From IMG/VR virus record IMGVR_UViG_3300009514_000045, positions 1 to 44,205 of that record: a DNA stretch of 44,205 nt, one strand, 5' to 3'. The position numbers were made by a program, and so were the translations under genes. Below, one piece after another: positions 1 through 44,205 of the stretch (the first letter of the stretch is position 1; the number at the start of each line of letters is the position of its first letter). The DNA comes from a virus. A model generated the notes under the pieces. The model made no database searches, had not been told where the DNA came from, and was given only the letters and a program-made list of their open reading frames with translations.

Positions 1-496
1 TGAAGAAGTTGAGGAGCTTCTGGATGGTCTGGACGAGTCTCTGAATGCTGCTCGTGTCCGCCGAGACATACAGGAAGATGGCGAGCACAGCCGTCGAAGA
101 AGTGAACTGGGGCCGCGTGGGGTCCGTTCGGTCCAGCATACGGCCAATCATCCGCCGCTCGTAGGCCGTGTATCCTCCAAGGATGTCCTCGAAGTCGGGG
201 CGAAGCAGTTCCCAATCGCCAGCGATGTAGATGCCAGCCTGGCGGACATCCTGGAGCAGCCCTTCAATCTCCCCGATAATCTGCTCGATGATGACCGTGA
301 GGGGGTCCAGAAGGCCGACGAGGAAGGCTTTGACGACCTGGAGAACGGCCAGGACGATGTTGAGGATGACCAGCAGGGCCTCCAGAAGACCCTGGACCAC
401 ATCTAGAACGTCAACGAAAACCGTAGGCAGACCAGGCTGAATAGTCAGCCACTGACCTGTCGCTTGGATCTCAGTTCCGGTCTCTGGGGCACCCAC
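1..496 (-). CDS. Partial hydrophobic tail/baseplate-region protein (runs off left edge)
   Basis: An open frame of 165 codons starts with GTG at 496 and continues past base 1, so the C-terminus is missing. A purine-rich GGAGGAGGAG lies 8 nt upstream of the GTG and supports this start. The N-terminal region (about residues 27-75) is a nearly continuous amphipathic or hydrophobic helix rich in Leu, Val and Ile, starting VFVDVLDVVQGLLEALLVIL. A more ordinary soluble segment follows (around GDWELLRPDFEDILGGY). It begins just after the 77-residue gene and belongs to the same minus-strand tail operon. The hydrophobic stretch could be a coiled coil inside a virion protein or a membrane-interacting segment. 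No family is recognised. Confidence 0.75.
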   Translation of the reverse strand, partial: MGAPETGTEIQATGQWLTIQPGLPTVFVDVLDVVQGLLEALLVILNIVLAVLQVVKAFLVGLLDPLTVIIEQIIGEIEGLLQDVRQAGIYIAGDWELLRPDFEDILGGYTAYERRMIGRMLDRTDPTRPQFTSSTAVLAIFLYVSADTSSIQRLVQTIQKLLNFF

Positions 497-499
497 GAC

Positions 500-733
500 C
501 TACACTCCTCCTCCGTGCTTGATTCGCTGCACGGTTGCGTGAAGCTCAGAGAGCTTCTCCTTGTCCGCTGACACCTGCTGATCCAGTAGTTCCCGCAACT
601 GAATCAGGAGCTTCCGCTGACGCTCCAAAATCGGTGCTTTCACCCGTCCACCAGGGGTTTGGGCCCACTTCTCAAAATCGATATTCAAGTCTTTCAGTTG
701 AGCCTGAATGTCCTCGATGGTCGGTTTAGACAT
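500..733 (-). CDS. Small charged helical protein of the tail operon
   Basis: The 77-residue protein starts MSKPTIEDIQAQLKDL and is almost entirely predicted helix, with heptad-like Leu/Ile spacing (LERQRKLLIQLRELLDQQV) and a Gly-Gly-Gly-Val tail. An AGGAG sits 6 nt before the ATG. It follows the giant structural gene after about 50 nt and its stop is 3 nt before the next start, so it is probably co-transcribed. It may be a small coiled-coil structural or chaperone subunit. No family is recognised; only the reading frame, ribosome site and context support it. Confidence 0.8.
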   Translation of the reverse strand: MSKPTIEDIQAQLKDLNIDFEKWAQTPGGRVKAPILERQRKLLIQLRELLDQQVSADKEKLSELHATVQRIKHGGGV

Positions 734-783
734 GGATCTCTCCTGCTACAAAGGACTTTCCCACAGGACGACTACCGGGAAGG

Positions 784-3700
784 CTATGTCTCATCGAGAC
801 CCTCCTGGAGGAGCAGCAGGTCCTCCTGCTCCTGAATCCTGCGAGGCAACTCGGTGTCAAAACGGACCACCGACTGGAGAGTCCCGAACACCTGGTCCGT
901 GCGGAACCTAATCCAGGCGAACCGCATCTGACGGAGTCGGTCGGCCCGTTCCAAGACATCCTCGATGCGGTCGGGGAGTACCGGACGGCCGGAACCAGCC
1001 ACCAGAGGGGGTACACCCGGGGCATCTTCAGAGAAGGAGGCGTAGGGGGTAGCAACTCCGAGAGGTGTCTCGTAGTCGAGGTTGTAGTCCAGGACCCAAT
1101 ACCGGCGGTCCAGGACCGAGAGGCAGTCTGAGACGTTGGCGAAGGGAGCGGTGTCGGCATCTCCCCCGAGGCTCTCCAAGAAGACGTTGGAGGGCACTCC
1201 CAGGCCATCCAGGGGGTCTGTGGGGCTGCCCAGGTCGGTGATGTGCTCATCCAACTGGAAGATGAAGTAGGAACCGGACTTGCCCTTCTCGGTAACGGCC
1301 GTGAGTTCCTCCATCCAGGACAGCAACCGCTCCCGCATGAAGAACACGAGTTCCACGGCATCCTGGGAGAAGAGGCTGGAGGTCCGCACCACCCGGTATC
1401 CGAAGGGCTGCACGGAATCGTTGTTGCCCTTGTAGGAGTTCGGGTCCGGGCTCGAAGCCCCCGCAGCAGCCGTCGCCCGGAGATCCTGCTGCCCTTCGCC
1501 CGGAGGACCGGACACGGTGGGCATGACAGCGTACTCCTGGCCCAAGGCTCCGTAAACCACCGGGCTCGCATCGCTGCCGGTGAACTCGGACTCCCCGGTC
1601 ACAGCCAGGTTGTCGGTGGCGACTGCCGTCACCCGGTAGAAGCCGCGGTTATCATCGAGTTCGGAAGGCACTCCGGCCAAGAAGGGGGCACCAGGCCCAC
1701 GGTCCGGCACGGAAGCATCGCCAATAGGACGGGCACCTTCCTCGGGGACAGTAGCAGGTCCTGTGGGACCTGCCAGCGGGCCTGCCGGGTCCACGATGAC
1801 GTAGTCGCCATCCTGGATGCCCAGAGCCCCGAAGTCAGTTACCGTACTGTCCCGCAGTTCGTTGGTTGTGGCGACGTTGCCACCGTCTCCGGTGGTGTAG
1901 CTCGGGGATGTCTGGTGCACGACCTCGTCCACCACGAGGTCGAACAGTTGCTCGTTGGACTGCTCGTGGGGCACGGGAGCCTGTCGCAGGTAGATCTCGA
2001 AAGTATCCCCGGGCAGTGGGGCATTCTCGAAGCCAGGGTCACGGAGCTTGAGGGTGATACCGTCGTCTTCCACAACCCCAATCTCCGCGGTGTCCACCAG
2101 GACGCCTCCACGGATGAGACGGGCCTCATCACCCGGGTTCACGTTCACGTCCGGGTTGTCGAAATCCCCAAGTTGGGTTGCCCCGTCGGCTCCGACGACA
2201 GCCACCAGGGTGAAGGCATCGCTGGCTCCGGAGTCCACCACACCCCGCCTGATTTCGTAGGCGAAGCGGAGAGGTGCCAGGTTCTCGGTGATGCGGTCCA
2301 GGACGGAATGGAAGCGGCGAATCCGGCGGACCTCGAAGGACAAAGCCTCCGTGGAACCGATTCCGTAGCTGACACCATCCCGCATTCCCACCTCGCTAGG
2401 GAAGGCTGCGGAACGGGCGGAGTCCACCACATGCGGCACAGTCTGGTTCAGAGGCTTGGTCGGACGCGGGAAGGTGGGCTCCAGGAAGACTCCTGCAAGA
2501 GCCACGAAGCCACCGGTTCCTGTCGTGGTGTTGGGGTCACCTGCGGCGTCCACGATGTCGGAAGTCACGAGTTTGTCGGAGGGAAGGACTGCCACCACCC
2601 CGGCCGTGTTTCCACCACCGCCGTCATGAACATCATCCCACAGAGCGGAGTCGATACCCGTCAGGTCTAGGTAGTCCGCCACGTCCGGGTAGACTGCGAG
2701 GTCGGAATCCGGCTGGAAGGTCTGGTCGGAAACCGGGACAGCGATGTTCACCCCCAGGTCGCCTACCCCGGGAACTCCCGTGACGATGTCGTTGGCCCCT
2801 CCGTAGGTGAAATGGGCCTGCTTCGTGCCTACAGTCACATCCCCGGTGAAACCGGCGTTGGAGATGATGACATCCCGGTAGCCACCCGTCGTCGAGACTC
2901 CGTGGTCCCAACCCACCACGCTGTTTCCGGGAAGAGGTGCCGGGTAGTTGCCCACAGGGACATACACGAGGCCCGTCGCCTGCATGTCCACCGCCAGAGC
3001 CCCGAAGAAGACGGAATCGGCGATGGCACCTCCGGCTGCATCTTGGCCCGTTCCCGTGGTCAGGGTGAACACGTTGGCCGCCAGGGCTGAGTAGGCCATG
3101 GACACCACGGAAGTCGGGTCTGAGGAATCCACGACAGCGTAGAGGCGTCCCGTAGCAGTCCATGCCGAACTTCCAGGTCCAGGGCCGCTGGTGTCCGTGA
3201 CCTCGACCGTGAGAGGACCGGAGTCATCCCAGGTCACGATGGTCGGGAACAGAATCTCGGCCCAGGCGCCACCAGCACCGGCCACACCGTTGAGGAACTC
3301 CTCCCGGGCAGCAGCCGCACTGGACACGTTCTCCTCGATGGCGTGGCGGACCAGGTAGGTACCGGCCTTGACTGCGGCGTTCCCGATAGCTGAGCCCGAC
3401 ACCACGAGGATGTCACCAGCTTCTGTTCGGGAAACCTGGCCGGAGGAGACGGCACTGTTCAGGATTTCCACCCGGTTTGTTCCATCAGGGCTCGTCCCAG
3501 TACCCTTGCAGATGACCCCAGAGGAATCGATCTCAGAGGATGGGATGGCCGAGAAGACGATGTCCGAGGCGGTGAGAGACAGGTTCCCGGGGTCCTCCCA
3601 GGCCATGACCTTGATGGTGCCCAACTCAGTTCCTGAAGCCGCGACAAACGTGCCGATGTTCCCGGAACCGTCCCGAGACAGGAAGGTGAAGGCCAGGTTG

Positions 3701-6700
3701 TTGTTCACCTCACCGGGGGCATTCACGCTGGTCAGGGAGGCGTTCGCCGTCACCCGCCACACAGAGAGTCCGGCCTCGATGACGGTAGCCCCGGCATTGG
3801 TCGTCCCACGCTCGGGAGCCGTGGAGAGGTCCACCCTCTCGTTGAAGGTGAGACGGTCATTGGAGACCCAGGAAGACACGCTTCCAGTACCACCGCCCAC
3901 GCCTGGGCTCGTACCTCCCAGGGAAGTGATCAGGGCGTCGGTAGTGCCTTCCACGAAGGTGTCGATGGTCACGGTGAAGTCGTAGGTAGTCCCCGTGTTG
4001 GTCACGAAGGCCACCGCGGTATCGACCTGAATGTCCTTGTCTCCTGCACTGATGGCCGTGACGGCATTTCCACCAGATGCCCCACCAGACGCCTCCGTAG
4101 AGGAGAAGACAATCTCTTCCACCAGGGCTCCCGGGGTGCCTCCACCCCCGTTCTCGTAGAGCCGGATGATGATCTGGTTTGCCGCCCCCGCGAAGATACG
4201 ATTCAGGCCACCAGCAGTTCCTCCCTGGGCGTCGTTGAAGAAGAGAGCCCCCATGGAGGAGATGTCGAAGGTGGTCGTGTTGCCCACCCGCGTGACGACC
4301 ATGCCCGTGGCGAAGCTCGTGGAGACGTGGGCCATCGCGTTGTTGACGGTGTACTTGATGGTGTCCGTCTCGAAGGTCGGGGTCACGAATCGGGGCACCT
4401 CAAGATGGGATGAGGTGTTGTCTCCGATGGAGAGGATTCCAGTGGCACCCGCGGCCAAGCCCGAAGTAGTGTTGGGCACCTCGACCATCAGGAGGTCGAA
4501 GGGCCTGGCGTCACCGATTCCACTGTTCGGGAGGTAAGGACCGGCTCCAACCGGAGTCAGGTCTCGGGTCGTCACCACCGTTGCAGGTGGGTTGGTCCCG
4601 TCCCACGGGCTCACAATGAGGCCATTATTGCCCACGATTTCGTCCGGGTAGATGGAGAGCCACAACTGGGTTGCCGTGGGGGCAGGCCCATCGAGGCTCA
4701 GGACCACCCGCATGGCAGCGAAGGCATCCTTGAGGCGGTCGATTTCGGTGTTCTGAGTGCCCAGGTAGGGGATTCCGTAGTCCCCGTCGTCGTTGGTCGT
4801 CTCGCCCTGGAGAGCCGGGAAGTTGAAGGGATCCCGGTCGTTGTTCACGAACTCGATGTCCGCCTCGATGGTCGAGAGGGGCTGGGGAGGATTCTGGCCC
4901 AGAATCTCCTTGATGGGGAACAGAGGGTCTTCCTTGGAGGGGGCGGACAGGTCCAGGAAGTTGCCTCCCCGCTTCTGCACGGCCACGTCAAATCCCCGGC
5001 GGTAGCCGAACTGTCCCTTGGCGAAGGCCGTCATCTCCTCCACAGTGGGAGGATTCGACATCGATCCTGCATCCTTGCCGGTTGGGGGAGTTCCGTAGAT
5101 GGTGTCCCCCTGCTCCAAGGATACGGGGTCTCCCGTGGCGTGCTGGGAGGTCAGCCGGAGAACATCGTTGCCGGTTAGGAAGTTGCCGCCCTCATCAGAC
5201 AGGATGATCACACAACCCGCTTCCACCGAACCGATGAACACCCCGCCGTATGCGGGCCGGATGGTGTTGCCGAAAGCCTTGGAGATGATCTTGCTGCCGT
5301 TGCCGATCTGGTAGACCTCTCCAGTAGGCTTCCCGAAGCCAATCTGCTGAGCAAAGTCCTCTGCTGGATCCACGGGCAGGAAGGCAGGTGTGGAAAGCTC
5401 CGAGTCCCCGGACTCCAAGTCAGCCAGGTCCCCGCCCTGTGAGATGAGCCGAGTGGTGTCGGGGAGGCCCGTATCCGGATCGATGGGGAATTCCCGGATG
5501 AAGAGCGGCGTGGCAACGACGGTGGCGTATCCCGAAGTAGGGGTTGCCAGGCCCAGGGTTGCATCCAGGTCCGCAGAACCATCCGGGAAGTAGGCCCAGA
5601 TGCGGGCACGGGGGAGACGCTCCCTCGGCTGAGCATCCGTGACGTTGTCCACCACTCCCTTGGCCGGGTTGGAAAGGACACCGATAGGCTTGGCGAAGGT
5701 GCTCCCCGCGATCTGGACGTTGGGGTCCTTCTGGTTCTGGAGAGTCGGGGGGTTCAGGATGCGGAAGAAGGCGTAGACCCCAGGGTCTCCGGTCACGAGA
5801 TCAGCATCCATGCCCGGGAAGGTGGTCGTGAAGACCAGGGCAGCCTCTGGGAATAGGCGGGAGAGCCGGTGTGGCTCCCACATGGAGTTGAACTTCCCGG
5901 TAAGCCGGAAGATGGGGAACGGGAAGGCCGTGAGAAGCTCTGGCTTACCGAGGCCCGAAAGGACCCGGTCATCCATGTCATTGGCGATGAAGGGGCCCTG
6001 CTCGTCGATGTAGAATCGCAGGAGGAAGGGATCCATCGGATTGCCCGCGACCTCCAAGTCGGCAGTCTGAGTTGCCGTCTCGGGATTCACAATGATGTCA
6101 TCTTCGGTGGCCCTGAAGGATCCATTAGCAGCAAGGAAGACTTCTCCCCACACAAGACGTGCGTTCAGGTCACCTGTGACCTCATCTTCATAGCCAGGCG
6201 GGGCGTAGATCTTGTCCCGGCCAATGAAGAACCGGAACTTGCCATCACGGTCGCCAATAATTCCACCGTCCATGGTTTCCAGAATCTGCTCGAAGGCTAC
6301 GATGGCAGTGTTGTAGAAGTCGATGAATGTCCGAGCGGCCCGGTCCTGGTCCGTGAGGTCCCGCCGCTCCGATTTCAGCCCCAGGTTTCCCTGGTCCTGG
6401 TTGTTTGCGCTCGGGAAAAAGGCGACGGAAGCCCCCCCGGAGGGGTTCTGGGCCTGTACTCGCTGGACCGCGATCTCAGCGACCTCGCTCATGTACTCTT
6501 CCAGAGTCACCGTCCGGTAGTAGAAGCTGTCTGGGCTCCGGAAGGTGTAGGTCGCCAGGAGAGTGGTTCCTGCCAGGCCGTTCTCGGCGGAGGGAGCCGA
6601 CACGTAGGCATACTGGGCCTTGTAACGGGGGTAGATGAGGGCGTTGTCCCGCGGGAACGGGGACAGGGACCGCAAGCGAGTGTAGGAGAAGAGGAGTTTC

Positions 6701-9700
6701 TGCCCGGGAGCGAGAGCATCCTGCACGGGATCCAAAAGCTCGATAGCTCCGCTGTTCGGATCCATCTCGAAGTGGATGCCCCGGAAGAGGGTACGGCCAG
6801 GAAGAGCGGTGCCCTGGTCATCAATCTCTCCGAACAGGACAAGCTCGAAGTCCTCGGACTCAACCAGCGGTGCGATGCCCAGAAAGTTCCGGGGTTCTGG
6901 CTGGTAGACAGGGCGGACCGAAATCTTGGCTGTGTCGGTGATGCTGTTGAGGCCAATGGGAGACGGGCTGGAAACATCCACTTTCGTAGTGCGGCCATCA
7001 TCGGAAAGGTTGGCATCCACGATGATGAAGGGGTATCCACCAATCTCCAGGAGGTGTCCGGCCACAGCGAAGGAGGTGACATCCCCGGTGAAGGTGATGG
7101 ACAACATCCCCTTGTCTACGGGCTCGTAATCCAACACCAGCGGGGGGAGGAAGCCGGGGGATCCTCCAGTCGGGATACCGTCCACCTCTGTCGTCACAGG
7201 GATAGAGGACAACAGGGAGAGAACATCGTTGCCAGGGGCCCGGCTGCCCGCTTCCTGCTGCGGGGTAGGCCACACGACCACGGTGGTCTCGTTGTCCCCG
7301 GCGTCGTAGGTGCTGGATTTGATGTAGAACGGAGTCGCTCCAAGCCGGAGCAGCATTCCGGGAACCAGGTCCCCAGTGCGGTCCGTCTCCAGGGTGAAGG
7401 TGTCCTGCTCCTGCTCCAGGAAGAACGGTGGACGCCAAACCGGAACGGTGGAGGTGTTGTACGCCTGTTCGCCGCCGAATGCCTCGTAGACGCCGTAGTT
7501 GATCTGGACGGTCTCCGCCGGGTCCACATCTTCAGTGAAGGCGATGATGTTGTTCTCGAACGTCGCCGTGGTCGTGTTCCCGAAGTTCTGGAGGTTGGCA
7601 CCCACCCAGATCTGAGACTCAATCATCGCGGCAACGGTCTTACCCGACGGGTTCACCGAGTAGTTGCGGGCATCAATGCGGGTGGCTTCCTCCAACCGGA
7701 CGATAAGAGGCAGGAACTCGATGATGGGATCCCCAATCTGGTTGCCTTGGGAGTCTGCCTGCCAGTATTCAGCCTCGACCAACTGCCCGGCCCGGAGCGG
7801 GGTGTTGATGTAGAAGGCCCCCACGATAGGGCTCGTGACCACATCCAACCGGTCCACCGTGATCAGTTGCTCCACGAAGTAGGCCGTTACCCCCACATGG
7901 CCAGTCATGTCGGCATCGGAGAGATTGATCTCCCCAGAGGCCACATCAAACTCAGCCGCACCCGCAGCCAGAATAAGCGACGGCAGGAACTGCTCGTCGT
8001 AGGTGACAACAGATCCATCCAGGTCTACGAGGGTGTCCTCACCAAACTTCAGTTCGCCGGTGCTGTCGAGAACCTCAACCTGGTCTCCGAGAAGCGGGTC
8101 GGTGAACGCGGCCACCACCGTGAGGTCGGCTCCGATGGTGTAGGTCTTGCTGCCAACCCGGATGGAGAAGCTCTGGTTCGTGAAGTGCGGGTTGGCCACA
8201 TCCGGGACAAACAGGGCGTTGTTCGCCATGACCCCCAGTTCAGTTCCCCGCTCCAGGGCCGTGAGGCTCGCCTCATCGTTGCCGTAGTCCAGACCGAAGC
8301 GAATGGAGATTTGGCGTCCCCGCTGCACAGCATCCGTGATCACCGCTACCAGCCGGTTGGTCGGCTGAGTTGCCGGAGTCGGGACAGTCCCCAAACCATC
8401 AAGGAGACGGATCTGGAAGGGCTCCTCCGAGAGGTGGTTGAACTGGGTGTATTGGACATCCGCCACCACCCCGGCGTCATAGACCGTGGTGGGGAATCCT
8501 CTGTGGAGCTTCCAGGAAGCGTAAGGCTCGCCGTAGGTAGGACCGGCGGAAGCCAGGAACGGCACAGCAGCCTCGACTTCTAGTTCGGTCTCACTGGTGA
8601 CAGAAGCCACGATGTAGGAGCCCGCAGCATCCCCACCCACAATCCGGAGCCGGTATCCCGCCGTGACCCCATCGGTGAGGAAGGTGGCATTCTGGTCCTC
8701 GAAGGTGGTGGTGCCCTGGTTGAACTCGCCAGCAGCCCCAGCGTCCACCTGAGCCCCCACAGATTCCACGAGGAGGGCCACGCCTTGGCCTCCATCCGCC
8801 GGGAGCAGGTAGTCCACGCTTTCCTGCTGGAGAACGAACGTGGAGCCGTCTGCGGCCACATAGAGGCCGTTCCCGGCACCCACGGCCGGGTGGAGGGTCG
8901 CCCCCACCACATTGCTGTTTCCGAGGGCGATGGCCGTGGTAGCCATCTCGACACGCGGAGTGGAAGAAACACCCCGCTCCAGCCAGAAGAACTGGTCGTT
9001 TCCGAAGTCATAGAGGACATCGGACAGGTTCGATAGAGCCCGGACAGCCAGGCCGTCCACGACCTCGAAGAAGACATTCTCATCGAACCCAGCCACATCC
9101 TGGAGAGGCGGGTTCGTGATGGGGAACGTCGGGGTCCCAATGATGTTCTCTGCGAAGACCTCATTCTCGAAGGTGTCTCGGGACTTCACATCGGGGGTCG
9201 TGTTGCTCCGGTCCTTGTTCTGAGGACTCCGGAAAACACCGAGGGAGGAGCCCTGGTCCGGGAGCCAGTTGGCGTTGGAACTGGGGTCATCGACCCTCCA
9301 ACCGGGCAGGAAGCCAAGGAGAGCCGCACCGGAGAAGTCTCGGTCTTCAATGGACACGGAAGAGCCGAAGCCAATCTCCAAGGTGCCACTGTCCGGGTCC
9401 GCGGCCTCGATGACGACGTGGTCCCGCTGGGCGAACGCCTGGCCACCGGTGATGAGGGCGTCGATGTCTGCTGCCACCTGTACGGCAGTGAAAGTCCCGG
9501 CCCCGAGACCCGAAGCGTCCCAGGTGTAAGTGGTGCCGTCTACGGCGAAGTAGAGCTTCTCGGTACCCTCCAAGGTGAAGGGCCCCTGCTCCCGGGAATA
9601 GAGGCGGGCCTTCTCAGCGTAAAAGGCGGGTTCCACATCGGCCTGGAGGAAGTACAGGGCTTCCCCGGAGAAGGTGTTGCGGTCTTTCCGGCCAATGGCG

Positions 9701-11451
9701 GCCCGGCTCCCGGGCTTCCCCGCCAGAAGCTCCCTGGCGATATAACCTTCACCACGGGAGATATTGAAGGCGAACTTGGGGATGTCTCGGTCGAACTCGA
9801 CGACCTGAATGTCCTCGACGGCACCCGATGGGGCGAAGAGGATGGTGTCTCCGAAGCCAGCAACCTCCCGAACCAGGCCGGAGCCGTTGGGCCTGGTTGT
9901 CGGGACGGCAGAGACATTGGGGATGATGCCTGTGCCGTCCGGGACCAGCAGAGTTCCCGAGATGCCGAGGCCGATCGTCCCAGACGAGGGGGCCGGGGTG
10001 GGGTCCGCTGATGGGATGAAGAGGTCGTTAGAGGGGCCCACGACAGTGGGGGACCCGGAATCGTCCACCAGTTGGACGGGCTGTCTGGTCTGGAGGGACC
10101 TCGTGGAGAGGGCAACTCCATCGTAGTAGACCTCGTTTCCGAGGTACTGCACATCGAAGCCAACGGCGTCCGGGTCGGACTTGTCCACATCGACCTGAGA
10201 GAGCTTGAGCTTGCCGGTGGTCCGGGACCATCCGACCTCGCCCTCACTCACCGTCAGGGCAGCCAAGTCAGAGTCGTTGTCTGCGGCCAGGGTGGTCAAG
10301 TAGCGGCGGAATCCCAACCGGACGAAGGGTTTGTCGGTGGGACCCGGGATGGGAGCCAGGAACAGAGGCTCGATGTCGGCCCCAAGAAGCTCTCCGATAG
10401 CCCCATTGGAGTCGGTCGGGAACTGCTCCGCGTTGTACCAGACGGCCTGCCCGGCGTTTGCGTCGATGAAGGCGGGATTGAAGCGGAGGACTCCACTGGT
10501 GGAACCCACGATGGCGTCGGGGGTGGCCCCCGGGAAGGTGTAGTCGGCCACTTCCTGGTCCGGAATCACCTCCACGAGAGGCACGGTGGCCGTGGCGTCG
10601 GGTCGGATGCCCACACGGACAAGGGCGAACTCATCGGGGTCCGCCGGGTTTCCAGGCAGGTTGTCCCCGACCTGGAAGCGGGAAGGCCGCGGAAACAGGG
10701 TGTAGGTGCTGTCCTCGGTGAGGATGTCCAGTTCGCTGGGGGAGTTCCCCTTGAGGGCCTCCCAGCGGTTGGTACGGCCGTTCCAGGCAAAGCGGGTCAC
10801 AGAACGGTCATTCCGGGTCCACCAGAACCGAGCAGCAGCCACGATGTAGCTCACGGAGAAGATGACATCCCCACGGTCATGGGAGACACCGCCCCCCAAG
10901 TCGGTCAGGGCTGCGGTCGAGAGGACCACCACCCCCCCGTCCGGGTCCTGGCTGGCGAAGTCGTAGGAAGGACCGCTGGGGGAATCGGGGCCCACCTCGA
11001 CCACTGCCCCGGTGTCTCCGCGGGCGATGGCGATGTAGCGGACCTCGGCGATTCCACGGCCGCCGGTGTCTCGGACGATCAGACGGGTGGTGCCGTCCTC
11101 CCGGTCCCCCGGAATGGTCGTGTCGTCCACAGTGAGAGTCCCAGTGGGGATGGAGACAGTGGCCTGCGGGTCATCGGCCCGGATAGTCCAGTCGGGAGTC
11201 TCCAGGAGGGCCAGGCTGGAAGAGTTGGCGGCCCACAGGAGGTGCTCTTCCCCCACGGCATTGGGGTTCTGAAGGACAGCGGCCCGGTACTGGTCTGCGG
11301 CTACTTCCGGAAGGTCCGGGGCGAAGTCATAGGCGGCTGGGAGGGGCTTGTGATCGCGGCAGACGCCATTGTCCGCCTCACCGGTCGTCACGGCGTTGGA
11401 CGGGGCCGTCCGAGGAGGCCGAAGCACGAAGCCGTCAGTGTTGAAACCCAT
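784..11451 (-). CDS. Giant virion structural protein (3555 aa), probably baseplate or tail-tip
   Basis: This single uninterrupted frame of 3555 codons begins MGFNTDGFVLRPPRT. It is strikingly Gly-, Thr-, Asp- and Val-rich with very few Cys, as expected of a beta-rich extracellular virion protein. Several segments look like repeats of a short beta module that ends in a strand plus aromatic pair: around residue 1217 (PLRAGQLVEAEYW), 1310 (VDPAETVQINYGVYEAF) and 1580 (ALAPGQKLLFSYTRLR). A segment near 715 (ALLGFLPGW) resembles a module in the sheath protein. The last 250 residues are more helical and charged. Its position directly after hub, spike and a small protein is where baseplate wedge genes (gp25, gpJ/gp6, gpI types) usually lie, and none of those is seen in the window. 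A baseplate, tail-fibre or tail-tip role is inferred from position; no enzymatic motif was recognised. Confidence 0.85.
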   Translation of the reverse strand: MGFNTDGFVLRPPRTAPSNAVTTGEADNGVCRDHKPLPAAYDFAPDLPEVAADQYRAAVLQNPNAVGEEHLLWAANSSSLALLETPDWTIRADDPQATVSIPTGTLTVDDTTIPGDREDGTTRLIVRDTGGRGIAEVRYIAIARGDTGAVVEVGPDSPSGPSYDFASQDPDGGVVVLSTAALTDLGGGVSHDRGDVIFSVSYIVAAARFWWTRNDRSVTRFAWNGRTNRWEALKGNSPSELDILTEDSTYTLFPRPSRFQVGDNLPGNPADPDEFALVRVGIRPDATATVPLVEVIPDQEVADYTFPGATPDAIVGSTSGVLRFNPAFIDANAGQAVWYNAEQFPTDSNGAIGELLGADIEPLFLAPIPGPTDKPFVRLGFRRYLTTLAADNDSDLAALTVSEGEVGWSRTTGKLKLSQVDVDKSDPDAVGFDVQYLGNEVYYDGVALSTRSLQTRQPVQLVDDSGSPTVVGPSNDLFIPSADPTPAPSSGTIGLGISGTLLVPDGTGIIPNVSAVPTTRPNGSGLVREVAGFGDTILFAPSGAVEDIQVVEFDRDIPKFAFNISRGEGYIARELLAGKPGSRAAIGRKDRNTFSGEALYFLQADVEPAFYAEKARLYSREQGPFTLEGTEKLYFAVDGTTYTWDASGLGAGTFTAVQVAADIDALITGGQAFAQRDHVVIEAADPDSGTLEIGFGSSVSIEDRDFSGAALLGFLPGWRVDDPSSNANWLPDQGSSLGVFRSPQNKDRSNTTPDVKSRDTFENEVFAENIIGTPTFPITNPPLQDVAGFDENVFFEVVDGLAVRALSNLSDVLYDFGNDQFFWLERGVSSTPRVEMATTAIALGNSNVVGATLHPAVGAGNGLYVAADGSTFVLQQESVDYLLPADGGQGVALLVESVGAQVDAGAAGEFNQGTTTFEDQNATFLTDGVTAGYRLRIVGGDAAGSYIVASVTSETELEVEAAVPFLASAGPTYGEPYASWKLHRGFPTTVYDAGVVADVQYTQFNHLSEEPFQIRLLDGLGTVPTPATQPTNRLVAVITDAVQRGRQISIRFGLDYGNDEASLTALERGTELGVMANNALFVPDVANPHFTNQSFSIRVGSKTYTIGADLTVVAAFTDPLLGDQVEVLDSTGELKFGEDTLVDLDGSVVTYDEQFLPSLILAAGAAEFDVASGEINLSDADMTGHVGVTAYFVEQLITVDRLDVVTSPIVGAFYINTPLRAGQLVEAEYWQADSQGNQIGDPIIEFLPLIVRLEEATRIDARNYSVNPSGKTVAAMIESQIWVGANLQNFGNTTTATFENNIIAFTEDVDPAETVQINYGVYEAFGGEQAYNTSTVPVWRPPFFLEQEQDTFTLETDRTGDLVPGMLLRLGATPFYIKSSTYDAGDNETTVVVWPTPQQEAGSRAPGNDVLSLLSSIPVTTEVDGIPTGGSPGFLPPLVLDYEPVDKGMLSITFTGDVTSFAVAGHLLEIGGYPFIIVDANLSDDGRTTKVDVSSPSPIGLNSITDTAKISVRPVYQPEPRNFLGIAPLVESEDFELVLFGEIDDQGTALPGRTLFRGIHFEMDPNSGAIELLDPVQDALAPGQKLLFSYTRLRSLSPFPRDNALIYPRYKAQYAYVSAPSAENGLAGTTLLATYTFRSPDSFYYRTVTLEEYMSEVAEIAVQRVQAQNPSGGASVAFFPSANNQDQGNLGLKSERRDLTDQDRAARTFIDFYNTAIVAFEQILETMDGGIIGDRDGKFRFFIGRDKIYAPPGYEDEVTGDLNARLVWGEVFLAANGSFRATEDDIIVNPETATQTADLEVAGNPMDPFLLRFYIDEQGPFIANDMDDRVLSGLGKPELLTAFPFPIFRLTGKFNSMWEPHRLSRLFPEAALVFTTTFPGMDADLVTGDPGVYAFFRILNPPTLQNQKDPNVQIAGSTFAKPIGVLSNPAKGVVDNVTDAQPRERLPRARIWAYFPDGSADLDATLGLATPTSGYATVVATPLFIREFPIDPDTGLPDTTRLISQGGDLADLESGDSELSTPAFLPVDPAEDFAQQIGFGKPTGEVYQIGNGSKIISKAFGNTIRPAYGGVFIGSVEAGCVIILSDEGGNFLTGNDVLRLTSQHATGDPVSLEQGDTIYGTPPTGKDAGSMSNPPTVEEMTAFAKGQFGYRRGFDVAVQKRGGNFLDLSAPSKEDPLFPIKEILGQNPPQPLSTIEADIEFVNNDRDPFNFPALQGETTNDDGDYGIPYLGTQNTEIDRLKDAFAAMRVVLSLDGPAPTATQLWLSIYPDEIVGNNGLIVSPWDGTNPPATVVTTRDLTPVGAGPYLPNSGIGDARPFDLLMVEVPNTTSGLAAGATGILSIGDNTSSHLEVPRFVTPTFETDTIKYTVNNAMAHVSTSFATGMVVTRVGNTTTFDISSMGALFFNDAQGGTAGGLNRIFAGAANQIIIRLYENGGGGTPGALVEEIVFSSTEASGGASGGNAVTAISAGDKDIQVDTAVAFVTNTGTTYDFTVTIDTFVEGTTDALITSLGGTSPGVGGGTGSVSSWVSNDRLTFNERVDLSTAPERGTTNAGATVIEAGLSVWRVTANASLTSVNAPGEVNNNLAFTFLSRDGSGNIGTFVAASGTELGTIKVMAWEDPGNLSLTASDIVFSAIPSSEIDSSGVICKGTGTSPDGTNRVEILNSAVSSGQVSRTEAGDILVVSGSAIGNAAVKAGTYLVRHAIEENVSSAAAAREEFLNGVAGAGGAWAEILFPTIVTWDDSGPLTVEVTDTSGPGPGSSAWTATGRLYAVVDSSDPTSVVSMAYSALAANVFTLTTGTGQDAAGGAIADSVFFGALAVDMQATGLVYVPVGNYPAPLPGNSVVGWDHGVSTTGGYRDVIISNAGFTGDVTVGTKQAHFTYGGANDIVTGVPGVGDLGVNIAVPVSDQTFQPDSDLAVYPDVADYLDLTGIDSALWDDVHDGGGGNTAGVVAVLPSDKLVTSDIVDAAGDPNTTTGTGGFVALAGVFLEPTFPRPTKPLNQTVPHVVDSARSAAFPSEVGMRDGVSYGIGSTEALSFEVRRIRRFHSVLDRITENLAPLRFAYEIRRGVVDSGASDAFTLVAVVGADGATQLGDFDNPDVNVNPGDEARLIRGGVLVDTAEIGVVEDDGITLKLRDPGFENAPLPGDTFEIYLRQAPVPHEQSNEQLFDLVVDEVVHQTSPSYTTGDGGNVATTNELRDSTVTDFGALGIQDGDYVIVDPAGPLAGPTGPATVPEEGARPIGDASVPDRGPGAPFLAGVPSELDDNRGFYRVTAVATDNLAVTGESEFTGSDASPVVYGALGQEYAVMPTVSGPPGEGQQDLRATAAAGASSPDPNSYKGNNDSVQPFGYRVVRTSSLFSQDAVELVFFMRERLLSWMEELTAVTEKGKSGSYFIFQLDEHITDLGSPTDPLDGLGVPSNVFLESLGGDADTAPFANVSDCLSVLDRRYWVLDYNLDYETPLGVATPYASFSEDAPGVPPLVAGSGRPVLPDRIEDVLERADRLRQMRFAWIRFRTDQVFGTLQSVVRFDTELPRRIQEQEDLLLLQEGLDET

Positions 11452-11453
11452 AC

Positions 11454-12035
11454 CTACACCACCGAACAGGAGCTAATGCCGGTTGAAGGCGACGGAGCCG
11501 GAGTACCCGTCACTACGCCTACTCCCTTAGCCCCAAGGAATAGAGATGAAATACCATTACCGAGGGCAATCGAGATGGGAGGCATGAGAGGGCCCCGAAA
11601 TCCGCTCAAAGCGGCGGATTGCATGATTTCTTTGGTCAAAGTGATCGGGTTGGCCGTCACCCTGGTCGTTACGTCGGTTCCGACCCCAACCCCAGCCGAG
11701 ACGCCGGTGTAGACGGCCCCAATGTTGAAGGCGTTGGCCACCCCTACTCCCACAGCCCGAGAGACGTTGGGGGCCAGGAACCCCAGGAACTGGGCCGCAC
11801 TCATCGCAGCAGACACCGAAAGAGGCTGCGGCACCACAAAGAGCTTCCCCACCACCGTCCCGGCCCCTGCCGTTCCAGTCGTGGTGCCTTTGATGCTGAT
11901 GCTGGAGACCCCGTTGAGCCAGTTCACGATGGCATCCGAGAGGACGGAGGAGAACTGCAACCAGACCTGCCCCTGGAGTTCTGGGGCAGCCAGAGCCATG
12001 TTCGCTTGGATGAGCTTGGCGGTAACCGGCATCAC
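11454..12035 (-). CDS. Gly/Ala/Val-rich small baseplate-region protein
   Basis: The frame overlaps the end of the spike gene: GTG at 12035 and ATG at 12032 are both possible starts (193 or 192 residues), and the spike stop TGA lies inside this overlap. After a helical start (MPVTAKLIQANMALAAPELQ) the protein is very rich in Gly, Ala, Val, Ser and Thr, with repeated hydrophobic patches such as GVGVANAFNIGAVYTGVSAG. It ends in a Pro/Ser/Cys-containing tail. It sits between the spike and the giant structural gene and is almost certainly a tail or baseplate component, because coupling by start/stop overlap implies matched production. No family is recognised; a membrane-active or trimeric tip protein would both fit. 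Confidence 0.8.
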   Translation of the reverse strand: MMPVTAKLIQANMALAAPELQGQVWLQFSSVLSDAIVNWLNGVSSISIKGTTTGTAGAGTVVGKLFVVPQPLSVSAAMSAAQFLGFLAPNVSRAVGVGVANAFNIGAVYTGVSAGVGVGTDVTTRVTANPITLTKEIMQSAALSGFRGPLMPPISIALGNGISSLFLGAKGVGVVTGTPAPSPSTGISSCSVV

Positions 12036-14443
12036 GCCACCACGATGGTCGGGACCCCGAGGGTTCCTCCCAGCTTGAAGGTCTTGCCAGTCAGGGCGTT
12101 GAGGGAGCCATCCGTGAGAAGACCACCCCCAGGGGTACCCCCAGGAGGTGTGTGAGTCCCAGGCACCGAGGATGTGAAGGTCATCGAGGAGCCGCTGAAG
12201 ACCACGGACTGACCGCTTAGAGTCACATTGGTAGTGGCCTGGAGGGTCGCCGCACCGCTGGTCGCCTGAATGGACACTGAAGAGGACCTGGCCGACATGC
12301 TGGCGGAGGTGAGTTCCAGGGCCGTGGACCCCGATTCCAGCTTGAGGATACCGGCCCCCACCTTGTAAGTCTGATTCCCCACAGCCACCTGTGTCTCGTG
12401 GTTTCCGGAGGTGATGGTCTCCTTCCGGTCGCCGTACAACATCTCGTACTTGTCGGCCGTCCCGCCCGCAAATCCTGTGGCCGGGGAGCCCGTGAAGGAA
12501 ACTTCTCGGAGGGGACCGTTGGACGGGTTGCTGTCCTTGGGCCCGGAGTAGTTGTAGGTGCTCTTGCCCGTGCTGGACTGGACATAAGTGTTCGAGGAGT
12601 GGGAGATGCCCTGGCTCGATTTGAAGTCCAACCCTGAAGAAGCTCCCAGAGTGATGTTAGCCGCATTGTCCAGCCGAATCTGGTTGCCGTTGATCTGAAC
12701 AGTGTTCACGGCCTTCAGGAGGGCGTTCGTGCCCGCTTCCAGCACCAGGGAGGGGAGTGCCCCCTCACCCTCGCCTGCGGGGGCTGTACGGGCCGCCTGG
12801 CCACCTTCCTGGAACGTACCCCCACCGAAGATCTTGACGGCCCCTCCCTCCGAGGAGAGAAGAATGCCCAGGTTGTCCGCATTACGGCCAGCCCGGGCCC
12901 GGACGATGACAGAACCGCCCATGTCGGCCGAGAGGCTTTCTCCGCCAGGCTCTGTACCGGCCCCCAGCCGGATTCCGGCCCCCAGGCTGGCTTCCATGCT
13001 CCAGGTGTTGCCGGGACCAGCGACAGAGGAAAACAGCCGACCGTCCTTGGTGAAAGAGATGAAGCTTGGGTCTCCCCCGCCCCCCAGAGGAGGTCGCACC
13101 CGCATGAGAGTTGCAGAGTGGGTACTGAGAGGGGAACCTACCCCTGTGGCGAGGACAGGGCTGCGGACATCCCCGTCGAAGATTTGAGGCCGCAATGGCT
13201 GCCCGTAGACAGCCCGGCCCTTCTCTGAGAAGGCGTCGTTGCCCACGACGGAGCCCAAGACAAACTCCAGGAATGGGGAGTTGATGGAGACGCCCTCGGG
13301 GTCGTTGTCCAAGGGACTCCCGGAGGGCAGCCGCTCGGCGTCGAAACCGTCCGTCTGTTCGGTGACGGGAAGTGTTCCATCGCTGATGTGGGCCAACTCG
13401 ATGCGGTACTCAGTCAGGGTGTCCGCGGTCGAATCTGCTGCCGCGTTCTCTCCGGTGGAGGAAACACGGTAGAGGGGCTTCCCTCCGTAGATAGCATCCG
13501 GCGAGTTGTCCCCTCGGAGGGTCCCGTCATCATCCAGGAAGAGCCCCAGTTTCAAGAAGTCGTTGGGGTCGGTGTCCTCGCCCAGAATAAGATCTGCCAG
13601 AGGGGTTCCATCACCATCTTGCTGGAAAACCCCAGCGGGAGTGAGGATGCCCTCGGCATAGGCTGCCTCGTCAAGAAGAGTTTCAGTGAGAGGATTCCCT
13701 TCCTCATCAATCTGGCGGCTGGAGGCCCAGTCCACCCCATCAGAAGCCATCTGAGAGGGGAGGAACGTAGCATCCCGCTGGACCATGCCCGCGTACAGAC
13801 GGAACCCGGAGCCAGCATGGAACTGCTGGAGGGAGCGCAGGATGAGGGCCTGGTCCTGGTCCCGGAGATGGACTTCGTTGCCTCGGCGGTTGGCCAGGAG
13901 GACGGACTCATTCAGAACCAGGTCAGCACCCTGAGAGGAGGAAGCCACCACGTTCCCAGGCTCCATGTGCCGGAGCTTGTGGCGTCTCCGGTCCATCACC
14001 CCCTGCATCTGGTGTTTGAGCAGGGGTGTCGTCCCAGACTCATCGGGGGAGTAGGGCTGTGTGGGAAGCCAGTCATATCCCGCATCCACGCCAGGAATAA
14101 CCCAGGAGACAATCCAGGGCTGCCGGGTTCGTCCGGACTCCTGCATCCCCCAACCCACGACACAGATGTCCCCGGGCTCTGGGAGGGCTCCCAGGAAGTG
14201 TCGGTAGCCCCCGCCCGGAAAGGTCATTGGAACAGGCAGGCGAGGAATGGTCTCTCCGGTTTCTATGAGGAGGCTGACCTCCATCTTTTCGTAGTCCACC
14301 GTCCGAACAGAAGCCAAGGAGAGGGCGTAGAACTGAGCGCCCGTGTTGGCCGAATACTGGTCGAACTTGTTGGGAGCCAGGTCCCCACGCATCTGGGAAG
14401 AGGAGACACCCCGTCCGAGGACTTCATCAGGATTGTTAGCCAT
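12032..14443 (-). CDS. Baseplate spike protein (gp5/gpV-like) with beta-helical C-terminus
   Basis: The 803-residue protein has an N-terminal region (about 35-140) that looks like the OB-fold domain of phage spike proteins: SLASVRTVDYEKMEVSLLIE, then PEPGDICVVGWGMQESGRTRQPWIVSW. The C-terminal third has repetitive strand-turn sequence (VGNQTYKVGAGILKLESG, SVSIQATSGAATLQATTNVT) typical of a trimeric beta-helix needle. It ends with a Pro/Gly linker (HTPPGGTPGGG) and a short tail. In contractile tails the spike sits below the hub and breaches the outer membrane. The gene starts 3 nt after the hub stop and overlaps the next gene. No lysozyme domain was seen. The assignment rests on the domain pattern and position after the hub. 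Confidence 0.82.
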   Translation of the reverse strand: MANNPDEVLGRGVSSSQMRGDLAPNKFDQYSANTGAQFYALSLASVRTVDYEKMEVSLLIETGETIPRLPVPMTFPGGGYRHFLGALPEPGDICVVGWGMQESGRTRQPWIVSWVIPGVDAGYDWLPTQPYSPDESGTTPLLKHQMQGVMDRRRHKLRHMEPGNVVASSSQGADLVLNESVLLANRRGNEVHLRDQDQALILRSLQQFHAGSGFRLYAGMVQRDATFLPSQMASDGVDWASSRQIDEEGNPLTETLLDEAAYAEGILTPAGVFQQDGDGTPLADLILGEDTDPNDFLKLGLFLDDDGTLRGDNSPDAIYGGKPLYRVSSTGENAAADSTADTLTEYRIELAHISDGTLPVTEQTDGFDAERLPSGSPLDNDPEGVSINSPFLEFVLGSVVGNDAFSEKGRAVYGQPLRPQIFDGDVRSPVLATGVGSPLSTHSATLMRVRPPLGGGGDPSFISFTKDGRLFSSVAGPGNTWSMEASLGAGIRLGAGTEPGGESLSADMGGSVIVRARAGRNADNLGILLSSEGGAVKIFGGGTFQEGGQAARTAPAGEGEGALPSLVLEAGTNALLKAVNTVQINGNQIRLDNAANITLGASSGLDFKSSQGISHSSNTYVQSSTGKSTYNYSGPKDSNPSNGPLREVSFTGSPATGFAGGTADKYEMLYGDRKETITSGNHETQVAVGNQTYKVGAGILKLESGSTALELTSASMSARSSSVSIQATSGAATLQATTNVTLSGQSVVFSGSSMTFTSSVPGTHTPPGGTPGGGLLTDGSLNALTGKTFKLGGTLGVPTIVVA

Positions 14444-14446
14444 CTA

Positions 14447-17400
14447 TCAGCCCTCCTCCGGTGTGAAGTCCGCGACCTCGTCGGCGACCTGCTGGCCAGC
14501 CTCTTCGAGGTCAGTAGTGCTTGCGACCACAGTGGTGGGGATTCCACGGGCCAGGTCACCTACCTGATTGCCGTATGCCTTGAATGCGTCGGCCATGCTG
14601 CTCCGGTTGCCATCAAGGATCTGGCCCCGGAGAGAACTCTGGGAGGTCTGCCACAAAGGCGCCTGCAAGAGCATCTGGTCAGCGACCCAAGCGGAGGGCT
14701 CATCCGGCTGATCGACAGAAACAAATTCCTGGGCCCCGAAGGCCGCAAGAAGCACATCAGCCTCAGCCCCCTTGCACTCACAAACCTGCCGTGAAGTCAG
14801 GAGCCCCAAGTCTGCAAGTCCGAAAGCGGCGTTCGTAGGACTCGTCTTCTGCGAGAATTCCTTGCTGTTAGCGATGTAGTTGCGGAAGGAGTTTCCGAAT
14901 AGATCCGGATCCTGCTGAACTTCCAGGATAGCCGTGCCTAGGGATTGTCCGGTTTCCCCCACGACGTTCTGGGAGGCCGCCAAGACAAGCTGGCTCGCCG
15001 CATCAGGGTTCTGGCTCGCCAACGTGCCGAGGGCCAGCGAGACGTTCCCCGTGTTCTCCAACTCAGCCACAAACGCCTCGACAGCGGCCACACTCACATT
15101 CTCGAAGGGGTTTGATTCGACGAGAAGCTGCAAGTTACCGCTGGCTTCGATGGAAAGACCCCGGCCGTACCGGTAGGACCCGATGACTTCGTATCCCCGC
15201 TCATCGGACACGGGGAAGACCGGGGTGTAGACAGGAACTGTTTCATAGCTCGGGGTATAGACCACGAGGCCACCCGTGCTGTCGTCCATCGGAGAAGCGA
15301 CCTGTCCCAGGGAGAGTTCCTGGATGAGGCGCCCCCAGAACTGGTAGAGATCTGTGAAGGCCACATCCTTCGCCTTCAAGAATTCCTCACTGCCTTCCTG
15401 GCCCGCCCCGAGACTTCCCAGACTCCTGTTATTGCCGGGCTTCCCGTACTCTCCGACGAGGATCTCGTACATGGCGGCGTAGGCCCCGGAGGAATACTTT
15501 GCCAGGGTCTGGGAAAGGGTTTTGGCCAAGCTCTGCAACCCCTTGTCCGGATCCCTGTACTGATCTTCCAAGGTGCCGTCGAAATCCAAGGGAACCCTAG
15601 AGCGTCCCTGAGACACCTGGACAGAGGACAGGGCCTCGTCAAAGGTCGGAATGTTCTCCGGAACGAAAGAGGAAGGACGAATAGCCTCGATGTTTTCCGC
15701 GATGGCCGTCCGGTACTCGTTGTAGAGATCCTCGAACCGCTCCCTCACTGTGGACCCGAACCCAGAGTATTCGGCAGTCTGGCGCAGATTCGGGTACATG
15801 ACCGCATTCGCAGTTTTCCGGGAGAAGTTAGGGTTCCTCTTCCCACTGACCCGCGGCACCTTGATTTCCTTTCGGACACGGTGCTGGGCAAACGCGATAG
15901 TACCGATCTGGTGAGTCGGGGTCGGAACCGCCCGGGCATCCCGCTGGCCTGTGTTGGGCCGCATGATGGGCAGGCCCGCTGTGACCTGGATGTTGGCCAT
16001 TTCGTTGCTGCCATCGACGCTCTGGAAGCCGAACGCCGTGGTAGGGGATTCCAAGTAGATAAGGCCCCCGGCCTGGGTAGTCCCCACGGTCTCCTCATCT
16101 GCCACAATATCCTTCATGCCCTGCTGGTCCGGGCTCGGGTGAGAGGACGAGTAATAGCGGTAGTAGCCCGGCATATTCTTGCCGGGGTTGAAAGAGGCCC
16201 GCAGATCGTTCAAAAGGTCAAAGTAGTTCGAGGCATTGTCACGGTTGTCGATGGCGGTGCCAGTTCGCTCCCGAACAGCCTCGATGACCTGGCGGAGTTG
16301 TTCCGATTCCCGGAGGGCTTCTTCGAGCACGATGGGGGCCGCCGCGAGTTGAGACCCGGACTCAACCTCATTGTAGGCCGCCTGGAAATCCTGGGCCTGG
16401 GAAAGAAGATCCCTAGCAGAACCGATCTTGATGACAGTGTCATCCCCTGTCCGCAAGAGGAATGGTCCCGTGAGCCACTTTTCCTTCTCGCTCTTGTTCC
16501 CTGTCTCCGAGTCATCCAGTTCCAGGACGCCATATTCACGAGCCTTGCGGATAAGGGACTGAAGACCTTTCTCTGTGGACAGATCGGTGAGAAGGATTCC
16601 TGCGACGTAGAAGTTCGGATTCAGGAGTTCGGTATCCAAGGCCAGGACCACGTTAGGGAAGCCCTGGAGCCGAGGAATGCCGTCGTTCCCCGTCACTTGG
16701 AGGGGGAGGGCAGGGAACCACGGATCCGAGAGTTTGGTGTCCAGGACAGTCGGCTCACTACCATCCTCGGGACGCTTGCCCGGGGCATGGAACTTGGCCC
16801 TCCGACCCACCAGATTCAAAGAGGTTGTGCACTGGCCCCCGAAAGTGTGGGAGTGGGAGAAAGACTGGAGATAGAAGAAACAGTCCAGGTAGCGGACGTA
16901 AAGCGGGTATCCAGGACGCAGTTCAGCCCGAACCGGAATCTGACAAGACGCCTTCTTGATTCCGATGTTGTAGAGGTCCATCCGGTTTACGCAGGCGTAG
17001 TACATGGCCCGGGCATCCGAGAAGTAGGCCGTCTCAAAGGTCTGCTGCCTCCAGCCGTACTTGGCGACCAGGCGGTGGTCGATGAACTCGGCCCGGTTGC
17101 CCATCTCTCCGCCAAGCCCAAGCCCGATGTTCTTGAATGCCTCTGAGGTCGCCTTCACCGCCGTAGCTTCAGGCTCCGAATCGGAAACTGAGAAGGAGAT
17201 GATGTCGATGTCCTCGATGACATAAACCCGGCTGCTGGACGTATCCAGGTTGTAGAAAGGTGGCTTGAAGACGAAATCTCCATCCACATCCTGGAAGAAC
17301 TCGAATCCAGTGAGGTCAGACAACGTCTGGGCCATATCCATCTTCGTCTGGTACTCGGTCTCCCAGAAGTTCACGTTTCCGGTTTGCCCCACATCCCAGA

Positions 17401-18436
17401 CAAATGCCTGCATCTCATTGATGTTCAGGCCCATCCCACCCCGCTCGGCATTTGCCTCTGCGGCCTGCCCTGCGAAGGTTGAGGCCGGGTCATAGCCCAG
17501 TTCTCTGGCGGCTGCCGCCAGGTTAGAGAGGGGGTCGTGTTCGTCCGTCTTCAGGGTGGGGTCAGCGAAGGTCGTGACGAGCCGGTTGCTCTCTTTGGTG
17601 GACAAGCGACCCAGGAACGCCTGCTGGAAGGCGTTGTAGAGGGTGCCGTTCACACCGTACATCCGAAGATTGTTGAAGTGCTGGGAGAACCGCTTCTCCC
17701 AGTACAGGATGTGGAACTCCCACATGCTCTCGCTGGTGGCCGTTGAATCTACAGCGGCGTTACTCTGGGTGCCCCGCATCGTGGTTCCAACACCACCCTG
17801 AGCCCCCACCACCGATTTGAACAGAGAATACATGATGGCGTAGGGGGTCATCTTCGTGAAGGTGTGCCCCACCATCGTGGTGTTGACCTTGGAGTTCGTG
17901 GACCTCTTGGCAAAGTGGGCCCCCGAGGTCGCCATCCGCTGGTAGTTCCAGAAGTGGAGCATGTCGTTGCAGTTCAAGGACGCTGTGTGTTCCCCGCCGC
18001 TGTACTCGTGGCTCACTTCGGTCACTACACCATGGAAGACGTGGTAGTACGGGTAAGCCGTGGCCTGCTGGATGTTGATGCCTCCGGACTGCTCCTCGGT
18101 GATGTTCCCAAACTGCCCCTGGGCCGGGAAGTAGCCCCGCATGTAGATGTTGATCTCCAGCCCAGTCGTGAGAACGAACTGGCCGTCCCGGTAGAAGGCG
18201 TGGTCGCTAGCCCTGGGGATGTGCATGGTAATAGAGGCCGAAGCCACCGGATCCACACCCGGGTCCACAGTTACAGCGGAGATGAACTTCTGGAGGTCGA
18301 TGCGTCCTCCGCAAGTAGGGCACCCGGGGATCTCCAACTGACCATTGACGTACACGAGGCAATCCGGGGTGTGGCGGACCACACCTCGATTGTTCAACTG
18401 CCAAGTGCCGACAAGGGGCCTGTTCTCGATACCCAC
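14447..18436 (-). CDS. Baseplate hub protein (gp27/gpD-like), long form
   Basis: The 1329-residue protein begins MGIENRPLVG. Its first 190 residues show a hub-like pattern: VYVNGQLEIPGCPTCGGRID, a beta-rich part with SASITMHIPRASD, then YYHVFHGVVTEVSHEYSGG followed by ASLNCNDMLHFW. Cys26, Cys39 and Cys42 with nearby His22 could form a small metal site. Residues around 520-560 (ELRPGYPLYVRYLDCFFYLQ, FSHSHTFGG) resemble the later hub beta domain. The second half is long, helical and polar and has no recognised domain, so the protein is much larger than T4 gp27-type hubs. It lies between two hub-linking paralogues and the spike, as expected for the central trimer that joins tube and spike. Confidence 0.8.
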   Translation of the reverse strand: MGIENRPLVGTWQLNNRGVVRHTPDCLVYVNGQLEIPGCPTCGGRIDLQKFISAVTVDPGVDPVASASITMHIPRASDHAFYRDGQFVLTTGLEINIYMRGYFPAQGQFGNITEEQSGGINIQQATAYPYYHVFHGVVTEVSHEYSGGEHTASLNCNDMLHFWNYQRMATSGAHFAKRSTNSKVNTTMVGHTFTKMTPYAIMYSLFKSVVGAQGGVGTTMRGTQSNAAVDSTATSESMWEFHILYWEKRFSQHFNNLRMYGVNGTLYNAFQQAFLGRLSTKESNRLVTTFADPTLKTDEHDPLSNLAAAARELGYDPASTFAGQAAEANAERGGMGLNINEMQAFVWDVGQTGNVNFWETEYQTKMDMAQTLSDLTGFEFFQDVDGDFVFKPPFYNLDTSSSRVYVIEDIDIISFSVSDSEPEATAVKATSEAFKNIGLGLGGEMGNRAEFIDHRLVAKYGWRQQTFETAYFSDARAMYYACVNRMDLYNIGIKKASCQIPVRAELRPGYPLYVRYLDCFFYLQSFSHSHTFGGQCTTSLNLVGRRAKFHAPGKRPEDGSEPTVLDTKLSDPWFPALPLQVTGNDGIPRLQGFPNVVLALDTELLNPNFYVAGILLTDLSTEKGLQSLIRKAREYGVLELDDSETGNKSEKEKWLTGPFLLRTGDDTVIKIGSARDLLSQAQDFQAAYNEVESGSQLAAAPIVLEEALRESEQLRQVIEAVRERTGTAIDNRDNASNYFDLLNDLRASFNPGKNMPGYYRYYSSSHPSPDQQGMKDIVADEETVGTTQAGGLIYLESPTTAFGFQSVDGSNEMANIQVTAGLPIMRPNTGQRDARAVPTPTHQIGTIAFAQHRVRKEIKVPRVSGKRNPNFSRKTANAVMYPNLRQTAEYSGFGSTVRERFEDLYNEYRTAIAENIEAIRPSSFVPENIPTFDEALSSVQVSQGRSRVPLDFDGTLEDQYRDPDKGLQSLAKTLSQTLAKYSSGAYAAMYEILVGEYGKPGNNRSLGSLGAGQEGSEEFLKAKDVAFTDLYQFWGRLIQELSLGQVASPMDDSTGGLVVYTPSYETVPVYTPVFPVSDERGYEVIGSYRYGRGLSIEASGNLQLLVESNPFENVSVAAVEAFVAELENTGNVSLALGTLASQNPDAASQLVLAASQNVVGETGQSLGTAILEVQQDPDLFGNSFRNYIANSKEFSQKTSPTNAAFGLADLGLLTSRQVCECKGAEADVLLAAFGAQEFVSVDQPDEPSAWVADQMLLQAPLWQTSQSSLRGQILDGNRSSMADAFKAYGNQVGDLARGIPTTVVASTTDLEEAGQQVADEVADFTPEEG

Positions 18437-18439
18437 AAC

Positions 18440-19579
18440 CTACTCCAACAAATCAAAGGGAACCGTACCGAAGGTAGCTACCTCCGCGGTGGCTTCTGCC
18501 AGACCGCCCCCGAAACCCTTGAACTGGCCAGCGATGTCCGCACCCCAAGTATTGACCGGAACGGTGCGACCACCCGAGTTGGCGTACTTCGGGTCACTGG
18601 GGGAAGGGGTGGGAGACCGGAGAGGTTGCACAGCGACGGTCGAGGGGGCCAGGTCGAACATCCGATCAACGGTGAACTGGATGGACCAGTCCACATTATG
18701 AGGCTTCGTCTCATCGTAACTGTACTCGAAGGACTCGATGTGACCCACATAAGTCCACTGGTCGTAGTCGATAGCGACAGCACCGATGAACAGATGAGCC
18801 TCGGAATGCCCGATGGTGTCATAAATATATCCGTTAGACTTGTAGAACTGGAAGAGGGAGGTGAGATTCTGCCATGCGGCAGAATCCCTCTTAGAAGCGT
18901 ACTGGACGCCGGAGACCGTAGGAACAGTCCCATTTGACAAGGCCGTGAAAACATCCGTCCCCGGAGCCACCGCAGCACCCGCAATAAAGGCTCCGGTCGA
19001 GCCAGAGAAGGAAATCGTAGGCTGTTCCTCACCCCACCTCTCGAACTCGAATCCATGCCGGGTCCTGGTCGCATAGGTCTGGATGTTCGTGTAGGAGATG
19101 TCCATGCTACTGGGGTTCACCAGTAGTGTGAGAGGAGGGGCCTCCAGAATCTTCCGCAACTGAAGGGCCACATCAACGGCAGCCGCGGCATCCGCAATGG
19201 TAGCGTGGTACTCTGGGATTCCCTGGAAGAACCGACCCCCCGATACAAAAGTGGACAACCGGGTTTCGCCGCCGTCAATGGGGGAGACTGCCGAAAGATA
19301 GCGGCCAATCTCCTTGGCCAGACCACTCTGATTGGCCCCCTGTGCTGCTGCGGTGATGAGATCCACGGATTCCACAGGCTCTTCGGCAACGGCCGCTGCG
19401 GCTGCCAAGAGAGCATCTGGGGGAATGAGCCGCAGGACAAACGGAGACATCCTCCGCAACATCTCGTTGGTGCCGTCAACAGGAACTCCAGGCTGAGTCT
19501 CGAAAGTGTGTTCGAGACGCTGGCCCGTCGAGATGCCTTCGTACCGGTTAGCCGCAGGGGTATCGCCGATCTTTGCCAT
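18440..19579 (-). CDS. Tail hub-linking / tube-initiator protein, larger paralogue
   Basis: The 379-residue protein starts MAKIGDTPAANRY, with GAGGT 5 nt before the ATG. Residues 1-145 are a helical N-terminal extension. From about 148 it carries the motif LTLLVNPSSMDISYTNIQTY, then GFEFERWGEEQPTISFSGSTG, and later FQFYKSNGYIYD and YVGHIESFEYSYDETKP. The same series of motifs occurs in the next upstream gene (221 aa), so the two are paralogues. VNPSSM-type openings are seen in CIS tube/LysM-type adaptor proteins, which connect the tube to the hub. No LysM repeat was seen here. The place between tape measure and hub supports the role; the exact family is inferred. Confidence 0.75.
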   Translation of the reverse strand: MAKIGDTPAANRYEGISTGQRLEHTFETQPGVPVDGTNEMLRRMSPFVLRLIPPDALLAAAAAVAEEPVESVDLITAAAQGANQSGLAKEIGRYLSAVSPIDGGETRLSTFVSGGRFFQGIPEYHATIADAAAAVDVALQLRKILEAPPLTLLVNPSSMDISYTNIQTYATRTRHGFEFERWGEEQPTISFSGSTGAFIAGAAVAPGTDVFTALSNGTVPTVSGVQYASKRDSAAWQNLTSLFQFYKSNGYIYDTIGHSEAHLFIGAVAIDYDQWTYVGHIESFEYSYDETKPHNVDWSIQFTVDRMFDLAPSTVAVQPLRSPTPSPSDPKYANSGGRTVPVNTWGADIAGQFKGFGGGLAEATAEVATFGTVPFDLLE

Positions 19580-19587
19580 GGCTTACC

Positions 19588-20253
19588 TCACAGATCCACC
19601 GGAAGAATTGACTGTCCTGCCTCCAGGGCCGTTTGCCCACGGGCAGTCGTGAATGTGTCCGCCTTGGACAGTGTTGTACGCCACACCTGGATTTCCCGGT
19701 GTACCTCGAAGGTCGCGGACATCATGAACTGATAAGGCTTGTCTGCGGACTCCGAGACCGAGAAGGTGTTGAACCACCCCAGGTAGACACCACCATCGAA
19801 GACAATCTTGATGATTCCCTGGAGGACAATGTCCCCCTTGAGGTCGAAGATGGACCCGTTGTTGTGGAACAGGGCCAGCATGTCCAGGTACTTGTCGTAG
19901 GCGATAGTCTCTCGGCGGGTGCCCCCGAAGTCCGGAGAGGTGATGTTCGAGAGCCCGCTGTACAGCCGCATGAACCCACCGGTCGCGATGTTGAAGTCCA
20001 AGGTCTGGGTTTTGTCGCCCCAGTGCTGCTCCACGAAACCGCCCCGCGTTTGAATCCTCTCGACAGCCCGGTCATACTTGACTGACATCGTGCTCGGGTT
20101 GACGTGGAGAACCAGCTTCAAGTCCTCCGGGAGAAGGCTTGTCTCCCAATCCGGACCCAGGATGTCAAACACAACCGGACGCTTTCCTTGCCCCGAGAAT
20201 TCGTCTTCGGGGGAGGAAAATGCTGACCGGAGGACTGCCCTGGGATCCGGCAT
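19588..20253 (-). CDS. Tail hub-linking / tube-initiator protein, smaller paralogue
   Basis: The 221-residue protein starts 3 nt after the tape measure stop. Residues 46-94 (LKLVLHVNPSTMSVKYDRAV, FVEQHWGDKTQTLDFNIATG) and a later part (LALFHNNGSIFDLKG, YLGWFNTFSVSESADKPYQF) match the neighbouring 379-residue protein in order and spacing. It lacks that protein's 100-residue N-terminal extension. Proteins of this type sit between tail tube and baseplate hub, often as a hexameric ring. The junction GGGCTGATAGATG around its start is identical to the junction before the spike gene. The role is inferred from position and the VNPS motif. Confidence 0.75.
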   Translation of the reverse strand: MPDPRAVLRSAFSSPEDEFSGQGKRPVVFDILGPDWETSLLPEDLKLVLHVNPSTMSVKYDRAVERIQTRGGFVEQHWGDKTQTLDFNIATGGFMRLYSGLSNITSPDFGGTRRETIAYDKYLDMLALFHNNGSIFDLKGDIVLQGIIKIVFDGGVYLGWFNTFSVSESADKPYQFMMSATFEVHREIQVWRTTLSKADTFTTARGQTALEAGQSILPVDL

Positions 20254-20256
20254 CTA

Positions 20257-23200
20257 TCAGCCCTTCCTTCCGCCCGGCGGGGGCCGCACTCCTGATTCAC
20301 GGAGCGCCTTTTTGACGATGCCGTAGACCTTGGCGGTGTCGCCACCATTGATGTTGATCTGAACCATCCCCCCACCACCAGCAGCCAAAGCATCTGCTAC
20401 CGGACCTCCAGGTTTACCCCCCAAGAGTTCATCAGCACGGTTGATGGGAGTGATGACACCCCCACGGGCCCCTCCCCGGTAGATAAAATCCCCTACATCA
20501 GCCGTCTTCTTCGTGCGGTGCCTCCCCCCGAAGAGGGTCAACATCTCTTCATCAACTCCCCGAGTTCCTTCCAAGACCTCCACCTCATGCTTTGTAAGAC
20601 CTTTTCCAGTCAACATGCGCTGCAAAATCTCAGACTGACTACCACCCGTGGCCGAGGCTGTGATGGCGGCCAAATTCGAGGCCCCCTCTTGCTGAAGGGC
20701 CCTGTAAAAAGACTCCTGCATAATCCCAGGGTTCTTCCTTTGGAGGAAGTCCATGTTGGCTTTATTCTGGGAACTCAATTCCTCCCGAACCCCCTCAATC
20801 GGACCGGACACCACATTGAGGGCCTCCTCCATATCCTCTTTGTAGTTGAAATCCTCCCCAAGAGCCGGTCCAGCCATCCCCGCCTCACGACGCATCTTCT
20901 CGATGTCCTTACGGCCCTTACCCGTAACCACACCCCTTTCCTGCTCTCGGGCTTGCTCTACCCCCTTCTCCATAACGGCAATGGCTTTCTCAACCTCCGC
21001 AATCTTGCCTGCGGGAGCACCCTTTTTCCGAAGCTCCGCTAGATCTTGTTCTGCGGTTTTCAAGTTCTGCTGAAGAATACTCCTGTTGGAGGCAATCTCA
21101 TCGAGCAATTTTTGACGGTTAGCCTGGGCCTCTGGGGAGTCCTTCCGGATAAACCCAAGGATGCCAGAAGCAAATCCTCCAATTCCTTCGAGGATGCCTG
21201 CAATCTTCGTGTTCAACAGATTGGCAACCGTCTCGGTGTTGCGGACAATCTCCTGGGTGAGTTTTTCCTGAGCACTCATAGGCTCTTCCACAGCAGAGGC
21301 CAATGTCTTCTCCTGGGATTGGATGAGATCTCCTACGTTCTTCAGTTCTTTCTGCTGGTTCGCGTCATCAATAGCCCCCGCTACAATCTGTCCACTTTCA
21401 TTGATGAACCCCCCAAACGCTTTTGCCTGAGACTCCATCTCTTCTTTGCTGAATTTCCGGCCTTTCTCAGCCTCCTTCTGGAGCCGTTGCAACTCCTCGT
21501 AGTTGCCTCGAAGTTGACCATCCACACGCCGCAATTCTTTCAGTTGTTCCCCGGAAATTCCCGCATACTGCTCGAAAGCAGCCAAGCCCCTAGCCGAAAG
21601 TTCCGAGAGGGGAGTGTCCCCAAGGGTCTGAAGCATCATCGCCAACTTGCCGCCCATGTCGAGTTCGTCTAGAGCTTTAGCCTGATCTCCGAGACCACCC
21701 TCCACACCCTTAGACAGACGAATCATGGTCTCCATTTGACGAGCCGCAGTGTCATCAGTGGCCCGCAACTGCGTTGTCACATGTCGAATTTGCTCCTCAC
21801 TCATACCGGCCAGAGCTTTGACAGCCTCGGGGTCACCCTCTGCCATAGCTGTCACAGAGAAGCCCTTCACGCCAGCTTTGTCGAAAGCCTTCCCAATACT
21901 GTCCGTAATTCCAGACTCCTCCATCCTTCTACCGAATGCCATGGCTGTGTTTTCCGCAGCATTCCCCATGATATTAGAGACATCCTTTTGCCCTGCGATG
22001 ATGATCCTCTTGAATCTTTCGGTGTAGGACTCACCTGCAAACCCCTTTTGGAGACCCTGCACAAAGTTAGAAGCATTGGTCTCACCAAGCCCCTCAGCTA
22101 GTTCTGCAATCAAACCTGCGGCTTCCTCCACCCGAACATTGTAAAGAGCCAAGCCAGCAGTGGCTTGGGTCACCATGCCGAAGAACCGCTTGGCCCCGAT
22201 ACCAGACTCCATGGCAGCGGCGAAAATGGACCCAAAACCCTCTTCAATGGTTCGCAACCCTCCTCCGAAATCGTGCATCCAGTCAGCCGTGGTCTGGGCG
22301 ATCTCCTGGGTACTAACCCCCAAGGTCTTACTGTAAACCACAGCCGTCCGCGTAAGATTAGAATATGCTTCCATCTTGTCGCCAGACTTACTAAGAGTCC
22401 TCTCAATCTCCTTGAATGTGAAACCCGCCTCATTCGCAGCCCCCACAATCTCAAGGATGTCTTTAGGTTGCTGCCGAAACTGCCACGCCACATCGAGGGC
22501 AGCCTTCCGGGCCGCCTTCAAGGAGCCCTCCAAATCATCGATGCCCTCCCGGGCATTCGTGATGGCAAAGTCGGCCGCCCCTGCATTGGCCATGATAGTC
22601 TTGTTCCACTCTTTCGTCTGAGCATCCGCCTTAGCGATGAGAGCGATAATGCCCGCAAAAACGCCAGCCACAGCAGCCAGGCTTCCAGCAGCAGCCGCAA
22701 GTTTTGTCCCTGCTCCAGCAATAGCCCTTCCGGCCCCGGCTCCTCGACCAACACCGCCGCCACGAGCCGCCAGACGGCCTCCCACGGCCTCCATGACCGC
22801 ACCAGATCTACCCAAGGCTTTCCCAAAACCATCCGCCAAAGGCTTCAAGTTCGTAGGATCAACCCGACCAAGGCCGTCAATGAAATTATTGGCCATATCG
22901 ACCCCGGCGTCAGCCATCTGAACTTTCCCGGCTTTCCCCGCGAAAGTGTCCAGCACCTCTGTCCGCCGCTTCATCACCTCACCGACAGTCTCCAACTCCT
23001 CGGCGAGAAGGGATCTCCGCTTCTCAACCGTCTGGTTGAGAGCGTCCATCTCCATCTTGATGCGGCCCTTGGCGAGCTTGTCGGTTTCCTTCTCAAACTG
23101 GGCTTGCAATTCGGCTGCTTTGATGGCGTCTTTGGAAAGCTGTTCCTGGAGGCCAAGGAGCTTTCCCTGAATCTTGTCCATGTCGTCGTGGAGACCGACG

Positions 23201-23394
23201 GCCCGGGCCTTAGCAACCATGTTGCTGAATTGGCGGGTGGAATCCGCCATGGCCTTCTCAATCTTGGACAGGGCCTTGGGGTCAATCCGGAAGCTCTCAG
23301 CCGCCTTTTGGACAGCCTTTGAGATCACCTCGGTACCGGCCACCGAGGCGAACTGAGCGTGAATACCGGCAGTGATGGCAATATCTTCGGCCAT
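20257..23394 (-). CDS. Tail tape measure protein
   Basis: The 1045-residue protein is mostly helical. Residues 40-145 form a long charged coiled coil (KIQGKLLGLQEQLSKDAIKA). A Gly/Ala-rich stretch (205-230) precedes one strong hydrophobic segment at about 232-254 (AAAAGSLAAVAGVFAGIIAL). Further coiled coils follow (around 630-850, KQGFAG-free and rich in Glu/Lys). The C-terminus has the typical ending of this family: a Gly-rich linker, MVQININGGDTAKVYGIVKK, and a basic Pro/Gly tail. No peptidase or lysozyme domain was seen. It follows the two assembly proteins, the standard order. The length of such proteins sets tail length, and 1045 residues would fit a tail of roughly 150 nm by the usual helix rule (inference). 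Confidence 0.9.
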   Translation of the reverse strand: MAEDIAITAGIHAQFASVAGTEVISKAVQKAAESFRIDPKALSKIEKAMADSTRQFSNMVAKARAVGLHDDMDKIQGKLLGLQEQLSKDAIKAAELQAQFEKETDKLAKGRIKMEMDALNQTVEKRRSLLAEELETVGEVMKRRTEVLDTFAGKAGKVQMADAGVDMANNFIDGLGRVDPTNLKPLADGFGKALGRSGAVMEAVGGRLAARGGGVGRGAGAGRAIAGAGTKLAAAAGSLAAVAGVFAGIIALIAKADAQTKEWNKTIMANAGAADFAITNAREGIDDLEGSLKAARKAALDVAWQFRQQPKDILEIVGAANEAGFTFKEIERTLSKSGDKMEAYSNLTRTAVVYSKTLGVSTQEIAQTTADWMHDFGGGLRTIEEGFGSIFAAAMESGIGAKRFFGMVTQATAGLALYNVRVEEAAGLIAELAEGLGETNASNFVQGLQKGFAGESYTERFKRIIIAGQKDVSNIMGNAAENTAMAFGRRMEESGITDSIGKAFDKAGVKGFSVTAMAEGDPEAVKALAGMSEEQIRHVTTQLRATDDTAARQMETMIRLSKGVEGGLGDQAKALDELDMGGKLAMMLQTLGDTPLSELSARGLAAFEQYAGISGEQLKELRRVDGQLRGNYEELQRLQKEAEKGRKFSKEEMESQAKAFGGFINESGQIVAGAIDDANQQKELKNVGDLIQSQEKTLASAVEEPMSAQEKLTQEIVRNTETVANLLNTKIAGILEGIGGFASGILGFIRKDSPEAQANRQKLLDEIASNRSILQQNLKTAEQDLAELRKKGAPAGKIAEVEKAIAVMEKGVEQAREQERGVVTGKGRKDIEKMRREAGMAGPALGEDFNYKEDMEEALNVVSGPIEGVREELSSQNKANMDFLQRKNPGIMQESFYRALQQEGASNLAAITASATGGSQSEILQRMLTGKGLTKHEVEVLEGTRGVDEEMLTLFGGRHRTKKTADVGDFIYRGGARGGVITPINRADELLGGKPGGPVADALAAGGGGMVQININGGDTAKVYGIVKKALRESGVRPPPGGRKG

Positions 23395-23404
23395 CTCGTG
23401 ACTC

Positions 23405-24763
23405 CTAGTCCTTATCTCCGGGCGTCATAGCCGAAAAAGCGGGTTTCCGGCCTGCAACCTGGTTCTGGAGGGATTCCCGTTCGGGGGTAGCCCCCTCGTG
23501 AATGCCCCCATCGTCTGCATGCAATCGACCGGAGGCAGCTTCCTCAGCGACGTACTTCTGGTAGAGCGAGCCAGGGACACTGCCATCGAAGACCTTCCGG
23601 CCACCAGACTTGGCAGCCACCAAGTCGGGACGGAACTCGCGGATCTGGTCCAGCGTGTAGCCCACCATAGCCGTCGTGGAAGTGGTCCCAGCCTCCTGTA
23701 CCTTCTCCAGGGCCTGCTCTCGCTTCTGCTTCTCCTGCTCAAACTGCTCCCGGATTCGGTTCTTGTAGGTGTCCACAACGATGTCGTGCCAGTCTTTCTC
23801 CCCGGCCACCCATTTCCGCATCTCTTCGGCAAGGTCCTCTGCTGAGTGAGCCCTTTTGACCCGCGGGACCTGAACAGGCTGCCCTCGGACCACCACGACC
23901 ATGTCTCCGGGTTCTTGGGGTGCACCCTCTCCGTACAACGTCTCGTAGACCATCCTCTCAACAGCCTCCCGACGCCGACGGTCCTCGGATTTCCGCAGGT
24001 TATCATCGGACTGGTTGAGCTTCTTGATGCCCTTCGGAGACATTGCGGAAGCCACCAGCTTTGCCGCCTGCCATTCCTGTATGTGGCGAATACGGTCATC
24101 CTCAGCCAGGTTGAAAGCCATCCACATCCGCTGGGCGTAGTTGGCTCCCAGGCGGTTTGATCCCGGAATCCCAGAAACCGACTCCTGGGTTGGATTCTGC
24201 CGCCCCGAGAGTCTCCACTGCATTCGGGAGTAGTCCTCGTAGCAGTATGCTTCGGTACGCCAGACAGCCTTGTTCACCCGGTTCAAGAGCCCCACCGAAA
24301 GGGAAAAAAGGATGTTCTGGGTGGTCCTGGGAAGGGCCTGCACGTTCTCGTATATCTTGGTGATAGATGCCGGATGGGGGAGGAGATTCAAACCATCCAC
24401 CATCCAGATAGAGGACGCGATGAACCAGAGCTTCCAGGCCGATGAATTCACTGTCCTGTGGTTGAGAAGAAAGAGATCCCCCGGGCAGAGGGACCGCAAG
24501 GAAATTGCCACCCCAGAAACCTCCAAAGTGTGGGCTAGGAATCCCGTTGAAATCAGGGATTCCACATCCTGATAGAGGAACCTGCGAGCCTCAGCCTTCC
24601 TGGCCTCGACTTCCTCCTCAGTGGACTCCGCCTGAGCCATCACTGCTCGCCGGTATTCGGCGGGATCCATAGGAGGCTCCGCCCCTGCCATGCTACCCCC
24701 TTGGGGTGCCTGGGCGGCCCTCATGGCTGCCGTCTGGCTCTGCATGGCTCCTGGGCGATTCAA
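23405..24763 (-). CDS. Tail assembly protein between chaperone and tape measure
   Basis: The 452-residue protein probably starts with TTG at 24763, which has GGAGG 6 nt upstream; an ATG lies 6 codons further in. Residues 1-50 are Ala/Gln/Pro-rich and flexible. From about 60 a conserved-looking core follows: ARRFLYQDVESLISTGFLAH, ISLRSLCPGDLFLLNHRTVN, and hydrophobic SSIWMVDGLNLLPHP. A long Glu/Lys/Arg-rich helical C-terminal part follows (REQFEQEKQKREQALEKVQE), then a disordered tail. It starts 3 nt after the stop of the preceding chaperone-like gene and precedes the tape measure gene. This is the slot of the second tail assembly chaperone, although no ribosomal frameshift is needed here because it has its own start. 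Function is inferred from position. Confidence 0.75.
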   Translation of the reverse strand: MNRPGAMQSQTAAMRAAQAPQGGSMAGAEPPMDPAEYRRAVMAQAESTEEEVEARKAEARRFLYQDVESLISTGFLAHTLEVSGVAISLRSLCPGDLFLLNHRTVNSSAWKLWFIASSIWMVDGLNLLPHPASITKIYENVQALPRTTQNILFSLSVGLLNRVNKAVWRTEAYCYEDYSRMQWRLSGRQNPTQESVSGIPGSNRLGANYAQRMWMAFNLAEDDRIRHIQEWQAAKLVASAMSPKGIKKLNQSDDNLRKSEDRRRREAVERMVYETLYGEGAPQEPGDMVVVVRGQPVQVPRVKRAHSAEDLAEEMRKWVAGEKDWHDIVVDTYKNRIREQFEQEKQKREQALEKVQEAGTTSTTAMVGYTLDQIREFRPDLVAAKSGGRKVFDGSVPGSLYQKYVAEEAASGRLHADDGGIHEGATPERESLQNQVAGRKPAFSAMTPGDKD

Positions 24764-24766
24764 TCA

Positions 24767-26065
24767 CTACCTCCGCGGTGGCTTGAAGTTCATATTCCGG
24801 GAAGTATTCCCATTACTGGTCTGATTGATGGCGGGCGCCTCCTGCTTGGAGGTGTTGCCCCGGCCACGGTTGGAGAGTGTCTCTGTGGGTTGGACCACCG
24901 CCTGACTTGGTTCCGTCCCGTTCATGAGGTGGGGAGGAATTCCCTTTGCAGCCAGTTCTTCGGGGGTCGCCGCTCGGAAGTCTCCCCCGGAAAGACCATC
25001 CGGGATGTCATCCCTGGAGGCTCCCCGCATGTGTGGGGGAGTACGCCCCGCCGAATGGGCTGCCTGTTCCTGGGCCATGCGCCTCTTTGCGGCGAGGATC
25101 CGAGCCTCCTCCGCGGCAATGGCTTCTTCATCATCCACATCGGCGAAGGAATCCACCATCTGGTCGAAGGCCGTTCCAGCAGGCTCCCGGGCAGGTGGTG
25201 CCGACTGAGGAGGCCGAACGGGCTCACGTGGGGTCTCAGGCATCGCTGCGGCCTTCTCCGGACCCTCTTCGGACGGTTCCACCACAGGAGGGGGTGCATC
25301 GCTGTCCAGGTCCTTCTGTGAGGGCATCTGGTCGAAAGTCGCCCACTCCTCCTCCCGAGAGGCCGTGGTGCTCTCCAGAGGGGCTTCCGCGACCTCGTCG
25401 GGCTTGAGAATCGGGGCTTCGGCGTAAGGGGGCCCGGCGGCTGCCGCCTTGTTCTGCTCGGCCATGAACTCTCCCATCTCATTGATGGATTTGACCTGCT
25501 CCAGCATCACATTCGGGTCGCCTTCGGCCCGCCGTTTCTTCTCGTCTTCCAGTTCGGTGAGGCGTCCCCGCAAGCGGTCCACCTCTGCTTCGATGTCGGT
25601 GGGATCAAACTCGACAAGAGACGAAGCCTTCATCTCGATTTTGATGAGCAGTTCCCCATACTTGGCGAAAGTGGCTTGGACCATCGGGCGTGACCACTGC
25701 TTCTCGATGATGGACCGCAACGCCACATTCTTCGGGACCCGGACAGGCTTCCCCGCAGAAGTCTCCTCCCCGGTGGCGATGTACTCGACATCCCGGAGAT
25801 CGGTGTCGTCGATCTGAACCAAGGAGTAGGCGATGGTCTCGATGCGGAAGCGGTTCATGAATTCCATGACTGCATAACGGTCCGCCCCGTCCTCGTCCTC
25901 GTGCCCTGCCAGGGCCTCCTGAGCGTACCTCTGCATCGCCACTTCTTCGTGGGGAAGGAGGGGTCGAAGTGTCAGGGATTGGTCTTCTACCTCGAAGACC
26001 AGTTCTTCCATCCCCACCTCTTTGATGGGGGCCAGTGCCTTTTCAAGGGCCTGAATGTCCAGCAT
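24767..26065 (-). CDS. Tail assembly chaperone-like protein
   Basis: The start is taken as ATG at 26065 (432 residues), with GGAG 7 nt upstream; an in-frame TTG 18 nt earlier is less likely. Residues 1-150 are a compact domain (EELVFEVEDQSLTLRPLLPH, then RFRIETIAYSLVQIDDTDLR) of the kind found in phage tail assembly chaperones. Residues 155-195 form a coiled coil (AEVDRLRGRLTELEDEKKRR). The last 220 residues are Pro/Glu/Ala/Ser-rich and probably disordered, ending NMNFKPPRR. The gene lies directly downstream of the tail tube and upstream of the tape measure protein. Such chaperones bind the tape measure protein during tube polymerisation. The disordered C-terminus is unusually long. Confidence 0.75.
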   Translation of the reverse strand: MLDIQALEKALAPIKEVGMEELVFEVEDQSLTLRPLLPHEEVAMQRYAQEALAGHEDEDGADRYAVMEFMNRFRIETIAYSLVQIDDTDLRDVEYIATGEETSAGKPVRVPKNVALRSIIEKQWSRPMVQATFAKYGELLIKIEMKASSLVEFDPTDIEAEVDRLRGRLTELEDEKKRRAEGDPNVMLEQVKSINEMGEFMAEQNKAAAAGPPYAEAPILKPDEVAEAPLESTTASREEEWATFDQMPSQKDLDSDAPPPVVEPSEEGPEKAAAMPETPREPVRPPQSAPPAREPAGTAFDQMVDSFADVDDEEAIAAEEARILAAKRRMAQEQAAHSAGRTPPHMRGASRDDIPDGLSGGDFRAATPEELAAKGIPPHLMNGTEPSQAVVQPTETLSNRGRGNTSKQEAPAINQTSNGNTSRNMNFKPPRR

Positions 26066-26173
26066 TGTCGTCTCCCAGGTCAATCCTCATGGTCTGCCCG
26101 GGAACGGTCTTCGGAAGCGGGTTTTCTTACAGCGCGAGTTGTTTGTTTCCTATCGATCTGCCCATGTTTGCCA

Positions 26174-26199
26174 ATCTAACCGTCTCCGACTGTGGGAGA
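26174..26199 (-). promoter_or_regulatory. Stem-loop with GGTTAGAT flank (copy 1)
   Basis: On the minus strand TCTCC and GGAGA pair around a 7-nt loop, followed by CGGTTAGATT. Two more stem-loops with the same 3' flank lie around the FmdB/sheath junction. No U-run follows, so it is not a classical intrinsic terminator. It could be an RNA processing or attenuation site. Confidence 0.5.
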
Positions 26200-26263
26200 G
26201 GACCCTCGGTACAGCACCATGATTTCTATGTCTGTTGTTCCAATCGCATCTGTATTCGCCGCC

Positions 26264-26276
26264 GGAGCACCGCTCC
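26264..26276 (-). terminator. Short stem-loop after tube gene
   Basis: GGAGC and GCTCC pair around a 3-nt loop about 20 nt after the tail tube stop. It lacks a U-run. It may be a weak attenuator or an mRNA 3'-end stabiliser for the abundant tube message. Confidence 0.3.
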
Positions 26277-26294
26277 AGGGTTCACCCTACCGGG

Positions 26295-27050
26295 CTAGAT
26301 CAGTCCGCCGCCGCCCGTCGTGGTCGATCCGTAGCGGACCGAGCCAAGCTGGCCGATGGTCGGGTCGTTGCCAGTCGCCAAGAACTCGCCGTACACGCTG
26401 GAGAAGTCGTGAACGTCAGTGACGTTCGCCGTACCGGACTCCATCACGATGGCTCCGTCCTTGGAGAAAGTCGTGTTCCAGTCAGCCCACCAGCACGCCT
26501 CGTAGAGGGTGATGAGAGCCGTGTGACCGCCGCCAGAGATGCCTGCAACCTCGGTCACCGTGGGGAACTCGATGCTCTTCACGCCGCCGTTGAAGCTGCC
26601 ACTGGTGCCGGAGAATCCGTCGCCCAGATCGTTGTCGGCCAGGGTCGAGAACACCACCTGCTGCTCGATGTCGAAGGGCCACTTGTGGTGCCGGAGGCTC
26701 CGCACGGGACCGTCGATGCCCGCGGCGTAGCCGGTGGCCTGCCACAGGTTCGAGAGGTAGAGAAGGGCTCGCTCCATGGAGAGCGACATCATCGCGGTCG
26801 GACCCGGGACCAACTCGGCGATCATGTCGCCGAAGCCGATGCCCCGAAGCTCCTCGATGGTGCGGCTCTCGGAGGGGTTGATGCTGGACAGGACACCCAT
26901 CTGGAACAAGGCCGAACTGGTCCCGTAGGCGGGAGCCAGGACGCGGACCTTCTGGGAAACCGCAGTCCTGGTGTTCGGGCTCGTCCCAAAATCGTAGAGA
27001 GGGCTTGTGCCCTGTACGCCCTGCTGGGGATTGAGATCTTGGTTGGCCAT
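26295..27050 (-). CDS. Probable tail tube protein
   Basis: The start at ATG 27050 (MANQDLNPQQGVQG, 251 residues) has GGAGA 6 nt upstream; an earlier in-frame start would cover the leader and has no ribosome site. The protein is a compact, mixed beta/helix chain (TAVSQKVRVLAPAYGTSSAL; FPTVTEVAGISGGGHTALIT; YEACWWADWNTTFSKDGAIV) ending in Gly-Gly-Gly-Gly-Leu-Ile. It sits immediately before the chaperone-like and tape measure genes and has its own promoter-like element and a 5' leader with a stem-loop, consistent with a highly expressed major virion protein. No motif proves the fold. It could alternatively be another tail protein, but tube is the best fit by size and order. Confidence 0.7.
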   Translation of the reverse strand: MANQDLNPQQGVQGTSPLYDFGTSPNTRTAVSQKVRVLAPAYGTSSALFQMGVLSSINPSESRTIEELRGIGFGDMIAELVPGPTAMMSLSMERALLYLSNLWQATGYAAGIDGPVRSLRHHKWPFDIEQQVVFSTLADNDLGDGFSGTSGSFNGGVKSIEFPTVTEVAGISGGGHTALITLYEACWWADWNTTFSKDGAIVMESGTANVTDVHDFSSVYGEFLATGNDPTIGQLGSVRYGSTTTGGGGLI

Positions 27051-27075
27051 GGTCGTCTCCGAGGGTTCACACAGG

Positions 27076-27090
27076 CCCCCACGGCGGGGG
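27076..27090 (-). promoter_or_regulatory. Stem-loop in tube gene 5' leader
   Basis: CCCCC and GGGGG pair around a 5-nt loop in the predicted untranslated leader of the tube mRNA, about 25 nt before its start codon. Such leader hairpins can protect abundant mRNAs from decay. No other function is evident. Confidence 0.35.
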
Positions 27091-27107
27091 TCTATCAATC
27101 TAGGGGA

Positions 27108-27124
27108 AGTATAGACAGCCTACC
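27108..27124 (-). promoter_or_regulatory. Promoter-like element for the tube gene
   Basis: On the minus strand CGGTAG is followed 6 nt later by TATACT (27113-27108). The spacing and sequence match the elements upstream of sheath, FmdB and, on the opposite strand, the acetyltransferase gene. The predicted transcript would start near 27101, leaving a leader of about 50 nt. There is no sigma70 -35 box at the usual distance, so a phage-specified sigma or activator is plausible. Confidence 0.55.
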
Positions 27125-27140
27125 GGAGCCACCCGGTAGG
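27119..27140. promoter_or_regulatory. Perfect palindromic operator between divergent promoters
   Basis: CCTACCGG and CCGGTAGG form a perfect 8-bp inverted repeat around a 6-bp centre. Exactly 5 bp outside each end lies a -10-like hexamer: TATACT towards the tube gene and TATGAT towards the acetyltransferase gene. The symmetry suggests that one dimeric regulator or one sigma recognition element serves both directions. Confidence 0.55.
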
Positions 27141-27151
27141 AACCCTATGAT
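27135..27151 (+). promoter_or_regulatory. Promoter-like element for the acetyltransferase gene
   Basis: CGGTAG followed 6 nt later by TATGAT (27146-27151) has the same layout as the three minus-strand promoter-like elements. The expected transcript start near 27158 gives a short leader containing GAGG 5 nt before the ATG at 27173. Confidence 0.5.
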
Positions 27152-27172
27152 AGAGGGAGGGGTGAGGATTCC

Positions 27173-27652
27173 ATGATCAGCCGACCTCCAGATCCTTCCT
27201 TCGTCGCCTTTGCCCATCTCCACCGGTATGCCCGGGAGGAATCACCAGGGCAAGTGGACAAGGCCACCCTCAACGCCTTCATGTCCGATTACTACGGAAT
27301 GACCCACCCCAACCCCATTGACCCGAGAATGCGGGTCTGGTCCTACGCCAAGGCAGACACAGGGGAACCCCTTCCGCTCATCCTGACTGAAATGGAGCCC
27401 TTCTGGGGCTACATTCTCTTCAAGGCCATCATCTCCCCCGAGAAGCAGGGGACTGGCCAAGCGAGCTACATCCTCAAGAAGATCACCGACCTGGCCGACA
27501 AACACGGGGTTGCTATGACCCTCACGGCCAAACCCTTCGGGACTGTCCCCAACGCCCTCAGCAAAAGCAAGCTGATGGGATGGTACAAGCGACACGGGTG
27601 GGAAGCCCGGTCTGGCCGGATTCCCGGAGACATGATCCGATTTCCGCGGTAG
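27173..27652 (+). CDS. GNAT-like acetyltransferase
   Basis: The 159-residue protein has a GNAT acetyl-CoA-binding signature at about 84-104 (KAIISPEKQGTGQASYILKK, the Q-x-x-G-x-G/A loop at Q92-A97). The typical C-terminal aromatic patch follows (LMGWYKRHGWE, 134-144). The family transfers an acetyl group from acetyl-CoA to an amine; the acceptor cannot be told. It is the first plus-strand gene of the accessory island, divergent from the tube gene, and is followed after 8 nt by a sulfotransferase-like gene. Together they look like a small cassette for modifying a host or virion molecule (inference). The N-terminus does not show the usual strand order clearly, so a divergent GNAT is likely. Confidence 0.75.
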   Translation: MISRPPDPSFVAFAHLHRYAREESPGQVDKATLNAFMSDYYGMTHPNPIDPRMRVWSYAKADTGEPLPLILTEMEPFWGYILFKAIISPEKQGTGQASYILKKITDLADKHGVAMTLTAKPFGTVPNALSKSKLMGWYKRHGWEARSGRIPGDMIRFPR

Positions 27653-27660
27653 ATCATTGT

Positions 27661-28350
27661 ATGCTCCTCACCGACCGGTTCATCTACCTGCACATGCCCA
27701 AGACAGCGGGCACATGGGCCCAGCATCACCTCCACGAAGCTCTGGGGGGCAGGTTTCTGTTCCCTGAATCCCATGTCTTCGCCAGAGACATCCCCTGGAG
27801 TGACCTGGCCAAACGGACCGTGATCGGCACCATCCGAGACCCCTGGTCCTGGTACCTATCCTGGTACCAGTTCACCCGAGCATCCAAGTGGTGGCGGGAC
27901 AACTACCTGGCTGTTTTCGGAGACCCCGACGATTTCCATGCGGCCCTCTACGGGATGACCCACCCGGATCCAAGGGTTGCCCCCGTGACGAAAAAGATCC
28001 CCTATGACCATCTCCAGTTCATCCGGGAACGTGTCGGGCTCTACTCCCACCTCTTCTGGAACACCTTCGCGGTGAGCGAGAGGCTTGTCCTGGATGTCCT
28101 CATCGACACGGCCCACATCAGACATGGCCTCCTGGAGGCTACGGGCCTCGATTTCACGGACACTACGAAGTTTCCCCCGCAGAACGTGAAGGAAGACAGG
28201 CCCCACACAATCCTCAACCCGGAAGAGGTCTGGACCGAGGAACGAGTGCAGTGGGTGAGGGGTGCAGATCGGTCTCTGATCGGGTCCCTGGGATACACGG
28301 AGCCAGGGAAACCCCTGAGCACCATGAAGGTTCCGCTACCTAGTAAGTGA
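27661..28350 (+). CDS. Sulfotransferase-like protein
   Basis: The start is placed at ATG 27661, 8 nt after the acetyltransferase stop, giving 229 residues; an upstream in-frame start would lie inside the previous gene. Residues 9-22 (YLHMPKTAGTWAQHHL) match the 5'-phosphosulfate-binding loop, with Lys14 and Thr15. Residues 53-69 (TVIGTIRDPWSWYLSWY) match the 3'-phosphate-binding motif with Arg59, Asp60 and Pro61. These are the two PAPS-contacting motifs of the sulfotransferase superfamily, which moves sulfate from PAPS to hydroxyls or amines. The acceptor is unknown and could be a host surface glycan. It is short for the family. A terminator-like stem-loop follows. Confidence 0.8.
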   Translation: MLLTDRFIYLHMPKTAGTWAQHHLHEALGGRFLFPESHVFARDIPWSDLAKRTVIGTIRDPWSWYLSWYQFTRASKWWRDNYLAVFGDPDDFHAALYGMTHPDPRVAPVTKKIPYDHLQFIRERVGLYSHLFWNTFAVSERLVLDVLIDTAHIRHGLLEATGLDFTDTTKFPPQNVKEDRPHTILNPEEVWTEERVQWVRGADRSLIGSLGYTEPGKPLSTMKVPLPSK

Positions 28351-28366
28351 AAGGCCAAAAGGACCC

Positions 28367-28407
28367 TAAGCACCCGGCGGAACCGGATGCTTATGTGAGC
28401 GTTTTCT
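28367..28407. terminator. Bidirectional terminator-like stem-loop
   Basis: TAAGCA-C-CCGG and CCGG-A-TGCTTA pair (28367-28393) around a short loop with one internal mismatch. On the plus strand GTTTTCTT follows shortly after. It lies between the convergent ends of the sulfotransferase-like gene (28350) and the small minus-strand gene (28407). The plus-strand orientation looks the stronger terminator. Confidence 0.6.
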
Positions 28408-28619
28408 TAGACGGACCCGTCGGTTTCTACGCAGTGTGAAAAGTACCGTGTGGCCAGGAAATCCAGAACCGCAGGCGGCAGCTTCTCAGGTCGGGTGGCA
28501 GCCGTGACGAGGAGGTAGATCACCACCTCAGAGGGCAACTCTTCCCGGACACGCGGCGGCCTGAAGGTGAGGTTCCGCTCCTGGAACCAGCCCGTCATGT
28601 CAGTGGAAAGACGAACCAC
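28407..28619 (-). CDS. Small protein of unknown function
   Basis: The 70-residue protein starts with GTG at 28619, with AAGGAG 7 nt upstream, an excellent ribosome site. The sequence begins MVRLSTDMTGWFQERNLTFR and has a compact hydrophobic middle (SEVVIYLLVTAATRPEKLPP) and a C-terminal helix (AVLDFLATRYFSHCVE). It looks like a small folded soluble protein. It lies downstream of the Hc1-like gene on the same strand, across a spacer with a large inverted repeat, so the two may share control. No family is recognised. Confidence 0.75.
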   Translation of the reverse strand: MVRLSTDMTGWFQERNLTFRPPRVREELPSEVVIYLLVTAATRPEKLPPAVLDFLATRYFSHCVETDGSV

Positions 28620-28669
28620 TGTGCTCTCCTTTCTTGGGAAAGGATAACACGAGTTCCACTAAAGCGCCA

Positions 28670-28713
28670 CAAGTTCCAACTGAGGGAGTTTTGGACCCCC
28701 TAGTTGGAACTTG
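28670..28713. repeat. Perfect 12-bp inverted repeat with 20-bp spacer
   Basis: CAAGTTCCAACT (28670-28681) and its exact reverse complement (28702-28713) flank a spacer that can itself pair partly (GGGAGT with a CCCCC tract). It lies in the spacer between two small minus-strand genes. It could be a protein-binding site or an RNA hairpin that ends or protects the upstream transcript. No U-run follows on either strand. Confidence 0.7.
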
Positions 28714-28730
28714 GACACCCTAGCGTGGAA
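28691..28730. repeat. Two tandem imperfect 20-bp repeats
   Basis: TTGGACCCCCTAG (from 28691) and TTGGACACCCTAG (from 28711) are direct repeats 20 bp apart, each followed by a GGAA-containing tail. They overlap the right arm of the inverted repeat. Two-turn spacing on one DNA face is typical of operator sites. Confidence 0.55.
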
Positions 28731-28741
28731 TGTCTGAAAAC

Positions 28742-28936
28742 TCAACCCTTACGGGCAGCTTTTTCAGCCTGGACGTACTTCCGGATGATGTCCAGATCCT
28801 TCTTGGCCAGGAGGGCTGCTTCACGGACCCGGGTGCCCGCTGCGGCGTTGCCGTTGTCGAACTTATCGGCGTCTTTCAGAGCCTCCTGAAGGTTGCTGAT
28901 GATGTTCTGGACTTGCTCCATCGTCGATTCTTTCAC
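28742..28936 (-). CDS. Hc1-like small histone H1-type protein
   Basis: The start is GTG at 28936, with GGAGG 6-7 nt upstream, giving 64 residues; a longer frame upstream has no ribosome site. The sequence MEQVQNIISNLQEALKDADK, then DNGNAAAGTRVREAALLAKK and IIRKYVQAEKA, matches the pattern of the Hc1/histone H1-like family, where a helix-turn with an AAGTRVR-type motif is followed by a charged helix. Members in Chlamydiae bind and compact DNA, and short Bacteroidota relatives are of similar size. This copy lacks a long Lys/Ala tail, so strong DNA compaction is uncertain. It is divergent from the metallophosphatase gene. It may coat phage DNA or act as a regulator (inference). Confidence 0.7.
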   Translation of the reverse strand: MKESTMEQVQNIISNLQEALKDADKFDNGNAAAGTRVREAALLAKKDLDIIRKYVQAEKAARKG

Positions 28937-29058
28937 GAGGTACCTCCGTGGGGAGTTGGGGGTTGTGGTTCTAAAATACCCACCACACCCCAAGAAAAGA
29001 CCACCTTGTGGGTTTCGGTTCCGGAAAAGGCGCGTAACAGGGACAAGGAGAGCAGCTA
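28937..29058. promoter_or_regulatory. Divergent control region
   Basis: This 122-base spacer separates the divergent Hc1-like and metallophosphatase genes and must hold starts for both transcripts. A TAAAAT sequence on the plus strand could be a -10 box. The CGGTRG-type element seen elsewhere in the window is not present. An AAGGAG 8 nt before 29059 serves the metallophosphatase. No exact promoter can be called. Confidence 0.35.
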
Positions 29059-29979
29059 ATGACGCGGCGAACTATCATCGTAGGTGACGTTCACGGGATG
29101 ACCACCGAACTCAATGCCCTGTTGAGGAAGGTGTCCTTCACCCCCGGGACAGACCGCCTCGTTTCCGTGGGAGACCTGGTCCACAAGGGCCCCGACTCCG
29201 CCGGAACCGTCCGCCTCATGCGGGAGGCTGAGGCCATCCTGGTGATGGGGAACCACGAAGACCAGCAGGCCCGCTTTCGGGCCGCCCTGGCTGCGGCCCC
29301 AGATCCCTCCAAGATCAAGATGAAGAACACCGAGGAACTTCTGGCTGTGGAGAATGGGCTGGCCCCCGAGGATGTAGCTTTCCTGGAGTCCGCAGTGCCC
29401 TTCCTGCGGCTGCCCGAGCACGATGCTCTGGTGGTTCACGGAGGTGTGTTGCCCGTCCAGGAATCCCTCCCAACCCAGGATGAACTGGCAGGGATGTCCA
29501 AGGGTGAGCGTAAGAAGCTGCACATGATGTGCAGGACTCGGCATGTCACCGGGAAGCTCCAGGCCAAGGTCGAAGTCGAGTTCTCTGGCCTCGACTTCGA
29601 GCCCTCTTTCAACCGGGGGGAGGGATTGACTCCGGAAGACGTGGAGAAACTCCTGGAGGCGATGTCCATTGTCGTCACCAAGAAACAGGTGCGGCCTGCC
29701 GGGAGCTTCATCTCCCTGGGACAGGAGGCCAAGGACGACCCCTTCTGGGCGGATGTTTATGGGATCGATGAGCGAGGACCAAGGTTTGGTCATATCTACT
29801 TTGGGCATTCTCCTTTCATCGGAGGGGAACCCGCCCGATTCCCCCATGCCACCGGTCTGGATACAGGAGCCGTCTTCGGAGGATCCCTCACCGCAGCCGT
29901 ACTTACCCTTGGGCAAGATCCGTACTTCGTGTCCGTTCTGTCTTCTGGGAAGTATGCTACCTCCCGATGGGAAGATTAG
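29059..29979 (+). CDS. Metallophosphatase, PrpE/ApaH/PP2A type
   Basis: The 306-residue protein has the full signature of calcineurin-like phosphatases: GDVHG (9-13), GDLVHKGPDS (38-47), GNHE (64-67), VVHGGVLP (around 128) and a late YFGHSPF with LDTGAVFGGSLTA. The metal ligands Asp10, His12, Asp39, Asn65 and His66 are all present. The LDTG-x(2)-GG-x-LTA ending is typical of the symmetrical Ap4A hydrolase/PrpE and protein phosphatase branch. Similar enzymes in large phages remove phosphates from proteins or nucleotides. Whether it acts on phosphoproteins or dinucleoside polyphosphates cannot be decided. It is close to a kinase/response regulator pair, but a direct link is only speculation. 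Confidence 0.9.
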   Translation: MTRRTIIVGDVHGMTTELNALLRKVSFTPGTDRLVSVGDLVHKGPDSAGTVRLMREAEAILVMGNHEDQQARFRAALAAAPDPSKIKMKNTEELLAVENGLAPEDVAFLESAVPFLRLPEHDALVVHGGVLPVQESLPTQDELAGMSKGERKKLHMMCRTRHVTGKLQAKVEVEFSGLDFEPSFNRGEGLTPEDVEKLLEAMSIVVTKKQVRPAGSFISLGQEAKDDPFWADVYGIDERGPRFGHIYFGHSPFIGGEPARFPHATGLDTGAVFGGSLTAAVLTLGQDPYFVSVLSSGKYATSRWED

Positions 29980-29986
29980 AGTGTCT

Positions 29987-30721
29987 CTATTCTCCTCGAA
30001 TGTAACGGGCAAGCCCCTCAAGATCTTCCAAAAGGGCATCCCGTTTGATTCGGTTGTGGCGAAGACAGAGCCGTCCCACGTTAGAGGGGGTGTGTCCTTC
30101 TCCATAGCGTACCTCATCCCACTCCACCGCAACATTCGTACAGCCTCGCACACCACATTGATCAGGATCCGGATAGCACTTCAGATGATTCGCCAATGCG
30201 GTCACCGCAGCAGCTTTTTTCTCGTTGGATGGAAATTGCTGGTGTCCCCTAAGAACATCGCGCCGAACCATAGAGCGAGCCAGGTCCCTCCACGGATTTT
30301 GCTTTCGCCAAGCCCGCTTTCGCTTGTTAATCTGTTTCCGGTGAGTTCGGTCGTACTCCCGGTTGTAGGCTTTCTGGCAGTCACGGCACCAATAAAACAA
30401 CCCATCCGGGCTGTCGGGCTGTCCCTTGTTGAAGGCTGCATGAAGCTTCGTCTCCAAGCATTTGGAGCATTGCTTCATACCTTTAGGGGAGGGAGCCGAG
30501 GGATTTCCCTTCCGGTTCCCTCGCTGAAACCCGGAAGCCCGAAGCGTAATCCCACGTTTCCGCAAGACTTTGGAAATGGTGGCGATGGAAGCCCCTACTT
30601 CCGATGCTACCTCTCGGCAAGTACCCCCCGCCTTGTACAGTCGAGCCATCTCATCATAATCGTCTTCTGTGAATCGCCTATTCATGATGATCATGATAGC
30701 ATAAACGGAAGCTTCGGGCAT
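29987..30721 (-). CDS. HTH and zinc-finger protein with HNH/endonuclease VII-like end
   Basis: The 244-residue frame may start at ATG 30721, or at 30685 (MNRRFTEDDYDEM); neither has a clear ribosome site. Residues 14-58 form a helix-turn-helix (YKAGGTCREVASEVGASIAT). Cys85, Cys88, Cys112 and Cys115 form a zinc finger (QCSKCLE, WCRDCQKAYN), followed by a very basic helix. Residues 189-223 (CGVRGCTN to GRLCLRHN) resemble the end of HNH/endonuclease VII domains, but the usual Asp-His pair reads Trp-Asp-Glu, so activity is doubtful. It is inserted against the direction of its neighbours with almost no spacer (7 nt from the metallophosphatase stop). That is typical of a freestanding homing-type endonuclease. 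Confidence 0.75.
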   Translation of the reverse strand: MPEASVYAIMIIMNRRFTEDDYDEMARLYKAGGTCREVASEVGASIATISKVLRKRGITLRASGFQRGNRKGNPSAPSPKGMKQCSKCLETKLHAAFNKGQPDSPDGLFYWCRDCQKAYNREYDRTHRKQINKRKRAWRKQNPWRDLARSMVRRDVLRGHQQFPSNEKKAAAVTALANHLKCYPDPDQCGVRGCTNVAVEWDEVRYGEGHTPSNVGRLCLRHNRIKRDALLEDLEGLARYIRGE

Positions 30722-30741
30722 GTTTATTTCTGGGAGGACTG

Positions 30742-31089
30742 ATGCCGATTCCAGCCGAACATCGCAAGATCGCCATCGAGCAGTTCGGCTACGAGTTGGA
30801 CGGGGAAATGTCCGAATCCTACGAGGAGACCTACGACAAGCACCAGAGCCAGTGTCTTGAACTGGGCCTGGCTCTGGGCTACCGGGATTTCACCATGGAC
30901 GTGGAAGGAATCCGGATTCTGGCAACACACCCGGAAACCGGGGAACGTGTAGTTCTGGCAGACCTGGAAGATCCCATGAACCTCTGGGCCCATGCCTGGT
31001 CACGAATCCATGTGAACAACCTGCCCCAACCCCCAACCCCGGGGCCATTGAGGAGACTCATTCAATGGCTCTCCGGAGAGAAAGAATGA
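30742..31089 (+). CDS. Small acidic protein of unknown function
   Basis: The 115-residue protein begins MPIPAEHRKIAIEQFGYELD, with GGGAGG 4 nt upstream of the ATG. It is acidic, has no membrane segment, and ends in a short basic helix (PLRRLIQWLSGEKE). The stop overlaps the next start (ATGA), so translation of the two is coupled. No family is recognised. Phages often carry such small early genes that target host proteins, but nothing here shows a target. Confidence 0.8.
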   Translation: MPIPAEHRKIAIEQFGYELDGEMSESYEETYDKHQSQCLELGLALGYRDFTMDVEGIRILATHPETGERVVLADLEDPMNLWAHAWSRIHVNNLPQPPTPGPLRRLIQWLSGEKE

Positions 31090-31301
31090 GCCTCGTCCAA
31101 CGCCAAGACAGCACCATGGCCCAATGGGAAGACCTCATCTCCTGGGCCATCGATGAAGGAATGCCCGACGCTGCCAAGTGGCTGCGGGGAGAGGAAAACA
31201 CCATCTCAGACAACCAGTACCAGGACCTGTGCCGCATGGCGGTCGCCAGAGGGTGCTACGACGCCCACGACCGAATGAAGCGGCAAAGGGGGGTCTGGTA
31301 G
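31086..31301 (+). CDS. Small soluble protein of unknown function
   Basis: The start is taken at ATG 31086, which overlaps the previous stop as ATGA, giving 71 residues (MSLVQRQDSTMAQWEDLISW); an in-frame ATG 7 codons earlier would overlap more. It is mainly helical with Trp residues and a basic end (YDAHDRMKRQRGVW). It is the middle gene of a three-gene plus-strand set. No family is recognised. Confidence 0.75.
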   Translation: MSLVQRQDSTMAQWEDLISWAIDEGMPDAAKWLRGEENTISDNQYQDLCRMAVARGCYDAHDRMKRQRGVW

Positions 31302-31326
31302 AACCCCCAGGAGCGTAAAAAAAGAC

Positions 31327-31647
31327 ATGAGCACTCTGCGACTTGAAATCTTCTCTGACTTCGTGACTCGCCTGGCAACTGCCGAGTGGGGTGAAGTCGA
31401 TTTTGACGGGGAACCGATCCTCTGTGCCGACGTGGGCGAGATCGGATTCACGGTCTACCCGGAACGCTCCCCCGTCGAGTGGGCAACCGTCGTCCACGTT
31501 CTCGATGGGTCGGCGGACAGAAACAAGTTCGTAATCCGTGGAGAGGCCGAGCACGGGGTGGCGGCGGCCAAGGAGAGTGCCCTCGACGCGGGCCCGACGA
31601 TGATGGACAGGGTCATCCAGTTCATGCTCGGGATCGAAGACGACTAG
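31327..31647 (+). CDS. Small acidic protein of unknown function
   Basis: The 106-residue protein begins MSTLRLEIFSDFVTRLATAE and looks like a small alpha/beta fold with several beta strands (GEIGFTVYPERSPVEWATVV) and an acidic C-terminus. The nearest AGGAG is 12 nt before the ATG, so initiation may be weak. Its TAG shares the palindrome CTAG with the stop of the convergent 56-residue gene. No family is recognised. Confidence 0.75.
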   Translation: MSTLRLEIFSDFVTRLATAEWGEVDFDGEPILCADVGEIGFTVYPERSPVEWATVVHVLDGSADRNKFVIRGEAEHGVAAAKESALDAGPTMMDRVIQFMLGIEDD

Positions 31648-31814
31648 CGTTTGTCTGAGTCCGGCCCCCTCTCCGAGGATTTGATGAGGCGAATCTTGGC
31701 CCCCGTTCGCTTGGGGGTTTTCTTCCCGTTGGACTTCCGTTCTCGGAGCAGTCTGTTGGTCTGCTCTCTCTCAGTCAAAAGCACACGGACGCGCTCTGCG
31801 GTATCGCCACTCAT
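31644..31814 (-). CDS. Small basic protein following the histidine kinase
   Basis: The 56-residue frame starts at ATG 31814, 3 nt after the kinase stop, with GAGGAG 6 nt upstream (the kinase C-terminal Glu-Glu codons serve as the ribosome site). It reads MSGDTAERVRVLLTEREQTN and then becomes strongly basic (RKSNGKKTPKRTGAKIRLIK). It is probably translated together with the kinase. It may be a small regulator or nucleic-acid binder. No family is recognised, but the ribosome site and tight spacing make it likely real. Confidence 0.7.
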   Translation of the reverse strand: MSGDTAERVRVLLTEREQTNRLLRERKSNGKKTPKRTGAKIRLIKSSERGPDSDKR

Positions 31815-31817
31815 AGT

Positions 31818-33389
31818 CTACTCCTCGAAGGCGTAGTAGGTCTCGCCGGAGATGATCGCGGGGATTTCCCCCGAACTTACAGCTATGTTCTCACCGGGCT
31901 CCCTGCTTGGAAGGGTGAATTGGAAGGTAGTACCTCGATCCTCGCTGGATGCAAACGAGATAACCCCTCGATGGATTCCAACGATCTTCTTGCACAAGGC
32001 CAGCCCGATACCACTCCCCTCCACGTCTGGACGTAGGCGAGAGAACATCGTGAAGACCTTCTTGCGGTACTCAGGATTGATTCCAGGGCCATTGTCTTCA
32101 ACGAAGATTTCCCAGTCCATGAGACCCCGGTAGGCCGAAACATGGACCTCGGGAACACGGCCCGTGGTGTTGAACTTGATGCCATTACAGATGAGGTTTT
32201 CGAGCAGTTGGCGGAGCAATACAGGATCCCCCACCACCGATACAGGCAATCCTCCGGCCTCGACTTTAGCCCCCCTCTCAGCAATCATCGGACCGAGGTT
32301 CTGAACCGCTTCTGCGAAGACCGTGTTCATGTCAACCCACTGCATCGCAGACCTGTCCGTCTGGACGCGGGAGTAGGTGAGAAGGGCCTCGATGACCTCA
32401 TGGAGAGCTTGTACGCCATCTACAATATGCTGGATATAGGAAGATGTTTCGTTTGAGAGAGTCCCCGGGTACTCAATCGCCAGAAGTTCGGCGAAGGAGG
32501 AGATACGGCGAAGGGGGGCTTTGAGTTCGTGGCTAGCTACATTAGCAAACTGCTCCAAGTCCCGGTTAGACCTCTCCAGGTCGTGAGTTCGGTCCTTCAA
32601 GACCTCCAGGGTAAGCCTCTCCTCGGAGACATCCCGGAAGACAGCCATGGCCAGTTGGCCCCCTCCGTTGACCGGCATGAGATGGATGGTGTGTTGGTGC
32701 CCCAGTAGAACCTCATCCACCACATTGCGTTCCCCGTTCAAGGCTTGCTCATAGTAGGGCTGGAGTTTGCGGACGATGTCTGCGGGGAACGTGGCCCAGA
32801 GAGTGAGGCCGTTCGTGTTCATGACAGGATCCAAGCCCAAGGACGCTACCAGGGGGCCTTCTGCGACGATATGGGTCATGTTCTGGTCAAACAGGAAAAC
32901 CGAGGTCTTCGGGAGGTTCTCGACCAGAAACCGATATAGACTCTCAGCCCGCTTCTGTTTGGTGACATCCCGGGAAGCACTCCGAATCTGGAGAAGGTCC
33001 CCATCCTTGCTGCGGGCCGACTCTGCCACTGTCTCGACCCAGACATAATGGCCATCCTTGTGCTGAAAGCGGCAATCCAACCGGAAAGCCTCTTCCGGTC
33101 CCCCACAATCGGAGACCAGGGCCTGGCACATCTCCTGGTCCTCCGGATGGAGGAAATCCTTGGGATGTCTTCCAAAAAGCTCCCGCGGGGTATACCCCAG
33201 GAGGTGCTTCACAGAGGGGCTGACCCAAATATAGCGACCAAACTCGTCATGGAGGCAAACCAAGTCGCTCGCGTTTTCCGCGAGAAGCCGGAACCGTTTC
33301 TCACTGGTGTGGAGACTCTGGACAAGGAACGCCAGTAGCACCAGGACCGCTACAAGAACGAGCCCTCCCACAATAGCTAGAGTGGTCAT
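31818..33389 (-). CDS. Membrane PAS-PAS sensor histidine kinase
   Basis: The start is ATG at 33389, overlapping the response regulator stop as ATGA, giving 523 residues. Residues 4-26 are one transmembrane helix (LAIVGGLVLVAVLVLLAFLV) with no periplasmic domain. PAS1 spans about 33-145 and PAS2 about 150-258. The dimerisation/phosphoacceptor helix has VASHELKAPLRRISSFAELL with His287. The ATPase domain has an N-box LLENLICNGIKFN (395-407), G1 DNGPGI (432-437), F-box KVFTMFSRLR, and G2 GSGIGLALCKKIVG (458-471). All catalytic motifs are present, so it should autophosphorylate on His287 and pass phosphate to the adjacent regulator. The PAS domains may sense a small ligand or redox state (unknown). 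Histidine kinases are rare in phage structural clusters. Confidence 0.9.
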   Translation of the reverse strand: MTTLAIVGGLVLVAVLVLLAFLVQSLHTSEKRFRLLAENASDLVCLHDEFGRYIWVSPSVKHLLGYTPRELFGRHPKDFLHPEDQEMCQALVSDCGGPEEAFRLDCRFQHKDGHYVWVETVAESARSKDGDLLQIRSASRDVTKQKRAESLYRFLVENLPKTSVFLFDQNMTHIVAEGPLVASLGLDPVMNTNGLTLWATFPADIVRKLQPYYEQALNGERNVVDEVLLGHQHTIHLMPVNGGGQLAMAVFRDVSEERLTLEVLKDRTHDLERSNRDLEQFANVASHELKAPLRRISSFAELLAIEYPGTLSNETSSYIQHIVDGVQALHEVIEALLTYSRVQTDRSAMQWVDMNTVFAEAVQNLGPMIAERGAKVEAGGLPVSVVGDPVLLRQLLENLICNGIKFNTTGRVPEVHVSAYRGLMDWEIFVEDNGPGINPEYRKKVFTMFSRLRPDVEGSGIGLALCKKIVGIHRGVISFASSEDRGTTFQFTLPSREPGENIAVSSGEIPAIISGETYYAFEE

Positions 33390-33826
33390 GGTTTCTGGAG
33401 GATAGCGGTCTGGAACCAGAAGTTGTCCAGGCTCGCCACGGCCCTGGTGAAGTCTTTGTAGGCCACCGGCTTCACGACGTAGGCATTCGCCCCAAGCCGA
33501 TAGCACTCATTCACATCGTTGGCGGCTGAGGAAGTTGTGAGGACCACCACGGGGATGCTCCGAAGGTCCTCCTCCCCCCTCATGTCTTCAAGTACCCCCC
33601 GACCATTCTTGCGGGGCATGTTGAGGTCGAGGAGGACGAGATCGGGCGTGGTGGCCCCAGAGAAACGGCCTTCCTTCCGGAGGTACTGCATCGCTTCCAC
33701 GCCGTCCAAGACAACCTGGAGATCGATGTCCCTCTGGAGTTCTCCGAAGGCTTTCTTGGTGAGAGCTACATCGGCAGGATGGTCTTCAACGAGAAGAACT
33801 CTCTTTGGGATAGGAGGTGTCATCAT
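33386..33826 (-). CDS. Single-domain response regulator, Rcp1-like
   Basis: The 146-residue protein is a lone receiver domain. Acidic pocket residues are Glu14 and Asp15 (VLLVEDHPADVALTKKAF), the phosphoacceptor is Asp67 (LVLLDLNMPRKNGRGVLEDM), the switch Thr is at 97-98 (VVVLTTSSAANDV) and Lys119 is in YVVKPV. The C-terminal NFWFQTAIL helix is typical of Rcp1-type regulators that partner phytochrome-like kinases. There is no DNA-binding output domain, so signalling would go through protein contact. GAGGG lies 5-8 nt before the tandem ATGs. It overlaps the kinase start and follows the membrane coiled-coil gene after a few bases. Confidence 0.93.
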   Translation of the reverse strand: MMTPPIPKRVLLVEDHPADVALTKKAFGELQRDIDLQVVLDGVEAMQYLRKEGRFSGATTPDLVLLDLNMPRKNGRGVLEDMRGEEDLRSIPVVVLTTSSAANDVNECYRLGANAYVVKPVAYKDFTRAVASLDNFWFQTAILQKP

Positions 33827-33832
33827 CTGCCC

Positions 33833-34360
33833 TCACGGAGCCTCCTCAACTTGCTCTTGAAGCTGATCGGGAGAAGGCACGGGAACGATCTTGATACCTT
33901 GGGGGAGGGCCAAGTGCTGGATGAGGAACCAGGCGATGATGCCCGCCACCAGGTATCCAAGGGGTTGTTTGAAGATAGACCACGCTTCGGAAGCCAGCTT
34001 CCTGGCTGTGGCCCGCTTGTCGTCCTCCACCTCTTCCTTCCGATCCAGACGGCGTTCTTCCATCTTCCGCCGCCAATCCCGCTCCTCCGCGTCAGCCTGG
34101 GCCCTTTCAATCTCAGCCCGTTTCCGGTCTTCCATGTCCTCACGGAGCAACTGGTTGGTGACCTGAGTCTCCCGCACCAGGTTGTCGAGATGGGCATTCA
34201 TGGTGCCCATCTCCCTTTCCAAATCAGCCATTTTGCCGCCCAGAGAGTCATCCATCGAGTCGAACCGGGTCTTGAGGGTTCGGACTTCCCCGATCACCTC
34301 TGTCGTGATCCTCGTGGAGCCTTCTAGAGCGTCCAACAGCCGTTCATTGTTATCCGACAT
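33833..34360 (-). CDS. Membrane-anchored coiled-coil protein
   Basis: The 175-residue protein has a long charged coiled coil from about residue 20 to 125 (LKTRFDSMDDSLGGKMADLE; EDRKRAEIERAQADAEERDW), then a transmembrane helix at 133-151 (PLGYLVAGIIAWFLIQHLAL) and a short Pro/Glu-rich tail. It is the first gene of the kinase/regulator cassette and is separated from the regulator by only 6 nt. It could be a signalling partner, a lysis-related protein such as a spanin-type linker, or a membrane scaffold. No signal peptide, lipobox or known family is seen; the coiled coil plus single membrane helix is certain enough to describe. Confidence 0.8.
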   Translation of the reverse strand: MSDNNERLLDALEGSTRITTEVIGEVRTLKTRFDSMDDSLGGKMADLEREMGTMNAHLDNLVRETQVTNQLLREDMEDRKRAEIERAQADAEERDWRRKMEERRLDRKEEVEDDKRATARKLASEAWSIFKQPLGYLVAGIIAWFLIQHLALPQGIKIVPVPSPDQLQEQVEEAP

Positions 34361-34425
34361 GGGTTCGTCCTATTCCGGAAGGTCCACCCCCCGGTAGAGA
34401 TAGGAATTCTAGCGGACCTCAAGGT

Positions 34426-34463
34426 AGAAAGCCCCCGCCGGGTGTCCCTGGCGGGGGCTTTCT
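34426..34463. terminator. Strong GC-rich stem-loop terminator
   Basis: AGAAAGCCCCCGCC pairs perfectly with GGCGGGGGCTTTCT around a 10-nt loop. On both strands the stem ends in a short T-containing tail (CTTTCT). It lies after the sheath gene and before the kinase cassette, and should end or attenuate sheath transcripts. Because it is symmetrical it could work in both directions. Confidence 0.75.
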
Positions 34464-34490
34464 GGGTAGTAAATCCAGATTTCCTGGAGT

Positions 34491-34514
34491 GAACCCGACT
34501 GGGGCGTCGGGTTC
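34491..34514 (-). terminator. Second stem-loop directly after sheath gene
   Basis: GAACCCGAC pairs perfectly with GTCGGGTTC around a 6-nt loop, 12 nt after the sheath stop. No clear U-run follows. Together with the next stem-loop it may form a tandem transcript end that protects the abundant sheath mRNA. Confidence 0.6.
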
Positions 34515-34526
34515 GATAGGCGGCCC

Positions 34527-37500
34527 CTAGAGGGTGGACCGCAGGTTGAAGGTCACCACGATGTAGAGCAGCGGGAAGACCGGCTGGTAGAAGGCTTCCA
34601 CCTCGGCCACCGTCGGGTCGTCGGAGGCCACGTTGGCCTTGACGCCGGTGAAAGCGGTGAGGATTTCAGCCTTCACCAGGAGTCCCAGCGTAGTCGAAAG
34701 CTGGCCTTCGATCTGGCTGAGGATTCCCGGCAGGAACTTGATGCCGATGAACCGGTCCAGGGTGGCCCGGGCCTGCTGCTGCACCTCGTCGGCGATCTGG
34801 ATGACCGTGGGGAGCTTCGTGAGGATGTTGTCCATCTGCGTGGTCAGACCCTGGCGGATCTTCAACACGGGGGGAGCGTCCTCGATGATGGTCACACCGC
34901 GAACCGCGGTCTGGTTCTGCTCCACGGCATCCAGGGTACGGGCCAGGCCCGTGTAGCCGAACAGCTTGCGGCCGGTCCAGGGAGTCGCCACATCCACGGA
35001 GGGCTGGACGATGGTCCCGGCGAGTCCGGCGGCCAGGTAGGACCCGTCAACCAGGAACTCCTCCTCGGTGCCGACAGCGTCGGTGAGGGAGAGAGTCACG
35101 ATGTCGGGGTACACCAGGCGGAACCGGCTGCGTCCGATGGCCTGGGCAGTGTCCCCAGCGGTCCGAGGCAGCGTACCGGCGGGCATGCCACCGATGGAAG
35201 TACGCTCGGCCCGGTGCCGGATGGTGCTCTGCACGTCACAGTGGCGTGCCATCAGGTTGAAGTAGTCCACCACACTCGCCGTGGGCACATCCAGGGGCAC
35301 CAGGATGTCCGGGAGGAGGCCACCACTCAGCGGGCCCTCCAGGTTGTCCAGAGCTTCGATGAAGGCATCCACGGAGGCCGTGTCGTTGACCCCGTCGTTG
35401 TCCTCATCGATGTCCTTCTGGACCTGCTTGACGCCCACCAGGACCGCTCCGTTGAGGATAGCGAGGTAGGAAGCCAGCGTCACCGGGTGGTCCGGGGAGT
35501 TGGTTCCGTACTCGGCCTCGATGGAGGCGAACTTGGTGAACAGCTTCGTGGAGAAGTCCTGCTTCGTGTAGTTGTAGCTGGCGTAGTAGAGGTCCCCGAC
35601 TGCGGGCTCGTTGCCGCCCCGCTCGTAGGTCTCGACGATGGCCGTGTCTCCGGCTCCAACGCCCAGGGTGTTGGTCACCAGCAATTCCACGCCGGGGAGG
35701 GTGTTCACCGGGAGGTTGCTGTCGGTCGTGACCACACGCCGCACGTTGAGGGTGAAGCTGGAACCGTTCGGGTAGTTGGTACCACCCTCCCGCTCCAGGA
35801 CCGTGAAGGTCAGGCCGGTCACCAGGTCGCGGTAGGTCTGGCCCACGGTGCCATCCTGGCCGGTCCCGCTGTTGAGCAGCGAGTCGTTGGCCGTTCCGGA
35901 ACCGTCCACCGGGTCGGAGGAAGTGACGTAGAAGCCGGAGATCCCAGCCTCACCCGTCGCCCCGTCACCGGAGGCAGCATTCAGGCCCACGCCAGGCAGC
36001 AGAACATCGTCTGCCGTGGCGTCGTCCCAGGCCACCGAGGAGGAGACTCCCAGGGCCACGTTGCCGAGGCTCTGGATGTACAGGTACTCCGCGTTGGCTT
36101 CGTCCCGCACCGTCTTGGCCAGGGCTTCGCCCGCGAAGTAGGTGAGGGCCGGACCGGTGATCCAGGAGGTCATCAGGCTGGCCGGAACCGTGGCATCCGA
36201 GTGGCCCATGAGGGCGGATACGAGAACCTCGGTCTCCACCGGAGTACGGGCGGCCTGAGCACCGTCGGAGAATCCGAGAGTGTCATTGGCGTTGCCCTCA
36301 CCGATGAAGATGGCAGAGGTCTCGTCATCCTGGCCGGAGCGGAACCGGATGGCGGCACCCTCCTGCCGGACCAGACCGGCTGCCACTGCGGCGGCTGCCG
36401 AAGCGGCGAGTCCCTGGTTGGCCATCTCAACGGCGATCTGGTTGAGGATGGTGTTGGCCGTGGTGGCCGGTCCCAGGGGCACATCCGCGGAGGAGCCATC
36501 TGCCAAGGCAGCACCCGCAGCGTCCGTGAACTCCACCGTGACGGGGGTGCCGTCGAAGGTGAACTTGAAGACGTTGTTCTGCGGGGTGGTTCCGCCGTCA
36601 GCGTAGAAGGTCACGACGGGCTGGCCGTCGCGGGCATCCGCGTAGGTAGCTGCGGGCACCTGACCATCGGCGAACCCGACGATTCCCCGGAGGGTTGCGG
36701 GCTGGACGGTAGCCTTCCATCCGGCCAGACCCTGCTCGTTGACGGTGAGGCCGGTCAGGTCTGCACCCGAGGAGCCTTCCACCTTGAGTTGGGCCTGGTC
36801 GAGGGAGGACTGCATGTCCAGGGAGCCGGAACCCGGCACCAGGCGGTTGCGGAGGATGATGCGGTCCCAGAGCAGGGCACTCGTGTTGTCACCGGCGATG
36901 GTGAAGCGACGGGCCACAGCACCGTCCACGATCTTGACCTGGTCGGAGGCCGGAGCCGGGTCGGAGTCCCAACCCGCCAGGATGGCGAAGTCCTGAGCCG
37001 GGGTTCCATCGGTGATGACCTCCAGGAAGCCAGCCGCGTCACCGTAGGCTTTGGTCAGGATGAGCCGAAGCTGAGCATCCGCGTCTGCCTCAACCTCGAC
37101 GGCCAGACCATCGAAGGGTGCCGCGAGGGCCCCGATGATGGGCAGCAGAGCCGCCTCAACCGCCGCAGCCAGAAGGCTGGCGGAGTTGTAGGTTCCCGGG
37201 GGGATGGTGGCGGTGAGGATTCCGGAACCGCCGGAGACATCGCCCGTGTAGTTCAGGCTGATGGTGTCGTACTCACCGGCCGAGATGTCCACGGCGGAGG
37301 TGAAACGAGTGGCACCAGCGTACTGGGGACGGGCATCGGGGTCCTGGACCAGGTAGGTGGTCGTGGCGTCCGGGGCGGTTGCCCAACCGGAAACGGTGGC
37401 CACCTTGGTGGTTCCATCGTAGGCGCTGATGGTGTCAGTCAGACCCAAGGTTCCGACGGGGGAGTTGTTGGTCAGCGTGACCGTCCATCCGACGTAGTAA

Positions 37501-39782
37501 TCATCGATGTCGGAAGCACCGGCAGCCAAGGTGATGGCGGCTGCCGCACCGCCCGCAGCCGTTCCAGTCTCACCGGTGGCAGCGTTGTTGATGGCGGAGA
37601 CGAAGTCCGACAGGTCCTGGGTGGACCCGGAGACTGCGGAGGACTGCACCAGCACACCATCCAGGCTCAGGTTCACCTCGCGGTTCGTGGTGTCGATGGC
37701 GTAGGTGGTCTGGCCCGAAGCGGCATCGTATCCCACCTCGTCACCGACCAACTGGGCGTGGAAGCCCGCGTCTCCGGCACCGAGGATGTCAGAGAGGTCG
37801 ATGCCCGCGGCACCGGTCACGAGATCGGAGCCGTCGATCTTGACCCGCAGGTGGTCGGAAGCACCGCTGATGGGGAAGTAGGGATCCGAGCCCGGGACAC
37901 TGTACTTCGCCAGGGTGCTGTCCTTGGCGGAGAAGGTCACGGTCACGTCCTCTTCGACGGAGCCCGCGAAGGAACTGGTGTCGAAGGGAGACTCGAAGCG
38001 GCAGTCAGCCGTCCGCTCAGAGCCGCTGGGGAACTGGATGGTGATGCCAGCCAGGCCAGCCGACTTGGAGCCAAACTGCGGGGTCAGGAGGTCGGCCCCA
38101 TCCTCGTTGGCGATGGTGTAGGTGCCCACACCAGCAGCACCAGGGGTCTCGACGGCCACCGTGTACGCCTGGTCGGTCAGGGTGTTGTAGTAGAAGGTGC
38201 AGAAGACCTGGGCTCCGACCGGGACCTCGTCTTCGAGGGTGATGGTCGAAGTGCTGGATTCCACCTTCGTCACCGTCACGGAACCGCGGTTGAGGGCATC
38301 CTGGATGCCGAAGCCCCAGTAGGCCACCACCAGGTCCGGGCGGTTGGTGGGCAGGTCGATGCGGCCGTTGGAGACCGTCTGGAAGAGGCTCTGGCCCAGG
38401 GGGCTGTTCCGGCCGTTTCCAGTGGTCGGGACCAGCGGAAGCTGGAACTCGACCTTGGAGGTCACCGGAGGAGACACGCTGGTGTCGGTCACAGCATCAC
38501 ACTCGGCGAGGTACTGCTTGGCGTCCACCAGGGAGGTGCTGATCTGGGTGTCATCCAGGAACTCGGTGCCCTGAGTGTGCTCACCAGAGCGAACCGTCAC
38601 AGCGGTTCCCCAGAGGATCTTGTCGTCCTGGAGGATGAAATCGGCTCCCTCGACGTAGTCGGAGCGGTCCGGGGTGGCACCGCAGCGGAACACATCGGTC
38701 ACACCGATGTGGGCCAGGTAGTCGAAGGTGTCCTGCCAGGTGTTGAAGTAGTATTGCACGGTGACGACTGCACCGACCTCGGGGGCCCAGGGCAAAGTCA
38801 CGGCACGGGTCTGGCCATCCACGGCGGTCGGGATGACCTGCACGCCGTCCACTTTGACCACCACGTCCGAGGGGTCGGTCGTGGTCACACCACCGTTGGA
38901 GCCGTCCACGATGGGGCCCTCGAAGGTGTAGAACACCCGGTTGCGGGCAGTGGACTCACCGTTGGTGAAGCCGAGGGTGCTGTTGGCGGTCCCGTTGCCC
39001 ACCGTGATGTCGCGGTCGGCGGTGAGAGACACAGCAGTCTCACCGTGGTTGTTCGTGAAGATCCCGGCGGAAGCACTCGTGCCGGAGAAGCCGCTGTTCA
39101 GGAAGCTGGCCATCTGGGAAGCAGACCAAGGAGTCCCGGGGTTGGAAGCCGGGATGGTGATGGTCACTTCGGCATCATCGGAGTCGATAGTGAAGATCAG
39201 GGTGTCGTTCACCCCGGTCTCGATGGTGTAGCTCTCACCCACCTGTCCGTAGAGAAGGGGGGCGTCCGGCGTCACCTGGTCACTCACGTCGTCCGTGGTA
39301 CGGGTGTCCGTCCGGTTGAAGAAGTAGGTGACCCGCACTTCGTCGCCCAGGTTGGGAGGCGTGGCGAGTTTGAGGACACCACTCTCACCGTTGATCTGGA
39401 GAACCACAATGGGGTTGCCATTGATGGTCACAGACACAGCGGAGGTGTTGGTGGCGGTCGTCCCCGTGCCGTCACCGGTCACGATGGGGTAGTTGCGGAC
39501 CTGGATACGGTCCAGCGAGCCGTCGAAGGCGCCCAGGGTGACCTGGCCGGATTCGGAAATGCTCACCACTGCACGACCCGTCTCATCCTCCTGGACGATG
39601 CGCTGGTCAACGCTGCTGCTGGAGCCGCGGACCAGTTCCAGGTCGTTCTGGGTCAGAAGTTCGGAGCCCGTACCGATGTAGATCGGCAGACGAAGGCCCT
39701 GGAGGAGGGCCTGAGTGGGGTTCTCGAAGAGAGTCCGGGTGTAGACGCCGGGGGGTGCGTAGATGCTACCGGGGAAAGCCAT
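34527..39782 (-). CDS. Tail sheath protein, giant form (1751 aa)
   Basis: The N-terminus (MAFPGSIYAPPGVYTRTLFE, then LRLPIYIGTGSELL) and the C-terminus (NQTAVRGVTIIEDAPPVLKI, ATLDRFIGIKFLPGILSQIE, and PVFPLLYIVVTFNLRSTL) match contractile tail sheath proteins, whose ends donate strands to neighbours. The usual length is about 400-700 residues, so roughly 1000 extra residues are inserted in the middle (about 100-1250). These are Gly/Thr/Asp-rich, beta-type sequence with repeated modules ending YFFN, YYFN and YYNT near residues 150, 345 and 530, and a TLGF-containing module near 270 and 1170. The extra domains probably decorate the tail surface (inference). The gene has its own promoter-like element and tandem stem-loops at the end. 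Confidence 0.9.
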   Translation of the reverse strand: MAFPGSIYAPPGVYTRTLFENPTQALLQGLRLPIYIGTGSELLTQNDLELVRGSSSSVDQRIVQEDETGRAVVSISESGQVTLGAFDGSLDRIQVRNYPIVTGDGTGTTATNTSAVSVTINGNPIVVLQINGESGVLKLATPPNLGDEVRVTYFFNRTDTRTTDDVSDQVTPDAPLLYGQVGESYTIETGVNDTLIFTIDSDDAEVTITIPASNPGTPWSASQMASFLNSGFSGTSASAGIFTNNHGETAVSLTADRDITVGNGTANSTLGFTNGESTARNRVFYTFEGPIVDGSNGGVTTTDPSDVVVKVDGVQVIPTAVDGQTRAVTLPWAPEVGAVVTVQYYFNTWQDTFDYLAHIGVTDVFRCGATPDRSDYVEGADFILQDDKILWGTAVTVRSGEHTQGTEFLDDTQISTSLVDAKQYLAECDAVTDTSVSPPVTSKVEFQLPLVPTTGNGRNSPLGQSLFQTVSNGRIDLPTNRPDLVVAYWGFGIQDALNRGSVTVTKVESSTSTITLEDEVPVGAQVFCTFYYNTLTDQAYTVAVETPGAAGVGTYTIANEDGADLLTPQFGSKSAGLAGITIQFPSGSERTADCRFESPFDTSSFAGSVEEDVTVTFSAKDSTLAKYSVPGSDPYFPISGASDHLRVKIDGSDLVTGAAGIDLSDILGAGDAGFHAQLVGDEVGYDAASGQTTYAIDTTNREVNLSLDGVLVQSSAVSGSTQDLSDFVSAINNAATGETGTAAGGAAAAITLAAGASDIDDYYVGWTVTLTNNSPVGTLGLTDTISAYDGTTKVATVSGWATAPDATTTYLVQDPDARPQYAGATRFTSAVDISAGEYDTISLNYTGDVSGGSGILTATIPPGTYNSASLLAAAVEAALLPIIGALAAPFDGLAVEVEADADAQLRLILTKAYGDAAGFLEVITDGTPAQDFAILAGWDSDPAPASDQVKIVDGAVARRFTIAGDNTSALLWDRIILRNRLVPGSGSLDMQSSLDQAQLKVEGSSGADLTGLTVNEQGLAGWKATVQPATLRGIVGFADGQVPAATYADARDGQPVVTFYADGGTTPQNNVFKFTFDGTPVTVEFTDAAGAALADGSSADVPLGPATTANTILNQIAVEMANQGLAASAAAAVAAGLVRQEGAAIRFRSGQDDETSAIFIGEGNANDTLGFSDGAQAARTPVETEVLVSALMGHSDATVPASLMTSWITGPALTYFAGEALAKTVRDEANAEYLYIQSLGNVALGVSSSVAWDDATADDVLLPGVGLNAASGDGATGEAGISGFYVTSSDPVDGSGTANDSLLNSGTGQDGTVGQTYRDLVTGLTFTVLEREGGTNYPNGSSFTLNVRRVVTTDSNLPVNTLPGVELLVTNTLGVGAGDTAIVETYERGGNEPAVGDLYYASYNYTKQDFSTKLFTKFASIEAEYGTNSPDHPVTLASYLAILNGAVLVGVKQVQKDIDEDNDGVNDTASVDAFIEALDNLEGPLSGGLLPDILVPLDVPTASVVDYFNLMARHCDVQSTIRHRAERTSIGGMPAGTLPRTAGDTAQAIGRSRFRLVYPDIVTLSLTDAVGTEEEFLVDGSYLAAGLAGTIVQPSVDVATPWTGRKLFGYTGLARTLDAVEQNQTAVRGVTIIEDAPPVLKIRQGLTTQMDNILTKLPTVIQIADEVQQQARATLDRFIGIKFLPGILSQIEGQLSTTLGLLVKAEILTAFTGVKANVASDDPTVAEVEAFYQPVFPLLYIVVTFNLRSTL

Positions 39783-39818
39783 TGGGATCGTCCTCCAGGG
39801 ATGTTTCGGCTATCGGGC

Positions 39819-39842
39819 CTTATAGGCTCTCCACCGAAGGAA
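39819..39842 (-). promoter_or_regulatory. Promoter-like element for the sheath gene
   Basis: On the minus strand TTCCTTCGGTGG is followed by AGAGCC and TATAAG (39824-39819), about 37 nt before the sheath start. The copy before FmdB shares the TTCCTTCGGTGG and CCTATAAG blocks. A good ribosome site (GGAGGA) follows. It is probably a late promoter for a highly expressed virion gene. Confidence 0.6.
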
Positions 39843-39873
39843 CCCTGTTTGGGGTTGTTCGTTGCTCTTTTCC

Positions 39874-39896
39874 ATCTGACCGCCTCCCTTTGGAGG
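39874..39896 (-). promoter_or_regulatory. Stem-loop with GGTCAGAT flank (copy 2)
   Basis: CCTCC and GGAGG pair around a 4-nt loop and are followed by CGGTCAGATGG. It lies between the FmdB and sheath genes, upstream of the sheath promoter-like element. It is related to the copies at 39937-39961 and 26174-26199. Confidence 0.5.
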
Positions 39897-39936
39897 GGTG
39901 GGGTCACAGCACGACGATTCCCATTCCTATTTTCTC

Positions 39937-39961
39937 ATCTAACCATCTCCCCAAAGGGAGA
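39937..39961 (-). promoter_or_regulatory. Stem-loop with GGTTAGAT flank (copy 3)
   Basis: TCTCCC and GGGAGA pair perfectly around a 4-nt loop and are followed by TGGTTAGATGAG. It starts within a few bases of the FmdB stop, the position of a terminator, but has no U-run. Confidence 0.5.
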
Positions 39962-39965
39962 GGGG

Positions 39966-40430
39966 CTACTCCCCGGCGGGAGCGGGTTCGGACGCTGCCT
40001 TGTTGACGGCATCCGCAAGCGTTCGGCGGGCATTGACCACCTCCCGCTCTTTCTTGTCGATCACCCGGTAGTCCCCGGCACCCTCACGGGTTCGGACCAG
40101 GTGTTCCATCTGAGCATCCACACCATTCTTGCGGGCCTCCTTGAGGACGGCCTCCTTGTGCTGTTTCCGCTCTTCGATGAGGGCCCACTTCTGTTCAGCG
40201 TCCCTGCCAATGACCCGGTCAAAGTTGTGGTCAATCTGGCTGACCCCCGTGTTCTGGGGGACAGGGCCGTTCGGGGTGTGGGCGAAGGTGTGGTTCACGA
40301 CAGAGACCTGCCGCTTGGCATCATCTCCACATTCCGGGCAAGGAGCAGCATTTCCAGCCTCTTCGGAACTCTTGGAGAGCTTCTCGAAGCGGATTCCGCA
40401 ATCCTCACATTGGAACTCAAATAGGGGCAC
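39966..40430 (-). CDS. FmdB-type zinc ribbon protein
   Basis: The 154-residue protein begins MPLFEFQCEDCGIRFEKLSK and has the four-cysteine zinc ribbon typical of FmdB-family proteins: Cys8, Cys11, Cys31 and Cys34 (CPECGDDAKRQVS). The remaining 110 residues are charged and helical (KQHKEAVLKEARKNGVDAQM) with an Ala/Pro/Glu tail. FmdB-type ribbons occur as small putative regulators and also in large phage genomes near structural genes; their exact role is unknown. It has its own promoter-like element and directly precedes the sheath gene, so it may be a minor virion or assembly protein. Confidence 0.82.
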   Translation of the reverse strand: MPLFEFQCEDCGIRFEKLSKSSEEAGNAAPCPECGDDAKRQVSVVNHTFAHTPNGPVPQNTGVSQIDHNFDRVIGRDAEQKWALIEERKQHKEAVLKEARKNGVDAQMEHLVRTREGAGDYRVIDKKEREVVNARRTLADAVNKAASEPAPAGE

Positions 40431-40455
40431 ATCACACCTCTTCTATCTGGGGGTT

Positions 40456-40479
40456 CTTATAGGCCGACCACCGAAGGAA
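40456..40479 (-). promoter_or_regulatory. Promoter-like element for the FmdB gene
   Basis: On the minus strand TTCCTTCGGTGG is followed by TCGGCC and TATAAG (40461-40456), about 26 nt before the FmdB start. It shares almost the whole 24-base pattern with the sheath element. A 14-bp perfect palindrome GGAAGGTACCTTCC (40476-40489) overlaps its upstream end and may be a regulator site. Confidence 0.6.
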
Positions 40480-40517
40480 GGTACCTTCCGACAATGAGCC
40501 CAGGGCCAGTGCTACCC

Positions 40518-41747
40518 CTACTTGATGACCTCGAAGGTCTTGTTCCGGCCCACAAAGAACGGGTCTCGAACCGCAACCAGATCCAGATTCTGCACAGCTT
40601 GGAGTCGGTTTGGCTCACCTTCTGCGACAAGTTCATCGTCAGTTAGCCCTGCCGCGGCCTCGGCCTCTTCCTTCGTCTGAGGCAGTACCCGCTCAATGGC
40701 CGCCGTCAGAGGCACATGGATAGCCCAGTCCGTCTGGACCTGCACCGACAGGGAGGCGTTATAGAAGTAGTCCTCGGCATTTTCGTCGAAAATCTCCTCG
40801 GATTCGCCCCCGTGGGAGACCTCGATGATTTCGATTCCTTCGGAAGAAAGCCGGTTTCGAGCCACCCCCAGCAAGTAGAGCATGGTTCGATCCGCAATCT
40901 CCCCCTGGGCCGTGACATCCTTCGCCATCACATCCAGGTCCAAACTGATCTCCCAACGGCCCCCGTACTCCAGGGCCACAGGCTCCCTGCGGTCCCCGAT
41001 GACGACAGCCATGATGTCTCCGACAGAAGTGCGGCGTCCAAAGGCCAGAACGACCCCAGGAATGGCCTTGACGTTCGTGTGGTTGTCCTGGATGAGCCAT
41101 GGACCGGTGCTCTCCCCTGGATACCGGTAGTCCGCAGAGAGGCAGACTCCGGAAGGAAGAGGCGTCGCCAGGGTGATGATTCCGGTGGTGTAGTCCACCG
41201 TGTAGTTGATGTTCTCGACCAGAGAGAGGTTCCCCGGGAGTTCGTAGAGTCGGAGGGAGCCTTCGTGGACCGGCGTACTGGCAAGCTGGTACTGGAAGGC
41301 GTCGATCTGAACTGGAGCCTCGTCGATAGTCTCCAGGAGAGGGTCCACGTAGAAGACCTTGTGCTCCCCTGTGACTCCCCGGACAGTGACTGTCTCCTCC
41401 CGGACCTCGATGTAGTAGATGCCGCGGGGAGAGGGGAATCGGCCGTTGTTGTCGTTGACAGCCCGCAGATCCTCCCGAACCCACTCAATAGCAAGGCCCG
41501 GGTTGTCCCCCACCTTGGTCAGGTGGCAGTAGGACACCACAGTCCCCTGAAAGTTGTCGGCGGACAAGGAAAACGGGTTCGCAGAGGACCCTTTGAGGAT
41601 GATCCCCATGCAGGGCCGTTCCTGGAAGCTGTACTTACCCTGGATGTTGGGTACCAGGTCATCCTTGTACTGCGGGTCATAGGACCAGAATCGGCGAAGT
41701 TCGCCGATCATCCGCTTTTTGATGGACTCTGTGAGGGCGTTGTACAC
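40518..41747 (-). CDS. Virion protein of the neck/connector region (409 aa)
   Basis: The start is GTG at 41747 with a GGAG 6 nt upstream. The protein opens with a helix (ALTESIKKRMIGELRRFWSY) and is then beta-rich. Residues 180-210 (INYTVDYTTGIITLATPLPS, then LSADYRYPG) match a beta module seen in the sheath and giant baseplate proteins. The C-terminal part carries EISLDLDVMAKDVTAQGEIA and ends DPFFVGRNKTFEVIK. It has no enzymatic motif. Its place between connector genes and sheath suggests a neck, tail-terminator or collar protein that joins head to tail (inference). Its ribosome site is held inside a predicted stem-loop. Confidence 0.75.
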   Translation of the reverse strand: MYNALTESIKKRMIGELRRFWSYDPQYKDDLVPNIQGKYSFQERPCMGIILKGSSANPFSLSADNFQGTVVSYCHLTKVGDNPGLAIEWVREDLRAVNDNNGRFPSPRGIYYIEVREETVTVRGVTGEHKVFYVDPLLETIDEAPVQIDAFQYQLASTPVHEGSLRLYELPGNLSLVENINYTVDYTTGIITLATPLPSGVCLSADYRYPGESTGPWLIQDNHTNVKAIPGVVLAFGRRTSVGDIMAVVIGDRREPVALEYGGRWEISLDLDVMAKDVTAQGEIADRTMLYLLGVARNRLSSEGIEIIEVSHGGESEEIFDENAEDYFYNASLSVQVQTDWAIHVPLTAAIERVLPQTKEEAEAAAGLTDDELVAEGEPNRLQAVQNLDLVAVRDPFFVGRNKTFEVIK

Positions 41748-41753
41748 AAGGGT

Positions 41754-41779
41754 CTCCTATCGGTCTGGCCGGATAGGAG
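41754..41779 (-). promoter_or_regulatory. Stem-loop covering the ribosome site of the 409-aa gene
   Basis: CTCCTATC and GATAGGAG pair perfectly around a 10-nt loop; an alternative fold adds CGG/CCG pairs. The 3' arm holds the TAGGAG ribosome site, 6 nt before the GTG start, so folding would block initiation. It could act as a translational brake or an RNA thermometer. Confidence 0.55.
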
Positions 41780-41794
41780 AAATACCCTGCAAGA

Positions 41795-42817
41795 CTACTC
41801 GCTCTCCTGCATGGCCTGGATGAGCAGTCCCCGGGCCACAGCATTGAGGGGCTCGTTGGCCGGTCGAATCTCACTGATCTCGATGGGGAATCGCTTCCGC
41901 TTCTTGGCGAAGACCTTCTCGAAGAACTCCGGGAAGCTCCCCGCCATGCTGGTGCCGCCCGAGATGACCAGCGGGATGGCGTTCGGCAGGGAGAACCGGT
42001 CCTTGATGATGGCGAACTGCTCCTGGATGTGCTTGATGCAGTAGTTGATCAGTTCACGGTAGTAGAGGGCCAGGGCTTCCTGCTCACGCCCCTCTGGGTT
42101 CATCAGGTCCACACCCTTCTCTTTCAGGGCACACATACGGGCCTGGGTGCTTCCGACGGCCTTGGCCGCCCCAGCGTCAATCCAGTCGCCGCCGCGGGCC
42201 ACAGAGAAAGACATCCCCTCGATTCCGTTGATCGCCAGGGCGATGTTGCACATTCCGGACCCGAAAGAGATGGCCAGGCCAGAGAACTGCTCCTTGACGC
42301 ACTCGGAGTAGATGATGCCCATGGCCTCGTTGGTCGGATAGGCTTCGTAGCCGCACTCCTCCACAATCCGCTCGAAGACGCCGCGGTGGTAGACCACGTC
42401 CCGGTCTTCGTCCACAGGAGCGGCCGGAACGGAGAAGAAACAGACTTCGTCCTCTTCCTTGGGGTCGCCCAGGACATCCCGAATGAGAATGCCCAGGACC
42501 TCCAAGGCTTCCAGTTCGCCAGCAGCGATGAGGCCCTGGGACAGGGGCCTACGGGCCTCACGGCCGAAGACATTGGCCATCTCCAGGGCTGCATCCCCCA
42601 CAACGATGATCTGCTCGGCGTCCTTCCGCTCGATGAAGTTGACGCCTGAGAGCTTGAGCATCTTCTTGGCTTCCAGGTCCAAATCGAGGAAGGCGTCACG
42701 CATACGCCGGGTCTCAACCCCACGGCCTGTTCGGCGAGCCGCCACCAGGTTCATGGTTCCGATGTCGAGACCTACACCGAGGGTGGCCTTCTTCTCTGCT
42801 GCCTTTTTCTCGCTCAT
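41795..42817 (-). CDS. Actin-like ATPase (ParM/MreB/FtsA superfamily)
   Basis: The 340-residue protein has the five marks of the actin/Hsp70 fold: phosphate-1 LGVGLDIGTMNLVAARR (13-29), connect-1 YPTNEAMGIIYSE (160-172), phosphate-2 GLAISFGSGMCNIALAINGI (180-199), adenosine PLVISGGTSMAGSFPEFFEK (282-301) and connect-2 NEPLNAVARGLLIQA (321-335). In phosphate-2 the usual first Asp is replaced by Ser184, which may slow ATP hydrolysis. GGAG lies 6 nt before the ATG. It sits within the connector operon, 3 nt from the preceding gene. Phage actins known elsewhere move DNA or segregate plasmid prophages; a role in virion assembly or particle positioning is open here. Confidence 0.88.
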   Translation of the reverse strand: MSEKKAAEKKATLGVGLDIGTMNLVAARRTGRGVETRRMRDAFLDLDLEAKKMLKLSGVNFIERKDAEQIIVVGDAALEMANVFGREARRPLSQGLIAAGELEALEVLGILIRDVLGDPKEEDEVCFFSVPAAPVDEDRDVVYHRGVFERIVEECGYEAYPTNEAMGIIYSECVKEQFSGLAISFGSGMCNIALAINGIEGMSFSVARGGDWIDAGAAKAVGSTQARMCALKEKGVDLMNPEGREQEALALYYRELINYCIKHIQEQFAIIKDRFSLPNAIPLVISGGTSMAGSFPEFFEKVFAKKRKRFPIEISEIRPANEPLNAVARGLLIQAMQESE

Positions 42818-42820
42818 GAT

Positions 42821-43516
42821 CTACTCCTTCGGCTCCTCGGAATCCTTTGCTGTCTTCTTTTTGCGGGTCTTCTTCTTGGTCTTTTTCGTCGCCGCGAAGG
42901 CAGCAGCGGCTGCATCGAGGTCGTCGGCATCACTGGAGGAAGACTCTACCGTGATGTCAGCCTTGGCGTCCTTGTCCACAATCCCCTCGGGGAAGAAGTG
43001 GATTTTGTCCTCGTCAGACTTCTTGGCGGGGGCAATTGCAACCCCACCGGTCGGGAGAACATTCCGCAGGGCAGCTTCCAACTGGTCCTGGGGGATGGTC
43101 GCTTGGCCGCCGCCCTGAGCCGCCACCAGAAGCTCCTTCAATTCGGCCATGCCCTCCTGAACGGCCTGTTTGGCCGCAGCCACAGCCTTGGCTTCGACCT
43201 CATCCGTCTCTTCCTTGGTGCGGGGACCAGGATGCTGCGGGGACTGGTTCACCCCGGGGCCACCCAAACCTCCACGATTGGGCCTCGACATCTGGACGGC
43301 CACAGGGGTCCGCTTAGGGGGATCTGGGCGTTTGGCCACTTGGCACCTCTCCACATACCGTACCGAAACAGCACCGGCTCGAACCGCCAAAAGAAGATCC
43401 TGGGAATTCCGGGCTTTCCCTTCGTCCAGGTACTCAATGTCACCCTTCCGCAGGTGGAGACCCAGGTCGTCGATGTGGTAGCGGTAGGTGATGCACTCGA
43501 TTCGGGCTTCAATCAC
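42821..43516 (-). CDS. Connector-region protein with lysine-rich tail
   Basis: The start is GTG at 43516, overlapping the preceding stop (GTGA), with AGAGG upstream; a longer in-frame opening would run inside the previous gene. The 231-residue protein has an N-terminal domain (residues 1-60: ARIECITYRYHIDDLGLHLR, KGDIEYLDEGKARNSQDLLL) and a Pro-rich linker. It then has a helical segment (AKAVAAAKQAVQEGMAELKE), an acidic Asp/Ser patch and a strongly basic end (TKKTKKKTRKKKTAKDSEEP). The basic tail could touch DNA or RNA. Its place between the tail completion and actin-like genes suggests a neck protein. No family is firmly recognised. Confidence 0.75.
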   Translation of the reverse strand: MIEARIECITYRYHIDDLGLHLRKGDIEYLDEGKARNSQDLLLAVRAGAVSVRYVERCQVAKRPDPPKRTPVAVQMSRPNRGGLGGPGVNQSPQHPGPRTKEETDEVEAKAVAAAKQAVQEGMAELKELLVAAQGGGQATIPQDQLEAALRNVLPTGGVAIAPAKKSDEDKIHFFPEGIVDKDAKADITVESSSSDADDLDAAAAAFAATKKTKKKTRKKKTAKDSEEPKE

Positions 43517-44058
43517 TTGCTCATCCTCTTGAGGTACGCCTTCGCTTCCTCTCCAATGATCTTGGCCATCTCGTCCCGGGCCTTCTTCACTCCCCTCTGG
43601 AGGAAGGTGTGGCGGGCAAAACCCGGATGGATCCACGCATCCTTCGTCTGGAGAGGTGCCATTCGCACCAGCACCGTACCGTCCGGCTGCGGCATCGGAA
43701 CCTGATAGACCCCTTTTTGCTGGGTCAGCCAGGTCATTTTGTAGGGAGGCCGACCGTCCCGGATCTGGTGAATCCACGGCCACTTTGAGGTGATCTCCAC
43801 CGTCTTCTTGCCTCGAATCCGGAACCCGAACGAGTCGAAGAAGCTCCCCGTCGAGGGCAGCCCTTCCGGCTGACCTTTCGGAGTCGGAGACCGGCCCTGC
43901 TTGGCCAGGTCCTTCTTGGCCTCCTTCACGATGGAATCCACGATGGCTTGCCCGAGTCGGTTCAAGGTCTCCCGACTCAGCGGGATCTCCGTCCCGGCGA
44001 GGCGGGCCCAGGGGCCGCCGTACACCCCTCGAATCCGGACCTCGGTCTTCTTCGGCAC
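43513..44058 (-). CDS. HK97 gp10-like tail completion protein
   Basis: The start is GTG at 44058 with GGAGG 5 nt upstream, giving 181 residues. The helix IVDSIVKEAKKDLAKQG is followed by TGSFFDSFGFRIRGKKTVEI, WPWIHQIRDGRPPYKM and DAWIHPGFARHTFLQRGVKK, ending in a basic helix. The order helix, beta strands, WIH..G/HPGF and final helix is that of HK97 gp10-like head-tail or neck completion proteins, which form a ring at the top of the tail tube. It overlaps the start of the following gene by 4 nt. The family call is by pattern only but fits the position at the start of the connector block. Confidence 0.75.
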   Translation of the reverse strand: MPKKTEVRIRGVYGGPWARLAGTEIPLSRETLNRLGQAIVDSIVKEAKKDLAKQGRSPTPKGQPEGLPSTGSFFDSFGFRIRGKKTVEITSKWPWIHQIRDGRPPYKMTWLTQQKGVYQVPMPQPDGTVLVRMAPLQTKDAWIHPGFARHTFLQRGVKKARDEMAKIIGEEAKAYLKRMSK

Positions 44059-44059
44059 T

Positions 44060-44200
44060 TCAGCCTCCGCCGAGAGTGGCGAAATAGTCCGCCATCTTCA
44101 AGCATAGGCTCCCGATGGACACCCAAATCCCTGCAACGGCGCACATGAGGGCTTGGTATGCTCCTTTGGCCCAAGGGCCACATCGTCGGCACAATGCCAT
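44060..44200 (-). CDS. Possible small Cys-containing protein
   Basis: A 46-codon frame starts at ATG 44200, directly after an in-frame TAA, and ends one base before the gp10-like start. It reads MALCRRCGPWAKGAYQALMC, then a hydrophobic stretch (AVAGIWVSIGSLCL), and ends in Gly-Gly-Gly. The CRRC pair might bind metal. The ribosome site would lie beyond the window, so the start cannot be checked. The TAA-ATG contact suggests coupling to an upstream gene outside the window. Confidence 0.45.
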   Translation of the reverse strand: MALCRRCGPWAKGAYQALMCAVAGIWVSIGSLCLKMADYFATLGGG

Positions 44201-44205
44201 TTACC

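Follow-up and report, generated by a model that had tools for sequence, protein, structure and literature searches.

A probable contractile tail sheath of 1751 residues with a modular insert, from a jumbo or huge phage

The question raised by this locus is whether a single gene of the window—the whole stretch of 44,205 nucleotides analysed here, a linear 44.2-kb IMG/VR record that was probably cut from a larger genome—encodes a tail sheath about three times the normal size, and what the residues lying between its two ends could be doing. The gene (34527..39782, minus strand) is an open reading frame with an ATG start and a GGAGG-containing leader immediately 5' of it, and its product has exactly the 1751 residues given in a sequence-only reading of the locus. 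Full-length relatives, 57–66% identical, are found in several independent contigs. Compared with the relative in contig L001, codon positions 1, 2, and 3 differ at 27%, 21%, and 58% of sites, respectively, with dN ~0.29, dS ~1.76 (near saturation), and dN/dS ~0.16. The whole-length identity in independent contigs, together with this ratio, argues for a real rather than a chance frame, and the gene is, judging by its substitutions, under purifying selection. An antisense open reading frame (35214-40424, plus strand, 1736 aa) was rejected as coding, because the substitutions between the window and L001 fall preferentially on third positions in the sheath frame; it is regarded as a by-product of a third-position GC of 0.83.

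A sheath core formed by both ends

Both ends of the protein had been said to match sheath proteins, and this holds, although by different kinds of evidence for each end. The C-terminal end is recognised by the tail sheath profile phrog_2839 (residues 1393-1747, E 1e-25), which does not reach the N-terminal end of the protein and which is found at E <= 0.001 in 16 of the 28 relatives tested. The N-terminal end, MAFPGS..YAPPGVYTRT..IPIYIGTGSE, aligns with gp178 of Bacillus phage G and gp326 of Tunturi_5, and is further supported by the structure model of a relative described below. On the window protein, neither of the Pfam sheath models PF04984 and PF17482 scores above its curated cut-off. PF17482 matches four of the 28 relatives (best E 3.7e-07), and phage G, whose protein is an annotated sheath, likewise falls under the PF04984 cut-off. 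Searching the record of the window itself with PF04984 also gave no match, a result that is uninformative because the sheath family is too divergent for this model, and sequence searches of the PDB with the single window protein and with the family profile returned no matches.

The relative modelled as a whole is that of contig L070, complete, 926 aa long and 37% identical to the window protein. Its full-length AlphaFold model (pLDDT 83.3, pTM 0.60) finds contractile sheaths as its best solved matches, and the Foldseek matches listed are sheaths. Against the sheath of Staphylococcus phage 812 it reaches a Z of 34.4 (rmsd 2.5 A over 310 residues). Since this alignment spans model residues 29-913, the N- and C-terminal ends form one sheath core. 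The window protein was modelled with AlphaFold as residues 559-1751 only (pLDDT 82.8, pTM 0.62), and this portion aligns with the phage 812 sheath (8q1i_I) with a VIA-align Z of 24.8 over 302 residues (rmsd 5.5) and with T4 gp18 with a Z of 20.1. Most of its alignments to solved sheaths begin at model residue 850, that is, residue 1408 of the protein, and a search of a viral model library with it retrieved sheaths, including phage G gp178 and a 1117-aa sheath of an uncultured phage. The sheath reading thus survived a check of whether the ends fail to form a sheath fold. The conserved core comprises ~400 residues, namely the first ~70 and the last ~345. Its N-terminal part, residues 1 to ~70 with an approximate boundary (39573..39782, minus strand), is placed by the phage G and Tunturi_5 alignment and by the L070 model, and its C-terminal part, residues 1408-1751 (34527..35561, minus strand), by the two solved-structure matches and phrog_2839.

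The same gene is the only sheath gene that could be detected in related genomes. Thirteen jumbo or huge phage records of 113 to 618 kb were reached through the relatives, including those of Tunturi_5 and phage G, some of them being themselves fragments, and each of the 13 holds exactly one sheath gene. Sheaths were counted with phrog_2839, with PF04984, and with a protein search using the last 359 residues of the window sheath. Each of these gives at most one gene per record, always the same one, and one extra row in the sheath search (E 0.47) falls within the same open frame. In the isolated jumbo phage Tunturi_5, the 1204-aa relative is the only sheath match.

These results bear directly on the idea that the product is a tail fibre or an adhesin merely sharing a sheath-like end. 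Modular beta repeats are a typical trait of fibres, and one relative holds an ice-binding-like domain in common with a fibre-like protein (see below). However, a complete core built from both ends in the L070 model and the modelled C-terminal portion of the window protein, the absence of any second detected sheath in the 13 records, and the origin of the Tunturi_5 relative in a phage observed to be contractile make a fibre scarcely credible. With a probability of about nine in ten, the window protein is therefore a contractile tail sheath with a modular insert, from a jumbo or huge phage.

Modules, size classes and the A1-A2 slot

The stretch between the ends had been described as about 1000 residues of repetitive beta-type sequence. 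Its beta and repetitive character is borne out by profile comparisons and module HMMs, whereas its extent was underestimated: since the solved-sheath alignment begins at residue 1408 and the N-terminal core ends near residue 70, the non-core part amounts to ~1,300 residues. Two module types recur within it. In a self-comparison with hhalign, residues 281-348 pair with residues 90-157 (probability 98.6%, E ~1e-15), which defines copy 1 of module A (residues 86-160, 39303..39527, minus strand; HMM i-E 5.5e-34) and copy 2 (residues 277-352, 38727..38954, minus strand; i-E 1.6e-34). A third, divergent copy (residues 470-540, 38163..38375, minus strand) is hit by the A profile at residues 498-537 (i-E 1.8e-06), with hhalign probabilities of 77-85%. 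Module B has one copy between A1 and A2 (residues 181-285, 38928..39242, minus strand) and another far downstream (residues 1055-1185, 36228..36620, minus strand); the second matches the first with an hhalign probability of 95.4% and an HMM i-E of 7.3e-07, and residues 185-282 pair with 1059-1181 at 95% in the self-comparison. The module HMMs therefore find three A and two B copies in the window sheath, at least five repeated beta modules, and further beta domains besides A1, B1, A2, A3, and B2 are seen in the model between residues ~70 and 1408. The protein thus has three or more domains, of which the extra ones are inserted between the N- and C-terminal parts of the core, the arrangement of the Type 3 or multi-domain sheaths (PMC9230969). 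Pfam and NCBIfam searches of the window protein and its family gave a sub-threshold DUF2460 as the sole match to module A, and none of the carbohydrate-binding families compared with the modules scored above threshold.

Conservation is uneven along the insert. Between the window and L001, residues 91-650 equal the core in conservation, whereas residues 651-1280 (35943..37832, minus strand), a beta-rich middle of lower alignment occupancy and conservation with a pLDDT mostly of 75-96, are the most variable, with 59% identity versus ~70% elsewhere. This middle does not appear in the rows of the fold search, which is no sign of a new fold. On these alignments, residues 651-1280 are the main source of the length differences among the relatives. 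More than 60 relatives were found, and those bearing inserts range from 916 to 2488 aa. A search of genome contigs gave three MAG contigs, which do not point reliably to a host. The size classes—579 (phage G), 916-926, 1172-1280, 1414-1567, 1585-1884, and 2482-2488 aa—follow the clades of a tree built from the final 400 residues, in which the window groups with L001 (SH-aLRT 98). The largest class forms a subclade (L020, L021, L022, L027, L030, L031, L036, and L060), where members of ~2,485 residues carry ~827 additional residues at position 917 of the window protein; a Pfam search of L020 gave no match for this stretch. In four contigs the sheath gene is split into two overlapping frames (L013:2887-8336, L039:2487-5743, L041:9992-12357, and L004:9893-15105), with three of the four breaks near residues 455-490. 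A programmed frameshift or split gene was considered for these and set aside, the breaks being probable single-contig errors of sequencing or assembly.

The A modules are retained by every insert-bearing relative tested, including the 926-aa one, whereas module B is absent from the relatives of 916-926 aa. In the 926-aa protein, A1 (71-146) and A2 (157-232) are nearly adjacent, while in the window module B lies between them. At the level of sequence, this shows growth of the sheath by duplication of A and B and by the nesting of new modules in the permissive slot that separates A1 from A2. The direction of growth, from small to large, would follow from the small size of the phage G homologue.

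A foreign occupant of this slot is found in the sheath of contig L061, which holds an ice-binding-like domain in its entirety (PF11999, residues 295-485, E 2.8e-28; L061:883-1455, plus strand), inserted in frame between B and A2. The sister sheaths, 86-91% identical and of ~1,220 residues, are without it. A sister phage has a ~82% identical copy in a fibre-like ORF of 710 aa (L089:5689-7821), and the contigs of this clade contain from one to six PF11999 domains each, in ORFs of 490-2101 aa. The fusion was seen on this one contig only, and membership in PF11999 does not by itself show ice binding, but an assembly error is disfavoured because both junctions are in frame and in a tolerant loop. 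It is conceivable, although we consider it rather doubtful, that the tail shaft serves as a display scaffold, where putative binding domains would be swapped with fibre-like proteins into the A1-A2 slot while contraction is kept, in an evolution resembling that of receptor-binding proteins and yielding hundreds of lateral adhesin copies.

Tail genes and the proposed outer coat

Tail genes flank the window sheath on both sides. Directly upstream lies a 154-aa FmdB-type zinc-ribbon protein (39966..40430, minus strand; PF09723, E 4.4e-14), a position conserved in 23 loci, followed by a 409-aa protein (40518..41747, minus strand) that is syntenic in 24 loci and homologous to Tunturi_5 gp324, annotated as 'tail terminator'. 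Further upstream, a gene for an actin-like protein of the volactin family (41795-42817, minus strand; PF25216, E 7e-76) precedes the 409-aa protein, the zinc ribbon, and the sheath, an order that is syntenic in 10 relatives; the volactin family is known from haloarchaea.

Downstream of the sheath, a two-component pair is followed by a 267-aa protein, by the probable tape measure, and by genes of baseplate-like character, among which there is a weak match to a tube initiator. The pair, made up of a PAS histidine kinase and a protein with a receiver domain (31818-33826, minus strand), separates the sheath from the remaining tail cluster, and adjacent orthologues of both were found only in L001. 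The 267-aa virion protein (26295..27098, minus strand) has homologues in phage G (gp180) and Tunturi_5 (gp329), which are both annotated as virion structural proteins, and its position makes it a candidate tail tube. A search of solved structures with this candidate and with the 409-aa protein gave nothing useful. A helix-rich protein of 1045 aa (20257..23394, minus strand) is, by composition and position, the probable tape measure, and its relatives are frames of 1011-1244 aa in seven huge-phage records. The tail cluster ends with a beta-rich ORF of 3555 aa (784-11451, minus strand) without any Pfam or PHROG match, in which residues 624-675 show a weak similarity to module B (i-E 0.0006).

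At ~0.15 nm per residue, the probable tape measure would correspond to a tail of ~155-160 nm. With ~4-nm rings of six subunits, such a tail would be estimated to hold ~230 sheath copies and ~400,000 sheath residues, compared with ~91,000 residues in the T4 sheath, and a cost of this size implies a benefit. The probable tape measures remain within 1011-1244 residues in relatives whose sheaths range from 1567 to 2488 residues, so that the extra mass is expected to extend sideways rather than to lengthen the tail.

By its fold, the core would assemble as hexamer rings around the tube and drive contraction like the sheaths of phage 812, T4, and R-type pyocins. The tandem and nested beta modules, ~1,300 residues in all, would exit the core where extra sheath domains are usually inserted, and from this site they are predicted to radiate outward, as had been proposed, forming a thick coat on every subunit, because the extra domains of known sheaths lie away from the tube (PMC9230969). 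Such a coat need not be an obstacle to movement. T4-like sheaths widen as they contract, and outward domains would consequently gain room rather than block contraction. The likeliest job of the coat would be a lateral, low-specificity contact with cells or environmental surfaces, with ring-to-ring stabilisation in second place. The function of the coat is much less certain than the identity of the protein as a sheath with a modular insert, and a putative adhesive role, preferred over cementing, is held at roughly even odds.

According to the second possibility, the extra modules would mainly act as cement, contacting neighbouring rings and stabilising a tail that bears a very large head, without binding any surface. 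Contacts of phage 812 extra domains with neighbouring subunits have been cited, and cementing proposed, in the survey of known sheaths (PMC9230969). The retention of the A modules and the core-like conservation of residues 91-650 would also suit such a role. However, the most variable part of the protein, residues 651-1280, differs in length by >800 aa between relatives whose probable tape measures are similar in length, which is easier to reconcile with a free outer layer than with fixed contacts. Cementing is thus a possible but less favoured function of the insert as a whole, and it could hold for the A layer alone.

It might also be considered that the product is cleaved, so that only the ends stay in the sheath and the middle is either lost or ends up as a particle of its own. 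Processing of many virion proteins is known from jumbo phages such as phiKZ (PMC13282480), and in the model of the window protein a low-confidence stretch of 57 residues (model 795-851, residues ~1353-1409 of the protein) immediately precedes the C-terminal core. On the other hand, the middle is under purifying selection, and the core requires both ends within a single fold, so that removal of the middle would leave two fragments. Cleavage is accordingly regarded as very unlikely, and a continuous chain with an outward coat, putatively adhesive, is preferred.

Relation to known sheaths and decorated tails

A reference for sheath size is the survey of Evseev et al. 2022 (PMC9230969), where 153 sheaths with lengths from 321 to 1283 residues were modelled and where extra domains, often Ig-like, were proposed to accumulate with genome size, with adhesion or stability as their possible role. 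The longest of them, from phage LacPavin_0818_WC45, has 1283 aa, and the sheaths of phages G, 812, T4, and phiKZ have 579-695 aa. The description of the window sheath as three times the normal size is fair against these four phages, but the survey had already listed sheaths of up to 1283 aa. Sheaths of 1751-2488 residues exceed every sheath of the survey. What appears to be new, as far as was searched, is a family reaching 2488 residues, a traceable series of modules, and a slot occupied by a fibre-type domain; the literature search found no paper describing sheaths of such size, most subscription journals being outside its coverage. The family also offers a natural size series for testing the function of the extra domains, a question left open by the survey.

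Among the individual relatives, gp326 of the Tunturiibacter phage Tunturi_5 (XOB77769.1, 1204 aa) is homologous along its full length and has A1, B, A2, and A3 besides the core, with ~30% identity over the aligned parts, although without most of the variable middle of the window protein. Tunturi_5 was isolated on Tunturiibacter psychrotolerans X4BP1 and is propagated in the laboratory, and its contractile tail of 167 nm has been imaged both extended and contracted (PMC11924767). It is thus the best experimental support, by analogy, that the large-insert sheaths of this family may contract, a support that concerns the 1204-aa and not the 1751-aa member. Phage G gp178 (579 aa) shares homologous N- and C-terminal core parts, and its nearby gp180 is the homologue of the 267-aa protein, but no A or B modules are detectable in it. 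The sheath of phage 812 (8q1i, 9eui, and 8r5g), the best solved-structure match of both models, has 587 aa and, unlike the window sheath, only small extra domains.

Decorated contractile tails are known from the hairy myophages CBB and Y3 (PMC5259590, PMC13282480), jumbo phages that provide a precedent for a coated tail that contracts. In CBB, the tail bears whiskers of 119 nm that are assigned to no gene, and its sheath has been described as a T4 gp18 homologue. With the Type 3 sheaths (PMC9230969), the window family has in common a single core built from N- and C-terminal parts, beta or Ig-like domains between them, and a larger size in larger phages. In contrast to these sheaths of at most 1283 aa, the large branch of the present family reaches 1585-2488 aa, and both the duplication of modules and the domain-acquiring slot can be traced in it. 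Since multi-domain sheaths of up to 1283 aa had already been described, the window family represents an extreme example, resolved in more detail, of a known class of sheath.
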